A stretch of 64,000 bases of DNA from Pedosphaera sp. (GTDB taxonomy: Bacteria > Verrucomicrobiota > Verrucomicrobiia > Limisphaerales > AAA164-E04). How positions within the stretch are numbered: position 1 is the first letter of the stretch; every line of letters begins with the position of its first letter. Below, piece after piece: positions 1 through 64,000 of this stretch. The notes below the pieces were generated by a model, which saw only the letters and a list, made by a program, of their open reading frames with translations, was not told the DNA's origin and made no database searches. The translations under genes were made by a program, and so were the position numbers. The stretch covers positions 1 to 64,000 of the forward strand of contig NZFL01000003.1 of assembly GCA_002690655.1 (NCBI GenBank), given 5' to 3'.

Positions 1-31
1 AAAATGTTTTTGAATGAAACATACCAAAAAT

Positions 32-1966
32 TTACTTAAGTCGAACAATGCGATAGATGCTTAAATCTGTGTTGTTCTGAATTTGAACGGCATCATGTGA
101 ATCAGCACCAAACCTTGGAGCTCCAATGTTCTGCCATTCATTCAGACTACTTGTTTGCTGTAACTGGTAAATACCACCCTCAATTGTTGTCCATGATAGC
201 CAACTCTGGTTATTTACTTCATACATAGCTATTGTTAAAGAGTCCGCTGGGTTGCTTGGATCTGTGCCGGCAAGCAACTCTTCAAGGTTTGTAGCACCAT
301 CCCCATCGGAATCGCCGTCTGCACCTTTCCATGCTGAGGTCCCTATTCCAAAATGAGATGATTGCCAGGAATCTGGAAGACCATCTTCATTTGCATCGAT
401 CCCCCAGGTTTGAGTGGAGGCGCTGACAGAATCGGCGGATACCGTTCCATCTGCATATATATTGGATAATGAAATGTTGTAGACTTGCCCAGGCTTGAGG
501 TCAGAAATGGTCAAACTTGTCGCCTCAGTATCAATGAATGAGTTACCTGCTCCGTAAGTAATACGATATCCAGAAACACTTTCATCGTGTGCATCTGGCC
601 AAACAACGTTGACCGAATCAAAACCAGCTCCGAATCCATACACGTGACTGGGGATGGCCCTTCCAGCTAATGGTTTGAATCTCTGACCAAACACTTCCAA
701 TGATTTCGAGGTTGAGGAAAACCCACTCCATGTCACTACAAGATTTTCATCATCGACACTGGCAACGTTACCAAGAAATTGGCGACCGGATGTCGTCGTA
801 TTGATCAAGACATCCTTGCTCACGGGGACTCCGTCTCTGACGCTCTTACCGTAGATGCCAGATGAATCTCCATCGTGACCTAGACTTGTCCATGTGACAA
901 AAAAGCCTCCATCAGTGGCACATGCCCTGGGCGCAAATTGATCACCGTAGGCGATACTGTTGACAAGTATTGGCTTGGCTTCGGGTGAACCTGATCCTGC
1001 ATCAATCGATTGATAATAAATATCCCAATTGTTATCTGTTATTTTACCTTTGGGTTTTGATGAATAGAATAAACCCAACGATCCGTCCTCGGAATTGATT
1101 ACATGAGGATTGCTTGAAATCGAATCGGTCGAGGATAGAACTGATTCATCGGATGTCGCATTGCCAGCAGTGTCGAAATGACGGCCTTTGAGAACAACAT
1201 CAAATTGACGTCCCCCGCTGAAGAAATCGATCCGTCCGTTCCTCCTTACACTGTCGGATATTCCGGCCAGTTGTTCAGAGACCCAGACTGCATAAAAACC
1301 ACCATTTTCGGAGGGTGAAATGGACAGCGATTTCTGGTTGTAATCGGTTTCCTGCGACAAACCAAACTCAGCTGTTTGTGGATTCCCATTTGCAGAGAAG
1401 ACTCTGCCAAATACACCATAATGGCTACCGTCCTGATCCAGACTGGACCAGGCGAAAACAACATTACCATTGTCCAGTGATGCTAAAACGGGACGGTTTT
1501 GTGTGTTGTCAGTTGTCTCATTCACTAATAGTTCACCGGTGGCAAAAACCCCTTCAGATGAAATAAATCTGGCATAAATGTCGCCTTTGCTTTCCCAAAC
1601 AACGACTGCGGACAAGTCCACATCGGAAAGGAGCACGATCTGTGCATCAAGCTGATCTCCGGTGGTGGTTTCATTCACTGTGATGGGCTCGAAAACGCTG
1701 GAAGCGTTTTCGTCAAGCCGCAGCAAACTGATGCCTAAGCCGTCATTGTCAGCATGATGATCATTCCATGTGATGTAACCACCAAGCTTGTTCATTGCCA
1801 GATTTTGATTGGATTGATCCCCGGGGATGTTTCCACCGATCAGAAATTCATCTCCGTTTCGAGCCAAATCCGAGGCACAAATGTTTGTGGAATCGATACA
1901 TTGGCAAATCGAAATGATGGTTAAAATGATGATATTTCTTTTCATATGCTGCATGAAACAAATCAT
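32..1966 (-). CDS. Secreted protein with FN3 domain and Ca-binding-type repeat
   Basis: Product of 644 residues, function unknown. The N-terminus has a basic start and a hydrophobic stretch that reads as a signal peptide. ATG codons at 1966, 1954 and 1945 are all possible; the one at 1945 (MKRNIII) gives the most normal signal peptide, and none has a clear ribosome binding site. The first two thirds hold repeated WxS and TxxxDxF-like blocks that suggest a beta-propeller or beta-sandwich exported protein. A fibronectin type III-like domain follows at about residues 440-520. Next comes an Asp-rich DANEDGLPDSW...DSDGDGATNLEE segment of the thrombospondin type 3/dockerin-like calcium-binding kind. 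The C-terminal domain is about 60 residues. It lies 87 bp downstream of the secretin gene on the same strand, so co-transcription is possible. No PEP-CTERM-type sorting tail is visible. Confidence 0.75.
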   Translation of the reverse strand: MICFMQHMKRNIIILTIISICQCIDSTNICASDLARNGDEFLIGGNIPGDQSNQNLAMNKLGGYITWNDHHADNDGLGISLLRLDENASSVFEPITVNETTTGDQLDAQIVLLSDVDLSAVVVWESKGDIYARFISSEGVFATGELLVNETTDNTQNRPVLASLDNGNVVFAWSSLDQDGSHYGVFGRVFSANGNPQTAEFGLSQETDYNQKSLSISPSENGGFYAVWVSEQLAGISDSVRRNGRIDFFSGGRQFDVVLKGRHFDTAGNATSDESVLSSTDSISSNPHVINSEDGSLGLFYSSKPKGKITDNNWDIYYQSIDAGSGSPEAKPILVNSIAYGDQFAPRACATDGGFFVTWTSLGHDGDSSGIYGKSVRDGVPVSKDVLINTTTSGRQFLGNVASVDDENLVVTWSGFSSTSKSLEVFGQRFKPLAGRAIPSHVYGFGAGFDSVNVVWPDAHDESVSGYRITYGAGNSFIDTEATSLTISDLKPGQVYNISLSNIYADGTVSADSVSASTQTWGIDANEDGLPDSWQSSHFGIGTSAWKGADGDSDGDGATNLEELLAGTDPSNPADSLTIAMYEVNNQSWLSWTTIEGGIYQLQQTSSLNEWQNIGAPRFGADSHDAVQIQNNTDLSIYRIVRLK

Positions 1967-2053
1967 ATTAGTGAGTGACGAATACCAGATTGGTGTAAGC
2001 TTAAAGTTTCGTGTTAATCCCTGATCCTGAATGAGTATTCCTGATCTTACGAA

Positions 2054-5050
2054 TTATTCGGTATCACTAACCCTGTCCGAGAAACTCAGCGGGTCATACG
2101 GCAGATTGTTTTCGTCATGAACACGGTTGCCAGCAGGATCAACGATCGTCGGCGTCACGAAAATAGCCAAATTCTTTTTCTCGGTGAAGTTGGATTCGCT
2201 TCGGAAAAATCTTCCAAGGAAAGGAATATCGCCTAGAACTGGCACCTTGTCTTTGTGTTTAGCTACGTCTTCTGAAATCAGTCCACCTAGAACAACTGTT
2301 TGGCCATCCCATACGACAACACTGGTCAAAACTTGACGTGTTCGCAATCGAGGTAGAGGTAATTGAGCCACCAATGGATTCGCCACCGTGCTACCAGCAC
2401 CACCTTGTGCAATAACTGCGAACGGGCCTGGATCGTCATATCCTACAAATTGAATCAAAGTAGGCAAAATGGTTAATTTGATTGTATATCCGTCTGATGA
2501 AACATAGGGAACAATATCTAACATGGGACCTTCAGGAATAACTGTGGTTTGAGGTGTGATGGTCGTTCCGAGAGGCGTGTTTCCGCCACCGCCAACGTTC
2601 ACACCACCGCCACCGCCACCACCGCCAACACCACCGCCGCCGCCTTGTTGGTTGGCACCTGTTCCGGTAACAATGGTTCGCATGTCAACAGCGCGAATAC
2701 TGGCCTGGCGGCCACTCACTGTTGTAATGCTGGGAGATGCAAGAACATCAACACCATCGCGTTGATCTAAAGCACGTAAGACTACTCGGAACTGTGGGTC
2801 CGTCAGGATACCCGTAAAAGTGGCCATGGCTGGAATGGGTGTTCCATCCGGCCCATCTGTCCTGACACCGTTGGTAAGACGTTGATCAGACCCGTCCGTT
2901 GGCTGTGCAGTGGGAATACCACCACTGGCAGGAAAAATACCAAGACTGTTGGCTGCGGAAGGCTGCCCATTCATCGAAGGTGCAGTGCCACCGCTGAAGA
3001 CACCCTTGTCTCCGAACGCAAGCACATTGCCGAGGAACCAGTCAAAACCAAGTGCTCTGCTGTCGTTTTGTGTAAATTCAGCGAATTTTGCTTCTATGGT
3101 CAGTTGTGGAGGCATCTCATTGAGGGTTTGAATTGCCTGCTCAATAATATCCAGGTCAGTCATGGTTGCTCGGACATACAAAGAGCCATTACGATCATTG
3201 AAAAAGACAGCTTTTCCATCGCTTTGTTGGCCACCAAGACCACCCATGCCGCCGCCCATGCCGCCGCCCATGCCCATGCCGCCACCCATGCCGCCACCCA
3301 TGCCGCCACCCATGCCGCCACCCATGCCGCCCATCATCTGGCCCATAGTGAAATTAACACCAGCCGCAGCAAAAAAGTTACGCACAAGTACTTGGACATC
3401 CGCCATCATACGCACAGATGAAACACCACCCGAGGCTCCCATGCCCATGCCGCCGCCCATGCCGCCGCCCATGCCGCCACCCATGCCGCCACCCATGCCG
3501 CCGCCGCCGCCCATGCCGCCGCCACCCATGCCGCCGCCCATGCCGCCACCCATGCCGCCGCCCATGCCGCCGCCGCCCATCATACTCATACCAGTTGGAT
3601 CAGCAAATAAGATGGGCATGCTTGTGCCGCCCATGCCGCCGCCGCCACCGCCCATGCCGCCGCCGCCCATGCCGCCGCCGCCGCCGCCCATGCCGCCGCC
3701 GCCACCGCCACCGCCACCGGTATTGATTGCCTGATCAAGTGAAATTCCTGTGACTCCTTCCATACCTTGAATGAATACATCCGGATCCACCTTGTAAGTT
3801 CTCGTGAACAATGGCTCGGTGTCTTCGACTTTTTTGGTGAAGATGACAGCATAATCCAAAACACTGAATTTGATCGGTGTCTCAGCAACGTTTGTTACCA
3901 ATTCAACGACCTGAGATAATTTAATATTTCGTAATGGTGGAGTGATCGTAATTCCAACACTGTAGAGATCGATGGGTTCAGTAGGTAATGGTGCAACGGA
4001 TGGCAACCCCGTCAATGGGTCTACACCGCCGGCGAATGGAGATGCCTGAACCCCCGTGTCCATGTGGTTACTGATGACAAAGTTGATACCCTCCTCCTCA
4101 GCATCACGTTCCCTGGCTTCGTCATATAAAAATTGTACTACCTCACTTAATGGCAGACCGTCAAAAACGACTTCATCAAGAATGATACGGTCCATTTTGG
4201 ATATGATTTTTTGGCGACCTAATCCTGTGTGGACTAGGTTCGTGCTCGCATAACTGTTGGATACGGGGAGTTCGTTTTTGTTTAAGCCCGGGTCCCAGTA
4301 ATTGGCAACCTCAATCATTTTTTCCTGTGAGGTGATCTCGCGCTTGCGTGTTTCTCTTTGGAATTTCTTCTGATTGAGAAGTGAAAGGTAATACCAGACG
4401 GCATTACTTTCAGGATCCAATTTTTTGGCTTCATTGAGTTTAGCTTCAGCCTCCTCCAATTTGTTCAGCTCAAGAAACAGTCGTGCATCTTGAATCATCG
4501 TCGAAGCTTGTATCTGCTGTTCGCGCACCGCTGGTATTTTGGTGATAGCATCACGGCTTGGCTGCCTTCCAGTGTACCGCAGTATGAGTTTGTCATTTGC
4601 AGCTTTGAATTGCAGGGCGCCTTCATTATTGGGGTCCAGCTTCAAGATACGCACAGCTTCCTGATCCGCTTCATAAAACTTTTGCGCCTTCTGAAATTTA
4701 TCGGCAAGTTTGAGGCGAATCTCAGCCATACCTTCAACGGTGCGCTGTCGTTCGGCCTCAACAGCAGCAATTGGCCCCACCTTGTTCAGGTGGTTGACTG
4801 CTTCCTCATAAAGCAGCGCAGTTTTCAAAAGTTCGTCACGTGCTTTAGCTTCATTGCGAGAAGACTCTGCTTGTTCAAGCTTGATCCTCAACGCTATGAC
4901 CGCTTCTTCACGTATAGCTTTTTCTCTGTTGGATAGTTGGTCAACAGATTGAGCAGTCACGCTACAGACTGCGCTTACTGCTATGACCAGACATAGAATG
5001 GTTGTCGCTGCTTTGCTCATGGGTTTGCTACTCATCAAACTAAAAGTCAT
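2054..5050 (-). CDS. Secretin, Amuc_1098-like, with Gly/Met-rich inserts
   Basis: Product of 998 residues, an outer-membrane secretin of the type II/III secretion and type IV pilus superfamily. An N-terminal signal peptide ends near AQS; internal ATGs at residues 6 and 11 could be the true start. Residues about 35-250 are helical and TPR-like. STN/N-domain-like sequence follows (for example DEVVFDGLPLSEVV). The C-terminal secretin domain shows VLASPSITTVSGRQA, VVWDGQTVVLGGLISE and VPVLGDIPFLGRFF, the usual closing signature. Two blocks of GGM/GGG repeats lie at about residues 443-537 and 572-603, and a shorter Gly tract lies near residue 810. Such low complexity is unusual for the family. It is last in a four-gene series with PilM-like and Amuc_1100-like proteins, 15 bp after the preceding gene. 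In Akkermansia the equivalent set is Amuc_1098-1101. A pilus or envelope-complex role is inferred. Confidence 0.88.
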   Translation of the reverse strand: MTFSLMSSKPMSKAATTILCLVIAVSAVCSVTAQSVDQLSNREKAIREEAVIALRIKLEQAESSRNEAKARDELLKTALLYEEAVNHLNKVGPIAAVEAERQRTVEGMAEIRLKLADKFQKAQKFYEADQEAVRILKLDPNNEGALQFKAANDKLILRYTGRQPSRDAITKIPAVREQQIQASTMIQDARLFLELNKLEEAEAKLNEAKKLDPESNAVWYYLSLLNQKKFQRETRKREITSQEKMIEVANYWDPGLNKNELPVSNSYASTNLVHTGLGRQKIISKMDRIILDEVVFDGLPLSEVVQFLYDEARERDAEEEGINFVISNHMDTGVQASPFAGGVDPLTGLPSVAPLPTEPIDLYSVGITITPPLRNIKLSQVVELVTNVAETPIKFSVLDYAVIFTKKVEDTEPLFTRTYKVDPDVFIQGMEGVTGISLDQAINTGGGGGGGGGMGGGGGGMGGGGMGGGGGGMGGTSMPILFADPTGMSMMGGGGMGGGMGGGMGGGMGGGGMGGGGGMGGGMGGGMGGGMGGGMGMGASGGVSSVRMMADVQVLVRNFFAAAGVNFTMGQMMGGMGGGMGGGMGGGMGGGMGMGGGMGGGMGGLGGQQSDGKAVFFNDRNGSLYVRATMTDLDIIEQAIQTLNEMPPQLTIEAKFAEFTQNDSRALGFDWFLGNVLAFGDKGVFSGGTAPSMNGQPSAANSLGIFPASGGIPTAQPTDGSDQRLTNGVRTDGPDGTPIPAMATFTGILTDPQFRVVLRALDQRDGVDVLASPSITTVSGRQASIRAVDMRTIVTGTGANQQGGGGGVGGGGGGGGVNVGGGGNTPLGTTITPQTTVIPEGPMLDIVPYVSSDGYTIKLTILPTLIQFVGYDDPGPFAVIAQGGAGSTVANPLVAQLPLPRLRTRQVLTSVVVWDGQTVVLGGLISEDVAKHKDKVPVLGDIPFLGRFFRSESNFTEKKNLAIFVTPTIVDPAGNRVHDENNLPYDPLSFSDRVSDTE
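3240..3335 (-). repeat. GGM-coding tandem repeat, block 2 of secretin
   Basis: The plus strand reads as reiterated ccgccgcccatg / ccgccacccatg units. On the coding strand this encodes Gly-Gly-Met-Gly repeats at about residues 572-603 of the secretin. The short, near-identical 12-15 bp units make the tract prone to slippage. Confidence 0.9.
3440..3720 (-). repeat. GGM/GGG-coding tandem repeat, block 1 of secretin
   Basis: A long tract of short units (ccgccgcccatg and variants) is interrupted at about 3580-3630 by a unique stretch encoding roughly 17 residues. It codes for Gly/Met-rich low-complexity sequence at about residues 443-537 of the secretin. The reading frame is kept throughout, which argues for selection on the protein. 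Confidence 0.9.
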
Positions 5051-5065
5051 TTTAATAACGGAATG

Positions 5066-5863
5066 TTAATTACTTATCAATCCCGAGGTTATCGTCGTGT
5101 GCTTGGATGTTTTTTCGTCGGACAAAACTACTTCAGTTTCGGAAACGAATACAACCTTGTAGTTGCGTTTTTCAATGGAAATTTTATCACCTTTGCGCTG
5201 AGAAGTGAATTTGCGGGGTTTTGCTGCCGGATATTCCAGATCGGCCTTGTAACCAGTCACCTCAGTGAAAGGCTGGAGGGCTTCTACGGTGATCGCCTGA
5301 TTGGAATCCAGAAGCTCCAGAACAAAAGCGTCAGGTTTCAGTGGGTTCCCCTTAACCTCTTTCAAAATGAAAATGTCATTCTTATCACGAAGTCGAGCAA
5401 ATCGTGTGACTTTGCGACGCTCACTCTTTTTCTCGGCTGCCTCGCGAGTGACGGCGAAACTATAACGAGGATTTTCTTCTTTGATCTCCTTATCTGCATT
5501 GAATGAAATACGAAGATAAAGGGGATTGGTTTCAATAATTTTAAGCGCGTTCGGCCCCTTGCGTCCGTAGAAACGGTCCTTGACCAAAGTACCGTTGTTG
5601 TCAAGCCAACCAACGGGGTTGAACGTGTTATGATCAGGACCTGCAACGATGGCAGACTTAGGCTTTTTGGCTCGGTTCAACAAAGCAATCTTGTCACTCA
5701 AATCCTTAGGCTGAAATTCTTTGGGTTTTGTCGGACGAATACTTTCCTCCAACTCCACTCGGATAGAGGAAACAAGGAATGGCAGAGAAGCCGCAGCCCC
5801 AGCCAAACCCAACAAGACCACTGCTAAAATGATCTTTTCGTAATGTTTCTTTATAAAATCCAT
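5066..5863 (-). CDS. Membrane-anchored protein, Amuc_1099-like
   Basis: Product of 265 residues. A short cytoplasmic start (MDFIKKHYEK) precedes one transmembrane helix at about residues 11-33; the rest is probably periplasmic, charged and beta-rich. I recognise no catalytic motif. Its place between the Amuc_1100-like gene (21 bp upstream) and the secretin gene (15 bp downstream) matches Amuc_1099 of Akkermansia. By position it could play a PilP/GspC-like role linking the inner-membrane complex to the secretin. That role is inferred from context, not from a motif. Confidence 0.7.
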   Translation of the reverse strand: MDFIKKHYEKIILAVVLLGLAGAAASLPFLVSSIRVELEESIRPTKPKEFQPKDLSDKIALLNRAKKPKSAIVAGPDHNTFNPVGWLDNNGTLVKDRFYGRKGPNALKIIETNPLYLRISFNADKEIKEENPRYSFAVTREAAEKKSERRKVTRFARLRDKNDIFILKEVKGNPLKPDAFVLELLDSNQAITVEALQPFTEVTGYKADLEYPAAKPRKFTSQRKGDKISIEKRNYKVVFVSETEVVLSDEKTSKHTTITSGLISN

Positions 5864-5884
5864 TTTATTAAAAATCTACCCGAC

Positions 5885-7042
5885 TCATAAGCCGTAAGCC
5901 CCTGCGCCACCATCGCCCTCTTCTTCGTCAGATGGCAGAGGCATTAAAGAATCAAGCTCTTCTTCAGGAAAGACGGCAATTCCAACCAACATCATGTTGA
6001 CGGTCAAGGGTTTTTCGTCAAGATCTTCCAAAATGTTGATTTCAGGCCCAGCATTTTGGTTTTGACCCATTCCCCCGTAAGGAGAAGCGGCACCGTATCG
6101 ACCGCCGGCTCCACCTGCTCCGCCATACCTGCCTTGCATGCTCGCAGCGGGGGCGGTCGGTGCGAGTCCATACATTGCTTCCATTGAACCTTTCGCGCCA
6201 CGCATGGAACCAGCCATGGGTGACATGGAAGTAGATTCACCTTGCTCAACTGCCAGCCATTTTACTCTGAAAAAATGATTCGAATGATTAAATCCATCCA
6301 ACACCCGCCCCAGCTCAGAACTAAAGCACTGAAAGCTAATCTGATAAGGCATCATGATGGCATTGATGTTGGGATCCTGCGTCGCAACATCTTCTATGTA
6401 GTTTTCAGCAGAAGTGGAAGACGAAGTGGTCGAAGCGGTGCCTGAAAGGCCCATGGAGCTAGTACCGGCACTTGCCGCATCATTATCACTAACAGGAAGA
6501 CGCTTGATGGTATTGATTCCGTGAATTTTAGCTTCAAAAAGAACCTCGCACAATTCCCTGACCTGATAAAGCTGGAATGTCAAAGGACGCAAGGCGTCTA
6601 CTTCTAGATCGATCCGAGGTCGAATGTCATCAAAGGAAAACCCATAATTACCCTGATCCGAAGAAGGAAGCTTGATACCCGTGTATTTGGCATCTCTTTG
6701 CAATTCATAAACCGTATTTTCCAGAATTTCCTTGAACCCGGAAATGGATATGTCTGCCGGTATCTCAAAACCAGGGAAATAGGATCCCATAGGCCCCAAC
6801 ACCATCTCCTTGACCCTTTCCTGTTCCTTTTTGACCGCACTGATATTGTCCACCTTGTCGGTTCCGGGGTGAGGGTCACGGGTATAAAGGCTCTTTACGA
6901 GCTGGCGCTGAGAATCAAGCTCAGCCGTTATACCTTTGTCCTTGTCGATTTGCGCCATCATGTACCAGCCCGCAACACACATCAGGACGAGGGCAATCAC
7001 ACACCCTACCACCAAGCCTACGTTTTGTTTGATCCAGTTCAT
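5885..7042 (-). CDS. Amuc_1100-like PilO-type membrane protein
   Basis: Product of 385 residues: a short N-terminus, one transmembrane helix at about residues 9-30 and then a coiled-coil-prone segment (DKDKGITAELDSQRQLVKSL), the PilO/GspM-like plan. The periplasmic part has a Ser/Thr/Ala linker at about residues 195-215. A Gly/Ala/Tyr-rich low-complexity insert lies at about residues 297-327, and the tail is acidic (DEEEGDGG). The start codon overlaps the stop of the PilM gene in a TAATG arrangement, implying translational coupling. Gene order and architecture match Amuc_1100 of Akkermansia, the protein studied as a TLR2 ligand; this version is longer because of the inserts. No host-related function can be read from the sequence. 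Confidence 0.75.
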   Translation of the reverse strand: MNWIKQNVGLVVGCVIALVLMCVAGWYMMAQIDKDKGITAELDSQRQLVKSLYTRDPHPGTDKVDNISAVKKEQERVKEMVLGPMGSYFPGFEIPADISISGFKEILENTVYELQRDAKYTGIKLPSSDQGNYGFSFDDIRPRIDLEVDALRPLTFQLYQVRELCEVLFEAKIHGINTIKRLPVSDNDAASAGTSSMGLSGTASTTSSSTSAENYIEDVATQDPNINAIMMPYQISFQCFSSELGRVLDGFNHSNHFFRVKWLAVEQGESTSMSPMAGSMRGAKGSMEAMYGLAPTAPAASMQGRYGGAGGAGGRYGAASPYGGMGQNQNAGPEINILEDLDEKPLTVNMMLVGIAVFPEEELDSLMPLPSDEEEGDGGAGAYGL

Positions 7043-8925
7043 TAGTCAACAAGAGAAATGGGTTCTTTTAGTTTCAAGGAAATCTCAAACTTGAAAGTTC
7101 CTTCTTCAGCATTCACCTGGGCCAATTCACCAATCAATTTAGTATCATCCGCATTGAAATAATTGGTCTGTGTTTGTAGTTTTTGAAGCAGGGTAAATGC
7201 CAAACTGTTATTTGCATTAGGATTTATTGCCCTTCGGTTAACCCCCCGACAACTCAAAGTGAGTTTGGTAATCAGGTCCTCGTTATCCTCATCAGAAGTC
7301 GCACCGTCCTCATCATCATCCCAATCATCGTCACCTCCTGAGTCCCCCATGGGCAACAGCCCGTATCGCTTCATCATCTCAATATCCATCATGGGGCTGG
7401 CCTCATCCTCATCGTCATCCCAATCATCGAATGTCTGAGCACCAGTAAGATCTATGCCTGGACTATCAGGTTTCAAAGCTTCAAGCCATAGACCAGCATC
7501 AAGAGAAAAGCGTTTTTGTGCTTCCGATTCCGCCTCGAGGAGTGAACCTCTAATCACCTGCAGAAGGTCTGTCCAGTAGAACCGTTGTTGAACAAGACCC
7601 TCAAACGCTTCAACTTTGCTTAATTGAGTAGCCAGAGTTGATTCCTCGGGCTTCAATTGACCTTCCAGATTCTGAAGCGGAGCGGCAATGGTTTGGAGCC
7701 TGTTCATCACCTTCTGTTTTTCACCGAATACTTGAGAATAAAACAACCCAATGGCAGCAACCACAAGCACGAGACCAAAAACAGAGGATATCAGATAAGG
7801 CTTCTTTCGATTGAACTCCTGACGCTGCAAGGAAGACTTGGGCATCAGATTCAGTTCAACAGGACACTGAACCACATTCCTCAAGCCGAGACCTACGACC
7901 TCGCCAAACGAGTGTGCAACCCGAGCCAAGTCCTCCAGATTGAGGGAGGGATCGATTTCAACAGCACGAAAAGGGTTGAAATACTCAACTTCGACATTGA
8001 GCTTTTCTGCAAAAAATTGTGCTGTGTAAGGCATGATGGAAGCCCCTCCCGCAAGGAACAAACGGTCTGGTGCGGACCCACCCTGCTGAGTACGATAGAA
8101 CTGCATTGTCTGGTTGACCTGTATGTGCAAACGAGTCATGACCTGACGGGCGATCTTCGAAATTTGGGCTTGTTGAGGGTTGTCGGGATCCTCATAGGCA
8201 CCCCCCAAACTGACAAATCCCTGTTCGATTTTGAATTTTTCAGCATCAGGGAAGCGCATCTTGGCTTCTGTAGAAAATTCCTGTGTAATCGAATTTGCAC
8301 CAACATTAATGCTGCGAGCGAACATCTTACCTTTTTCGAAGAAGAGCAAGTTACTCGATTTGGCACCAATATCCAGCAACATGGTACAACCTTCCAGATC
8401 CCCGTAATTATAGCGAAAAGCGTTACATATGGCAGCCTGCGATACGTCGACCAGATTTAAGACCATGCCGTGTGACTCGGCAGCTTTGAACACTTTATCA
8501 ACCAAGTCGGTTTTGATTGCGACAAGCAGAACCTCCAACTCGCCACTTGGAGATGTTCCCATGATTTGGTAATCCCATACAACTTCCTCAAGAGGAAAAG
8601 GAACATTCTGTTGTGCCTCGTATTGGATGATCTGAGTGACTTTGGATGAATCAACCGGAGGCAATTTTACAAATTTTGAGAACACCTGATAACCAGGAGC
8701 ACAGGCATTGATGTTCTTGGCATTGAATCCCTGATCAGTGATGAGAGACTGAAGCGCCTTCTTGACGACACCTTCGCGGACAGCATCCTGCGCCCCGGGC
8801 AGTCCGAGAGGATGCTGGCCGAATTTCTTCAGCACCAGACTTCCTGAGTCAGTCTGATCGAACTCAGCGACTTTGACGCATCCGGCGCCTAGATCGATGC
8901 TTAAAAACGATTTCGATTTTAACAT
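7042..8925 (-). CDS. PilM/PilN-like fusion protein (Amuc_1101-like)
   Basis: Product of 627 residues. The N-terminal 350 residues are a PilM/FtsA-type actin-fold ATPase: SIDLGAGCVKVAEFD phosphate-1 loop, LLDIGAKSSNLLFFE phosphate-2 loop and LFLAGGASIMPYTA adenosine motif. A transmembrane helix follows at about residues 377-397 and then a PilN-like coiled coil, so the cytoplasmic and bitopic subunits appear fused in one chain. An Asp/Glu-rich insert at about residues 497-552 (two DDWDDDED blocks) is unusual. It is first gene of the pilus-like operon; a candidate promoter lies 90-115 bp upstream. It would organise the inner-membrane platform on the cytoplasmic side. Confidence 0.87.
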   Translation of the reverse strand: MLKSKSFLSIDLGAGCVKVAEFDQTDSGSLVLKKFGQHPLGLPGAQDAVREGVVKKALQSLITDQGFNAKNINACAPGYQVFSKFVKLPPVDSSKVTQIIQYEAQQNVPFPLEEVVWDYQIMGTSPSGELEVLLVAIKTDLVDKVFKAAESHGMVLNLVDVSQAAICNAFRYNYGDLEGCTMLLDIGAKSSNLLFFEKGKMFARSINVGANSITQEFSTEAKMRFPDAEKFKIEQGFVSLGGAYEDPDNPQQAQISKIARQVMTRLHIQVNQTMQFYRTQQGGSAPDRLFLAGGASIMPYTAQFFAEKLNVEVEYFNPFRAVEIDPSLNLEDLARVAHSFGEVVGLGLRNVVQCPVELNLMPKSSLQRQEFNRKKPYLISSVFGLVLVVAAIGLFYSQVFGEKQKVMNRLQTIAAPLQNLEGQLKPEESTLATQLSKVEAFEGLVQQRFYWTDLLQVIRGSLLEAESEAQKRFSLDAGLWLEALKPDSPGIDLTGAQTFDDWDDDEDEASPMMDIEMMKRYGLLPMGDSGGDDDWDDDEDGATSDEDNEDLITKLTLSCRGVNRRAINPNANNSLAFTLLQKLQTQTNYFNADDTKLIGELAQVNAEEGTFKFEISLKLKEPISLVD

Positions 8926-9013
8926 TTGTTCTTATATTTCCTGTCTATCAGGGCAACAAAAGAACCGTTGAGCCACAAGGCCACCGGAACTCATATTGCG
9001 AAGGTCGGGGAGG

Positions 9014-9042
9014 TGAATATTGGAATTTTACACTAGGGTCAA
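9014..9042 (-). promoter_or_regulatory. Candidate sigma70 promoter for the PilM-to-secretin operon
   Basis: On the minus strand TTGACC (9037-9042), a 17-base spacer and TATTCA (9014-9019) form a plausible -35/-10 pair. It sits in the 271 bp gap between the sugar transferase and pilM-like genes, about 90 bp before the pilM-like start. Nothing else in that gap looks like a gene. Confidence 0.45.
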
Positions 9043-9196
9043 CAGAATTCTTATTTTTATGCAATAAACACTTCATCTCTCCGGTATTTCTACTCTTTCA
9101 TTACCCTTGGGTTCTGCCAATGGGATCCTAATCTTTTGGACTCATCGATACGCAAAGTCGCTCAATAAAAAAACTGATTTCTCACTGTCTAAAGGT

Positions 9197-10624
9197 TCAA
9201 CGAGCTCCGTCCCCACCGATGACAACCGGTATTGTGCGGAGCAGGATCTTGATATCTAGCCACAGAGACCAGTTGTCAATATATTCAAGGTCCAGTCTGA
9301 CCCATTCTTTGAAATCGGTCACTTCATTTCTGCCGCTGATTTGCCAGAGGCAAGTGAGTCCTGGTTTGACACTCAATCGGCGGCGATGAGCCAATTCATC
9401 GAATTGCATGGTCTCATCCACCGGCAAAGGACGCGGGCCTACCAGGCTCATTTCCCCACGCAACACGTTAAACAACTGCGGCAATTCATCAAAACTTCTA
9501 TTCCTGAGGAACTGACCTATCGGCGTAATACGTGGGTCATTGGTGACTTTAAATACCGGCCCAGCCATTTCATTGTAGGCAAGGAGCTCATCCTTGCGCT
9601 GTTCGGCATCTGTCACCATGGTCCTGAATTTAAACATCGTGAAAGGCCGCCCATTCAGCCCGCTGCGCTGTTGTTTAAAAAAAACGGGTCCCTTGGAAGT
9701 AAGCCTGATGGCTAAAGTGCAAAACATTAGAATCGGACTGAAAAGCAATATGGCGAACAAAGCTCCCACAAAATCGATGGATTGTTTCCCTACTGCCTGC
9801 CATGAGAAATCGGGGGTCGATCGAAACACAACAACAGGCCGTCCATATAGCTCATCGAGGGTCGTTCGAGAAATTTGTGTATTGAAAAAATTGGCTAACA
9901 TCCAAACTTCGACGCCTTCCAACTCGCAGGCCTGAATAACTTTTTCAATCCGGCCGAAATAGGTGTGTTTGGTAGCCAGTAAGACTCCATTAGCGGAGTA
10001 TTTGTGCAAGGCATCCAGAAAAGCACTTGCGTTTGAATCGTTGACATCCACCTCAGCCACAATTTCAATATCACTGGCATTTTCAAGGTGAAAATCCTTT
10101 CTGACCTGCTCCACATCCTTGGGGGTCCCAACAACAATGATGCGGCGCCTCAAGCGAGCTTGCCCTAGGGCATGAATCAAATACCGCTGGAGGATCTCTT
10201 CTTTTATGAAGACCAGCATAAAACTGAAGGCACCAAAGAGAATAAATACCGCGCGAGCGAGTTGTGCCTTGGCAAAAAAGACGATTATGATAAGCGAAAC
10301 AGTGATCAGGACACACACTTTAAACAACTGCCAAGCAGTGAGTCGGCGGGACGCTAAAAGAGGGCGCCTGTAAAACCCTTGTGCCTGAAGGAGAACCAAT
10401 GACAGAGGAACGGTCAGGAACAGGAAAGGCATAAATTCACTGAAGGGCTCAATTTCACTGATATCCTTGGCGCCTCCGAACATCCCCAGTATGTTCAGGC
10501 CAAGCTCTCCCAGCAAGGTTTCATTAGTCCTGAGCCAGTACGCTAACCAGAAGCCTACTGCAAATAGGCCGGCATCAAGCAATCTCTGAATATGATTGCG
10601 TATCTGCTGCTGTCTTCTCAGCAT
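9197..10624 (-). CDS. Polyprenyl glycosylphosphotransferase (WbaP/EpsE-like)
   Basis: Product of 475 residues that starts exopolysaccharide repeat-unit assembly by moving a sugar phosphate from a UDP-sugar to undecaprenyl phosphate in the inner membrane. The N-terminus carries several membrane helices (about residues 10-130). A Rossmann-like soluble domain follows at about 150-265 (IIVVGTPKDVEQV), then another helix at about 285-305. The bacterial sugar transferase domain fills the C-terminus: FFKQQRSGLNGRPF, MFKFRTM, NRSFDELPQLFNVL, GEMSLVGPRPLP and KPGLTCLWQISGR. The length fits the five-helix WbaP class. It is the last gene of the EPS/exosortase locus, 90 bp after the EpsI-like gene. Sugar specificity cannot be read. 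Confidence 0.93.
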   Translation of the reverse strand: MLRRQQQIRNHIQRLLDAGLFAVGFWLAYWLRTNETLLGELGLNILGMFGGAKDISEIEPFSEFMPFLFLTVPLSLVLLQAQGFYRRPLLASRRLTAWQLFKVCVLITVSLIIIVFFAKAQLARAVFILFGAFSFMLVFIKEEILQRYLIHALGQARLRRRIIVVGTPKDVEQVRKDFHLENASDIEIVAEVDVNDSNASAFLDALHKYSANGVLLATKHTYFGRIEKVIQACELEGVEVWMLANFFNTQISRTTLDELYGRPVVVFRSTPDFSWQAVGKQSIDFVGALFAILLFSPILMFCTLAIRLTSKGPVFFKQQRSGLNGRPFTMFKFRTMVTDAEQRKDELLAYNEMAGPVFKVTNDPRITPIGQFLRNRSFDELPQLFNVLRGEMSLVGPRPLPVDETMQFDELAHRRRLSVKPGLTCLWQISGRNEVTDFKEWVRLDLEYIDNWSLWLDIKILLRTIPVVIGGDGAR

Positions 10625-10714
10625 GTCAGGCTAAAGTTGAAGTCTCCATGGTTAGATCCTTAAGTATTGAAAGAAGAGCGCTGCAACATGGGAAATTGCA
10701 AGTAAAATCAAGTA

Positions 10715-11425
10715 TCATTCATTTTTAGAATCATCCTTTTGAGGGATGGTCATTTGAAATTCAGGTATGGCTGCTTTGATGAATTCACGCATTTTCTTGT
10801 ATGTAGGTTCCTCGTTACCTGGCACAGAATATGAGGAAACGGTAACGTAAGCCCAACGCTGCATCTGACCTTTGGTAAATAAATCTTTAGCCATAAGCCA
10901 CATCCTTTGATAGTGCTCCTCGGTCACATGATGTTCATCAACAAACCAGTAATAAAGTAAGCCACTGTATTCGACGCCTTTGAACAGTTTGGACGACTTC
11001 AATCTCATGGCAGGAAGCTCGTATTCCTCCGGGTGAGCGATTGGAATAGTTACGGGTTCAGTTTCTTTTATCTGAAAACCAGCCCCGGTCAAACAATACT
11101 GGGGTTTGTGGATGCTGGTGCGGTCCAGCCCCATCAACACCACCATGATATCGATATAAAATCCATCAGCGTTTTTATATCGACGTTTCGTAATCGTCGT
11201 ATCTGGAGGAAGAGCTTCTTTTTCAACCACAGTTACTTCCAGATCTTCGCCAACCAAATCCAGCACCCAGTCGGGGAGTTTGACCGGAGGAAGTTTCTCC
11301 GGGGATTCCTTTACTAATTGCACCCCCGGTTTGCCCATTTGCTGGTGAGATTTCCAATAGCTCAGAAATCCCCCAACACCACCGACCAATCCGCTCACTA
11401 ATATGAGCATAAGCAAGTTCTTCAT
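10715..11425 (-). CDS. EpsI/exosortase-associated protein (DUF3485-like)
   Basis: Product of 236 residues with an N-terminal membrane anchor (LLMLILVSGLVGGVGGFL). The soluble part carries GLDRTSIHKPQYCLTGAGF, resembling the conserved centre of the EpsI family (exosortase C-terminal or partner domain). Its start overlaps the exosortase stop by 4 bp (ATGA), so the two are translationally coupled. In many bacteria EpsI is fused to or encoded beside the exosortase and acts in EPS export and protein sorting, with its biochemical role still unclear. Family assignment is good from motif plus neighbour. Confidence 0.85.
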   Translation of the reverse strand: MKNLLMLILVSGLVGGVGGFLSYWKSHQQMGKPGVQLVKESPEKLPPVKLPDWVLDLVGEDLEVTVVEKEALPPDTTITKRRYKNADGFYIDIMVVLMGLDRTSIHKPQYCLTGAGFQIKETEPVTIPIAHPEEYELPAMRLKSSKLFKGVEYSGLLYYWFVDEHHVTEEHYQRMWLMAKDLFTKGQMQRWAYVTVSSYSVPGNEEPTYKKMREFIKAAIPEFQMTIPQKDDSKNE

Positions 11426-12390
11426 TGTGGGTCTCCTTTGATTTCTGCTGAGGTTTCAGGCTCTTTGAACCAGTAATCCAGTGCAAATATGCCGAATATG
11501 GCGACCAGAAAAGTCACGAAACCGAGTTTCTGCTCCCAATAGGCACCGGCATCCTGCCCGAATTCATCCCCAATAATGATCACAAGGACGATCCTGAGAG
11601 TATTTCCGGCCACGGCCAGAGGCACAGAAAGCAAGATCAATAGAATCCGCTTCCACCAGGCCTGGTAGGCGATGAAACCAAACGCAAGCGTCAGGGGAAC
11701 TAAAGTCATCAAACTACGAATACCACTGCAGGCTGCAGCAACGTCATAGGTGAATTTTTCGTTCACATCCATAATCAGTGTCCCCTGCCTGACAACATCA
11801 ATCTGAAGGATAGTATCGCTAAATCCGGCCGCCAAAGTAGAGACCAATACGCGCAAGGGGAAGGTGATAGGCTGAGCCAAAGAGCCAATGGGCACGCAAA
11901 ACAAGAAAAGTATGTAGGGAAAAAACGTGGCCCTTAGCCACGCCAGCCCCCAACAAAAACCCATCAGGCCATAAAAACCAAAAAACATTCCTAAAAGTGA
12001 AATACGCGTTTGCTGAGCGATGTATCCCACTATATGCAATACCAGCCCAAGCGCTAATAATGAAAGCCCGGGCCACCATGCCTTGAACTCGAGACTTGCC
12101 AACTCCTTGCGTTTCCATATCAGAAGAATCACGACAGCGAAAGGGATCAGGTTTCCATGACCGTCTTCTGAATATTTGGCGTTATAGGCGTTGTAGGCCC
12201 ATTCAAAAGCCGAAGAGGTATCCACATACCCAAATGTCGCATTACCAAATAAATGAAAGAGGAAAGCCATGGCAATCGCTCCCACCAAAAACACACTTTT
12301 GTGGGGTAGCCTTTTCAATAAAACGGATATTTCTTTGAATATATCCGCTGCTGAGCTTTCCTCAGGCTCTCTTTTTTCCACATTTTCCAT
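11422..12390 (-). CDS. Exosortase (EpsH/Xrt family), catalytic His not found
   Basis: Product of 322 residues with about eight membrane helices. Exosortases are integral-membrane cysteine transpeptidases that cut and anchor PEP-CTERM-type proteins. The catalytic Cys is seen in AAACSGIRSLMTLVPL and the Arg in GNTLRIVLVI. The third conserved residue, normally a His about 25-30 residues after the Arg, is not seen; the matching stretch reads GAYWEQKLGFVTF. Start is ATG at 12390. It lies 82 bp after the WecG-like gene and overlaps epsI by ATGA, so it belongs to the polysaccharide operon. I cannot assign an Xrt subtype, and no obvious sorted substrate is encoded in this window. Confidence 0.88.
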   Translation of the reverse strand: MENVEKREPEESSAADIFKEISVLLKRLPHKSVFLVGAIAMAFLFHLFGNATFGYVDTSSAFEWAYNAYNAKYSEDGHGNLIPFAVVILLIWKRKELASLEFKAWWPGLSLLALGLVLHIVGYIAQQTRISLLGMFFGFYGLMGFCWGLAWLRATFFPYILFLFCVPIGSLAQPITFPLRVLVSTLAAGFSDTILQIDVVRQGTLIMDVNEKFTYDVAAACSGIRSLMTLVPLTLAFGFIAYQAWWKRILLILLSVPLAVAGNTLRIVLVIIIGDEFGQDAGAYWEQKLGFVTFLVAIFGIFALDYWFKEPETSAEIKGDPQ

Positions 12391-12472
12391 GAATATTGAG
12401 ATACATTAGATTTTGGACCGATTTAATCTTATTTCACTCAGACTTAAATAAAATTTTCCGTGGCAGAGTGTA

Positions 12473-13246
12473 TCACGGGGCAAATCCCCTTTTCCATGCA
12501 TTGCCTTTAAGCAAACCACGGACAAGGAGGAATAGGAACATCGTGTTGTAATAGAGGTATCTGCCGAATAGCCGCCTAGGCTCACTCAGCAATCGGAACA
12601 ACCAGCCTAAGCCCATGTTCTGCATCCACATGGGAGCGTCAGGTTTGGTTCCCGCATTCACATCAAACGCAAAACCAACCGCCAGCAAAAGCCCGCGCTT
12701 TATCTCATCTTTATGCTGATGAATCCATGCTTGCTGCTTGGGTGTCCCTAAACCAACCCAGATAAAATCAGGCCCAAGACGATTGATCTCTTGAACGATT
12801 TCCGCTGATGATTCTTCCTTGAAATAGCCATTCTGCATTCCCACAACCTGAACTTCAGGCTGCCATTTCTCAAAAGCTTGCTTCAGTTGCTCCAAACAAG
12901 CATCCGAACCCCCAAGAAAAAAATGTGTGAATGGTTTGGGCGAGTGATTGACACAATGTTTCATGAACGCAGGACCGTAAACCCTGTCTTTCAAGTTCGC
13001 CTGCTGATTGTTCAGGCACCAGATAAGGGGCATGCCGTCGGGAATGAAGTAATCCACATTGGAGGTCTGTTCCCTAAAAGCGGCATCCAGGCATCGCATG
13101 GTAATGATCTGGGTGTTTGAAAAATCCAATGAAATTACCCTGTCTTTTTTGGATTCTTGCTGACAAAAAAAGGTCAGGTCCGCATAGGAAGTCGCCCTGA
13201 CAGGCGTCCCCAGTATATGATGACAAGGCAGATCGTTCACCTTCAT
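12473..13246 (-). CDS. WecG/TagA/CpsF family glycosyltransferase
   Basis: Product of 257 residues, glycosyltransferase family GT26. These enzymes add a sugar (often N-acetylmannosamine or its uronic acid) from a UDP-sugar to a polyprenyl-linked acceptor at the cytoplasmic membrane face. Family signatures are DGMPLIWCLN, FFLGGSDACLEQL and FIWVGLGTPKQQAWI, with the acidic/basic YGPAFM region between them. The start overlaps the epimerase stop by 4 bp (ATGA). With the epimerase and the phosphotransferase it probably builds an exopolysaccharide or O-antigen-like repeat. The transferred sugar is unknown. Confidence 0.9.
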   Translation of the reverse strand: MKVNDLPCHHILGTPVRATSYADLTFFCQQESKKDRVISLDFSNTQIITMRCLDAAFREQTSNVDYFIPDGMPLIWCLNNQQANLKDRVYGPAFMKHCVNHSPKPFTHFFLGGSDACLEQLKQAFEKWQPEVQVVGMQNGYFKEESSAEIVQEINRLGPDFIWVGLGTPKQQAWIHQHKDEIKRGLLLAVGFAFDVNAGTKPDAPMWMQNMGLGWLFRLLSEPRRLFGRYLYYNTMFLFLLVRGLLKGNAWKRGFAP

Positions 13247-14283
13247 GAATCCACCTGATGAACCATTCTATCAATGATACGATCCAGAGACCACTTCAGG
13301 TTCCACTGAGGAAAATGACTCTGAAACTTCCGAAGATCGGACATATAACAGATGTGATCACCTTTCCTGTTCTCTTCCACGTATTCGGTTTGAATCTTCT
13401 TTCCCAGCTGGCTTTCGATCTTTGATATACACTCGAGGATGGAGGCGCTGTTCCCACGTCCTCCTCCAAGATTATAAACTTCTCCTTGCCTGGGGTTATT
13501 CGCAAACGCCAGAAAGGCACTGATCACATCTTCGCTGTGGATCTGGTCTCTGACTTGTTTTCCCTTGTAACCAAGCAGTGAATACTTTCCGCCGGATTTG
13601 GCAACTTTGACCAGATAGGAAAGAAAACCGTGCAATTGAACGCCGGAGTGGTGCTCCCCCGTAAGGCACCCTCCCCTGAATATCCCGACATTCATGCCAA
13701 AATACCTGCCATATTCCTGAGCCATCACATCAGCCGCTGTCTTACTCGCTCCGAATAAGCTGTGGAGCGTTTGATCAATGCGACAACTTTCACTGACACC
13801 CCAATAATCCTCTTCTCGCTCGTAGTCCCACCGCGTTGGCAATTCTTTAAGAGGAAACTCATTGGGAGCGTCACCGTAGACTTTGTTGGTAGACATAAAA
13901 ATGAACACTGATTCAGCCTGAGTCTGGCGTGTTGATTCCAGCAAATTCAATGTCCCTCCCGCATTCACATCGAAATCAGTAAACGGAATATCCTTCGCCT
14001 TGTCATGGGAAGGTTGAGCAGCACAATGGATGATTAGGTCAAATTTGTGTTGCTTGAATAAATCCAGCACACCTTCTCGGTCTCTGATATCGAGGGTATG
14101 ATGAGTGAAATTCCTGGTTGTTTTACGTAAACGCTCAAGCACCCATGTGGTATCCCCCGCCGGGCCAAAGAATTCACGCCGCATATTATTGTCTACACCC
14201 GACACAACATGCCCCGCCCGCTCCAATAACCGAACTGCTTCGGACCCGATCAATCCACTTGACCCTGTGACAAGAACTTTCAT
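13243..14283 (-). CDS. NAD-dependent nucleotide-sugar epimerase/dehydratase
   Basis: Extended short-chain dehydrogenase of 346 residues. It begins with a Rossmann fold (MKVLVTGSSGLIGSEAV, GxxGxxG type). A Tyr-containing active-site area reads SKTAADVMAQEYGRYFG, but with Ser-Lys-Thr-Ala replacing a clear YxxxK, so the catalytic pair is uncertain. The conserved FRGGCLTGEHHSG and GVYNLGGGRGN-like parts match CDP-paratose/UDP-sugar epimerases. I set the start at ATG 14283 because the open frame upstream reads through the antisense side of a tRNA. First gene of the EPS/exosortase operon; it overlaps the glycosyltransferase by ATGA. Substrate not determinable. Confidence 0.87.
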   Translation of the reverse strand: MKVLVTGSSGLIGSEAVRLLERAGHVVSGVDNNMRREFFGPAGDTTWVLERLRKTTRNFTHHTLDIRDREGVLDLFKQHKFDLIIHCAAQPSHDKAKDIPFTDFDVNAGGTLNLLESTRQTQAESVFIFMSTNKVYGDAPNEFPLKELPTRWDYEREEDYWGVSESCRIDQTLHSLFGASKTAADVMAQEYGRYFGMNVGIFRGGCLTGEHHSGVQLHGFLSYLVKVAKSGGKYSLLGYKGKQVRDQIHSEDVISAFLAFANNPRQGEVYNLGGGRGNSASILECISKIESQLGKKIQTEYVEENRKGDHICYMSDLRKFQSHFPQWNLKWSLDRIIDRMVHQVDS

Positions 14284-14372
14284 TGGCGGCGAAGGATAAT
14301 AGTTGAAGGGAATTCTGAAAAGATTTTCCGAAAAGAAACCATCTATTGCAAACAGCAAATGCAGGATTAAAA

Positions 14373-14447
<75 letters not shown>

Positions 14448-14486
14448 ACCCGTAGAAGTCTCGCTTTTACAAACGAAGAGAGAAAC

Positions 14487-14515
14487 TAAGTAGATCATCG
14501 CGCCCAATGTGACAA
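14487..14515 (-). promoter_or_regulatory. Candidate promoter for the CAU tRNA and EPS operon
   Basis: Minus strand TTGTCA (14510-14515), 17-base spacer and TACTTA (14487-14492). The -35 matches five of six consensus bases, the -10 is poor. It lies about 40 bp before the tRNA 5' end. The 90 bp between tRNA and epimerase has no terminator-like hairpin, so the operon could be co-transcribed. Confidence 0.3.
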
Positions 14516-14652
14516 GCGATTATTTTGATGAATTTACTTTTTCTGATCCACCGCAACATTGAAAATTATCAGGATTGAGTCAAAACTTGAGGCGAACGGA
14601 GATATCCCGTGATAGTATTGGTCAAACCCAGAGCACAGCCAAAGATCTTGGA

Positions 14653-14681
14653 CTTTCCTTTTTGCATGCAATCACTATAAT
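14653..14681 (+). promoter_or_regulatory. Candidate promoter for the quinoprotein gene
   Basis: A perfect TATAAT lies at 14676-14681, with a weak -35 (CTTTCC/TTTCCT) 16-17 bases upstream. Transcription would begin near 14688, at or just before the possible GTG start, leaving a leaderless or very short-leader message. Confidence 0.45.
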
Positions 14682-14687
14682 TCGGAT

Positions 14688-16862
14688 GTGATTCACAAAA
14701 CCATGCATCGTCACCCCAATTTGAGCAAAGCCTTGGCGCTCATTTACCTCGAAGCTCTGTTCTGTCTATCTGTAATTCAATTACAAGCGCATGCCAATGA
14801 TTGGAAGGCATTTGGAGCCGACAATGCCAGCACTCAATATTCGCCACTCAAACAGATTCACCAAGGGAATGTAAAGCACCTCAAGGTAGCTTGGGAATAC
14901 AAATCAGAACCACTCAATAAAAAATCGCGCTCTCAGATCCAATGCAACCCCCTCGTTATCGATGGAGTGCTTTATGGATCCTCTCCCAACCTGATCATCT
15001 TTGCTGTGGACGCTGCAACTGGAGAGGAAAAGTGGCAGTTTAATCCTTTCACAAAAAGCAATCCAGTCGGTGTAAATCGTGGTCTGATATTCTGGGAAGA
15101 GGCGGGAAAATCGAGGATCCTATTCACGGCAAGCCATTGGCTGCACGCTCTCGACACAAAAACAGGTCACCTTATTCCAGATTTCGGGTATGGAGGGCGA
15201 ATTGACCTTCGAAAACATTTGCGCCCAGGCGCTGAAAAATCCTTCATTCTTTCCAACACGCCAGGATCGATCTACGGGGATTTACTTATTTTGGGTACTC
15301 GTGTCAGCGAAGGCCCTGGACCATCAGCCCCTGGATATATTCGTGCCTACAACGTCAGAACGGGAAATCTTGAATGGGTCTTTCACACAATACCCCACCC
15401 CGGTGAATTTGGTTATGAAACCTGGCCCAGCGATGCCTGGAGCAGGATGGGTGGAGCCAATGCCTGGAGTGGATTGGCCGTCGACGAGAAGCGTGGATGG
15501 GTTTTTTGTCCAACGGGCTCACCCGCTTTTGATTTTTGGGGTGGCAACCGTAAAGGCAAAAATCTTTTTGGAAATTGCCTTTTGGTATTAGATGCCAAGA
15601 CTGGAGAAAGGGTATGGCATTACCAACTGGTCCACCATGATCTTTGGGATCGTGATCTTCCGGCTTCTCCCAACCTTATTGAGTTAACAATCAATCAAGA
15701 AACAGTAGAAGCTGTCGCGCAAATTACCAAATCGGGCCATGTTTTTCTGTTTCACCGTGAAACCGGTAAGCCTGTTTTCCCAATTGAGGAACGCCCCTTC
15801 CCCCCTTCCGACCTGAAAGAGGAAGAAGCTTGGCCAACACAGCCCATACCTACCATTCCGCCGCCCTTTGCACGCCAACAATTGAACCCTGGCGATATCA
15901 CTCAAATTTCCCCCGAATCCAACACATTGATGAGCGCCAAATTGAAGTCAGTTCGAAGTGGCGGTCAATTCGTGCCACCAAGTGCAGCTGGAACGGTTAT
16001 TTTCCCGGGATTCGACGGGGGTGGCGAATGGGGGGGAGCCGCGTGGGATCCAGCAACGGAATGGTTATATGTGAACGCCAATGAAATGCCATGGATACTT
16101 ACAATGGTAGAAAGTGGTAAGGATATATCCACAGCAGACATATCGAGCGGTAAATTACTTTACAGAAGATTGTGTGCAACATGCCACGGAATGGACCAAG
16201 AGGGCGATCCTCAGAAAACCTTTCCGGCGATAGCCAACATTGGTGAAAAAATGAACAAGGCAGAAATCATGGCTCAAATGAGTCAAGGTAAAGGAGTCAT
16301 GCCTGCTTTTGATTTTTTGAAAGAAGCGGAAAAATCCGCAATTGCCAATTTTTTACTGGGAGGTGAGGTGGCAGAAAAACCAGACTCATTCACACAAAAA
16401 AGAGAAGCGAAAACGAAGGGAGGTGGGGACAAATCCCCTTATACTCACACTGGATATAACCGTTTCCTCGATAATGAGGGCTACCCGGCTGTCAAACCAC
16501 CGTGGGGAACTTTGAATGCAATTGACCTGAAAGAAGGACGCATCATCTGGCAAGTCACACTGGGAGAATTTAAAGACCTGACAGCCCGGGGCATCTCACC
16601 CACAGGCACCGAAAACTATGGAGGTCCCGCAGTCACGGCTGGTGGACTAATTTTCATCGGAGCATCAAAGGATGAAAAATTCCGAGCATTTGATAAATTC
16701 ACTGGAGAGGTCCTTTGGGAAGCCAACCTTCCAGCAGGCGGATATGCAACACCCGCCATTTATGCCATTGACGGCAAACAGTATATTGTGATTGCGTGTG
16801 GGGGAGGAAAAATGAACACAAAGTCAGGTGCTTCCTACATAGCTTTTAGTCTGCCAAACTAA
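14688..16862 (+). CDS. PQQ-dependent dehydrogenase with inserted cytochrome c domain
   Basis: Product of 724 residues (GTG start at 14688; ATG at 14703 is an alternative) with an N-terminal signal peptide ending near QAHA. The body is an eight-blade PQQ beta-propeller of the quinoprotein glucose dehydrogenase type: WKAFGADNASTQYSPL opening, VDAATGEEKWQF, LDAKTGERVWHYQLVHHDLWDRDLPASP and closing blades such as FTGEVLWEANLPAGGYATP. A class I cytochrome c domain is inserted at about residues 480-565 (CATCHG haem site, with Met in VMPAF as likely axial ligand). It would oxidise an alcohol or sugar in the periplasm and pass electrons through the haem. Substrate unknown; PQQ synthesis genes are not in the window. 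The pseudopilin-like gene follows after 9 bp. Confidence 0.9.
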   Translation: MIHKTMHRHPNLSKALALIYLEALFCLSVIQLQAHANDWKAFGADNASTQYSPLKQIHQGNVKHLKVAWEYKSEPLNKKSRSQIQCNPLVIDGVLYGSSPNLIIFAVDAATGEEKWQFNPFTKSNPVGVNRGLIFWEEAGKSRILFTASHWLHALDTKTGHLIPDFGYGGRIDLRKHLRPGAEKSFILSNTPGSIYGDLLILGTRVSEGPGPSAPGYIRAYNVRTGNLEWVFHTIPHPGEFGYETWPSDAWSRMGGANAWSGLAVDEKRGWVFCPTGSPAFDFWGGNRKGKNLFGNCLLVLDAKTGERVWHYQLVHHDLWDRDLPASPNLIELTINQETVEAVAQITKSGHVFLFHRETGKPVFPIEERPFPPSDLKEEEAWPTQPIPTIPPPFARQQLNPGDITQISPESNTLMSAKLKSVRSGGQFVPPSAAGTVIFPGFDGGGEWGGAAWDPATEWLYVNANEMPWILTMVESGKDISTADISSGKLLYRRLCATCHGMDQEGDPQKTFPAIANIGEKMNKAEIMAQMSQGKGVMPAFDFLKEAEKSAIANFLLGGEVAEKPDSFTQKREAKTKGGGDKSPYTHTGYNRFLDNEGYPAVKPPWGTLNAIDLKEGRIIWQVTLGEFKDLTARGISPTGTENYGGPAVTAGGLIFIGASKDEKFRAFDKFTGEVLWEANLPAGGYATPAIYAIDGKQYIVIACGGGKMNTKSGASYIAFSLPN

Positions 16863-16871
16863 TCCTTTTAC

Positions 16872-17603
16872 ATGATCAAAACATCCCATCCAAAAGCGAG
16901 GCAAATTGTTACTTTCAAGGGCTTTACCTTGATTGAGCTATTAGTCGTTATCGCAATCATTGCCATATTGGCAAGTTTGCTGCTACCGGCTTTGAGTCAG
17001 GCTAAGAAAAAAGCAAACCGAATCGTGTGCGTGTCGAATATGCGTCAAATTGACCTGGCATTCCGGATGTATCGCTCTGATCATGATGAGCGTTTCCCTG
17101 ACAGGAGAGATTTAAAATCCTTATTACCTGGCGGTTACAAACCCTGGGGAAATTGGCCCAGGTCTGATCCTCGCTCAGGTTGGGCGGGATTGATCTTATC
17201 CAATACAGTGGGCTCCGAAAAGATCTGGATGTGTCCGAGCATCAGGAAATCACCGTTGGGAAAGGCTATTTCATCAGTCCAGCATATTGGTTTTACAACA
17301 AATGCTCCGTTGAGTGGATATTGGATGTGGCGATTCGACCAAAATACAGAAGAAATCCCACTGGATAATTTTTGGGGGAAAACAGAAAATCAAGTCATTC
17401 AACATTTGAGGAAAGAAGCTAATCCTTTTATAGGCATCCCAAATGGTCCTACGGAGGTCGAATTGATGGTCGATGTCTACTATCCTTCTACAATCGACAG
17501 TATCGATGAATCGATCAGAGGAAGAGCCGTTCATCCAAAGGGAAGAAACAGGCTCATGATGGATGGACACGTTCAATTCCTCAAAGACAAACGCACACAA
17601 TAA
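16872..17603 (+). CDS. Prepilin-type pseudopilin with H-X9-DG motif
   Basis: Product of 243 residues. A 17-residue basic leader ends at [26 protein letters not shown], the class III prepilin signal cut by PilD/GspO after Gly, leaving Phe+1 and Glu+5. The C-terminus, [19 protein letters not shown], fits the H-X9-DG motif found in the large paralogous prepilin-like families of Planctomycetes and Verrucomicrobia. The middle has Trp- and Pro-rich loops and two Cys. It is 9 bp downstream of the quinoprotein gene and probably co-transcribed. It may be a substrate of one of the two secretin machines in this window, but that is inference. Confidence 0.88.
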
Positions 17604-17604
17604 A

Positions 17605-17636
17605 ATAACTCGCTTCTCCTTGGAGAAACGAGTTAT
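17605..17636 (-). terminator. Terminator closing the ribosomal operon
   Basis: Inverted repeat ATAACTCG-TTCTCC / GGAGAA-CGAGTTAT with a TT loop lies between convergent genes. Read on the minus strand the stem is followed by TTTTATTG, so it fits an intrinsic terminator after rplQ. It may also stop plus-strand transcription, though no T run follows on that side. Confidence 0.75.
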
Positions 17637-17662
17637 GAGAGATTGAATTTGCCTTACTGCTG

Positions 17663-18175
17663 TTAAGCGTCTTTCTTTTCTTCTTGCTTGTCAGCTTCTG
17701 GTGTCTCCTCTGAAGAAGTATCAGCATTGGCCTCAGCAGCAGGTGTCTCAGTGGTTGTTGGCGTTTCTGCAGCCGTCTCATCTGTACTATCGGAAGAATC
17801 TTCGGCTTCTGCAGTTGAGTTCGATTCCACAAATTCGATCATTGCCATTTGTGCAGCATCGCCTCGACGTTCATGCAATTTAATGATACGCGTGTAACCA
17901 CCTGGGCGATCCTGATGACCTGGAGCAATTTCGTTAAAAAGAATCTGAACGGCATCTTCCTGATGCAAACGAGAAGCTGCTAACCGGCGGTGGTGAATGG
18001 AACCCTTTTTGCCGAGTGTAACCATTTTTTCCGCAACAGGACGCACTGCTTTGGCCTTTGCTAAGGTAGTAGTAACTCTTTTGTTCTTGATCAGGCTGCA
18101 CACCATGTTAGCCAGCATGGCGTTGCGGTGCGCGCCTTTGCGACCAAGTTTAGCATTACGTTTTAAGTGTCTCAT
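17663..18175 (-). CDS. rplQ: 50S ribosomal protein L17 with acidic tail
   Basis: Product of 170 residues. Residues 1-115 are the L17 core (MRHLKRNAKLGRKGAHRNAM, TTLAKAKAVRPVAEKMVTLGKKG and GGYTRIIKL), which binds 23S rRNA near the tunnel exit. The last 55 residues are a Ser/Thr/Glu/Ala-rich acidic tail absent from the E. coli protein. Last gene of the long ribosomal block, 22 bp after rpoA, followed by a terminator hairpin. Confidence 0.97.
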   Translation of the reverse strand: MRHLKRNAKLGRKGAHRNAMLANMVCSLIKNKRVTTTLAKAKAVRPVAEKMVTLGKKGSIHHRRLAASRLHQEDAVQILFNEIAPGHQDRPGGYTRIIKLHERRGDAAQMAMIEFVESNSTAEAEDSSDSTDETAAETPTTTETPAAEANADTSSEETPEADKQEEKKDA

Positions 18176-18197
18176 GAAAAGTGAATATTAAATTGTT

Positions 18198-19211
18198 TTA
18201 CTCCAATGCGCTGGGATCTTCCTTTGAATCAATGAGAGAAGTGTCAATGTTCATTCCAAGTGACAATCCCAAACCGGTAAGTTTGTCTTTAATTTCGTTC
18301 AGTGACTTCTTACCAAAATTCCGATATTTGAGCATTTCTGCTTCCGACTTGATTGCCAACTGTCCGACGGTGGTTATGTTGGCATTGTTGAGACAGTTGG
18401 CGGCACGCACACTGAGCTCAATTTCATTGACACTCATATTGAGAAGTTTTCGCATTCTGGACTTTTCATCATCCTTCTGGTCAACCACTTCTTCGAATTC
18501 AACGGCATTTTTGTCGTATCCAACAAACACATCCAAGTGGTGCTGAAGGATAGCCGATGCTTGTGTCAGCGCATCGTCAGGGGTGATACGCCCATCCGTG
18601 TTGACTTCTAGAATCAGACTATCATAATCTGTTCGCTGCCCAACTCGAGCGCTTTGAACGTTGTATCTCACACGGGTAACAGGCGAAAAGATAGAGTCAA
18701 TGGGTATCACGCCTATGGATTGGTCCTGCTTTTTGTTTTCATCACCAGGACAGAAACCACGTCCCACCTTGATCTCCATTTCAATCTCGAATTTTTTCTT
18801 TTTATCGAGTGTGCAAATGTGCTGTTCGGGATTGACAAGCTCAAGATTCTGATTGACTAGGATGTCAGCAGCAGTGACTGCCCCGCTTTTGTTGGCGCTT
18901 AGCAAGATTGTTTGTGGATCACGTGAATGTGAAATGAATTTAACCTTCTTTAAATTCAACACAATTTCGGTGACATCTTCAGCAACTCCCTCCACAACGG
19001 CAAACTCATGCATTGCTCCGTCGATCTTTACCGAAGTAATGGAGGCACCTTCGAGGGAGGAAAGGAGGACTCGACGTAAGGAGTTTCCTATGGTGTGTCC
19101 GTAACCCGTTTCGAAGGGTTCAGCAATGAACTTTGCGTATTTATCGGTGGCGGTTTCTTCTTCTTTGGTCAACCGCTTGGGCATTTCAAAACGACCTAAT
19201 CTTACTGGCAT
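18198..19211 (-). CDS. rpoA: RNA polymerase alpha subunit
   Basis: Product of 337 residues. The N-terminal domain, residues about 1-235, dimerises and nucleates core enzyme assembly (GYGHTIGNSLRRVLLSSLEGASI). A linker leads to the C-terminal domain at about 255-325, which binds UP elements and activators through helix-hairpin-helix contacts (RAANCLNNANITTVGQLA and KYRNFGKKSLNEIKDKL). It sits in the usual position between rpsD and rplQ. The 81 bp gap before it holds a strong hairpin. Confidence 0.98.
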   Translation of the reverse strand: MPVRLGRFEMPKRLTKEEETATDKYAKFIAEPFETGYGHTIGNSLRRVLLSSLEGASITSVKIDGAMHEFAVVEGVAEDVTEIVLNLKKVKFISHSRDPQTILLSANKSGAVTAADILVNQNLELVNPEQHICTLDKKKKFEIEMEIKVGRGFCPGDENKKQDQSIGVIPIDSIFSPVTRVRYNVQSARVGQRTDYDSLILEVNTDGRITPDDALTQASAILQHHLDVFVGYDKNAVEFEEVVDQKDDEKSRMRKLLNMSVNEIELSVRAANCLNNANITTVGQLAIKSEAEMLKYRNFGKKSLNEIKDKLTGLGLSLGMNIDTSLIDSKEDPSALE

Positions 19212-19236
19212 AATATTATAGATACAGTTTTAATCT

Positions 19237-19268
19237 GGCTTAGTGAACGTCCCGACGGTCACTAGGCC
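19237..19268 (-). promoter_or_regulatory. Hairpin in the rpsD-rpoA gap
   Basis: On the minus strand GGCcTAGTGA and TCACTAaGCC form a long stem with one mismatch, and inner CGT/ACG can extend it. No T run follows, so it is not an intrinsic terminator. Likely an mRNA processing, stability or regulatory element; its function is not known. Confidence 0.55.
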
Positions 19269-19292
19269 CATATAACTGATTTGGTATTGTTA

Positions 19293-19901
19293 TTATCGGG
19301 AATAAAATTCAACGACCATTTGTTCGCTACCAATTGGCTGTATTTCTTCTTTGGTAGGAACGCGCATGATGACACCCTTGAAAAAGTCTTTGTCAAGGTG
19401 TAGCCATTCCGGAACACGTCGACTGGTAGAAATTTCCATGTTCTTGGTAGCCATCTGTCTCGATACACTGGAGTTTTTGATTTCTACCGTGTCATTTACC
19501 TGAAGTGCGTAACTTGAAATATCGACTTTTTTGCCATTCACTAATACATGACCATGGCCGACCATTTGACGTGCGGCAGGCCGACTGCTTGCAAAGCCCA
19601 ATTGAAAAACGGCATTGTCCAGTCTTGTCTCCAGGATTTGGAGCATGGTTTCTCCCGTCACTCCTTTGCGACGACGAGCGGTTTCATAAACAGCACGAAA
19701 TTGTTTTTCCTGTAGTCCGTAAAAGTAGCGGAATTTCTGTTTTTCCATCAAGCCTAGCGCATACTCAGTGTTCTTGCGCCTGGAGCGAGGGCCATGCATA
19801 CCCGGTCCGTAATTACGGCGCTCTAGGTATTTTGAGGGGCCAAAGATTGGGATTCCAAATCGGCGGCTGATTTTGGTTTTAGGTCCAGTGTAACGAGCCA
19901 T
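19293..19901 (-). CDS. rpsD: 30S ribosomal protein S4
   Basis: Product of 202 residues, an early 16S rRNA-binding assembly protein. The N-terminal arm (MARYTGPKTKISRRFGIP) lacks the Cys cluster of zinc-binding S4, so this is the zinc-free type. The S4 RNA-binding fold is at about residues 90-155 (LETRLDNAVFQLGFASSRPAARQMVGHGH). It lies 18 bp after rpsK in standard alpha-operon order. Confidence 0.98.
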   Translation of the reverse strand: MARYTGPKTKISRRFGIPIFGPSKYLERRNYGPGMHGPRSRRKNTEYALGLMEKQKFRYFYGLQEKQFRAVYETARRRKGVTGETMLQILETRLDNAVFQLGFASSRPAARQMVGHGHVLVNGKKVDISSYALQVNDTVEIKNSSVSRQMATKNMEISTSRRVPEWLHLDKDFFKGVIMRVPTKEEIQPIGSEQMVVEFYSR

Positions 19902-19919
19902 AATAAATAGTAGGATAAA

Positions 19920-20531
19920 TTAAACGCGACGCTTTTTCCTTGGGCGACAGCCATTGTGAGGGACAGGGGTAACGTCCTTGATACCATTAATCTCCAAACC
20001 AATGGCTTGGAGTGCACGGATCGCCGATTCACGGCCGGAACCAGGGCCTTTGACCCTGATTTCAACTTCTTTTAAACCATGTGACATAGCTTGACGACCT
20101 GCATCTTGAGCAACTTGTTGAGCGGCGAAAGCAGTACTTTTGCGAGAACCGCGGAAACCAACCTTGCCTGCGGATGACCAACTGACGACGTTTCCGTGCA
20201 TGTCAGTGATGGATACCAATGTATTGTTGAAGGTAGCGCAAATAGTCGCGATTCCGTTAACAACGTTCTTGGAACCTTTAGCCTTGACGATCTTGGCCGG
20301 TCCAAGATCAGTAGAAAGCAATTCAGCAGCTGATGGTGCTTCGGCGGGAGCTGGGCCGTCGTCGGTTTTACCCTCGGCTTTTTTCTCCTCTTTGCCCTCA
20401 GCAGCAGGCTTCACCTCTTTGGGAGCCTTTGCAGCCTCAGGTTTCACCTCTTTGGGAGCCTCTGCAGCTTCAGGCTTTGCGGCACTCGTGGCCTCGGTTT
20501 CTTCAACCTTTTTTTGTTCTTCTTCTGCCAT
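19920..20531 (-). CDS. rpsK: 30S ribosomal protein S11 with repetitive N-terminal extension
   Basis: Product of 203 residues. The S11 core starts near residue 75 ([52 protein letters not shown] and [13 protein letters not shown]) and sits on the platform of the small subunit. The first 70 residues are Lys/Glu/Ala/Pro-rich with an 11-residue repeat ([10 protein letters not shown] type), absent from ordinary S11 of about 129 residues. The only start upstream of the core in good context is ATG 20531, and the frame is open through the extension without interruption. Confidence 0.95.
20406..20480 (-). repeat. 33-bp repeat in the rpsK extension
   Basis: Two copies of a 33 bp unit plus a partial third encode the 11-residue EVKPEAA-APK repeat at the S11 N-terminus. 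Copies differ at a few third positions. Confidence 0.8.
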
Positions 20532-20552
20532 ATATCAAATCAATGGAATTGC

Positions 20553-20948
20553 TTAATGAATTCCGGATTTAGCGTTAGGATTGCGCTGGATACCCACTGT
20601 TTTTCGTGCCCCCTTGCGAGAACGCGCATTCGTGGATGTTCTTTGTCCACGCACGGGTAAACCACGGATGTGACGAATTCCGCGATAACACTTGATCGCT
20701 TGCATTCGCTTCAAATTCATGCTGATTTCCCGGCGAAGATCACCTTCAATCATGTATTGGCCATCCTGGATCGCATGAACAATTTTGGATAATTGATCAT
20801 CCGTCAGGTCCTTGGCCCGGATCGATGGTTTAATGCCCGTTGCTTCGATAATTTCATTCGAAATAGCCGGACCAATGCCATACATGTATCGCAAAGCGAT
20901 ATCGATTCGCTTGTGTCCGGGAATGTCTACACCCATGATTCTTGCCAT
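20553..20948 (-). CDS. rpsM: 30S ribosomal protein S13
   Basis: Product of 131 residues, head protein contacting the P-site tRNA and the subunit bridge. I choose ATG 20948 ([15 protein letters not shown]), the family start; the longer frame to 21002 would overlap rpmJ. Signatures are [13 protein letters not shown], the conserved [23 protein letters not shown] and a basic tail. Gap to rpmJ is 17 bp. Confidence 0.97.
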
Positions 20949-20965
20949 AAAATCTGTCTTTCCTA

Positions 20966-21079
20966 TCAGCCTTGACGCTGTTTGTGCCGAGGGTTGCTGC
21001 AAACAACGCGTATCACACCTTTACGGCGAATGATGCGGCAGTGCTCACAAAGTTTTTTAACTGATGCTCTTACTTTCAT
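20966..21079 (-). CDS. rpmJ: 50S ribosomal protein L36
   Basis: Product of 37 residues, [18 protein letters not shown] at the start and NPRHKQRQG at the end. Cys11, Cys14, Cys27 and His32 form the zinc site, so it is the zinc-binding form. It lies between infA and rpsM as in many bacteria, with ATG at 21079 and TGA at 20966-20968. Confidence 0.96.
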
Positions 21080-21098
21080 AAAATTCTAATATCCATTT

Positions 21099-21308
21099 TT
21101 ATTTTAAAATGGTCCCTCTTGCCATATCAGATGGCGAGAAGAAAACGGCGACCTTATCGCCTGGTTGTATCTCTGACAATTTAAATTTTGATTTTTTTGC
21201 GTTCACCGCAACTACGCGATGACCATTTGGCATTTCTACCCAAATACGGTCGTCTGCAATTTTGCTTAGGACGACGCCTCTACCTTCGAATCCATCCGGG
21301 TCGCACAT
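21099..21308 (-). CDS. infA: Translation initiation factor IF-1, divergent
   Basis: Product of 69 residues with the S1/OB fold: GRGVVLSKIADDRIWVEMPNGH, IQPGDKVAVFFSPSDMARGTI. IF-1 occupies the ribosomal A site during initiation. The usual HISGKMRKNYIRI centre is replaced by VNAKKSKFKLSEI, and the basic YRYK-type end is missing. The ATG at 21308 lies inside map, a 43 bp overlap in another frame; I see no later ATG that would keep the first strand. Position between map and rpmJ supports infA. Confidence 0.85.
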   Translation of the reverse strand: MCDPDGFEGRGVVLSKIADDRIWVEMPNGHRVVAVNAKKSKFKLSEIQPGDKVAVFFSPSDMARGTILK

Positions 21309-22045
21309 GTCAGAATTTCAGGTTCCTCTTCTGTCACCAAGATGGTGTGTTCAAAGTGAGCTGATGGCTTGCGATCTTTTGTAATCACTGTCCAACCGTC
21401 CTCCAGAATCAGGACTTCCGGGTTTCCCATGTTAACCATGGGTTCAATGGCAATCGTCATACCAGCCTTTAATTTCGGTGATGGCGCACCATCAACAAAA
21501 TTCGGAATCTGCGGTTCTTCATGCATCGATCGTCCAACACCGTGACCTACGAATTCACGAACCACACTGTAGCCATTTGATTCAACGTGTTTTTGAATTG
21601 CACGAGATATGTCTACCACCCGATTTCCCAACACAGCTGCTTTGATACCTTCATCCAATGAACGTTGTGTCACATCCATTAAATTCTGAATCTCCACTGC
21701 GCAACCACCCGCTGCCACTGTAATTGCGTTGTCCCCTATGAAACCTTGATACGTCACCCCGACATCAAGGCTGATGATGTCTCCAAACTGAACAGTTCGA
21801 GTGCCGGAAATGCCATGGACTACTTCTTCATTGACTGAGATACAAGTATGACAAGGGTAACCCCTGTAGCCTAGAAATGCAGACTTACCTTTGTATCGCT
21901 CAATGCACTCTGCAGCAAATTCGTCAATTTCACGTGTGCTTATTCCAGGCTTTATAATTTTTGCCGTTTCCAATAAAACCGTATTCGCCATAGCGCCGGC
22001 GTCGCGCATACCTTCAATTTCCTTTACATTCTTAGGGCGAATCAT
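21266..22045 (-). CDS. map: Methionine aminopeptidase, type I
   Basis: Product of 259 residues that removes the initiator Met from nascent proteins in the cytosol. The pita-bread fold metal ligands are visible: Asp in DVGVTYQGFIGDN (both Asp residues), His in GHGVGRSMHEEP, Glu in IEPMVNMG and Glu in AHFEHTILVTEE. His near HTCISVNEEVVHG is the usual substrate-side residue. Length fits the short bacterial type Ia enzyme. It follows secY after 54 bp, and its 3' end overlaps infA. Confidence 0.97.
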   Translation of the reverse strand: MIRPKNVKEIEGMRDAGAMANTVLLETAKIIKPGISTREIDEFAAECIERYKGKSAFLGYRGYPCHTCISVNEEVVHGISGTRTVQFGDIISLDVGVTYQGFIGDNAITVAAGGCAVEIQNLMDVTQRSLDEGIKAAVLGNRVVDISRAIQKHVESNGYSVVREFVGHGVGRSMHEEPQIPNFVDGAPSPKLKAGMTIAIEPMVNMGNPEVLILEDGWTVITKDRKPSAHFEHTILVTEEEPEILTCATRMDSKVEASS

Positions 22046-22099
22046 GACGATAATAAGTCGTGTTTAAATGCGTAGGAATTGGAAAGACGGAAGCCTTTG

Positions 22100-23476
22100 T
22101 TAGAAACGTCCCTTGATTTTCCCTTTCTTGAGAAAACCATCGTAGTGACGGGTCAAGAGATGAGATTCCATTTGACGCATGGTATCCAATACCACGCCTA
22201 CAGTGATCAATAGGCTTGTGCCGCCGAAGAAAGTGGCTGCAGCAAACGGCACATTCATTGCCGTGTGCAGTAATGGTGGAATAATCGCAATAGCGGTGAG
22301 GAACATTGCTCCAGCGAAAGTGATTCGGCTCATTGTGCGATGTAGGAAATCACTGGTAGCCGTTCCAGGACGAACACCCGGTATGTATCCACCATATTTT
22401 TTGAGGTCATCTGCAATTTGAATCTCATTGAATTGAGTCGCGACCCAGAAGTATGAGAAAAACAGGATCATCAAACCTTCAAGCAACATGAATCCACCGC
22501 TACCATAGGCAATCATACGACTTATATCCTCAAAGAGCTTGATCTCTGTGATCCTTCCAAGCTGCATGAAAATTCTGTCAGGGAACATTAAAATTGCTTG
22601 AGCAAAGATGATAGGCATCACACCAGCGTAATTGACGCGCAAGGGCATGAAGGAACTTCCACCTGAGTAAACTTTTCGACCAACTGCTCGCTGGGCGTAT
22701 TGTACCGGTATTTTTCTTTGAGCCTGCGTCACTGCAATAACTAAAGCAGTCACTGCGGCAAAGATGAGAATCAAACCTACGAGGTGAAGTAAGTTATACT
22801 GAGCAAGGACCCCTTCAGGCGGGAAGAACATGGTGTAAATCTGATTCACAGCAGAAGGCAGTCGGGCAAGAATCCCGATCGTTATGACAAGAGATATACC
22901 ATTGCCAATGCCTCGTTCTGTAATCTGCTCTCCAAGCCACATCAACAGCAGTGTTCCTGTTGTCAGTACGAGCACTGTCTGGATGCGATACCACCAGATG
23001 GCGTCTGAGAGAACAAGTTCCCCCGTGAATCCATCAAAAATTTTTGAAGGATTTTCCCAGCCAAGAGCCATGACAAAACCTTGTCCCAGACACAAGATCA
23101 AGGTCAAATAACGACCGTACTGGATAATTTTAGCACGTCCGCCTTCTTCGCGGGCAAGCTTGCTTAAACCCGGCAAGACTGCTGTCATTAATTGAATGAT
23201 GATCGTGGCGCTGATGTAAGGCATGATTCCCAATGAACCAATAGCGCAACGTTCCAGCGCTCCACCGGTGAACAGACTATACATGCCAAGCAAACTGCGA
23301 TCGTCCTGTTCAGCCGTTTGGGCTAAAAAATCTGATAGAAGAGCACCATCCAATCCCGGAACAGGTACCAATGCAATTAATCGGCAGATAGATAGAAGCA
23401 ATAGTGTGAAGATAATCCGGGATTTCAACTCGGGTATCTTGAAACAATTGCTGAATGTTTGAACGATGGCTAACAT
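22100..23476 (-). CDS. secY: Preprotein translocase subunit SecY
   Basis: Product of 458 residues with ten membrane helices, the channel of the Sec translocon in the inner membrane. Conserved parts are LGIMPYISATIIIQLM, the cytosolic loop QRKIPVQYAQRAVGRK with the ribosome/SecA contact and PGVRPGTATSDFL. ATG 23476 is 12 bp after rplO. It is in the usual spc-operon place, with secE found 24 kb away beside nusG. Confidence 0.98.
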   Translation of the reverse strand: MLAIVQTFSNCFKIPELKSRIIFTLLLLSICRLIALVPVPGLDGALLSDFLAQTAEQDDRSLLGMYSLFTGGALERCAIGSLGIMPYISATIIIQLMTAVLPGLSKLAREEGGRAKIIQYGRYLTLILCLGQGFVMALGWENPSKIFDGFTGELVLSDAIWWYRIQTVLVLTTGTLLLMWLGEQITERGIGNGISLVITIGILARLPSAVNQIYTMFFPPEGVLAQYNLLHLVGLILIFAAVTALVIAVTQAQRKIPVQYAQRAVGRKVYSGGSSFMPLRVNYAGVMPIIFAQAILMFPDRIFMQLGRITEIKLFEDISRMIAYGSGGFMLLEGLMILFFSYFWVATQFNEIQIADDLKKYGGYIPGVRPGTATSDFLHRTMSRITFAGAMFLTAIAIIPPLLHTAMNVPFAAATFFGGTSLLITVGVVLDTMRQMESHLLTRHYDGFLKKGKIKGRF

Positions 23477-23488
23477 GTATGGTATCGG

Positions 23489-23965
23489 TTAAAGAGCACG
23501 TTTGCCCGTTTTGGGTATTAGGGCCACAGCCTCACAGGTACCACCCGCGGACTCGATTTTTTGTTTGGCCGAAGCGCTGAAAGCTTGCACTTTGAGAGTC
23601 AATTTCTTGGAAAGCTCACCATTACCCAGGATTTTCACACCTTGACCGCTGCCCTGAGCCAAGCCAGCTTTGCGCAGCGTCTCAACATCAATTACACTAC
23701 CGGCATCAAAACTTTCGAGACTGGAAATGTTTACGGGTATGTAATAAGTGGTATGATCTGCATTGTTAAAACCGCGTTTTGGCAAACGACGATGAAGTGG
23801 CATTTGCCCACCTTCAAAGCCTTCGCGAATCGTCCCGCCTGAGCGGGAACGCTGTCCTTTGTGACCGCGTCCACTTGTTTTACCAAGACCACTGCCTTCA
23901 CCACGGCCGAGCCGTTTCCTTCGGTGTTTTGCGCCCGGTTGGGGCTTTAAGTCATGAAGTCGCAT
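23489..23965 (-). CDS. rplO: 50S ribosomal protein L15
   Basis: Product of 158 residues. The Gly/Arg-rich N-terminus ([21 protein letters not shown]) and C-terminal [15 protein letters not shown] are typical; it binds 23S rRNA late in assembly. It directly follows rpsE with a gap of 6 bp, so rpmD (L30), which usually lies between them, is absent here. Confidence 0.98.
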
Positions 23966-23971
23966 AGAAAT

Positions 23972-24673
23972 TTAATTAACTGCTTCGGTTTTTTCTGCTG
24001 TAGCTGCCTCTGGTGCAGCTGGGGTTCGCACTTCCATGCCTCTTTTGGCATAGATATCTTTCTTCAGCTGTAGCTGACGAAGTGCCTGTAAGGTTGCTTT
24101 GGCGACATTGGCCGCGTTTTTGGAACCTAGAGATTTTGATAAAACGTTTGAGACGCCTGCTGCATCGAGGACCGACCGCACGACTTTACCTGCAATGACT
24201 CCTGTTCCCGGACAGGCCGGTTTCAAGAGTATATTGGCTCCATCGTATATGGAACGAACCTCATGAGGGATTGTATCATTGCGGAGCGATACGCTCACCA
24301 TTTCTGCGCGAGCGTTGTCGCTACCTTTCTTGATGGCACTAGCCACCTCACCGGCTTTTCCAAAACCAAGGCCAACTTTACCCTCTCGGTTACCAACAAC
24401 AACCAATGCGCTGAAGTTGAATCGTCGGCCTCCCTTAACAACTTTGGAGGAGCGATTAATATAAATGACCTTTTCGAATAACTCTGGACCTCTGTCGTCG
24501 TTGTTATTCTGATCTCTACGGGGTCGCCGGTTGAAGCGGCCTCCTCCTCCACGGTTGGGTCCGCCACCGCGGTTGGGTCCGCCACCGCGGTTGGGTCCGC
24601 CACCAGTGTTACCTCCCTGGAAAGATCCTCGGTTGTTATTAGAATTTTGACTTGGATTTTGATTTTCAGCCAC
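23972..24673 (-). CDS. rpsE: 30S ribosomal protein S5 with RGG-like N-terminal extension
   Basis: Product of 233 residues. The S5 core begins at about residue 62 (ELFEKVIYINRSSKVVKGGRRF, double-stranded RNA-binding fold) and continues to GIAGKVVRSVLDAAGVSNVL-like sequence. It lies at the mRNA entry site and affects decoding accuracy. The first 60 residues are Asn/Gly/Arg-rich with three GGGPNR repeats, followed by an Arg-rich patch, absent from E. coli S5. The tail is Ala/Glu-rich. No rpmD follows. Confidence 0.96.
   Translation of the reverse strand: MAENQNPSQNSNNNRGSFQGGNTGGGPNRGGGPNRGGGPNRGGGGRFNRRPRRDQNNNDDRGPELFEKVIYINRSSKVVKGGRRFNFSALVVVGNREGKVGLGFGKAGEVASAIKKGSDNARAEMVSVSLRNDTIPHEVRSIYDGANILLKPACPGTGVIAGKVVRSVLDAAGVSNVLSKSLGSKNAANVAKATLQALRQLQLKKDIYAKRGMEVRTPAAPEAATAEKTEAVN
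24553..24606 (-). repeat. 18-bp tandem repeat in rpsE
   Basis: Three near-perfect copies of an 18 bp unit (ggttgggtccgccaccgc on the plus strand) encode the GGGPNR repeats of the S5 extension. The perfect third positions suggest recent expansion. Confidence 0.9.
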
Positions 24674-24709
24674 AGTGTATCTCCTATAAAAATTTAATGC
24701 CTACTAGGG

Positions 24710-25075
24710 TCAGAAAGTCAGACCACCATCACGTGCGGCATCTGCTAATGCTTTGACTTTTCCATGGTATTTGGCACCGCTTCGGTCGAAAACGACCTTT
24801 TCAATACCTGCTTCCTTGGCGATTGATGCAGCTTGAGCACCTAGTTTGGTAGCACTTGCAACATTGGCTTTAAGTTGATCTCTATCTTCTACTGATTTGT
24901 GCATGGAAGATACAGATGCAACGGTATGCCCATTGGCATCGTCAATAAATTGAACGTAAATGTTTTTGCCAGTAAAGCGGACACTCATACGAGGTCTTAC
25001 CGCGCTACCCACTACTTTTTTCCGGGTTCGCCAACGGCGTTTCTGGACTTTGTGTTGTTTGTTGTTAGATTTCAT
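24710..25075 (-). CDS. rplR: 50S ribosomal protein L18
   Basis: Product of 121 residues that binds 5S rRNA together with L5. Signatures: RPRMSVRFTGKNIYVQFIDD, GAQAASIAKEAGIEKVVFDRSGAKYHGKVKALADAARDGGL. Located 36 bp before rpsE and 40 bp after rplF in standard order. Confidence 0.98.
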   Translation of the reverse strand: MKSNNKQHKVQKRRWRTRKKVVGSAVRPRMSVRFTGKNIYVQFIDDANGHTVASVSSMHKSVEDRDQLKANVASATKLGAQAASIAKEAGIEKVVFDRSGAKYHGKVKALADAARDGGLTF

Positions 25076-25115
25076 CTTTTAGAGTCACGGATTTTGCCGT
25101 GAGCATTATTTCAAA

Positions 25116-25655
25116 TTATTGAACAGTCTTGCCTTCTTTACGTTTGACTTGTTCGTCACTGTAACGCACCCCTTTGCCTTTGTAAGGTTCAGGAGGATAG
25201 AAACTGCGTATTTCGGAAGCTACTTTACCAACAAGTTGTTTATCCGGACCCTCGATCTTAATCTTGGTTCCACCATCTTCGAGGGTTACAACTATCGAAT
25301 CAGGTACTGGATAGACGATTTCGTGCGAATATCCTAAATTAAGTGTGATTTTCTTGTTGGCCATCGTAGCCTTGAAACCAACGCCTTGAATTTCAAGTTG
25401 TTTCACGAAGCCCTTGCTTACGCCAATCACCATATTCTGGATCAGGGAGCGCACGAGGCCGTGTATGGCTTTCGATTCCTTGTTGTCGTTAGGTCGCGTA
25501 ACAAGGACTTGTTGATCATCAACCTTGACAGTGGCCAAATGGTGTACATCCAGAGCTAATTTGCCATTAGGACCTTCAACTGCTACATGCTGGTTCTTTA
25601 CCTGAACCTTGACTTTATCCGGAATGATTACCGGGATTTTACCAATGCGTGACAT
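25116..25655 (-). CDS. rplF: 50S ribosomal protein L6
   Basis: Product of 179 residues, two tandem alpha/beta domains near the factor-binding site. MSRIGKIPVIIP opens the protein and the C-terminal EPYKGKGVRYSDEQVKRKEGKT is the family signature. Length equals the usual 177-180. Confidence 0.98.
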   Translation of the reverse strand: MSRIGKIPVIIPDKVKVQVKNQHVAVEGPNGKLALDVHHLATVKVDDQQVLVTRPNDNKESKAIHGLVRSLIQNMVIGVSKGFVKQLEIQGVGFKATMANKKITLNLGYSHEIVYPVPDSIVVTLEDGGTKIKIEGPDKQLVGKVASEIRSFYPPEPYKGKGVRYSDEQVKRKEGKTVQ

Positions 25656-25678
25656 TTTAAAATTTATTTAAGATTCAA

Positions 25679-26062
25679 TTACCAGACGTAGCATAGAAGT
25701 TCACCGCCGACGTTGTCTCTGCGAGCCTGGGTCCCTGTCATCAAACCACGAGAGGTTGATACGATAGAGATTCCCATACCTCCAAGAACTTTGGGTACTT
25801 CGCCAGAACCAACATAGCGTCTCAGGCCTGGTTTACTCACTTTTTTCAAGCCAGCAAAAACACCAACACGTCCGTTGTATTTCAATGCAATCTGCAATTT
25901 TTTGATATTGTCGCCAGACACTTGATAGTCAGTGATAAAACCTTCTTTTTTCAAGATATCAGCGATACTTTCTTTGACTTTGGAATGACGTAACTCTACT
26001 TGAGGCAGGAGTGCTGCGTTAGCGTTACGCAAGATAGTCAGCATGTCAGCTATAGGATCCAT
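25679..26062 (-). CDS. rpsH: 30S ribosomal protein S8
   Basis: Product of 127 residues that binds the central domain of 16S rRNA. DPIADMLTILRNANAA at the start and GMGISIVSTSRGLMTGTQARRDNVGGELLCYVW at the end (shown in family positions) are diagnostic. Gap to rpsN is 15 bp. Confidence 0.97.
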   Translation of the reverse strand: MDPIADMLTILRNANAALLPQVELRHSKVKESIADILKKEGFITDYQVSGDNIKKLQIALKYNGRVGVFAGLKKVSKPGLRRYVGSGEVPKVLGGMGISIVSTSRGLMTGTQARRDNVGGELLCYVW

Positions 26063-26077
26063 ATTATCGAATTTTCT

Positions 26078-26347
26078 TTACCAGCTGGCTTTTGTAATAC
26101 CCGGAATAAGTCCATGCAGGGCCATTTCGCGAAAGGTCAATCGTGATACTCCGAACTTTCGGAAGTAACCGTGACGACGACCTGTGAGCTTACAACGGTT
26201 TACGACACGCGTAGGGCTGGCATTGCGGGGTAACTTTGCTAAGCCTGCGTAATCACGTTTCGCACGTAATTCAGATCTTAATTCCGCGTACTTTTCAACC
26301 GTACGTTGCTTTTTTTTGTTACGTTCTTTCCAAGCAGATTTTGCCAT
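26078..26347 (-). CDS. rpsN: 30S ribosomal protein S14, zinc-free long form
   Basis: Product of 89 residues. The central SPTRVVNRCKLTGRRHGY and the end LTFREMALHGLIPGITKASW identify S14. It is the long form without CxxC zinc motifs. It helps organise the 30S head; gap of 32 bp to rplE. Confidence 0.98.
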   Translation of the reverse strand: MAKSAWKERNKKKQRTVEKYAELRSELRAKRDYAGLAKLPRNASPTRVVNRCKLTGRRHGYFRKFGVSRLTFREMALHGLIPGITKASW

Positions 26348-26379
26348 AGGATTTTCTGGTTTTGATTCTTAAAGTCAGT

Positions 26380-26919
26380 TTACTTGGTGAAAGGCATCCC
26401 CATGAGTGTAAGTAGCTCGTGGGCGTCTGTATCGTTCGCCGCAGATGTGACAATAGTGATGTCCATCCCCTGTTGTCGTTTTACCTTGTCCAATTCTATT
26501 TCAGGGAAAATGCTTTGATCATTGATTCCGAGGGAATAATTACCTCTGCCGTCAAAGGCTTTTTTTGAAATCCCACGGAAATCTCGGATTCGGGGCAATG
26601 CTGCAGTCACCAAGCGATCAAAGAATTCCCACATGCTAGTTCTGCGAAGTGTTACTTTGCAGCCAATGGCCTGCCCTTGTCTTAGCTTAAAGTTGGAAAC
26701 ACTTTTCCTAGCAAGACAATAAACGGGTTTGCGGCCTGTAATTGTTGTTAAGTCTGCAGCGGCGTTTTCAAGCGCACCTTTTTCAACCATTCCACTGACA
26801 CCCATGTTAATGACTATCTTGTTGATGGCGGGCACCTGATGAACATTGGAAAACTTACCATCTTTCATCAGTTGCGGACGAATTTCTTCTACGTATTTAT
26901 CAAAAAGTCTCGGTTTCAT
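26380..26919 (-). CDS. rplE: 50S ribosomal protein L5
   Basis: Product of 179 residues that binds 5S rRNA and contacts the P-site tRNA. I choose ATG 26919 (MKPRLFDKYVEEI): it has AAAGGT upstream and the usual length. A TTG at 26946 would add nine residues and touch the rplX stop. Core motifs are VPAINKIVINMGVSG, GRKPVYCLARKSVSNFKLRQG and DFRGISKKAFDGRGNYSLGI. Confidence 0.97.
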   Translation of the reverse strand: MKPRLFDKYVEEIRPQLMKDGKFSNVHQVPAINKIVINMGVSGMVEKGALENAAADLTTITGRKPVYCLARKSVSNFKLRQGQAIGCKVTLRRTSMWEFFDRLVTAALPRIRDFRGISKKAFDGRGNYSLGINDQSIFPEIELDKVKRQQGMDITIVTSAANDTDAHELLTLMGMPFTK

Positions 26920-26942
26920 ATAACCTTTGTGGGTTGAAGGTA

Positions 26943-27200
26943 TCAAGCAGTCTCGCGTTTGGCATCGTAGCGCTCTGCCTTCATCACATTTGAAATATGA
27001 ATTGCAGCCTCGCGCTCAAGAATCGTTCCTTCAGGATGTTGTTGATTGCGTTTAATGTGTTTTTTGATGATATTGATACCTTCAACAATCACACGTTCTT
27101 TTTTAGGTACGACCTGAATGATTTTCCCTCGTTTACCTTTTTCAGCTCCCGCTATGACGACCACCTCGTCGCCTCGTTTGACATGAAATTTTGTGGGCAT
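26943..27200 (-). CDS. rplX: 50S ribosomal protein L24
   Basis: Product of 85 residues with a KOW motif ([23 protein letters not shown]), an assembly initiator of the large subunit. It is a little shorter than E. coli L24 (104) but complete. The start has no Shine-Dalgarno match. Confidence 0.97.
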
Positions 27201-27206
27201 GATGAT

Positions 27207-27572
27207 TTAAATAACTTCTGGGGCCAATGAAACAATTTTCATGAAACGCTTCTCACGTAATTCGCGAGCAACTGGGCCGAAAATACGTGTCCCTTTAGGG
27301 TTTTTGTCTTTGTCAATGATCACAACGGCATTGGAGTCAAATCTCAAGACCGACCCATCCGCGCGGTGAATAGCTTTGCGGGTTCTCACTACAACAGCAT
27401 TAACCACATCGCCTTTTTTGACAGAACCGTCTGGTGCAGCTTCCTTGATATGCACCTTCAGCACATCACCGATTTTAGCATAGCGCTGCGTTTTACCCAA
27501 CGCAGCAATGGCAGAAGCCTTTTTGGCTCCCGTGTTGTCTGCCACGTTTAAAACTGAACGTAATTGTAACAT
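27207..27572 (-). CDS. rplN: 50S ribosomal protein L14
   Basis: Product of 121 residues, beta-barrel protein at the intersubunit face. [19 protein letters not shown] and [23 protein letters not shown] are typical (about the usual 122 residues). The start is one of the few here with a clear GGAG upstream. Confidence 0.98.
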
Positions 27573-27590
27573 ATTTAGCTCCTAAACGAT

Positions 27591-27863
27591 TTAGACTTCA
27601 GCTTGATGAGTTATTTCAACCAGCCGCCAGCATTTGCTTTTTGACAGTGGCCTTGTTTCCTGAATCCTGACCTGATCTCCTACCTTGGCTTGGCTCTTTT
27701 CATCGTGTGCATAGCACTTGCTGAATACGGTCACGATCTTTTTGAATCTAGGATGGGTGATACGGCGTCTTACTCTTACAACGATGGTTTTATCCATCTT
27801 GTCAGAAATAACTTCGCCAATGCGAAGTTTGCGATGCCCGCGTGTTGTTTGCTCTTCAGACAT
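27591..27863 (-). CDS. rpsQ: 30S ribosomal protein S17
   Basis: Product of 90 residues, OB-fold protein at the body of the 30S subunit. [25 protein letters not shown] and the [20 protein letters not shown] part are diagnostic. It lies 14 bp after rpmC. Confidence 0.98.
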
Positions 27864-27877
27864 GATATGAAATATAA

Positions 27878-28087
27878 TTACTTGGCGTCGGCTTGCTGGC
27901 GCAAAACGGACAACTGCGTTTCGACTCTAGCGATACCTCGCCTGAGATCCCGTAACCGCGAGGGTTTTTCCAGCTGGCTACTAGCCTTCTGGAGTTTTAG
28001 ATTAAAAAGTTCCTGTCGCATTTCCCGCCCCTTGGCGACCAATTCGGCCTGAGACAGTTCAACGACTTCTGAGAATTTTACAGCCAT
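27878..28087 (-). CDS. rpmC: 50S ribosomal protein L29
   Basis: Product of 69 residues forming a two-helix hairpin near the tunnel exit. [22 protein letters not shown] and the [15 protein letters not shown] segment are typical. Starts 4 bp after rplP ends. Confidence 0.96.
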
Positions 28088-28091
28088 ATGA

Positions 28092-28511
28092 TCAACCTAA
28101 CTTGTGTCTTGAAATAAATTTAGTTTTAATCGGCAATTTTGAGGCTGCCAAACGGAGAGATTCACGTGCTACACTTTCAGGAACTCCATCCAATTCAAAA
28201 AGGATGTTGGCTGGACGGATAACAGCTACCCAACCCGCTACAGGCCCCTTACCTTTTCCCATTCGCACTTCGAGTGGTTTTTTGGTGAATGTTTTATCTG
28301 GAAAAACCCGAATCCAGACCTTCCCTCGTCGTTTCATGTTACGGGTGATGGCAACACGTGCTGCTTCAATCACCTTATTATTCAACCAGCAACGCTCAAG
28401 GGCTTGGAGACCAAACTCGCCGAAGGCGACGGTTTCCCCCCTACGTGCCAGACCGGCACGATTGCCGCGATGCATGCGCCTGTATTTTACCCTAGATGGC
28501 ATCAATGGCAT
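28092..28511 (-). CDS. rplP: 50S ribosomal protein L16
   Basis: Product of 139 residues positioned near the A-site tRNA elbow. [42 protein letters not shown] and [23 protein letters not shown] identify it. AAGAAAGG precedes the start, so it has a recognisable ribosome binding site. Confidence 0.98.
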
Positions 28512-28545
28512 AATTTAACCTTTCTTAATAATTAATAAAAAATTG

Positions 28546-29211
28546 TTAGACGGATTCTGTGTAAGCAGGACGCTCAGGTTTATCAATCTTGATATCTCCC
28601 TTACAAATCCAACACTTCACTCCCAAAATTCCGTATAAAGTTTTCGCTTCTGAGAATCCATAATCAATGTTCGCTCTCAGGGTATGCAGTGGAACTCGAC
28701 CTTGATTATATGATTCAACTCTGGCGAGTTCCGCACCACCAAGACGACCAGCGCAACGAATTCGAATTCCGTCTGCACCAAAGTCCATGGTGGTTTGGAG
28801 TGCTTTTTTCATCGCACGACGAAAAGATACGCGACGTTCGAGTTGTAGTGAGATGTTCTCGGCAACAAGTTGTGCGTTGAGTTCAGGGTTTTTGACTTCC
28901 TGAATATCGACGTAAACTTCTTTACCCGTCATCAAGCTGAGTTGCTCCTTGATTTTATCGATTTCAGCTCCTTTGCGACCGATCACAACACCAGGTCGTG
29001 CAGTGTGAATAGTCACTCGGCAGCGAGACGCTGCGCGTTCGATCTGAACTCGAGGCACGGCGGCCGTTTCGAGTTTTCTTTTTAAAAACGAACGGATCTG
29101 ATGATCCTCCGCCAGCAATTCTCCGAAGTGTTTCTTGTCAGAGAACCATTTGGATCGCCAGTCACGATTGAGGGCGATTCTTAAACCGATTGGATTGGCT
29201 TTTTGTCCCAT
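28546..29211 (-). CDS. rpsC: 30S ribosomal protein S3
   Basis: Product of 221 residues with N-terminal KH domain ([19 protein letters not shown]) and C-terminal S3 domain ([35 protein letters not shown]). It lines the mRNA entry channel. Gap of 34 bp to rplP. Confidence 0.98.
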
Positions 29212-29220
29212 AATTACAGA

Positions 29221-29556
29221 TTAGCTAAGATCAGAGACGACTATTTTTACGTGGCACGAACGTTTAAGGATAGGACCAGCAGATCCACGTGCCTTCGGAA
29301 TGAAACGTTTCATGACAGGTCCGTGACCGGCAACTGCCATTTTGACAACGAGTGATTCAGGTCGTGCGTTGTTATTGTGTTCTGCGTTGGCAATGGCACT
29401 TTTAAGTGTCTTTGCTACAACACGTGCAGATTTTCGTGGAACAGCTCCTAAAACAGCAACTGCTTGAAGTGCATTCATTCCTTGAATCTGGCGGACGACT
29501 TCCCGCATTTTTTGTGCAGACATCCGAACGTTTTTTGTAATGGCTTGAACTTCCAT
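29221..29556 (-). CDS. rplV: 50S ribosomal protein L22
   Basis: Product of 111 residues. The globular domain binds 23S rRNA and a beta-hairpin reaches the exit tunnel, where macrolides act. AKTLKSAIANAEHNN and KRFIPKARGSAGPILKRSCHVKIVV are the signatures. 4 bp before rpsS in the transcript. Confidence 0.97.
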   Translation of the reverse strand: MEVQAITKNVRMSAQKMREVVRQIQGMNALQAVAVLGAVPRKSARVVAKTLKSAIANAEHNNNARPESLVVKMAVAGHGPVMKRFIPKARGSAGPILKRSCHVKIVVSDLS

Positions 29557-29560
29557 ACTA

Positions 29561-29839
29561 TTATTTAGTCACCTTGGCAGTATGTGCACCATGGCCTTTG
29601 AATGTTCGTGTCAGTGCGAATTCTCCCAATTTGTGCCCCACCATGTTTTCAGTGATAAAAACAGTGATGAATGCTTTGCCATTGTGAACATTTACGGTGT
29701 TCCCTACAAGTTCGGGAGTGACAGTCGATCGACGGGACCAAGTTTTAATGGGACGCTTTTTCCCACTTTCATTCATCTTGTCGATTTTTCTTTGAAGACT
29801 CTCATCTACAAAAAATCCCTTTTTAATTGAACGTGACAT
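29561..29839 (-). CDS. rpsS: 30S ribosomal protein S19
   Basis: Product of 92 residues, head protein near the A-site finger. [42 protein letters not shown] and [18 protein letters not shown] are diagnostic. Standard position between rplB and rplV. Confidence 0.98.
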
Positions 29840-29849
29840 AAGTCAGAAA

Positions 29850-30704
29850 TTACTTGAGCTTGTTAGGTCGACCGTCGCGGCGAACCAGAATGAATTTATT
29901 GGATGTTTTATGCTTGTTGCGGGTTTTATAACCTTTAGCTAACAAGCCCCAGGGTGAGACCAAATGTTGACGCCCACCGCCGCCCTTGGATTTTCCGTTA
30001 CCACCACCATTAGGGTGATCAACAGGGTTGCGAACAAGACCGCGAGTCATTGGACGCCTGCCAAGGTGACGGCTACGACCAGCTTTGCCGATAATGATTT
30101 TTTCGTGATCGGTGTTACCCACTTGCCCTATGGTCGCTTGGCATTTGCAGTGGATACGCCGTATTTCACCGGATGGCATTTTAATCTGCGCATAATCACC
30201 GTCACGTGACATCAGAGTCGCAAAACTACCGGCAGTGCGAGCAATTTGCCCTCCACGTCCCGGTATCAACTCAATATTATGCACGGGTGTGGCTACAGGA
30301 ATGCTGCCAAGCGGCATTGAATTACCTACTTCTGCTGGGGCTTCTGGGCCGCTCATCAGTTTGGTTCCAATTTCCATTCCTACAGGAGCGACGATATAAC
30401 GTTTCTCCCCATCTGAATATTGCAAGAGCGCCAGACGTGCCGAACGCATTGGATCGTATTCAATCGCGATCACTTCTGCCTCGATACCATGTTTGTTGCG
30501 GCGAAAATCTACCGTACGGATTTTTTGCTTGTGACCTCCTCCAATTGCACGAGCGGTGATCCTTCCGTAACAATTACGTCCACCGGTTTTCTTCTTGGTC
30601 TTGACTAGTTTCTTTTCAGGCTTTTTCTTCGTAATGTTAGAAAAATCTGAAACTGTCAGGAATCGGCGACCGGGAGTTAATGGTCTAAATGTTTTAACTG
30701 GCAT
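29850..30704 (-). CDS. rplB: 50S ribosomal protein L2
   Basis: Product of 284 residues, essential for subunit joining and peptidyl-transferase centre structure. [26 protein letters not shown] (N part), [14 protein letters not shown] and [20 protein letters not shown] with the conserved His near the active site are all present. Length is about 10 residues above E. coli L2. Confidence 0.98.
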
Positions 30705-30718
30705 AGGTTCTATTCCGA

Positions 30719-31000
30719 TTAAGTTAATTCGATTTTGTCACCACTTTTAAGTGTGACCATGGCTTTTTTCCAATTCGCAGCACGCCCTGCTTGTTTGGTG
30801 CGCTGGCGTCGCTTCTTGCCATGCACGTTCAAAGTGTTTACTCGAACAACTTTGACTTTGAACAATTCTTCAACGGCAGCCCGGATCTGAAATTTGTTGG
30901 CGCGAGGATTGGCCACTACAGTGTACTGATTGTAATCATGTGACTGTTCAGTCCCCTTTTCTGTCACTCTGACTGTTTTAATTATATCGTAAGCGTTCAT
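30719..31000 (-). CDS. rplW: 50S ribosomal protein L23
   Basis: Product of 93 residues at the tunnel exit, docking site for trigger factor and [35 protein letters not shown] is the conserved core. Gap of 14 bp to rplB. Confidence 0.97.
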
Positions 31001-31011
31001 TGTCAGAAAAA

Positions 31012-31635
31012 TTAGCTGAGTCTTGATTGCAGTCCGTTGAACGCGTCTCTTGTGATGATGATGCGATCGTATTTGAGCGTGTCATATGTATTCAAAGACT
31101 CACTGGTGGTCACTCCAACATATGAAACATTGCGTGTGGAAAGCTGTAAATTTTGATCCGGATTGTTTGTTACCAGAAGCGCAGTGCCGTCCACCTTTAG
31201 ATTATCCAAGATGCTAATGAAATCTTTGGTTTTGGGTTGAGCAATGCTTATTTGATCAACCACGAGGACTTCACCGGATTTGATACGCTCAGTAAGTGCC
31301 TTCTGCAGCGCCAGCTTGCGTGTTTTCTTGTTAACATCTTTGCGAAAATCTCGGGGCCGCGGACCAAAAACAACGCCGCCGCCTCGCCAGATAGGAGATT
31401 GGAAAGAACCTGCTCGTGCACGTCCCGTACCTTTCTGCCGCCAAGGCTTCTTGCCTGTACCAGCGACTTCAGAACGTGTTTTTGCGCAGGCCGTACCGCT
31501 CCGCTGTGAGGCCATGTAAGCTACGACAGTATCATGCACCGCCTGCAACCCCTTGTCGCCCTCTTCAACAAGTGTAAAGGGAACTTCCATCTCCTCTACA
31601 GATTCCCCATTTGTATTTTGAACGTTAATTTTCAT
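31012..31635 (-). CDS. rplD: 50S ribosomal protein L4
   Basis: Product of 207 residues. The tunnel-lining loop KPWRQKGTGRARAGSFQSPIWRGGGVVFGP is intact in family form. L4 is also an autoregulator of the S10 operon in enterics; no such leader can be claimed here. Standard place between rplC and rplW. Confidence 0.97.
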   Translation of the reverse strand: MKINVQNTNGESVEEMEVPFTLVEEGDKGLQAVHDTVVAYMASQRSGTACAKTRSEVAGTGKKPWRQKGTGRARAGSFQSPIWRGGGVVFGPRPRDFRKDVNKKTRKLALQKALTERIKSGEVLVVDQISIAQPKTKDFISILDNLKVDGTALLVTNNPDQNLQLSTRNVSYVGVTTSESLNTYDTLKYDRIIITRDAFNGLQSRLS

Positions 31636-31659
31636 TACTTATGCGCCCTTTCTACGGCC

Positions 31660-32304
31660 TCATGCTTTCTTTTTGGGCTTCTTGACTGCTTCACGGATGA
31701 CAACATAATCGCCTGCTGCCCCCGGAATCGCCCCTTTGATTAGCAGTAAATTGTCTTCTCCACGAACCTTGACTACTTTTAAGCTTTGGATGGTACGACG
31801 AGCCTGACCCATGTGACCTGGCATCTTTTTGCCCTTGGCAACCCAACCGGGTGTGGAACCAGACCCTATGGAACCTGGACGGCGTTTCCAACCTTTGGCG
31901 CCATGAGTTGCACGCCCTCCACCAAAATTCCATCGTTTCATGACACCTTGGAAACCACGGCCTTTTGTGAGGCCAATGGCATCCACAAAGTCACCTTCGT
32001 CGAAGCAGTCTTCCACCTTAACCACATCACCCGACTTGACATCAAGCGTGAAATCACGAAATTCGCGAATTCTTTTAAAACCAGTGGTTTTATGCTTCGA
32101 AAAATGTCCTAACCTGGGCTTGGTGAGTCGTTGATCTTTCTGTGGATCGAACGCTAATTGGACAGCGCTGTAACCGTCTGTATCAGGCGTTTTGCATTGA
32201 ACAACATGGTTTGGTCCACACTCAACGACCGTCACACTGGTAGCAGTACCATCACTGTTGTAAACGCGCGTCTGGCCTAATTTTTTACCTAGTAATCCTA
32301 ACAT
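31660..32304 (-). CDS. rplC: 50S ribosomal protein L3
   Basis: Product of 214 residues that binds 23S rRNA near the peptidyl-transferase centre. MLGLLGKKLGQTRVYNSDG and KGRGFQGVMKRWNFGGGRATHGAKGWKR (contains the methylated Gln region) followed by KKMPGHMGQ are diagnostic. Confidence 0.98.
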   Translation of the reverse strand: MLGLLGKKLGQTRVYNSDGTATSVTVVECGPNHVVQCKTPDTDGYSAVQLAFDPQKDQRLTKPRLGHFSKHKTTGFKRIREFRDFTLDVKSGDVVKVEDCFDEGDFVDAIGLTKGRGFQGVMKRWNFGGGRATHGAKGWKRRPGSIGSGSTPGWVAKGKKMPGHMGQARRTIQSLKVVKVRGEDNLLLIKGAIPGAAGDYVVIREAVKKPKKKA

Positions 32305-32319
32305 TGTATCGCGTCTTTC

Positions 32320-32628
32320 TTAAATCTTAATGGTGATATCCACACCCGCTGGTAGATTGAGTTTCTTAAGCTCATCCACTGTTTTCGCGGTTGGTTCTAG
32401 TATATCCAGTAAACGCTTGTGAGTACGTTGCTCAAATGTTTCATGAGATTTTTTATCCACGTGAGGCGACCTGCCAACAGTAAATCTCTCAATACGAGTT
32501 GGCAAAGGGATAGGTCCTGCCACACGAGCCCCTGACCGCTTAACGGTCTCCACTATTTCCTGGGCAGACTGATCAATCACACGATGATCATAGGCCTTCA
32601 GTCGAATACGTATTCTTTGTCCTGCCAT
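32320..32628 (-). CDS. rpsJ: 30S ribosomal protein S10
   Basis: Product of 102 residues; forms the tRNA-head region and, with NusB, the antitermination complex. [34 protein letters not shown] and [19 protein letters not shown] identify it. It follows fusA by 34 bp; tuf, often between them, is elsewhere in this window. Confidence 0.98.
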
Positions 32629-32662
32629 AATTTATAAAGAACGAGGTTAATAACTGTGTTTA

Positions 32663-34840
32663 TCAGGATCGAGCTGCCACAGGCATGATCGAATCCAAAA
32701 GTGTATTTACGATGCTTGTAGGCACCTGTTCAAATTTATCAGGCTCCATAGAGTATGAAGCACGGCCTTTGCTCAGAGAGCGAACAGCAGTGGCGTAACC
32801 GAACATTTCAGCAAGGGGAACTTCGGAGTTAAGAATAGTCGCCTGGGGCTTGCTGTCGATACTGATTATCTTGCCTCTTCTGCGATTCAAATCGCCAAGA
32901 ATATCACCTTGATGTTCATCAGGAGTGGTCACTTCCACTTTCATCACAGGTTCCAGTAATACCAAAGAAGCCTTTTTGGCCGCTTCTTTGAAAGCGAAAA
33001 TCCCAGCCATTTTAAAAGCGAGTTCGTTGGAGTCAACTTCATGAAAACTTCCGTCAACCAACTGCACCGATACATCCACCATCGGGTAATTGGCAAGCAC
33101 ACCCCCCGAAATCACGTCTTCGATGCCCGAGATGACTGCTGGTATAAATTCCTTGGGAATGACACCACCTACAATCTTGTTGTCGATGGTAACACCTTTT
33201 CCACGTTCGGCTGGTTGAACGTTAATGACAGCGTGACCGTATTGCCCCCGTCCACCCGATTGACGGACAAACTTACCTTCAGCCGATGCATTCTTGGTGA
33301 TCGTTTCGCGATAGGCGATTTGAGGGACTCCAGCGTTAGCATCAACTTTGAACTCACGGAGCAGGCGATCACGAATAATTTCCAGGTGCAGCTCGCCCAT
33401 CCCTGCAATAATAAGCTGCCCAGTCTCCTCATTGGTGAAACAACGGAAAGTTGGATCTTCTTCGGATAACCGCTGCAAGCCCTCAGACATTCTCTCGCGA
33501 TCTAGCTTCGTTTTTGGTTCAATCGCCATGGAGATAACAGGCTCTGGAAAGGTCGGAGGCTCTAGACTGATATCTTTGCCTTGCTTGCATAAAGTATCGC
33601 CGGTGGTCACATTCTTGACGCCAACAATGGCAACAATGTCACCAGCATAAACAGCATCGCAGTCAGACCGCTTGTCAGCTTGAATCATCAACAAGCGACT
33701 TGCCCGTTCTTTTCTTTTAGTTCGTGTGTTGAGGACGGATTCTCCCTTTTTGAGGGTCCCTCGGTAAACACGCATAAAAACTAATTTGCCGACGAATGGA
33801 TCTGTCCAGAGCTTGAAGGCCAATCCACAGAATTGACCACTGTCATCGGTGCTTATTTCAACTTCCTCATCGTTGTCCAGGTCAGTCCCGACCGCAGAGG
33901 GAACGTCCACAGGTGAGGGCAAGTAATCCACGACAGCATCAACGACAGCGTGGACTCCCTTGTTTTTAAATGCAGAGCCACCCAGAACCGGCACCAATTC
34001 CATCGAGCAGGTCAAGCGCCTGATTGCTGCTTTGAGAGTGACTGAGTCGATCGGCAGCTCATTTACTACCAGTTCCATCACAGCATCGTCTTTATCTGCG
34101 ACAGCTTCCAACAATTCACGATAAGCAGATTCAGCACGTTCCTTATGATCTGCAGGAACAGCTGTCACTTCGTATTTAAGGCCACTGGGATCATCTTCGT
34201 CATAGAGGATTGCTTTTTGGCTTACGACATCTATCACCCCTTTGAGCTGATCTTCAGCGCCAAGCGGCAGTGAGATGGGATAAGCATAAGCGCCCAACTT
34301 GTTACGCATTTCACTGACAGCGTTGTCGAAATCAGCGCCAGTGCGATCCATCTTGTTGACAAAAGCAATGCGAGGCACACTGTATTTTGTTGCCTGTCGC
34401 CAAACTGTTTCTGACTGAGGCTGCACCCCAGCAACACCACAGAAAACAGCAACCGCACCGTCGAGGACACGCATGGACCGTTCTACCTCAGCAGTGAAAT
34501 CAACGTGCCCGGGAGTATCAATAATATTGATACGGTGAGGTACGTTGACGAAAGTTTTGACCAAACCGTCATCAGCCTGTTTCCAGAAACAGGTAATGGC
34601 AGCAGATGTAATGGTGATACCACGCTCTTTTTCTTGTGACATCCAGTCAGTCACCGTATCTCCATCATGGACTTCACCCATTTTGTGAATCAGCCCGGTG
34701 TAGAATAATATACGCTCAGTCGTGGTGGTTTTGCCTGCGTCAATGTGAGCAGCAATACCAATGTTGCGAGTACGCTCCAAGGAGTATTCGCGATCAGGCG
34801 AATTCAGCTGAGATCTTTGCTCTGTAGCTGCCGTACTCAT
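32663..34840 (-). CDS. fusA: Elongation factor G
   Basis: Product of 725 residues, GTPase driving translocation. The G domain has [16 protein letters not shown] (G1), RGITITSAA (G2), DTPGHVDF (G3) and [10 protein letters not shown] (G4). Domains II to V follow, with [16 protein letters not shown] in domain IV and [19 protein letters not shown] near the end. An N-terminal tail of about 20 residues precedes the G domain. A terminator-like hairpin lies just upstream, between rpsG and this gene. Confidence 0.98.
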
Positions 34841-34862
34841 TCAGTTATATATCAGTAGAGAA

Positions 34863-34900
34863 TAAAAAGCCCCGTGTTAGTTCAATGAACCGTCCGGGGC
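34863..34900 (-). terminator. Terminator-like hairpin between rpsG and fusA
   Basis: On the minus strand GCCCCG and CGGGGC form the base of a stem, with an inner GTTCA/TGAAC stem, followed at once by TTTTTATT. This has the form of an intrinsic terminator or attenuator inside the str cluster. Partial read-through would lower fusA and downstream S10 genes relative to rpsL-rpsG. Confidence 0.65.
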
Positions 34901-34917
34901 AAAATTGTATTGAATTA

Positions 34918-35391
34918 TTACCAACGAAAATGTGCGAATGCCTTGTTTGATTGAGCCATTTTGTGCACTTCATCTCGTCGGCGGATAGATGCCCCTTGTC
35001 CCTGATAGGCATCCATGATTTCGTTAGCCAAGGCCTCAGCCATCGGAACGCCTTTTCTTGAATTCGCAAATCGAACGATCCACCGCATGGCAAGAGCGTT
35101 TTGGCGGTCCGACGAGACCTCCATGGGCACTTGATAAGTGGCACCACCAACACGTCTCGGCTTCACTTCCAAACGAGGCTTGGCATTGTCTACCGCACGC
35201 TGCAATAGATCTAATGGGCTGGTGGCAGGGTTTTTCTCACCCAAGGTGTCCATTGCTCCATACACGACCTTCTGGGCGATACTTTTCTTACCCTGAATCA
35301 TGAGGATGCTCACGAGGCGTGCAACCAAGGTGCTCCCGTATTTGGGATCAGCGACTTGCTTGCGCTTAACTGCTCTACGACGTCTTGACAT
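34918..35391 (-). CDS. rpsG: 30S ribosomal protein S7
   Basis: Product of 157 residues, primary binder of the 16S 3' domain. MSRRRRAVKRKQVADPKYGS at the start, KPRRVGGATYQVPMEV in the middle and AFAHFRW at the end are typical. Gap of 25 bp to rpsL. Confidence 0.98.
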   Translation of the reverse strand: MSRRRRAVKRKQVADPKYGSTLVARLVSILMIQGKKSIAQKVVYGAMDTLGEKNPATSPLDLLQRAVDNAKPRLEVKPRRVGGATYQVPMEVSSDRQNALAMRWIVRFANSRKGVPMAEALANEIMDAYQGQGASIRRRDEVHKMAQSNKAFAHFRW

Positions 35392-35416
35392 AGGATCAAT
35401 TCAAAAATCTCTTAAA

Positions 35417-35797
35417 TTACTTCTTATCTTTAGGACGCTTAACACCGTACTTTGAACGGCTTACACGTCTTTTTTCAACACCGTTTGCATCCAGTGTTCC
35501 GCGCACCACATGGTAGCGCACGCCAGGCAAATCCTTCACACGTCCACCACGCACCAAAACGATGCTGTGTTCCTGCAGATTATGTCCCTCATCAGGAATG
35601 TAGGCAATTACCTCATATCCGTTGGTCAGACGCACTTTGGCGACTTTCCGCATCGCGGAGTTTGGCTTTTTGGGCGTTCGGGTCATAACCTGCACGCATA
35701 CCCCCCGCCGAAACGGACAGTTCTCCAAAGCCGGTGAACTCGACTTTTCTTTGATCTTTTTTCGTCCTTTACGGACAAGCTGATTAATCGTTGGCAT
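35417..35797 (-). CDS. rpsL: 30S ribosomal protein S12
   Basis: Product of 126 residues at the decoding centre. [17 protein letters not shown] and [17 protein letters not shown] carry the Lys residues whose changes give streptomycin resistance; both are wild type. Start ATG 35797 has no Shine-Dalgarno match. A candidate promoter lies 60-90 bp upstream. Confidence 0.98.
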
Positions 35798-35857
35798 TTG
35801 CGTATTTGTTTAAATTCCAAAAGGCCCAATTTCTGCTTCCTGAGAAATGGAGGGCAG

Positions 35858-35885
35858 ATACTAGCAAAGGGCTTACTCCTTGCAA
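35858..35885 (-). promoter_or_regulatory. Candidate extended -10 promoter before rpsL
   Basis: Minus strand TTGCAA (35880-35885), 16-base spacer and TAGTAT (35858-35863) with TG one base before the -10 (TGCTAGTAT). It lies in the 127 bp rpoC-rpsL gap, about 60 bp before the rpsL start, and would give the str/S10/spc/alpha block its own promoter. Confidence 0.45.
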
Positions 35886-35924
35886 GAGATTATTTGAAAT
35901 ATTTTTAAAGATGATTTTTTAGTT

Positions 35925-38900
35925 TCAACCTGCAACCGGCTCATCGATTTCCGGAGCTGGTTCTTCTTCTACCTCAGGCGGTTCCACTAATGGATTAACC
36001 TTAATATTACGATGTTTGGGATAACCTGTTCCAGCTGGAATGATGTGTCCCATGATAACGTTTTCTTTGAAGCCTCGGAGGTAATCCACTTTCCCCATGG
36101 TTGCGGCATCCGTAAGCACTCGAGTTGTGTCCTGGAAAGAAGCTGCTGAGAGAAAACTTTCTGTCTCAAGAGATGCTTTGGTAATACCGAGCAGTACGGG
36201 TGAGGCTTCCGCCGGTTGACCGCCCATTTCTTCCACTCTACGGTTTTCACGCTCGAATATCGTTCTTTCAACCTGCTCACCCCAAAGGAAGATGGTGTCA
36301 CCTGGCTCAGTGACGCGAACTTTGCGCAACATTTGTCGGACGATGATTTCAATATGCTTGTCATTGATGGTCACCCCCTGCAATCGATACACTTCCTGAA
36401 CTTCGTTCACCAAATGCTCCTGCAATTCTTGTGGTCCACAAACCTCAAGTATTTCGTGGGGAACAATGGGGCCTTCAGTCAGTTGAGAACCTTTTTTAAC
36501 ATAATCTCCCTTGAAAACAATGACGTGCTTGGCAATGGGAATTAAATGCTCCTCCTCAGCCCCTGATTCCGCATCACGAATGAGAATACAGCGCTTGCCT
36601 CGGACACTGGGACCAAAATCAATGATACCATCCATTTTAGCAATTTCAGCAGCATCTTTGGGGCGGCGAGCTTCAAACAACTCGGCCACACGTGGAAGAC
36701 CACCTGTAATATCCTTGGTTTTGCTGGTCTTACGAGGGGTTTTTGCCATCAAAGCACCAGCAGGAATTCGTATTCCCTCCTGAACCACAATGTGAGCCCC
36801 CGAAGGAATTGGGTAATTTGCAAGCACTTCACCATTCTTGGAAGCCAAAATCATGACCTGAGGATGAAGATCTTCCTTGTGATCGATCACAACCATTGCT
36901 TCCTGACCTGTGGCTTCGTCCACCTCTTGCTTCATCGTCACTCCTTCAATGATATCAAGAAATTTAACAACACCTGCTTTTTCCGAGAGAATCGGCACGT
37001 TGTAAGGATCCCACTGGACAAAAGTCTGCCCTTTTTTAACTGAACCTCCGTTTGGCACCAGAATGACCGAACCAATGATGATGCTGTGATTTTCTATTTC
37101 ACGCTCTTCTTCATCGAGCAGGATGATTGAACCGTTTTTATTCAGAACAATGCTGTTGCCATCTTCAAGTTCCACACAGCGCAAATCACTATAGACAATC
37201 TTGGCAACATGCTTGGACTTGATTTGGGGCTGTTTGAAGATCTGGGATGCTGTTCCACCAATATGGAAAGTACGCATGGTAAGCTGTGTTCCGGGCTCAC
37301 CAATGGACTGAGCCGCCACAATGCCTACTGCCTCGCCTTCCTTGACTTCACGACCTGTAGCCAGATTGCGTCCATAACATTTTGCGCAAAGACTGACGTT
37401 GGATTCGCAGGTCAGGACCGATCTGATTTTGACTCGCTCAATGGCGGATGAATCTATAGCTTTCGCAGTGACCTCATCGATCTCATCGTTGGCCTTTACA
37501 ATGACATTTTTGACGTCACTGGGGTCGACGATATCCTCACAGGACACGCGTCCAACCAATCGCTCGCTCAATTTGACAACTTCATCTTCACCTTCGTAAA
37601 TAGCTGAAACCCAAATACCATTGGAAGTCTCGCAATCGGCTTCACGAACAATGACATCTTGGGCAACATCAACCAGTTTACGGGTCATGTAACCTGAATC
37701 AGCCGTCTTGAGGGCGGTATCAGCAAGTCCCTTACGGGCTCCATGCGTGGAAATAAAGTATTCCAATACTGTCAAACCTTCCCTGAAGTTTGATAGGATC
37801 GGTTTTTCGATAATATCGCCAGATGGCTTGGCCATCAAACCACGAATACCCGCCAATTGACGTACCTGCTGACGATTACCACGTGCTCCAGAATCAACCA
37901 TAAGGTAAACAGGATTGAATTCATCCTTGTTCTGGTTGGCTTGAAATGTCTGCAGCATCACGTTGGAAATCTGGTCTGTGCAATGCGTCCAGATATCAAT
38001 GATTTTGTTGTATCGCTCACCCGGAGTGATGACACCTCGGCGATATTGGTTTTCCACTTCGGATATCTGGTTTTGGGCTGAACTGATTTCCTGATCTTTT
38101 TCGACCGGGATGATCATGTCGTCAATACCAATGGAGACACCCGCCTTGGTTGCTTCCCTGAATCCGAGTTCTTTGAGTCTATCCAAAGTAACGACTGTCT
38201 CTGCATGTCCGCACACTTTGTAACAGTTCCAGATCAAATCACCAATCTGACCTTTGCCAATCGCACGGTTAGGAAAACCAAGATCAGAAGGCCATATTTC
38301 GCTGAAAATCACACGCCCAACCGTGGTTTCGATGATCTTTCTGTCTTTGTCACCATAAACCGTGTCCTTGCCGATGTCTGGATTGACAAATGCAACGCGT
38401 GAATGAGTATCCAAAGCCCCATCATGGAATGCGAAAATGACCTCCTCTTTACTCCCAAACAAACACAATCTCTGGTTTTTCTTTCGAGGTTGTCGCGGTT
38501 CGGCAGTGAGGTAGTAACATCCCAGTGTAATATCCTGGGTGGGAGTCATGATCGGTTTGCCACTGGATGGACTGAAAATATTGTTGGGTGCCATCATCAA
38601 CAAGCGAGCCTCCATCTGTGCTTCCACAGACAACGGAACATGCACCGCCATTTGATCTCCATCAAAATCAGCATTGTAGGCAGTGCAAACCAGAGGATGA
38701 ACTCGGATAGCCTCTCCCTCAATCAACACCGGCTCGAAGGCCTGAATGGATAATCGATGCAGCGTGGGAGCACGGTTCAAGAGAACCGGATGTCCTTTGG
38801 TAACCTCTTCAAGAATATCCCACACCTCAGAGGATTGACGCTCGATCATTTTTTTGGCCGACCGAACCGTATGCACAAACCCGAGCTCTTTGAGTCGTCG

Positions 38901-40058
38901 AATGATGAAGGGCTCAAAAAGTACCAAGGCCATCTTTTTGGGAAGACCGCACTGATTCAATTTCAATTCGGGACCAATAACGATGACAGAACGACCGGAA
39001 TAATCGACACGCTTTCCAAGCAGGTTCTGACGGAAGCGCCCACTCTTCCCTTTGAGCATATCACTCAGGGATTTCAATGGGCGGTTACCTGCACCTGTCA
39101 CAGCGCGTCCATGACGTCCATTATCGAATAATGCATCCACGGCCTCCTGCAACATACGTTTTTCATTACGGATGATGACTTCGGGTGTCTTGAGCTGGAG
39201 GAGATTCTTTAGGCGGTTATTTCGGTTGATAACGCGCCGGTAAAGATCGTTCAGGTCAGAAGTGGCAAATCGCCCCCCTTCCAAAGGAACCAATGGGCGT
39301 AAATCTGGAGGAATAACGGGCAGAACGACCAGAATCATCCAGTCAGGCCGGGATTTGCTGGCAGCAAACCCTTGAAAAAGCTTGATACGCTTCGCTAATT
39401 TCTTGCGTATTTGTTTACTGCGAGTTTCCGTCATGGCAACCTGCAGTTCCTCTACCTTACTTTGCAGTTCAACGGACTCCAGTGCCCTGCGAACAGCTCC
39501 AGCTCCCATTTCGGCTTCAAGAGCGTCTGAACCGTAGGTTTCTTTTGCTTCCCTGTACTCCATTTCGCTGAGCAGCTGATGCTTTTTCAGCGGAGTTGTT
39601 CCAGGTTCGATAACGAGGTAATCCTCGTAGTAAACCACACGCTCAAGCTCACGGGCGGTCATGTCCAAGATAAGGCCGATACGCGAGGGCATGCACTTGA
39701 AAAACCAAATGTGGGATACTGGCACCGCCAATTCAATGTGTCCCATACGCTCACGACGGACACGAGATAAAGTAACTTCAACACCGCAACGGTCACAGAC
39801 CACTCCTCGGTGTTTGATCCTCTTATATTTACCGCAAGAGCATTCCCAATCTTTGACGGGGCCAAAGATACGCTCACAAAACAAACCACCTTTTTCAGGT
39901 TTGAACGTACGATAGTTGATGGTCTCCGGATTTTTAACCTCGCCTTTGGACCAAGAACGGATGGATTCAGGTGAGGCTACAGTGATGTTGATGTGATCAA
40001 CGGCGTTGACCTGCTCCAGTCCGAACAACTCGCGTGTACTATTTTTGCTTTCGATCAT
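35925..40058 (-). CDS. rpoC: RNA polymerase beta' subunit
   Basis: Product of 1377 residues. The zinc site [20 protein letters not shown] is near residue 75, the catalytic Mg motif [12 protein letters not shown] near 464, and the second zinc cluster [16 protein letters not shown] near 890. The trigger-loop region follows with [24 protein letters not shown]. An acidic tail closes the protein. It is 48 bp after rpoB. I see no large lineage insertion. The start lacks a Shine-Dalgarno match. Confidence 0.98.
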
Positions 40059-40106
40059 GGGTGTACTTTGAAATCAATTTGTTTCAGTTTTTTCCGATCC
40101 GCTTCA

Positions 40107-43100
40107 TTATCCCATTGCTGAGAGACTGGATGGCACGGACCTTAGTTCGGCATCCGGATCAACTTCTTCCGGTTCATATCCAACATTCACATCCATACCA
40201 AGAGACTGGATTTCCTTCACCAAAACGTTGAAGGATTCCGGTATTCCGGCATCGAGTGAGTTATCCCCTTTGACAATACTTTCGTAAATGCGCGTCCGCC
40301 CCTGAACGTCATCTGACTTAACGGTCAGGAGTTCCTGAAGTGCATAAGCAGCACCGTATGCTTCCATCGCCCATACTTCCATTTCTCCGAATCGTTGGCC
40401 ACCATACTGTGCTTTTCCGCCGAGAGGCTGTTGGGTTACCAGTGAATAAGGACCCACTGCACGAGCATGAATCTTATCAGCAACCAAGTGCCCCAGTTTG
40501 AGCATGTAGATGAAACCAACGACAATTTCCTGATCGAAACGCTCACCGGTTCGACCATCATATAAGTGGATCTTGGCATGTTCAGGCAAACCGGCCTCCT
40601 TGAGGTAACCACGCACTTCAGACTCTTTGATGCCATCAAAAACAGGTGTGGCGAACTTCATGCCAAGCACTTTTGCTGCCCAACCCAAGTGAGTTTCCAG
40701 CAACTGGCCAACATTCATACGAGAGGGCACACCCAAGGGATTCAAGACAATATCGACAGGAGTTCCGTTTGCAAGGAAGGGCATATCCTCTTCAGCCACG
40801 ATCTTGGCGACCACACCCTTGTTACCATGGCGGCCAGCCATTTTATCACCAACAGAAAGCTTTCGCTTGGAAGCAATGAATACTTTGACGGATTTAATGA
40901 TACCGGTTTCCATATCATCACCGGATTCGACACGTTCCATTTCCTCATCGTGCTGCATCTGAAGATCATCAAAGCGTTTTTTGTAGGCGCTAATGATTTC
41001 ATTGATCTTATTTCGAATCGGAGATGGATCAATTTCGATCCGATCATAGACACTGGCCAGTTTTCTGAGCAGCGTTTTAGTAATCTTCCGGTTGGCTGGA
41101 ATGATAATCTCTCCAGTTTCGGAATTAACCACATCCAAAGGAATTTTTTCGCCCAGGAGAATATTGCTGAGGGATTCCGTCAATTGCTCCCGCAAGTCGT
41201 CAATCTTCTTTTTGTGTTCGTCCTCAACTTGCTTGGAGTGCTTTTTGGATTCGGTCGTAGAAACCTTTACAGTGCGTTCAGATTCTTTTTTGGCGGATAC
41301 CTTGACGTCCATTACAATGCCGTAAGTACCTGAAGGTACTTTGAGCGAGGTATCTTTTACATCAGCAGCTTTTTCACCAAAAATAGCACGCAGAAGTCTT
41401 TCTTCAGGTGCAAGTTCGGTTTCGCTTTTCGGGGTGATTTTACCGACTAGAATATCACCCGGTTTCACCTCAGCACCTACTCGGATCACACCATCAAGAC
41501 CCAGATTTTTAAGAGCATCTTCACCAAGATTAGGTATGTCTCGGGTGATTTCCTCAGGACCAAGCTTCGTGTCACGCGCACTCACTTCATATTCATCAAT
41601 ATGAATTGAGGTGTAAACATCATCTTTAACAATGCGTTGACTGATCAAGATAGCATCTTCGAAGTTGTAACCATTCCATGGCATGAAAGCACAGAGCACA
41701 TTCTTACCAAGAGCCAATTCACCATCTTCAGTTGATGGCCCGTCAGCGATGACATCACCAGCCTTGATTTTCTGGCCATTTTGGACCAAAACTTTCTGAT
41801 TGATGCAGGTCGCTGCATTGGATCGCATGAACTTGCGCAACCGATAGACGTAGACGTCATTGGCCGGATCATGCTTGATGCGTTTTTTGCCCTCAGGAAG
41901 TTTACCATCTTTGGTAATGATGACTCGATTTCCTGAGACAGATGCCACTACTCCGGGAGCTTCCGCCGATACTACTGCACATGAATCCCGAGCCACCTTG
42001 GATTCCATCCCTGTAGCCACTAGTGGAGACTCGCTAACGAGCAAAGGTACGGCCTGGCGTTGCATGTTGGACCCCATCAAAGCACGATTGGCGTCATCAT
42101 GCTCCAAAAACGGAATCAAACCAGCAGCTACGGAAACCAACTGCTTTGGTGAAACGTCCATGTAGTCCACGCGATCGGGGGGAACATCGATAAAATCACC
42201 CTTGCATCGACACATGACGCGCTCATTTTGGAATTTACCCTTATCGTCGATGGGCGCATTGGCCTGAGCAACAATGAACTGCTCCTCACGGTCGGCGGTC
42301 AAATAATCAAGCTGACTTGTCACACGGCCATTAACGACCTTTCGGTAGGGAGTTTCGATAAAACCGAAATCATTCACCTTGGCGAATGTTGCCAAAGAGG
42401 CGATCAGTCCGATATTAGGCCCCTCCGGGGTTTCAATTGGGCAGATGCGACCATAATGGGAAGGATGAACATCTCGAACTTCAAATCCGGCACGATCTCG
42501 ACTCAGACCCCCAGGTCCGAGTGCAGACAAACGTCTTTTATGTGTCAGTTCAGCCAAAGGATTAATTTGGTCCATGAACTGAGAAAGCTGACTGCGCCCA
42601 AAGAAATCCCTGATCACAGCAGAAAGAGCTTTGGGGTTGATCAATTTCTGCGGAGTCATGGTATCCAAACCCTGATCAAAAAGCGTCATGCGCTCTTTGA
42701 CAAGTCGCTCAGTACGTGCCAACCCAACGCGACATTGATTGGCAAGCAGCTCACCAACGGTCCTTACACGACGGCTTCCCAGGTGATCAATGTCATCAAG
42801 AGTCCCTTCCCCTTTTTTGAGTTTGAGGAGGTATTTCGTTGCGGCAACCAGATCTTCTTTTTCCAGGACTCGGGATTCATTGTTCGAATCAAGATTCAAT
42901 TTCTGAGAGATTTTGTACCGACCAACCCGACCAAGATCGTATCGCTTGGCGTCAAAAAACAGGCGCTTCAGAAGTGCTCGAGCGTTTGCAGCTGTTGGCG
43001 GATCACCAGGACGAAGTCGGCGATAAATGTCTTTGAGGGCTTCTTCTTCATTGGTGGTAGGATCTTTCTTCAGGCATTTGATGATGATACCGTCATCAAC

Positions 43101-43940
43101 GCTGGTATCCACCACTTTGATTTTTTTCAGCCCCATATTCGCAATTTCACGAACAACAGCAGCCGACATAGGTTCAAATGCACGCGCTACAACAGCCCCT
43201 TTATCCAAATCAAGGATATCCTCGATGAGGACCTTGTTTTGGATGTCGTCCATGCCTGTTGCTGCCTTGACAGAAATTTCGTCAATATCATAGAAGAGAC
43301 GTAATATATCCGCATCGCTTCCGTAACCAAGGGCTCGGAAAAATGTAGTGGTTAAAAATTTTCTGCGGCGCTTTTTACGGTCCAGATAAACAAAAAGTAA
43401 ATCATTCGTATCAAATTGGGCTTCGTACCAAGACCCACGGTCAGGGATGATGCGGAAAGAATGCATCGTTTTGCCATTGGGATGCTGAGAAGCTTCGAAC
43501 GCAAGACCTGGTGATCGGTGCAACTGACTGACGATGACGCGCTCGGCACCATTGATTACAAAACTACCCTGAGGTGTGATCAGGGGAAGTTCCCCCATAA
43601 ACACCTTTTCCTCCTTGGTTCCTTGTTCGTCTTTCAGTCGAAAACTGACATGTAGCGGAGCGCCATAGGTGATGCCCTCGCGCAGGCACTCGAGCCAGTC
43701 TAGTTTTGGTTCACCAATTTCGTAATGACTGAAGTCCAGAACGCATTTACCGTCATAACTCTCAATCGGAAAGACTTCGCTGAAAACGGCTTGCAGGCCC
43801 AGGTTCTTTCTTTTCTTAGGATCGATGTCAGATTGAAGGAATTCCGCATAGGAATTATTTTGCACTTCAATCAGATTCGGAGGAGTGATTACCTCTTTGA
43901 TTTTTCCGAAATTGATTCGTTCAGCGGCTTTTGATGGCAT
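40107..43940 (-). CDS. rpoB: RNA polymerase beta subunit
   Basis: Product of 1277 residues with ATG 43940 ([14 protein letters not shown]), which has AAGGTG just upstream; the open frame extends 16 codons further to 43988. The rifampicin pocket [29 protein letters not shown] (family positions) keeps Asp, His and Ser of the sensitive type. Other landmarks are [25 protein letters not shown] and the C-terminal [25 protein letters not shown]. The 228 bp gap to rplL carries four successive hairpins. Confidence 0.98.
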
Positions 43941-44013
43941 GGTCACCTTGTATATTCTGTTCTTACTCGGGGAACCTTTATTCCCCATTACTATTTTTCA
44001 GGAGACGAAACAG

Positions 44014-44047
44014 GTCCGCAGCTCTCAGTACTTGAGTGCTTGCGGAC
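44014..44047 (-). promoter_or_regulatory. rplL-rpoB spacer hairpin 4
   Basis: GTCCGCA and TGCGGAC close a stem that is extended inside by GC/GC and CTCA/TGAG around a five-base loop. It is the strongest of four hairpins between rplL and rpoB and lies about 75 bp before the rpoB start. Confidence 0.65.
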
Positions 44048-44061
44048 TTGCTGAAATAAGT

Positions 44062-44083
44062 TTTGACAATTTTAGCTGTCAAA
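44062..44083 (-). promoter_or_regulatory. rplL-rpoB spacer hairpin 3
   Basis: Perfect inverted repeat TTTGACA / TGTCAAA with an eight-base loop in the rplL-rpoB gap. On the minus strand no long T run follows. Confidence 0.55.
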
Positions 44084-44084
44084 T

Positions 44085-44108
44085 GAGTTTGCCTGTGTAG
44101 GGAAACTC
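44085..44108 (-). promoter_or_regulatory. rplL-rpoB spacer hairpin 2
   Basis: GAGTTT / AAACTC with a one-base mismatch and CC/GG inside, six-base loop. It lies directly next to the previous hairpin, separated by one base. Confidence 0.55.
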
Positions 44109-44118
44109 AAAATGTCTT

Positions 44119-44157
44119 GGACGCGGATGCAGAATCATTATTCATACTTCCGCGTCC
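44119..44157 (-). promoter_or_regulatory. rplL-rpoB spacer hairpin 1
   Basis: Perfect 9 bp inverted repeat GGACGCGGA / TCCGCGTCC with a 21-base loop, 11 bp after the rplL stop. Read on the minus strand it is followed by AAGACATTTTG, only a weak T run, so attenuator or RNase processing site are both possible. Confidence 0.6.
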
Positions 44158-44168
44158 TAGAAAAGGTT

Positions 44169-44555
44169 CTATTTCAATTCTACGGTCGCGCCGGTTTCTT
44201 CCAGCTTCTTCTTGGCACCTTCGGCTTCATCCTTGCTCACTGCTTCGAGCAATGTAGTAGGCGCACTTTCAACCAATTTTTTGGCGTCTGCAAGACCAAG
44301 ACCCGCTTTGACTTCGCGAACGGCCTTAATCACAGGGATCTTCTTGTCACCTGGCACAGTAGCCAGAACGACGTCGAATTCAGTTTTTTCTTCTGCAGCG
44401 GCGCCACCACCGCCTGCGTCGCCACCTGCAGCGGCAACAGCTACGGGAGCAGCTGCACTGACACCCCATTTTTCTTCTAATTGTTTCACCAAGTCAGCGG
44501 CTTCCATAACCGTCAACTGACTTAACTCATCGATTAACTTATCCAAGTCTGCCAT
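44169..44555 (-). CDS. rplL: 50S ribosomal protein L7/L12
   Basis: Product of 128 residues, the flexible stalk protein that recruits elongation factors. N-terminal dimer domain ([21 protein letters not shown]), Ala/Gly-rich hinge at about residues 35-58 and C-terminal factor-binding domain ([28 protein letters not shown]). It lies 126 bp after rplJ. Confidence 0.98.
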
Positions 44556-44574
44556 AATATTTTGGTCGTCGTCA

Positions 44575-44611
44575 TTCCGGCCGGAAGTGAATTATAACTG
44601 CTGCCTGCAGT
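44575..44611 (-). promoter_or_regulatory. Palindrome and hairpin in the rplJ-rplL gap
   Basis: TTCCGGCCGGAA, a perfect 12 bp palindrome (44575-44586), and ACTGC/GCAGT with a five-base loop (44597-44611) lie upstream of rplL. They could tune rplL translation, which must exceed rplJ about fourfold. Function inferred only. Confidence 0.4.
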
Positions 44612-44681
44612 CCGACGTATGTATTGTTTCGTTTGTTTGTTAGATTTCCAACAGGAGCATTCCCGTCAAAATTTGTTTTTG

Positions 44682-45200
44682 TTAAGCATCTCCCTTTTCG
44701 CTTTTGGCCTTGAGGACCTGAGCTAATTGAGTTCCCGGCGTATTGACCAGGGTTGCCAGCTTTTGGGCCGGTGCCTGAACAACACCCACGATCTTGGCAC
44801 GCAGCTCGTCCAAGGAAGGAAGGTCGGCTATTATTTTTACCTGAGATTCATCCAGGCGGCTATCCCCCATGTAAGCAAAACGAATGCCTGGCTTTGAAAA
44901 TTCAGATTCAAAGTTTTTGACTATCTTTGCAGTGGCGCTGATTTCCGCTTCACCTGTAACAACAGCCAACTGGCCTTTGAGGTCGCCCACCAAATCTTCT
45001 TCGAATCCAGCTTCTTTAGCTGCAATATTGAAGATCCTGTTTTTGACCACGTGAAGTTCTGCTTTGGTTTCATCCAAACGGTTGCGCAATTCCTCAAATT
45101 GATCAACTTTCAGTCCTTGGTAATCAACGACGATAAAAAAAGGAGAGGCGTTCAGCCTTTCAATGTATTCCGCGCTAATGTTCTTTTTTGCTTCTCGCAT
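44682..45200 (-). CDS. rplJ: 50S ribosomal protein L10
   Basis: Product of 172 residues. The N-terminal part binds 23S rRNA at the stalk base (FFIVVDYQGLKVDQFEELRNRL, HVVKNRIFNIA); the C-terminal helix (TQLAQVLKAKSEK) carries L7/L12 dimers. Only 31 bp separate it from rplA, so there is no room for a long L10 leader like that of E. coli. Confidence 0.97.
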   Translation of the reverse strand: MREAKKNISAEYIERLNASPFFIVVDYQGLKVDQFEELRNRLDETKAELHVVKNRIFNIAAKEAGFEEDLVGDLKGQLAVVTGEAEISATAKIVKNFESEFSKPGIRFAYMGDSRLDESQVKIIADLPSLDELRAKIVGVVQAPAQKLATLVNTPGTQLAQVLKAKSEKGDA

Positions 45201-45231
45201 GATACGTTTAAGATTTTAGATGAATCGTTTA

Positions 45232-45936
45232 TTACTCGGATACCGTCTGTTGGATCGCTTTGAGGTCCAGAGAAATTGCAGGGCTCATCGTTGCTGTTAG
45301 TGTGCAGGTTAAGATGAAGGAACCCTTGGAACTACTAGGTTTGGATTTAAGCACTGCATCGATCAAGGCCTTCACATTGTCCGACAGTTTGTCGGCATCA
45401 AAGGAAACTTTACCTACAGGAACATGCATGTTGGCGGTCTTATCGATTTTGTATTCCACACGACCAGCTTTTACTTCCTTCACGGCTTTGGCTGTGTCTG
45501 CGGTGACTGTCCCTGTTTTTGGATTAGGCATCAAGCCACGTGGTCCCAAAACCCGACCGAGCTTACGCACTTCCGCCATGGCTTCGGGTGTAGCTATCGC
45601 AACGTCAAAATCAACCCAACCTTCATTACATTTTTTTATGTATTCATCAAATCCAACGTGTTCTGCGCCTGCTGCCTTGGCAGCTTCCTCGGACTCACCT
45701 CCCTGGGTAAACACGAGAACACGGACATTTTTGCCACTTCCGTGAGGCAAGGGTACTGTGCCACGCACCATTTGATCGGATTGACGGGGGTCGACTCCAA
45801 GTTTCATTGCGATTTCGACGGTCTGGTCGAATTTTGTAGCAGGAAACTTCTTGAGAACATCAACAGCCTCATCAAGCGTGTAACGCTTGCTGGAGTCCAC
45901 TGATTCCAATGCTTTTCTGTATCGTTTACTTGACAT
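45232..45936 (-). CDS. rplA: 50S ribosomal protein L1
   Basis: Product of 234 residues, mobile stalk protein at the E site. I choose ATG 45936 (MSSKRYRKALES), the family start; a GTG at 45966 with GGGAG upstream would add ten residues and cannot be excluded. KFDQTVEIAMKLGVDPRQSDQMVRGTVPLPHG and VLGPRGLMPNPKTGTVT are diagnostic. Confidence 0.96.
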   Translation of the reverse strand: MSSKRYRKALESVDSSKRYTLDEAVDVLKKFPATKFDQTVEIAMKLGVDPRQSDQMVRGTVPLPHGSGKNVRVLVFTQGGESEEAAKAAGAEHVGFDEYIKKCNEGWVDFDVAIATPEAMAEVRKLGRVLGPRGLMPNPKTGTVTADTAKAVKEVKAGRVEYKIDKTANMHVPVGKVSFDADKLSDNVKALIDAVLKSKPSSSKGSFILTCTLTATMSPAISLDLKAIQQTVSE

Positions 45937-45983
45937 TTTTATAGAACGGTCCAATCGAGCAATCACTCTCCCGCATTTATTGA

Positions 45984-46409
45984 TTAATCTTTGACTTCGA
46001 TGCCCATGCTCCTTGCGGTTCCAGCAATAATGTTGAACGCCGCATCTTCGTTACGCGCATTGAGATCCTTGAATTTGGTTTTCACAATTTCATTCACTTG
46101 GTCGCGCGTAACTTTGCCAACTTTATCTTTATTGGGTATTTTTGAACCGGCTGCGATGCCTGCTGCTTTTTTCAATAATACGGCAGCAGGTGGGGATTTG
46201 GTGATGAACGTGAAGGACTTATCCTGAAAAACGGTAATTACCACGGGAATAATCATACCGGCTTGGTCCTTTGTGCGGGCATTAAACTCTTTGCAGAACC
46301 CCATGATGTTGACCCCTTGCTGACCCAATGCTGGTCCAACAGGAGGAGCCGGATTCGCCTGCCCTGCGGGAATCTGGAGTTTGATAATACCTGTAACTTT
46401 TTTTGCCAT
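45984..46409 (-). CDS. rplK: 50S ribosomal protein L11
   Basis: Product of 141 residues at the GTPase-associated centre. [28 protein letters not shown] carries the thiostrepton-region prolines, and the C-terminal RNA-binding domain includes [10 protein letters not shown]. Gap of 6 bp to nusG. Confidence 0.98.
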
Positions 46410-46415
46410 AATTGA

Positions 46416-46964
46416 TTAAGATTTTTCGACTTGCCAATACTCAAGCTCGACCGGCGTGTTACGGCCGAATATGTTCACGGTAACCTTCAATTTGCCTCTG
46501 TCGGGCTCTACCTCTTCGATGACACCACTGAAATTCAGGAAAGGGCCGTCGTTAATTTTGATGGTTTCACCCAGTTCAAAATCTACTTTCGGCTTTTCAG
46601 AATCTTCGGCATCTGAAATTTGTTCTTTGATGGATTCGATTTCATCGGTGGGTGTAGGCTGAGGATGATCTCCACCAACAAACCCGATAATTCCTTGCGT
46701 TTCCCTGATAAAATACCAGGGGCGATCAATGATTCGCTGTTGGTCGTCCAACAAAATCATTTTGATGAAAACATAACCGGGATAAAGCTTTCTATTCGAA
46801 GCTGTCTTCTTTCCATTCCGGATTTCAACTACTTTTTCCATAGGAACAAGGATTTCGAGGATATACTCCTCCATTTCCTCGATCTTCAAACGCTTTTCAA
46901 GCGTATCTTTAACCTTCTGCTCCTGACCGGATAAGGTATGAATGACAAACCATTGGTTTTTCAT
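46416..46964 (-). CDS. nusG: Transcription elongation/antitermination factor NusG
   Basis: Product of 182 residues. NGN domain (WFVIHTLSGQEQKVKDTLEKR, YPGYVFIKM, TQGIIGFVG) binds RNA polymerase; a Glu/Asp-rich linker leads to the KOW domain (INDGPFLNFSGVIEEVEPDRGKLKV in family form) that contacts S10 or Rho. Lies 19 bp after secE, standard neighbours. Confidence 0.97.
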   Translation of the reverse strand: MKNQWFVIHTLSGQEQKVKDTLEKRLKIEEMEEYILEILVPMEKVVEIRNGKKTASNRKLYPGYVFIKMILLDDQQRIIDRPWYFIRETQGIIGFVGGDHPQPTPTDEIESIKEQISDAEDSEKPKVDFELGETIKINDGPFLNFSGVIEEVEPDRGKLKVTVNIFGRNTPVELEYWQVEKS

Positions 46965-46983
46965 GGGCGCTTTCTGAATGAAA

Positions 46984-47235
46984 CTAGAGCAACCAGTCGA
47001 GGATAGTCATGACGACAACATCCACACCTACAGTGAAAAGTCCAACCACCACCGTGGCAACTAGAACTACGACAGTGGAACCTTTCAGTTCTTCCTTGGA
47101 CGGCCAACTGCACTTGCGCAACTCCTCGCGTGTTTCGCCAACGAATCGAGACAAGGCCATTAAGTAGCCCTTATGCCAAAGAAAGGCAAAAAGCGCTCCA
47201 ATTACTGCGATCCAAATGATAAATGAATAATCCAC
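46984..47235 (-). CDS. secE: Preprotein translocase subunit SecE
   Basis: Product of 83 residues with an extra N-terminal helix (FIIWIAVIGALFAFLW) and the conserved amphipathic-plus-transmembrane part VGETREELRKCSWPSKEEL then VVVLVATVVVGLFTVGVDVVV. It clamps SecY. The tRNA-Ser gene ends only 17 bp upstream of its start. Confidence 0.93.
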   Translation of the reverse strand: MDYSFIIWIAVIGALFAFLWHKGYLMALSRFVGETREELRKCSWPSKEELKGSTVVVLVATVVVGLFTVGVDVVVMTILDWLL

Positions 47236-47252
47236 GATATTCTAATTCTAAG

Positions 47253-47342
47253 TGGCGGAGGGGGAGGGATTCGAACCCCCGTTTCGATTTCTCGAAAAGC
47301 GGTTTTCAAGACCGCCGCATTCAACCGCTCTGCCACCCCTCC
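47253..47342 (-). tRNA. tRNA-Ser (UGA)
   Basis: Acceptor GGAGGGG/CCCCTCC, encoded GCCA end, anticodon stem GCGGT/ACCGC with loop CTTGAAA (anticodon TGA), and a long class II variable arm (TTTTCGAGAAATCGAAA part). Total 90 nt. It is wedged between tRNA-Trp and secE. Confidence 0.96.
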
Positions 47343-47367
47343 CGTTTAATTTGTCTAACTTTGATAA

Positions 47368-47443
47368 TGGCAGGGCGGGAGGGACTCGAACCCCCAACCG
47401 ACGGTTTTGGAGACCGCTACTCTACCAATTGAGCCACCGCCCT
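47368..47443 (-). tRNA. tRNA-Trp (CCA)
   Basis: Acceptor AGGGCGG pairs with CCGCCCT, encoded GCCA end, anticodon stem GCGGT/ACCGT with loop CTCCAAA (anticodon CCA) and T arm GGGGG-TTCGAGT-CCCTC. Total 76 nt. Located between tuf and secE, a conserved place for trnW. Confidence 0.96.
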
Positions 47444-47453
47444 ATTTTGACAG

Positions 47454-47491
47454 TTTCAGGCGTCACCCCAAATCAAGAGTGTCGCCTGAAA
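47454..47491 (-). promoter_or_regulatory. Inverted repeat between tuf terminator and tRNA-Trp
   Basis: Perfect 9 bp repeat TTTCAGGCG / CGCCTGAAA with a 20-base loop, ending about 10 bp before the tRNA-Trp 5' end. It could be a tRNA processing or second termination element; no T run follows it on the minus strand. Confidence 0.45.
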
Positions 47492-47530
47492 TTTTAAAAA
47501 GGATGATGGCAACTTTTATTGCCATCATCC
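47491..47530 (-). terminator. Intrinsic terminator after tuf
   Basis: Perfect 12 bp stem GGATGATGGCAA / TTGCCATCATCC with a six-base loop, followed on the minus strand by TTTTTAAAAT. It lies 11 bp beyond the tuf stop codon. Confidence 0.88.
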
Positions 47531-47541
47531 GTGTAAATTCC

Positions 47542-48732
47542 CTATTCGACCACGTCGGCAACACGGCCTGCACCAATCGTTCGACCACCTTCACGGATGG
47601 CAAAACGCTGAGCTTTCTCCATTGCAACAGGAGCAATCAACTCAATCTCGACGGATACATTGTCACCGGGCATCACCATTTCTACACCTTCAGGTAAAGC
47701 AACAGTTCCTGTTACGTCACTTGTACGGAAGTAGAATTGAGGACGGTAGTTGGTGAAGAATGGAGTATGTCGTCCACCTTCATCCTTGGAAAGAACATAA
47801 AGTTCAGCTTTAAATTTCTTGTGAGGCTTGATGGATCCGGGCTTGGAAAGAACCATTCCACGTTCCACGTCAGTCTTTTTGACACCACGCAGGAGAACAC
47901 CCACGTTGTCGCCAGCTGAAGCACTGTCAAGAAGCTTGCGGAACATTTCAATGTCAGTAGCAGTGGTTTTACGTGTTTCACGCAGACCTACAATTTCAAC
48001 TTCTGTCATTTTGAGCAGTTCACCACGCTCAACACGGCCAGTAACAACGGTTCCACGTCCCTCAATGTTGAACACATCCTCGATACACATCAAAAATGGC
48101 TTGTCTACTTCACGCTCAGGCAAGGGTACGTTGGTGTCGATAGCAGCCAATAGGTTCTGGATGGCTTCTTCACCTTCGGGCTTGGCATCCAAAGCAGCAG
48201 TAGCACTGCCACGAACGATAGCTGCGTCATCTCCGGGAAACTCGTATTTGGACAACAGATCGCGGACTTCCATTTCTACAAGTTCGAGCAATTCTTCGTC
48301 ATCCACAAGATCACACTTGTTCAAGAAAACCACAATCGCCGGAACACCCACCTGACGAGCAAGCAGGATGTGCTCACGAGTCTGGGGCATGGGGCCGTCA
48401 GCGGCGCTGACAACCAAGATAGCTCCGTCCATCTGAGCAGCACCAGTGATCATGTTCTTGACGTAATCAGCGTGCCCTGGACAGTCAACATGAGCGTAAT
48501 GACGCTCCGTGCTTTCGTATTCTACGTGAGAAACAGCGATCGTAACGGTCTTTGAATCGTCACGAACGGTACCACCCTTGGTGATATCACTGTATGAGAT
48601 GGGGGTCGCTAAATCTCTACGAGATTGAACGGCCACGATAGCGGCTGTCAGAGTGGATTTGCCATGGTCGACATGTCCAATCGTTCCGACATTGACGTGC
48701 GGTTTAGTTCTTTGAAACGCTTCTTTTGCCAT
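47542..48732 (-). CDS. tuf: Elongation factor Tu
   Basis: Product of 396 residues. G1 [15 protein letters not shown]3 DCPGHADY, G4 NKCDLVDD and G5 region are intact, followed by the two beta-barrel domains ([39 protein letters not shown]). It delivers aminoacyl-tRNA to the A site. Here it lies between tRNA-Thr and tRNA-Trp, not in the str cluster, and is the only tuf in the window. Confidence 0.98.
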
Positions 48733-48789
48733 GCGATTTCCTTAACGATCGTTATTAATAGTTGCCAGTGTGTTTCAGTTACAAATGAA

Positions 48790-48865
48790 TGGAGCCCATG
48801 ACCGGGCTTGAACCGGTGACCTCATCCTTACCAAGGATGTGCTCTACCAACTGAGCTACATGGGC
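48790..48865 (-). tRNA. tRNA-Thr (GGU)
   Basis: Acceptor GCCCATG/CATGGGC, T discriminator and encoded CCA, D stem GCTC/GAGC, anticodon stem CATCC/GGATG with loop TTGGTAA (anticodon GGT), T arm CCGG-type. 76 nt, 57 bp before the tuf start, so probably in the same transcript. Confidence 0.96.
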
Positions 48866-49180
48866 CTAATCATATCCTCCAATAGGCTCAGAAGCCCAAT
48901 CTTACCAGACGACAAAACACCATAAGCCCCATATCTTTTTTAGCCGGGGTTCATGGCGTTTATCTCTAGTCTATCAGAGGGGGAGGACATTAGGCACCGG
49001 AGATCAAGCTGTCAACGGGAATTTATAAAAAAAACACTCCGTCTCAAAACAATTCCCAGCCGCCCGGTATCAGCAGATTAATTCGGAATTTCATGCCCCA
49101 TTGCTCCACTGAATTTAAGCGTTGAAAAGCACCACTTGGGAGCTACTATTTTGCTATTTCACCTGAATCAACTTAAATAT
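48866..49180. other. Intergenic region, divergent promoters
   Basis: No gene is visible in these 315 bp. They hold the candidate tRNA-Thr/tuf promoter at 48987-49015 and the upstream sequence of the plus-strand oxidoreductase, including TTGCTA-17-TAAATA at 49151-49179, whose -10 lies only 4 bases before the second ATG. Confidence 0.7.
48987..49015 (-). promoter_or_regulatory. Promoter for tRNA-Thr and tuf
   Basis: Minus strand consensus TTGACA (49010-49015), 17-base spacer, TAATGT (48987-48992). Just upstream is GTGTTTTTTTTATAAATT, an A/T-rich run like an UP element bound by the alpha C-terminal domain. A strong stable-RNA-type promoter is expected here. Confidence 0.6.
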
Positions 49181-50473
49181 ATGATGAAAAGTGATCTTTC
49201 TCGTCGTCAATTTATCCAAAAGTCAGCATTAACGACCGCCACCCTAGCCTCTACAAGCCCCTTCATTGAGGGCAAAATGAAGGCTCAGGACAAATCCAGC
49301 AACCGCATCCGTGTAGGAGTCATGGGGCTAAGCCGAGGAATGTCGCACGTCAGAAATGCGCTGAAATCTTCAAATGTAGAAGTAGCTTATGTCTGCGATG
49401 TGGATCAAGAAAGGATCAACAGAGCAGTTTCTGTAGTGGAAAAAAAGAATGCACCAAAACCCAAAGGAGTGCGGGACTTCCGCAAGATACTTGATGACAA
49501 GGATGTAGACGCGATCATGATCGCCACATGCAACCACTGGCACGCCCCTGCCACGATCCTTGCATGCTCTGCCGGAAAGAACGTTTATGTTGAAAAGCCA
49601 GGGAGCCACAACCCGCAAGAAGCTTTGTGGATGGTTCAGGCAGCACGGAAACATCAACGTGTCGTCCAGATGGGAAATCAGCGCAGGACTTGGCCAGCAA
49701 TTAGAGAAGCCATGGCAAGGCTGCATTCGGGAGTCATAGGGGAAACCACCTTTGCTCGTTGCTGGTATGACAACGCGCGTGGTTCGATAGGGAGAGGCAA
49801 GAAAGCACCTGTTCCGCCACATTTGAATTATGACTTATGGCAAGGACCGGCTCCGAGAAAAGAATACAAAGACAACCTTGTTCATTACAATTGGCACTGG
49901 CACTGGCACTGGGGCAATGGAGAGCTCGGGAACAACGGCATCCACGCTCTTGATTTGGCAAGGTGGGGACTGAATGTAGATTACGCTGAAAAGATCACCT
50001 ATAATGGAGGTCGATATCACTACTTGGACGATCAGGAGACCCCCGATACGGCTATTGCAACATATGACTTTGGTGGTAAAGGAATTGCATGGGACGGTAG
50101 CAGCTGTCACCCAAGAAGAGAGGAAAAACATGACTTCGTCCGCTTTTACGGTAGCAAGGGTTCCCTGGCCATTAACGGTTCTGGATATGAAGTGTTCGAT
50201 CTTGATGGCACATCCCTCGAAAAACACACAGGTGAGGGCGGAGACAAAGGGCACATAGACAATTTCTTTGAATGCATCCGTTCAGGTAAACGACCTAATG
50301 CGGAGATTGAAATCGGTCAAAAAAGCACACTGATGTGCCATCTGGGCAATATCGCTTATCGCACCGGTCAGACCATCCACTTTTCACCGGAAACGAAGCA
50401 AATCATGAACAGCCCAGAAGCCGATAAACTGTGGGAACGCGATTATGAGGCAGGCTGGAAACCTGTAATTTGA
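49181..50473 (+). CDS. Gfo/Idh/MocA family oxidoreductase with Tat signal
   Basis: Product of 430 residues from ATG 49181 (49184 equally likely); the frame to a TTG at 49136 is unlikely. The Tat motif SRRQFIQKSALTTATLAS leads to export in folded form. The Rossmann fold is at about residues 40-160 (RVGVMGLSRGMSHVRNAL, AYVCDVD, IATCNHWHAPATI) with the EKPGSHN motif supplying the catalytic Lys. The C-terminal domain has HWHWHWGNGELGNNGIHALDLARWGL, the His/Asp-rich pattern common in the Planctomycetes-Verrucomicrobia branch. NAD(P)-dependent sugar or inositol chemistry in the periplasm is inferred; substrate unknown. It is a single-gene unit. Confidence 0.9.
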   Translation: MMKSDLSRRQFIQKSALTTATLASTSPFIEGKMKAQDKSSNRIRVGVMGLSRGMSHVRNALKSSNVEVAYVCDVDQERINRAVSVVEKKNAPKPKGVRDFRKILDDKDVDAIMIATCNHWHAPATILACSAGKNVYVEKPGSHNPQEALWMVQAARKHQRVVQMGNQRRTWPAIREAMARLHSGVIGETTFARCWYDNARGSIGRGKKAPVPPHLNYDLWQGPAPRKEYKDNLVHYNWHWHWHWGNGELGNNGIHALDLARWGLNVDYAEKITYNGGRYHYLDDQETPDTAIATYDFGGKGIAWDGSSCHPRREEKHDFVRFYGSKGSLAINGSGYEVFDLDGTSLEKHTGEGGDKGHIDNFFECIRSGKRPNAEIEIGQKSTLMCHLGNIAYRTGQTIHFSPETKQIMNSPEADKLWERDYEAGWKPVI

Positions 50474-50512
50474 TCCTGGGGCATTGCGTTTGGAATGGAG
50501 GAAGCACATAAA

Positions 50513-50550
50513 AATCGGCTGTGAATGCGAAATGCATTTGGTTGCCGATT
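50513..50550 (-). terminator. Terminator between oxidoreductase and guaB
   Basis: AATCGGC/GCCGATT stem with inner AATGC/GCATT, between convergent genes. On the minus strand GCCGATT runs into TTTATG, giving five T in a row, so it fits termination after guaB; it may also work for the plus strand. Confidence 0.65.
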
Positions 50551-50565
50551 GACGTTCAATGACAA

Positions 50566-52140
50566 CTATTGCCCTGCCCCTGTTTTAAGCTCTACGATGT
50601 CATGAGTCGCTGACTCACGCTGCCCGGCTGGACTTACACGTATGTATCTGGCCCTTTTGCGCAACTCGGGCAAACTTCGCGCTCCGAGATACCCCATGCC
50701 TGATTGAATACCACCAATCAATTGTCCGAGCACGTTATCCACCGGCCCTGAGACCTCTTTTAACGCCTCGACCCCTTCGGCTGAGACCTTCCGGGTGGTG
50801 TCCTTGGAGCTGTGCCCGTAACGTGCAGCAGACCCTGATTTCATCGCAGCCAAACTACCCATCCCGCGGTACTGCTTGTAGAGTTTCCCACTGATTTCAA
50901 GTATTTCGCCCGGAGCTTCGGCACAGCCAGCAAGCAGTCCTCCGCAGATAACAGCATCCGCAAGAGTCAAGGCCTTCACGATATCTCCAGATTTTGAAAT
51001 CCCGCCATCCGCTAAAATAGAAACCCCTTTCTTCCTGGCTGCCTGCAGAGCCAGATAAAGAGCAGACATTTGGGGAATACCAACCCCAGCGACAATACGC
51101 GTGGTGCAGATACTTCCGGGCCCCTGACCTACCTTGATGCAATTGGCACCACAGTCTGCAAGAAATTCGACTCCCGCACCGCTGGTCACGTTGCCTGCAA
51201 TAATTGGAAGATGAGGAAACTCTTTTCGTATGAGTTTGACAGCTTCTCCTACCCCTTTTGTATGACCGTGGGCAGTGGAAACAGCTACAGCATCAACCCC
51301 CCTTTCTACCAGTGCGGTCACATGACCAAGGACACGATCGCTGTCCAGCTCACCAAATGCATTGCGAGCGGCTGAAACAGCTGCTCCGCAAATCAACCGG
51401 AACTGTTCATCCCGCGCAGGCTTAAACTGGGCCTGAACTTCCTGAGCAATTCGATCCACATCAGAGAGAGTGAAAAGGCCTCTGAGACGATCCGTATCAT
51501 CAACCACCATCAGTTTGTCAATCCTGGGGTGATCCGCAAAAAATTGGTCTGCTCGCGCGATGGGATCGTTTCCCAATTCTTTTTCGGTCAGGGTAAAAAC
51601 CTGATCTCTGGGAGTCAGGGCCTCTTTGACCAGTCGATCTGAATAGCGCAATCGAACCACACTACCTGGCAACAATCCCACTAACTTTCCATGTTCATCA
51701 ACAACCGGAAACGTGCTGAATGTAAAACCCTTCCGGTCAATTAACCCCAAGACGTAAGCGATACTTTTTTCAGGATGAACGGTGATGGGATCCTGAATCA
51801 GTCCGTGAACATGATTTTTGACTCGGGAGACCTCTTTGAGCTGATCTTTCTCGCTCATGTTGTAATGGATCAATCCCATGCCACCATTTTGTGCCATCGC
51901 AATCGCCATTCTGGATTCTGTGACAGTATCCATATCTGCGGAAATCATGGGCAGATGAAGATTCAGCCCTTCTGATAAAGACGTCTCAAGCTGAGTGTCG
52001 CGAGGGAGGACTTCCGAGTACAGGGTCGCCAGGGTAAGGTCATCGTAAGTCAGGGCACAGCCTTTGTTGGCGGAAAAGAAATTTTCAGCCTGCAGATAAA
52101 ATTCGCAATCCAAAGAGTTCGGTTCCTGATTAACTACCAT
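50566..52140 (-). CDS. guaB: IMP dehydrogenase
   Basis: Product of 524 residues (ATG 52140; a GTG at 52161 would add seven). NAD-dependent oxidation of IMP to XMP, first step of GMP synthesis, in the cytosol. The TIM barrel starts with [19 protein letters not shown] and [15 protein letters not shown]. Two CBS domains lie at about residues 95-225. The catalytic loop [15 protein letters not shown] carries the active Cys, followed by [17 protein letters not shown] and [10 protein letters not shown]. Active-site flap residues are around RYGHSS. It follows the gspE-like gene by about 60 bp and ends at a terminator. Confidence 0.95.
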
Positions 52141-52200
52141 GTCCCAGCTTCTCAAAGCCACCCCAAGATTGACAAGCAGGAACTTGCCTAAGTCTACATT

Positions 52201-53940
52201 TTAACCCATCTCACCTTGAATGCGCCAAGTTACTCTTTTGAGCTCATCTAAGCCAATAACACCATCTTGAATCTTTTGAAAGGCACTTTCCCTCAATGAA
52301 CGCCAACCAAATCGGCGGGCTTTTTCTTTCAATTGAGTTAGGGACATTCCCATGGCTATGGACTCGGCCAATTCATCGTTCATCAGGAAGAATTCGTAAA
52401 TGGCAATACGGCCTCGGTATCCATGGCCACTGCATCTCTCGCAACCTTCTCCTTTCCAAGCCTTGATTTCGCGGACCGGCAAGGAAAGCGCTTGAGCCAT
52501 TTCTTGCCGCAGATCTGCATCCAATATTTCATTCTCGGACCGGCAATGCTCGCAAATCCGCCGCGCTAGACGTTGGGCCACGGAGGCCGCAAGGGATGAA
52601 CCGATCAAATGCGAGTCCATCCCCATCCCCAGCAGACGGGTAACAGCACCAACGCTATCGTTCGTATGGAGTGTAGACAAAACCAGATGCCCTGTTTGAG
52701 CGGCTCTCACCGCGATCTCCGCCGTAGTGTGATCGCGAATCTCACCGACAAGAACGACATCCGGATCATGGCGAAGGATCGAACGAAGACCGCTGGCAAA
52801 AGTAAGCCCAATCGGTTCTCGAGTCTGTATTTGTGATACACCTTCTATTTGATATTCGACGGGGTCTTCTATGGTAATGATTTTTCGACCATCTTCATTG
52901 GCGCGTGAAAGTGCGGCATAGAGACTCGTTGTTTTGCCGCTCCCGGTTGGCCCGGTGACCAAAACCAGCCCCTGAGGCAGGTTGACCATTTCAGAAAAAA
53001 GCTTTTCCTGTTCATCACTCATGCCCAGCTCGGTTAAATCCAAAAACAGACTCTCCCTCCCCAAAATCCTCAAACATATGGTTTCACCATGTTTGGTGGG
53101 AATCACGGAGACTCGAAGATCAAACTGTTCCCCATTGGTCTGCATTGTGATGCGGCCGTCATGAGGCAACCGCTTTTCGGAAATATTCAAGTCGGCCATA
53201 ATTTTCAGCCTTGAAACGATAGCACCATAAAGCCGCCTCAACTGCTCAGGAACGGGCACTCTCTTCAGAACCCCGTCAATTCGATATCTCAGTCGAATTG
53301 AATCATGATAAGGTTCGATGTGAACATCCGTAGCTCGCAGTTTCAATGCTTCAGCCAAAATCTGATCTACTAAACGCGAAATGGTTCCATCTTTGAGCTG
53401 CGCATCGGGAGCCCGCCCGACATCATAAACAATCTCCTGCCCATCATCAGGTAATTGGCTTTGAGATTTCAATTGCTCAACGGTATCGGCCCCAATACCG
53501 AAACTGCGCTTGATGACGGATTGTATGCGACTTGGGGCAGCCAATGCCACTTGGATGCGTTTTCCTAGAATTAACCGAAGATTTCCCAACTCAATGGGCG
53601 AAGGCACTTCAGCAAAGGCCAAGGTCAAACAATCATCTTCGACCTTGATGGGAAGTATTTGGTAGTGAAAAACCAGTTTGACCGGCAGGGTGTGAAGTAA
53701 TTCAGAGGTAGGCTCGTAATGCTCCAGGTCGAGGAATTCAAGGTGTTCCGATTCAGCAAGGGCCTTGAGCGTTTCTTCTTCCGAAGCAAGCCTCAGATCG
53801 AGAATCGCTTTAGCACAGCTTACCCTCAAACGTTTTTGACGCTGTTTAACCTGTTCAAGCGAGGACTCGGTCAAGATGCCCTTGGCCAGCAATAAATCTG
53901 CGACATCACCGTGTCGGTTTTGAGTGGTTGCATTGTCCAT
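52201..53940 (-). CDS. Type II secretion/type IV pilus ATPase GspE/PilB
   Basis: Product of 579 residues, the cytoplasmic hexameric motor. The N-terminal MshEN-like domain spans about residues 10-150. The ATPase core holds GPTGSGKTTSLYAAL (Walker A), the Asp box TIEDPVEYQIEG, DPDVVLVGEIRDHTTAEIA (Walker B) and the His box TGHLVLSTLHTN. The tetracysteine zinc motif (CEHCRSE then GCERCSGHG) is intact. Its ATG abuts the PilP/GspC-like stop (53940), so it belongs to the second secretin operon. Whether it powers secretion or pilus extension is not decided by sequence. Confidence 0.95.
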   Translation of the reverse strand: MDNATTQNRHGDVADLLLAKGILTESSLEQVKQRQKRLRVSCAKAILDLRLASEEETLKALAESEHLEFLDLEHYEPTSELLHTLPVKLVFHYQILPIKVEDDCLTLAFAEVPSPIELGNLRLILGKRIQVALAAPSRIQSVIKRSFGIGADTVEQLKSQSQLPDDGQEIVYDVGRAPDAQLKDGTISRLVDQILAEALKLRATDVHIEPYHDSIRLRYRIDGVLKRVPVPEQLRRLYGAIVSRLKIMADLNISEKRLPHDGRITMQTNGEQFDLRVSVIPTKHGETICLRILGRESLFLDLTELGMSDEQEKLFSEMVNLPQGLVLVTGPTGSGKTTSLYAALSRANEDGRKIITIEDPVEYQIEGVSQIQTREPIGLTFASGLRSILRHDPDVVLVGEIRDHTTAEIAVRAAQTGHLVLSTLHTNDSVGAVTRLLGMGMDSHLIGSSLAASVAQRLARRICEHCRSENEILDADLRQEMAQALSLPVREIKAWKGEGCERCSGHGYRGRIAIYEFFLMNDELAESIAMGMSLTQLKEKARRFGWRSLRESAFQKIQDGVIGLDELKRVTWRIQGEMG

Positions 53941-54503
53941 TACTGAATAGGTATTTCCAATGAGGTTAGCTTGTTGAACGGTATACGGTGCTCCTTATCA
54001 TCTTTACTTTTCAAGAGGATGAATTCTGAATTTATTTCAAGCAAAGTAAACTCGGGGCTTAAATCCCCGCTAATCCCTGCACTGAGTTTTTTATTATCAA
54101 TAGTCACGAACGCCTCCAGTTCCTTGCCTGAGCTTTCGAACCAGCCCTGATAGAGCAATTCCACTTGCTTCATGGTGGGCTTGGGCGGTGGCGCCGGTTT
54201 TGGAGCGGGCTTGAAAAAATCGGTAAAGAACGGGTTGGCTTCGTTTTTCATCGCAGGCCAGGCCTTTATCGGGGGAAGACCTGGTCGGTTCACCAAGGTT
54301 TGAAAGGGGTGTTTTGATACCACTTGGCTTGACGATCGTATTTGTGGTAAGTCAGGCAAATCACCCCCCAGACGCATCGCGGCCAGGAAAGTCATCAACA
54401 ACGTGACAATCATCACACCAACAGACACCCATTGATACATAGGCCAGAGTGTTGTTTGATTTACTGGTTTTTCATTCAATGCCTGATCTCTCCTTGATTT
54501 CAT
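53940..54503 (-). CDS. GspC/PilP-like bitopic protein
   Basis: Product of 187 residues from ATG 54503 (MKSRRDQALNEK); the longer frame lies in the upstream gene. One transmembrane helix at about residues 24-46, a Pro/Lys-rich linker (FFKPAPKPAPPPKPT) and a C-terminal beta domain (LLYQGWFESSGKELEAFVTI ... FILLKSKDDKEHRIPFNKLTSLEI) resembling the homology region of GspC or PilP, which connects inner-membrane parts to the secretin. Overlaps the preceding gene by 32 bp. Family is inferred from plan and position. Confidence 0.75.
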   Translation of the reverse strand: MKSRRDQALNEKPVNQTTLWPMYQWVSVGVMIVTLLMTFLAAMRLGGDLPDLPQIRSSSQVVSKHPFQTLVNRPGLPPIKAWPAMKNEANPFFTDFFKPAPKPAPPPKPTMKQVELLYQGWFESSGKELEAFVTIDNKKLSAGISGDLSPEFTLLEINSEFILLKSKDDKEHRIPFNKLTSLEIPIQ

Positions 54504-55344
54504 GGTAGGTAAACCCGTTGACAACAAGATCCAACACCACTTGATTAGCCGATCCTTTGGGAGTTTTTTTAAGAAGCAGCCGTTCGATGTACAAGGCCGG
54601 TTTTTCAGGATGCACCATAGGCAATTCCAAGCTTTCTGCTTCATCGCCTCGCAGCGGCAAGGCCGCCAAAAATTGTTGAGCCTCAGCCATGTCACATTGA
54701 ACGGACATGCTGAATCGCGAGCGATGCAAACGATGTCGTTTTGAAATTGAAGCATCTTCCGTCAACTGGGGCGGTAACGATTCAAATCGGAGAATGGAAT
54801 CAAGTTGGCATTCGATTGCCAATGAGAGGAGATAATTGGCAAAAGCAAGCCCAGCCCACAACAGACGCGGCTCCTCCACTGCAACATCATGCCGAGGCAA
54901 TCCTTTAAACACTTCATCTCCTACAGAAATTGTTTTTTCAGCAGCACTCTTCTTCAAAAAAACCTCAAGCGCCACCAAGGCGTTTTCATATTCAACCAGC
55001 TGAAAAGACTGTTCCATTTTAGCTTGAGTCTCTTCGGGCAGCAGCACTCGACTAATGAGATTTGCCTCAGCATCGGTGAAACTCGCAAAAGTGGATTCCA
55101 TCGAAGAGGTCAGCTCGTTCATCGCATGAATGTCCAAGGCACCTCCAAGCTTGTTCGTGTTGATAGAATCTCCAAGCCTAGTCCAAGAAAGCTGCAATGG
55201 CGTATTGAGTGCTTGAACTTTCTTGTCCAGCGGGATCAAAACCAAAAAATAAAAAAGGCATGTTCCCAGGGCCAACATGATCATGGATTTTGAATCTGCT
55301 GCCATTTTTTGGAAAAAAGAGATCATACTAAGGCCCTCACTCAT
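54472..55344 (-). CDS. PilO/GspM-like bitopic protein
   Basis: Product of 290 residues from ATG 55344, overlapping the previous stop by 8 bp; ATG 55326 has a better GAGG upstream and is an alternative. A transmembrane helix at about residues 23-42 (MIMLALGTCLFYFLVLIPLD) is followed by long helical segments and a C-terminal ferredoxin-like area (SMSVQCDMAEAQQFLAALPLRGDEAESLELP). This is the PilO/GspM plan. The long upstream open frame to 55590 lies inside the neighbouring gene. Sequence identity is low, so the family is called from architecture and operon place. Confidence 0.72.
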   Translation of the reverse strand: MSEGLSMISFFQKMAADSKSMIMLALGTCLFYFLVLIPLDKKVQALNTPLQLSWTRLGDSINTNKLGGALDIHAMNELTSSMESTFASFTDAEANLISRVLLPEETQAKMEQSFQLVEYENALVALEVFLKKSAAEKTISVGDEVFKGLPRHDVAVEEPRLLWAGLAFANYLLSLAIECQLDSILRFESLPPQLTEDASISKRHRLHRSRFSMSVQCDMAEAQQFLAALPLRGDEAESLELPMVHPEKPALYIERLLLKKTPKGSANQVVLDLVVNGFTYHEIKERSGIE

Positions 55345-57151
55345 TGCTGGATGTTGATTGGGAGATGTTGGGCTGCAGACTCCGCCAAACCGGCTTGTAC
55401 CCAGCAGCTTTGTCGGCAGTTGAATCAAGTCTGTCTGAAATTGCGATGACATCAGTGGCATCCATTTCCATACTAACTGCAAAGTGCCTGTCTTGAATGA
55501 GCAGTTTGGAATCCACCAAGGGACGCCTGGTATCTGCAGGAAGTATGTCTGCATTAAACAGGAAATCTTGATCACGCAAAAAAGTAACAACGTCTGCCAA
55601 TTCTTGACGCATGGCTTCCCCCTCTGACTTCAATACAAGTTCGAGAATGAACCCACGATGCATGTTGACACGATTGGTTCTATTAACGAGGTCAAGGTCC
55701 GACGACGTGGTGGTATTCGTTGAGGAAAGAACATCGTCCGCGTAGTAGGAGCCCTGGTCAGCCAGAAGCACCATCCAAGCGTTTTGATTAGTTCGGATAT
55801 GCTGCATTGAACCCAGTATTTCTATGGCTGTATACGTATCCTGCTCTACCTGAATCAGCGGTTGAAGCATGCGATATTCCTGCTTGAGCCTTTGCAGAAC
55901 CACGAGACTTTGATCAAATCGAAGTTCAACGTCCTTCACTTCTTCGATCAACTCGGTTTTCATTTTCCAGAGCATTCCTTTCTGGAAAACTGCCACCAGC
56001 ATCACCACCATGGCGAAGACACAGCTCAAAAGTGCGAGAGACCTCCAAATGATTCCTATTTGTTTTTCGTTCCATGCCGCCTTTACCGATTCAGGAAGCA
56101 ATGAGGGCACTTCAACTTTCTTGCGATGCGTGGCCAAAACAGCACCCCAATGACGCCATTCATCCGGCTGAAGGTTTGTAACCGATTCAGACCATATGGA
56201 TTCCGTCTTGAGAAGAGAGACCTGTAATTTATCCCTGACCGCAGTTTCCCATGCAGGCAAAACAGGATTGTCCGCCAGCAGGATCACAGGGCAAGTTAAA
56301 GCGCTTGATTGATGATCCTTCAAGATGGAGGCCCGGTATTCCTGCCATGCTCGATTGATATCACGAGTCCATTCAGAAGCAATCTCAGGGATACCTTTCC
56401 TGATACGCAGCCATTCCAAATCCTTGACTTCATTACGTATCCCCACACGGATTGGCCCGGCGGAACGAGTGTCCTGCTCTTTTGCCATTTCATTGCCAAT
56501 GGGAAAAAAGGAACAATATCGGGGATGGGCGCCCTCGAAGACAATGGTCGAAGTCCCCCCATCGCGAACATCAAGCATCAACCATTCCCCGCTGATGTCT
56601 GGACTTGACTGCAATCCCGCAGCAAGAGCATCCGCATCCGAAACCACATCACATATGGCGACATTCTTGAGACCGAATTCCTGAATGATGTTGTGAACTT
56701 CGAATTCCTGGCAATAAGTGATCCAATACGCAGAGCGATCCGGATCGGGCGAAGGAGCCTCAACGTAATCAACAACGATCTTGCTTTCACCCAAACCAAC
56801 TAGCTGCCGCGTCTGTTCCTCCAATCGATTCTCTAATTGATCCGGTTGAGAGGAATCCAAATCCATCCATTGAGAAATCGTGACTTGATGCGGAAGTATA
56901 ATGATCCAGGAGTCATCCACATGACGCCTCACGAAACGCTCCCACTCCAAGGGGCCACCTATGGACTGAGTCTCGTCTGGATCTCCATCCAGCTTGAAAC
57001 GATATGATTCACGCCGCAGAGGTCCTCGAAAAGTTTCCTCAAACACGACCACATGCACGGCATCCGAATCAGGAGCCATGACTATCAAATGGCGATTGCG
57101 CCACAAAACCTGTTTAAGGCCCGTGATCATAAAAGTTGAAGTCAATTTCAC
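55337..57151 (-). CDS. PilM/GspL-PilN-like fusion protein
   Basis: Product of 604 residues. GTG 57151 overlaps the secretin stop (GTGA); ATG 57130 is an alternative. Residues about 20-340 resemble a degenerate PilM/GspL cytoplasmic domain: LMLDVRDGGTSTIVFEG stands where phosphate loop 2 is expected. A transmembrane helix is at about residues 375-395, then a PilN-like coiled coil (VKDVELRFDQSLVVLQRLKQEY) and periplasmic part. The same domain order is seen in the pilM-like protein of the first cluster, but this copy has no acidic insert. It would form the inner-membrane platform of the second secretin system. Confidence 0.8.
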   Translation of the reverse strand: MKLTSTFMITGLKQVLWRNRHLIVMAPDSDAVHVVVFEETFRGPLRRESYRFKLDGDPDETQSIGGPLEWERFVRRHVDDSWIIILPHQVTISQWMDLDSSQPDQLENRLEEQTRQLVGLGESKIVVDYVEAPSPDPDRSAYWITYCQEFEVHNIIQEFGLKNVAICDVVSDADALAAGLQSSPDISGEWLMLDVRDGGTSTIVFEGAHPRYCSFFPIGNEMAKEQDTRSAGPIRVGIRNEVKDLEWLRIRKGIPEIASEWTRDINRAWQEYRASILKDHQSSALTCPVILLADNPVLPAWETAVRDKLQVSLLKTESIWSESVTNLQPDEWRHWGAVLATHRKKVEVPSLLPESVKAAWNEKQIGIIWRSLALLSCVFAMVVMLVAVFQKGMLWKMKTELIEEVKDVELRFDQSLVVLQRLKQEYRMLQPLIQVEQDTYTAIEILGSMQHIRTNQNAWMVLLADQGSYYADDVLSSTNTTTSSDLDLVNRTNRVNMHRGFILELVLKSEGEAMRQELADVVTFLRDQDFLFNADILPADTRRPLVDSKLLIQDRHFAVSMEMDATDVIAISDRLDSTADKAAGYKPVWRSLQPNISQSTSSNE

Positions 57152-59253
57152 CGCAGTGAACGAAATGACAAGGGTTCACCTTCTGGGATTTCCTCATAGC
57201 GAAGGAATTCACCTGATTCTGACAGAAGGGTCGCGGTAACAAATATAAGCAGGTATCTGGGTTTATCAACCTCAGTGCGCCGACGAAAAGCCGCCCCGAT
57301 CAAAGGAATTTTCCCAAGAATAGGGACTGATTCGACATAGGTCGATTGCTCCCGCTCTAAAACCCCTCCCATGACAACAGTCTGCCCGGATTGAACAATC
57401 ACACGCGTGGAAAGGCTTTGGGTTCGGGATTCCGGCAACCGAATTTCAAAGCTGTTACCTGAAGCATCCGATACTGAGGCAAAAGGAACCAGTTGAACAT
57501 CCTGATTGACCTCTGGGCTCAGCGCCAAATAAATGGATTGACCATCCCCGCCGATGCTGGCCAGCACATCCAATTTCACTCCCGATGTGATTTGCTTTGG
57601 TGCTCCCTTGGGAACCAGGGAAGCCACCACACTTCGGTCCGTGGTGGTTTGCGTGATGGTATATTCTTCGTAATAATACTGCACTTTACCGTCTGAAATG
57701 GTGGCTGGAAGATTATTGATCAATGTCAATCTGGGAGCGCTCAGGGTTTGCGTCTCACCTTCCTGCTCCAAAGCGGTGAGCGTGACACTCAGGTTATCTC
57801 TGTCCAGGATATTGTTGAAAGTTTCTTGAAGCCCAAGCCCGATGTTCTCGGGACCAAATCCGAGAAGGTCCTCTGATGACCGACTCTCGGAGCTTGGGTT
57901 GCGGCCTGTCTCCCACAAAGCACCTAACTGCAAAAATGCCGCTTCTGAGACGGTAATGAACCTTGCCTCGATCAACACCTGTTGGAGGTGACGATCATAC
58001 TCCTCAATGATTCGCTCCAGAACACTTAGTTGCTCCCTTGTTCCTGTGGCCAGAATGATATTACGTTCGTAGTCAATTTCATATTCAGTACCTTTGAAGA
58101 ATTTTTTGATAGCGCTCTCAATGGAAGGAGCCCCCCCGGCACCATCACGCACAAACGACTTGGCTTTCTGGACTGTAACAGTTGTAACGTCGCCACTCTT
58201 TTTTCTAGTTTCCGTCTTGGTGGTTTCATCTGCGCCGAAGATGGCAGGCAAAACAAACCCTTTTCGCAACCGATAAATGCGAGTCTCTTCAATGGCTTTT
58301 GTCATATCCTTGCCATCCACAATCCATATCAAATCGTCGCCAATTTGGAATTGGAGATCGAAATTTCTGGAAATATAATCAAGAAACTCGCCCAACCTTA
58401 CGTCATCGAAGTTGATACTGAGCTTTTGTTTGAAAGCTTCCAGAGATCGATCAGCCACAAAGTTAATTTGTTCCTTGTCTCCAATTTGGAAAATAATGGT
58501 CTCCAAATCCACGTCATCCATCTTGATAGAGACCTTTTTGTTTAACTCACGCGCCATTCGGCCTTGCTGACTGGTGAAGTCAAACATTTCACTCTGGCGG
58601 ATGATCGTTTTGGTTTTGTTGTATGACTCTGGAACGTAAGGGGTCGCTTCAATTTCCTGGACGGCATCGCGTAGATCCTTGCGAGGAGGGAGCCCCCGAT
58701 CCGTTTGCTCAGTAACGAGTGACTTCACACTGGGGCTGAAAACAGAGTTTTTGGAATCGATCTGCCGAATTTTATCTTCCAAAGCCTGATCTCTGAGGGT
58801 TTGAGACTGTTTGGAAACCCAACGGTAAACGCGCTCAACAGATGGATCCATCAGGCCGGGTTTCGCGCTTTCCCGATTATGTAAGTCAATGGCTAGATTT
58901 TCTGCATCTTCCCACTTCCCACGATTGGCCAACGAAAAAATCTGTTGAAATTCAGCATCATACTCTTTGTTGTAGACAATATTATCAAGAATCGCAGATT
59001 GTTTCATCTCGAGAGCCCCCTTGGCCGCAGCTGCCTTGGTAGGCTCCTTCTCTGCGGTGGGATTGGATTCCGTTTTGGAAGCAGTTTTGGAAGCAGTTTT
59101 GCAACTGGATAAGCCAATCGAAAAACATAAGAAGACCGCCAGGCACATTGATTGCCGAGGAAACAGATATCTCAAACCACTAGAAACCTTGAACGACGTA
59201 AACCAAACGCATCGTCCATTCAAAATTGTCAGATGAATGAGATTCTTAATCAA
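57148..59253 (-). CDS. Secretin GspD/PilQ-like, probable lipoprotein
   Basis: Up to 701 residues. The start is uncertain: ATG 59148 (MCLAVFLCFSIG) gives a lipoprotein signal with LSSC lipobox and Cys at residue 16; the frame is open to a TTG at 59253. N-domains at about residues 245-330 (MDDVDLETIIFQIGDKEQINFVAD, NFDDVRLGEFLDYIS). The secretin domain contains LSAPRLTLINNLPATI, VIVQSGQTVVMGGVLE and VPILGKIPLIGAAF. It heads the second secretin operon; a promoter candidate lies at 59383-59411. No Gly/Met-rich inserts, unlike the first secretin. Confidence 0.92.
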   Translation of the reverse strand: MIKNLIHLTILNGRCVWFTSFKVSSGLRYLFPRQSMCLAVFLCFSIGLSSCKTASKTASKTESNPTAEKEPTKAAAAKGALEMKQSAILDNIVYNKEYDAEFQQIFSLANRGKWEDAENLAIDLHNRESAKPGLMDPSVERVYRWVSKQSQTLRDQALEDKIRQIDSKNSVFSPSVKSLVTEQTDRGLPPRKDLRDAVQEIEATPYVPESYNKTKTIIRQSEMFDFTSQQGRMARELNKKVSIKMDDVDLETIIFQIGDKEQINFVADRSLEAFKQKLSINFDDVRLGEFLDYISRNFDLQFQIGDDLIWIVDGKDMTKAIEETRIYRLRKGFVLPAIFGADETTKTETRKKSGDVTTVTVQKAKSFVRDGAGGAPSIESAIKKFFKGTEYEIDYERNIILATGTREQLSVLERIIEEYDRHLQQVLIEARFITVSEAAFLQLGALWETGRNPSSESRSSEDLLGFGPENIGLGLQETFNNILDRDNLSVTLTALEQEGETQTLSAPRLTLINNLPATISDGKVQYYYEEYTITQTTTDRSVVASLVPKGAPKQITSGVKLDVLASIGGDGQSIYLALSPEVNQDVQLVPFASVSDASGNSFEIRLPESRTQSLSTRVIVQSGQTVVMGGVLEREQSTYVESVPILGKIPLIGAAFRRRTEVDKPRYLLIFVTATLLSESGEFLRYEEIPEGEPLSFRSLR

Positions 59254-59382
59254 AATTTTCTATCTTGGTGGAGGCAATACTGGAGTGCCTCGCCACTACT
59301 AGCTTTTCTACCCGAGGTATCTCGGATCATCGATTTGCTTATTCACATATGAATAATTGGATCCAAGACGCCAGACTCGCAT

Positions 59383-59411
59383 CTTATAATATGGTTCAAA
59401 ACAGCTGAAAA
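59383..59411 (-). promoter_or_regulatory. Candidate promoter for the second secretin operon
   Basis: Minus strand TTTTCA (59406-59411), 17-base spacer, TATAAG (59383-59388). The -10 matches five of six bases. It lies in the 266 bp gap before the secretin gene; I see no gene in this gap. Confidence 0.45.
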
Positions 59412-59519
59412 GCAAATCGAATTTGGTATCAGACGGAAAGCGGCGCGCCTAGAGGTCACCATTGATGCGCAAGCTCGGTTGAAGATCTTCGATGGTATGA
59501 AGACTGATTAAACGCGGGG

Positions 59520-60461
59520 CTAATGCGTTCGTTTCAGCAAATATTCCGCGATGACATGAAGAGCGGTCGCCTTTTGATTGAAGGGTTTGAGTGCTTTGAA
59601 GGCTTTATCTGTAAGTTTTTTTGCAATTTCCCTTGAGGGTTCGAGACCTATTAATGACGGATAAGTAGCCTTTTGAGCCCTCTCATCTTTTCCTGCGGTC
59701 TTGCCCAAGTGCTCACTGGTTTGAGTGACATCCAGGATGTCATCAATCACTTGGAAGGCTAATCCCACATGATACCCAAAATCTGATAACGCAGAGAGTT
59801 GAGTCGGCGTGCAATTTGCACTCATTCCTCCCAGGCGTGCCGAACAGCTCAAAAGGGAGGCTGTTTTGCATTCATGAATGTATTTTAACTGCTTGAATTC
59901 GATAACCTCGCCACCTTCGGCTTCTGCATCTGCAACTTGCCCGGCTATTAATTCGCGAGATCCTGAGGCACGTGTCAATTCAAGGATCACATTCTTTAGA
60001 GGATACCTTTTGGTGGGCTCACAATGAGCTGCAATCTCGAAGGCTTGCGTGAGCAATGCATCTCCAGCAAGCACAGCAATCGCCTCACCATAGACTTTAT
60101 GATTGGTAAGCTTTCCACGCCTCAAATCATCATTGTCCATCGAAGGCAAATCATCATGAATCAAAGAGTAGGTATGGATACATTCCACCGCACAAGCATG
60201 AGGCATGGCTTGCTCCCAGTTCCCTCCGCAGGCCTCAGCTGCCGCCAAACATAAAACAGGACGCATCCTTTTTCCTCCCGCAAAAATGGAGTAACGCATT
60301 GCCTTGTGGATCGTTGCGGGCTTAATCTTTCCGCTTGGCAGGTATTTTCGCAAGGCGCGATCCACCTCGCGACTGGAGCGGTCCAAATAATCTTTCAGAT
60401 CAAATGGACTTCTTACTCCAGCCTTTTCCACAAGCTTGCTCAGATTCTTGCGCGTTGGCAT
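59520..60461 (-). CDS. ispA: Polyprenyl diphosphate synthase (farnesyl/geranylgeranyl type)
   Basis: Product of 313 residues. Head-to-tail condensation of isopentenyl diphosphate with allylic diphosphates. The first Asp-rich motif is LIHDDLPSMDNDDLRRG (DDx4D) and the second is VIDDILDVT (DDxxD); GGKRMRP is the substrate Lys/Arg site. Length about 300 fits the IspA/short-chain class. Chain length is not certain: residues before the first motif (HTYSLIHDD) suggest farnesyl or geranylgeranyl product. Head-to-head with the hydrolase gene. Confidence 0.93.
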   Translation of the reverse strand: MPTRKNLSKLVEKAGVRSPFDLKDYLDRSSREVDRALRKYLPSGKIKPATIHKAMRYSIFAGGKRMRPVLCLAAAEACGGNWEQAMPHACAVECIHTYSLIHDDLPSMDNDDLRRGKLTNHKVYGEAIAVLAGDALLTQAFEIAAHCEPTKRYPLKNVILELTRASGSRELIAGQVADAEAEGGEVIEFKQLKYIHECKTASLLSCSARLGGMSANCTPTQLSALSDFGYHVGLAFQVIDDILDVTQTSEHLGKTAGKDERAQKATYPSLIGLEPSREIAKKLTDKAFKALKPFNQKATALHVIAEYLLKRTH

Positions 60462-60518
60462 AAGCCATTACATAAAGCCAGTCACCGGTCTACATCAAGT
60501 CTGAAAACATCGGGAATA

Positions 60519-60547
60519 TTTACATGACAACATTTAATGGATAGAAA
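60519..60547 (+). promoter_or_regulatory. Candidate promoter for the hydrolase gene
   Basis: TTTACA (60519-60524), 17-base spacer, TAGAAA (60542-60547). Transcription would begin around 60554, the A of the proposed ATG, so the message may be leaderless. Confidence 0.4.
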
Positions 60548-60553
60548 CAATGC

Positions 60554-61564
60554 ATGCCTTTTCAATTACAGCGTCTACTTCCAGTTCTCTGGATGAGTTT
60601 ATGGATACAAGTAGCCACGTCCATTGCAGCGGAAACATCTTCCAAGAAAATCAGCAGAGCCTTGAAGGTTGACATCACATCGACGGTTGATGGCACATTA
60701 CAAAAAGCCATTTGGTGCCCGGCCCCGGAAACTACGCATCCCCAACCATTGCTTGTCGCCCTGCACAGTTGGTCTGGTAACTATTTGCAAGCCAGCGGCG
60801 AAATGTACCTCAAGCAAGCTAAAGAGCGAAATTGGCATTTTATTCATCCTGATTTCAGGGGGATCAACCAGCGACCAGAAGCAACCTGCTCGGATCTGGT
60901 CGTGAGTGATATTTTGGATGCTGTTGAATTCGCACGCACTGATGCAAACGTGGATACTCGTCGAATTTACTTGATGGGAGCCTCTGGTGGAGGAATGGCA
61001 AGCCTCATGCTGGCGGCCAAGGCGCCTCAAATCTGGGCTGGTGTTTCATCATGGGTTCCTATTTCTGATTTATTGCGCTGGCACGCAGAGACCTTGACCC
61101 GCGAACTCAAATACACGGCCATGATTGAGGCATCCTGCGGAGGCAAACCCAATCAACACGCCGCAATCGATTTCCAATACTGGAATAGATCTCCCATTCA
61201 CTTTCTGACCAATGCAAAAAAAGTAAGGCTGGATATCAACGCAGGGATCATGGATGGACATACCGGGAGCGTCCCGGTGGGGCACAGTTTACGGGCATTC
61301 AATGCAGTCGCGGCAGAGAATAAGCGATTCTCTGAAGATCAGATTCAATTCATTGAGACCAATGCAAAAATCCCGCTCATTTTGTCGAACGAAACTTCGA
61401 GGGATCCAAGCTATGGCAAAAAACGCCCCTTACTCAGAAGGCAATCAGGTAAAGCACGCCTCACCCTTTTCCACGGCACACATGAAATCATTGTGGAAGC
61501 TGCTCTGGAATGGTTGAGTCATCAGGAATTGGAAGACGGTGCAGATAACAAAACTCCCTTATGA
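60554..61564 (+). CDS. Exported alpha/beta hydrolase (prolyl oligopeptidase-like)
   Basis: Product of 336 residues with an N-terminal signal peptide ending near SIAAE. LLVALHSWSGNY supplies the oxyanion region, LMGASGGGMASLM the nucleophile elbow with Ser, and TLFHGTHEI the probable catalytic His near the C-terminus; the Asp is likely in the region before it. The domain resembles acetyl-xylan-type or peptidase S9-type hydrolases. Substrate unknown. Its stop codon overlaps the stop of nspC on the opposite strand by 6 bp. Confidence 0.85.
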   Translation: MPFQLQRLLPVLWMSLWIQVATSIAAETSSKKISRALKVDITSTVDGTLQKAIWCPAPETTHPQPLLVALHSWSGNYLQASGEMYLKQAKERNWHFIHPDFRGINQRPEATCSDLVVSDILDAVEFARTDANVDTRRIYLMGASGGGMASLMLAAKAPQIWAGVSSWVPISDLLRWHAETLTRELKYTAMIEASCGGKPNQHAAIDFQYWNRSPIHFLTNAKKVRLDINAGIMDGHTGSVPVGHSLRAFNAVAAENKRFSEDQIQFIETNAKIPLILSNETSRDPSYGKKRPLLRRQSGKARLTLFHGTHEIIVEAALEWLSHQELEDGADNKTPL

Positions 61565-62695
61565 AAGCCTGCTGCGGTAATCCTCATACCCAAACTCACG
61601 CACCACTTCTACGGTTTGAGTCAAGGGGTTATATGTTGCTATGGATGGGAGATGCACCCCGTTGAAAGTGGTGTTTTTAACCATGGTGTAATGGGCCATG
61701 TCTTCAAACACAAGCCGGTCGCCCACTTTCAGGGGTTGATCAAAGGCATAATCGCCTATCTCATCTCCTGCCAGACAGGTCAAACCTCCGAGTCGAATCG
61801 TGTGCGCCTTGCTCCCGGGAGCCCCGGCCCCCTGGATAACTGGACGGTAGGGCATTTCAAGCACGTCCGGCATGTGGGCAGTGGCTGAGGTATCAAGGAT
61901 TGCAAGTGGAATGTCATTTTCAAATACGTCCATGACACTTGCGATGAGAATACCCGTATTCAAGGCAATGGCCTCACCAGGCTCCATGTAAACCTGCAGT
62001 GAATATTTTTGCATGAAGGCATCTAGAGCACGACAAAGTCGATCAACATCATAATCAGGCCGCGTGATGTGATGTCCTCCTCCAAAATTGATCCATTTTA
62101 ATTGCTCGAAGTAAGGCGAGAATTTCTCTTCAACCACCTTGAGTGTGCGCTCCAGTGTGTCTGAGTTCTGCTCACACATGGTGTGAAAATGAATTCCTTC
62201 AATCCTGTCCAATGCTTCGCCCTCGAAATGCTGCAATGTCATCCCCAAACGGGAACAAGGTCGACACGGATCATAGAGTTCGGTGGCAACCTCGGAATAT
62301 TCAGGATTGATACGAAGCCCCATGGATACTTGGGGATTGATGTTTGAGACCTGCTCCTTGAAACGATGAAATTGCGAAAATGAGTTGAATGTGATGTGTT
62401 TGATCAATGGTGAAAGTTGATGGATATCCTTTTCACTGTAGGCAGGCGCGTAAGCATGAACTTCTCCACCGAATTCGTAGCTACCAAGCTTGGCCTCGTT
62501 TACTGAACTGGCGGTCGTTCCACAGAGATACTCCCGTATGATAGGAAAAACGCGAAACATGGCAAAACCCTTCAAGGCGAGGATAATTCTGGCCCCCGTT
62601 CGATCCTGCACACTGCGGATGATTTCCAGGTTTTGACGCAATTTCTGCGTATCCACCACGTAGCATGGGGTCGGTAATTCAGAAAATGGATTCAT
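61559..62695 (-). CDS. nspC: Carboxynorspermidine/carboxyspermidine decarboxylase
   Basis: Product of 378 residues, PLP enzyme making norspermidine or spermidine in the cytosol. ATG 62695 (MNPFSELPTPCYVVD) is chosen; the open frame continues upstream without family similarity. The PLP Lys is in ILALKGFAMF, the phosphate-binding glycine loop is GGGHHITRPDYD, EPGEAIALNTG carries the conserved Glu and GLTCLAGDEIGDY the catalytic Cys with Asp. The partner carboxy(nor)spermidine dehydrogenase is not in this window. Confidence 0.95.
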   Translation of the reverse strand: MNPFSELPTPCYVVDTQKLRQNLEIIRSVQDRTGARIILALKGFAMFRVFPIIREYLCGTTASSVNEAKLGSYEFGGEVHAYAPAYSEKDIHQLSPLIKHITFNSFSQFHRFKEQVSNINPQVSMGLRINPEYSEVATELYDPCRPCSRLGMTLQHFEGEALDRIEGIHFHTMCEQNSDTLERTLKVVEEKFSPYFEQLKWINFGGGHHITRPDYDVDRLCRALDAFMQKYSLQVYMEPGEAIALNTGILIASVMDVFENDIPLAILDTSATAHMPDVLEMPYRPVIQGAGAPGSKAHTIRLGGLTCLAGDEIGDYAFDQPLKVGDRLVFEDMAHYTMVKNTTFNGVHLPSIATYNPLTQTVEVVREFGYEDYRSRLS

Positions 62696-62801
62696 GGTTT
62701 TCAGTGTTGGCAAACAATACCCGGAGTTTTCCAGATTCCTGAGTTTACCTTTAAAAACACAGGCACTGAAATGAGGAAAATCAAAAAAATACTGAGCTTG
62801 A

Positions 62802-63191
62802 TCAAACGGGCTTACGATCAGCTGAATCAGAATCCAGGGCATGCCAGTGTATGATGTCTGTTTGCCCAATTTCCCAGCAAAGAAAGACTTCTTCACCTCC
62901 CATCATGGAGGGAAAATCCACCAGGCCTCTGGATAAATCTGTGATAAGGATTTCTCTGTCTTTGAATTCCTGCAGGAGATGGAGCAATCGACTGAGGTTT
63001 CTGACCTCAGCTTCAATTTGATTACCACCAAGATCATGCCCTTCTTCGAACATGGCATGTTGCCACCTCCTACACTCCTCCTGCTGCAAATTGAGCGCAT
63101 GAATCTCACCCAGCCATTGCTCGATTCGAGGAATCATCTCTCGCGCTTCTTCCAGAGTGTAATGCCTTGAATATTGGAAAGGAACCGACAT
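62802..63191 (-). CDS. DUF2203 family protein
   Basis: Product of 129 residues. RHYTLEEAREMIPRIEQWL at the start and RGLVDFPSMMGGEEVFLCWEIGQTDIIHWHALD at the end (given in family positions) fit DUF2203. The N-terminal half is helical. Function unknown. It lies 106 bp upstream of nspC and 35 bp after the TPR gene on the same strand, so a shared transcript is possible. Confidence 0.85.
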   Translation of the reverse strand: MSVPFQYSRHYTLEEAREMIPRIEQWLGEIHALNLQQEECRRWQHAMFEEGHDLGGNQIEAEVRNLSRLLHLLQEFKDREILITDLSRGLVDFPSMMGGEEVFLCWEIGQTDIIHWHALDSDSADRKPV

Positions 63192-63226
63192 GACACTGTA
63201 GGACGCTATACACTGATTATCAAAGA

Positions 63227-64000
63227 TCAGGACTTGGTTTCGCCCTGATCCTTAAGGATGCGCCATTTTTTGAAAACTCTTTCGTTGAACTCGATTTCCA
63301 GCGACTGCTTCCAGGCCTCTTCGGCTTTCCCTGTTTCACCCAAAGCTTCATAGACATCAGCAAGGTGATCCAAAATCGTAGGATCAGGTTCGGTCAATTT
63401 TTCCTTGGCTTTTTCAAGGAAAGGCAGGGCTTCAGCAGGCTTCCCTTTCTGGTAAAGCACCCATCCCATGCTGTCCAGAATCGCTTCACTTTCCGGTTCA
63501 AGCTCGTGGGCTTTCATGATCCATTCATGGGCTTGATCCAGTTTTACTCCCTGCTCCGCCCACATGTAACCCAGGTAATTTAAGGTGGTGGCATCGTCGG
63601 GGGCTCTATCAAGACATTTGAGAAACTCGACTTCAGCTTCCTTGAACTTTCCCAAGCGTTCTAAAACGGAACCTACCCTGAAATAGAAGAAACCTGTCAA
63701 TCGCTCTGGTTCCTGCTTCTCCGCAATGCTCTCTGCCTGCCTCAGAAATCCAAGGGAAGGCTCATAGCGGCGAAGCGCGGACATAGCCAGGCCAGAGTAA
63801 AACTCCAGGATAAACTGATCGGAGAAATGTTCACGGGCCTGCTGTAAAACTTCAAGAGCTTCACGCGCCTCACCCTCGTTCAGCTTCATTGCAGCCAACT
63901 CATAATAGGGGGGCTCAAATTCGGGCCTTATGTCCATTGCCTTGCGATAGTGCTTCTCAGCTTCCGCTGAATCACCGTCGCCGGCTTTCAGGGAGCCGAG
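63227..64000 (-). CDS. TPR-repeat protein, N-terminus beyond the window
   Basis: At least 257 residues are visible; the frame is open to the window edge without a convincing start (the Met at 63937 lies inside a TPR helix, AEAEKHYRKAMDIRPEF). Six to seven tetratricopeptide repeats can be read (for example AEVEFLKCLDRAPDDATTLNYLGYMWAEQG and KPAEALPFLEKAKEKL), a scaffold for protein-protein contacts. It ends 35 bp before the DUF2203 gene. Function not assignable. Confidence 0.88.
   Translation of the reverse strand, partial: LGSLKAGDGDSAEAEKHYRKAMDIRPEFEPPYYELAAMKLNEGEAREALEVLQQAREHFSDQFILEFYSGLAMSALRRYEPSLGFLRQAESIAEKQEPERLTGFFYFRVGSVLERLGKFKEAEVEFLKCLDRAPDDATTLNYLGYMWAEQGVKLDQAHEWIMKAHELEPESEAILDSMGWVLYQKGKPAEALPFLEKAKEKLTEPDPTILDHLADVYEALGETGKAEEAWKQSLEIEFNERVFKKWRILKDQGETKS

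Follow-up and report, generated by a model that had tools for sequence, protein, structure and literature searches.

What role can be ascribed to the genes known from Akkermansia muciniphila as Amuc_1098 to Amuc_1101 when they are found in a bacterium of the Limisphaerales? The question is raised by four genes of the window, i.e., the 64,000-nucleotide stretch of a Pedosphaera sp. contig analyzed here. They are homologous to Amuc_1101, 1100, 1099, and 1098, are co-directional and, according to the list of open reading frames (ORFs), nearly abut one another between positions 2054 and 8925:

7042-8925, minus strand: Amuc_1101-type PilM, 627 aa (NCBIfam, Pfam, and PilM structures)
5885-7042, minus strand: Amuc_1100-type, predicted PilO-like protein, 385 aa (NCBIfam, AF2 model, and crystal structures)
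5066-5863, minus strand: Amuc_1099-type, likely PilP-like protein, 265 aa (hhalign, AF2 model, and PilP structures)
2054-5050, minus strand: Amuc_1098-type PilQ-like secretin, 998 aa (Pfam, NCBIfam, and PilQ/GspD structures)

The close relatives found for the window are environmental genomes, and we take the source group to be marine. The closest is the single cell SCGC AAA164-E04 (98% identical in protein; 94.6% identical in DNA, over 18.9 kb), which we presume to be linked to the polysaccharide-uptake cell sorting of Martinez-Garcia 2012. The SCGC series resembles the one described there, although the main text does not name AAA164-E04 (PMC3335022). The assembly is 87% complete, with a contamination estimate of 5.9% and strain-level duplicates: contigs C11 and C5 overlap C35 as slightly different copies, positions 1-3277 of C11 being 99.1% identical to the reversed start of the window. 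These copies are probably strain variants, which fits the contamination estimate.

Homology and Predicted Folds of the Four Proteins

The 627-aa protein matches the Amuc_1101 family of NCBIfam (483 bits, E 1.5e-144) as well as PilM (TIGR01175, 151.9 bits; PF11104, E 1.2e-36), and its sequence finds the PilM structures 3jc8_Ma of Myxococcus (E 2e-34), 2ych, and 5eou. Its C-terminus consists of a membrane helix and a periplasmic part, which we infer from the sequence to be a fused PilN-like tail. An NLMP motif stands ahead of the helix, at residues 359-362; the same pattern finds no match in the Akkermansia protein. At the other end of the set, the 998-aa protein is certainly a secretin (PF00263, E 2.5e-30), with a TPR-like N-terminal region and a long Gly/Met-rich linker. 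It matches PilQ and GspD structures, and the locus together with its membership in the Amuc_1098 family (322 bits, E 6e-96) identifies it as PilQ rather than GspD, the name PilQ having been given to Amuc_1098 in 2016 (PMC4960237). The Gly/Met-rich stretch, made of GGGM repeats, accounts for the long antisense ORFs in this gene, such as the one at 3162-3734 within 2054-5050.

The two central proteins are less readily recognized. A single-sequence search of solved structures with the 385-aa protein returned nothing relevant, the 265-aa protein has no direct match to an NCBIfam family, and the Amuc_1099 profile gave only chance matches to solved structures; structure prediction was therefore needed for both. 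At the sequence level, the 385-aa protein matches the Amuc_1100 family of NCBIfam (45.6 bits, E 6e-12), as do all 58 orthologs. Profiles built from 58 orthologs each were also compared, using hhalign, with profiles of entirely separate membership, made from Akkermansia and other families, and both proteins were found again, Amuc_1100 with a probability of 100 (E 1.3e-39) and Amuc_1099 with a probability of 99.6 (E 5.2e-24). The Akkermansia reference was validated against the deposited chains, its 1100 and 1102 matching Amuc_1100 and Amuc_1102 with E-values of 5.5e-177 and 4.4e-138. With NCBIfam matches for three of the proteins and profile-profile matches for 1100 and 1099, the suggestion that the four genes have the order and architecture of Amuc_1101-1098 is borne out. 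Since the scores remain under the equivalog cut-offs of NCBIfam (322 of 750 bits for Amuc_1098, 45.6 of 180 for Amuc_1100, and 483 of 650 for Amuc_1101), the proteins are homologs and not equivalogs.

The AF2 model of the 385-aa protein comprises an N-terminal membrane helix, a coiled coil, and a ferredoxin-like core with pLDDT values mostly of 85-96, while a Gly/Ala-rich insert (residues 272-340) is modeled with low confidence. It matches the crystal structures of Amuc_1100 (6lad, Z 17.7; 6kny, Z 16.8; 6laf, Z 16.6; Foldseek E 3e-8), as had been anticipated. Directly below them rank the PilO structures of Pseudomonas (2rjz, Z 9.1; 5uvr, Z 7.6), and then GspL and PulL-PulM. The protein is thus predicted to have the fold of Amuc_1100, and PilO is the next closest.

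For the 265-aa protein, the model (pLDDT 88) shows a membrane helix and two small beta domains. When compared with 982 chains by VIA-align, PilP took ranks 1, 2, and 4 (3jc8_Pa, Z 8.4; 2y4y, 7.9; 2y4x, 7.2), the best of these scores being borderline, i.e., close to the background of models without a clear match. With Foldseek, PilP was outside the top 50, and the best matches were weak KOW/tudor-like ones (E 0.03). The protein, an Amuc_1099 homolog by profile, is on the basis of this model likely to be PilP-like, the best solved structures being those of PilP at a borderline score. In the Limisphaerales, Amuc_1099 is about 75 residues shorter than in Akkermansia and has no TSP3 segment. Its counterparts in other families (L089-L102 and others; alignment A5) have a TSP3-like calcium-binding segment that separates the membrane helix from the PilP-like domain. 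A neighboring protein, p644, had entered the first Amuc_1099 model as the sole candidate in one truncated locus; it was rejected as an ortholog, the profile having drawn it in via its TSP3 repeat.

Gene Order and Inheritance Across the Verrucomicrobiota

Among Limisphaerales loci with enough sequence, the order 1101>1100>1099>1098 is found in 34/35 and 49/49 cases (two genome sets that partly overlap; this also applies to the paired counts below), and it recurs in 43/49 loci of other families. Gene order in relatives is thus not random, as had been proposed. The six remaining loci failed an automatic test and, in those inspected, the cause was divergence or antisense ORFs picked by the simple gene caller. 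Several families end the set with two tandem Amuc_1098-type secretin genes (L071, L074, L082, L094, L095, L097). In the sampled families outside the Limisphaerales, the usual arrangement is 1102-1101-1100-1099-1098.

Matches to the Amuc_1101 family occur in 371 of 387 genomes of the phylum, a count that includes generic PilM/FtsA relatives; with an Amuc_1101 match at E < 1e-30, 339 of the 387, counted by hand, bear the set. In the PilM tree, the Limisphaerales form a single clade with full support, which indicates vertical inheritance of the set. Four metagenome-assembled genomes titled Akkermansia muciniphila (L158, L178, L186, L224) carry the Limisphaerales-type set, with a PilM 51-57% identical to that of the window, and these titles are therefore probably wrong.

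This distribution bears on the possibility that the set is a host-signaling system whose homologs in free-living bacteria are incidental. Purified Amuc_1100 does act on TLR2 (PMC5332112), but the set is near-universal and vertically inherited in a largely environmental phylum, the close relatives of the window are environmental, and the parts are those of pilus assembly, so that hardly any credence can be given to this explanation. Nearly all Verrucomicrobiota appear to carry such a pilus anchor, mostly without an animal host, and the Limisphaerales make do with four of the usual five parts. The original prediction of a conserved envelope machine whose first role was not host signaling therefore agrees well with these data, even if it overlooked the absence of the fifth gene. 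The general point was also known already: a recent study, which found the MUL2 gene order conserved among Akkermansiaceae and Verrucomicrobiales of aquatic habitats, together with fucoidan uptake, argued for an ancestral glycan role (Wilkie et al., 2026; PMC13174399).

Loss of Amuc_1102 in the Limisphaerales

The fifth gene, Amuc_1102 (MUL2A), is absent from the Limisphaerales loci (0/35 and 0/56). Genome-wide, profile A6 detected it in 0/78 Limisphaerales genomes and in 28/60 controls. This profile misses divergent, Opitutales-like copies that do sit at the locus; a claim of absence based on A6 alone was therefore rejected and the search repeated with the broader profile A7, which found Amuc_1102 in 0/44 Limisphaerales genomes versus 20/26 others. 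As judged from these searches, the Limisphaerales have lost Amuc_1102. Without MUL2A upstream of Amuc_1101, the locus is, strictly speaking, no MUL2 locus, MUL2 having reportedly been defined by Davey in 2023. The Limisphaerales form thereby tells the core machine of MUL2 from a replaceable part. In the portion available, the survey of Wilkie et al. (2026; PMC13174399) reports on Verrucomicrobiales, Chthoniobacterales, and Methylacidiphilales and has nothing on the MUL2A-less form of the Limisphaerales; as far as our literature search reached, this loss and the fixed neighbors described below are undescribed.

Fixed and Frequent Neighbors of the Set

The set is flanked by the following genes:

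32-1966, minus strand: p644, secreted FN3 + TSP3 protein (Pfam fn3), linked to the set in the Limisphaerales only
9197-10624, minus strand: polyprenyl glycosylphosphotransferase, which primes exopolysaccharide synthesis and lies upstream of the set (EPS_sugtrans, 397.9 bits)
10715-11425, minus strand: EpsI-like exosortase-associated protein, DUF3485 (PF11984, E 4e-15)
11422-12390, minus strand: exosortase (PF09721, E 2e-44)
12473-13246, minus strand: WecG/TagA/CpsF glycosyltransferase, where the exopolysaccharide neighborhood begins (PF03808, E 3e-54)

Downstream, p644 and c496, two secreted proteins specific to the Limisphaerales, accompany the set in 47/47 Limisphaerales loci and in 0/28 elsewhere, and they are possibly surface partners of the pilus system. 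A zinc protease was considered for c496 and rejected, the HExxH motif being absent from its 31 members. The C-termini of p644, c949, and a 1227-aa subtilase have in common a module (Y..Q..L..W...FYR.V) some 60 residues long (positions 35-214 of the window; 7421-7615 and 11142-11327 of locus L084). Other large proteins encoded in the genome have weaker copies of this module, which is possibly a sorting domain.

Upstream, the sugar transferase is found in 20/35 and 36/56 Limisphaerales loci and in 1/43 elsewhere, EpsI in 16/35 and 32/56 (0/43 elsewhere), and the exosortase in 17/35 and 32/56 (0/43 elsewhere), the WecG/TagA/CpsF glycosyltransferase being linked only occasionally (3/35 and 8/56). 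The exopolysaccharide and exosortase neighbors that had been pointed out are thus real, but they are not peculiar to this genome, since they recur in about half of the Limisphaerales; they are a frequent upstream neighbor and not a core part of the set. One could imagine that the set serves as a gate for exopolysaccharide or for the exosortase-sorted proteins of these genes, given that the exosortase-EpsI-sugar transferase group lies upstream in 17/35 and 32/56 loci of the Limisphaerales and in 0/43 outside. This is nonetheless very unlikely: the linkage is missing in about half of the Limisphaerales and in the rest of the phylum sample, and with two PEP-CTERM matches in the genome itself, few substrates of the PF07589 type are known. 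It is conceivable, if rather unlikely, that the Limisphaerales as a whole swapped Amuc_1102 for p644 and c496, as a new pair of periplasmic or surface proteins, and tied the set to an exosortase/exopolysaccharide locus, making a different adhesive or uptake organelle on the same anchor.

Motors, Pilins, and Other Secretins

As stated in the original prediction, no pilin or ATPase gene adjoins the set. This says little, since the genome has a PilB-PilT-PilB-PilC cluster with several pilin-like genes on contig C30. The window itself has a separate secretin/ATPase cluster at 52201-59253. The two PilB-like ATPases of C30 score 617 and 608 bits, below the cut-off, and PilT 442 bits, above it; the PilC-like protein (444 aa) was recognized by eye only. 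No secretin or PilM was found in the examined stretch of C30, which stops at the contig end. Four distinct secretins are present in the genome, and an ATPase adjoins three of them (C19, C27, and C35 at 52-59 kb) but not the Amuc-type one, with which, by elimination, we infer that PilB, PilT, and PilC of C30 pair. The 52201-59253 cluster is T2SS/T4P-like and encodes a 701-aa secretin, a 579-aa PilB/GspE-like ATPase, and proteins of 604, 372, and 271 aa, of which the 604- and 271-aa ones match no Pfam family. Prepilin-type N-termini give 67 matches in the genome, mostly in scattered reading frames of 230-350 codons.

Across the phylum, PilT is found in 335/339 set-bearing genomes versus 38/48 without the set (Fisher p 2e-7, a value inflated because lineages share ancestry and are not independent); as the latter 38 show, PilT is not confined to set-bearing genomes. 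Family f8 has neither the set nor PilT, and f5 has no set and, except for one genome with a weak match, no PilT. The presence of motors elsewhere in the genome, together with PilT in 335/339 set-bearing genomes, makes the set independent of a host.

An alternative would be a motor-independent or T2SS-like channel that exports the Limisphaerales-specific p644, c949, and subtilase to the surface without a retractile pilus. The p644 and c496 genes are indeed fixed downstream of the set in all 47 Limisphaerales loci, the Amuc_1100-type fold also resembles parts of GspL and PulM, and the shared C-terminal module is strongest at this locus, where its scores are inflated because the model was built from these same three proteins. 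However, the sequence says PilM and not GspL, neither ATPase nor pseudopilin genes adjoin the set, and three other secretin systems with ATPases of their own are available for secretion, which makes such a channel unlikely.

Proposed Role of the Set

We consider it likely that the set is a type IV pilus alignment complex with its outer-membrane gate, served by motors and pilins encoded elsewhere. The folds, the PilM and secretin sequences, and the gene order together argue for a PilM(N)-PilO-PilP-PilQ complex in canonical order. The 627-aa protein would be the cytoplasmic PilM ring protein with its PilN-like tail, the 385-aa (PilO-like) and 265-aa (PilP-like) proteins would sit in the inner membrane and extend into the periplasm, and the 998-aa PilQ secretin would be the gate, the four assembling together. 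PilB, PilT, PilC, and pilins encoded at a distance would drive the Amuc-type secretin, and the pilus may capture particles or polysaccharide, by analogy with what is proposed for MUL2 of Akkermansiaceae. To our knowledge, no pilus has been seen in Limisphaerales.

Amuc_1100, studied as a probiotic signaling protein and said to sit on pili, thus looks PilO-like from the predicted fold of its homolog, its neighbors, and its presence across most of a largely free-living phylum. Such an anchor part would normally be periplasmic, yet Amuc_1100 has been located on the Akkermansia cell exterior (PMC5332112); the two are at odds, and the reported exposure is therefore a testable puzzle. Reviews that put Amuc_1100 on pili (PMC10688800) likewise fit a PilO-like identity poorly.

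Comparison With Known Systems

Type II secretion systems differ from the set in that GspE and pseudopilins are not in the same cluster here. With the type IVa PilMNOPQ systems of Pseudomonas, Myxococcus, and Thermus, the set shares the order M-(N)-O-P-Q, the PilM sequence, the predicted PilO-like fold and a likely PilP-like one, the secretin, and PilB, PilT, and PilC in the genome. It departs from them by a PilN-like part that appears fused to PilM, by 1100 and 1099 proteins that cannot be recognized as PilO and PilP by sequence, and by a membrane helix in the PilP-like protein instead of the lipoprotein signal of PilP. Closest is Amuc_1098-1102/MUL2 of Akkermansia muciniphila, in which 1101-1100-1099-1098 have the same order and strand, along with the Amuc_1100 fold and a PilQ-type secretin with N-terminal TPRs; in contrast, the Limisphaerales are without Amuc_1102 and the TSP3 segment of 1099 and have p644 and c496 as fixed neighbors, often with an exosortase/exopolysaccharide locus. 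The MUL2 loci that Wilkie et al. (2026; PMC13174399) describe from aquatic Akkermansiaceae and Verrucomicrobiales are environmental homologs of the same machine, for which that study proposes glycan capture.
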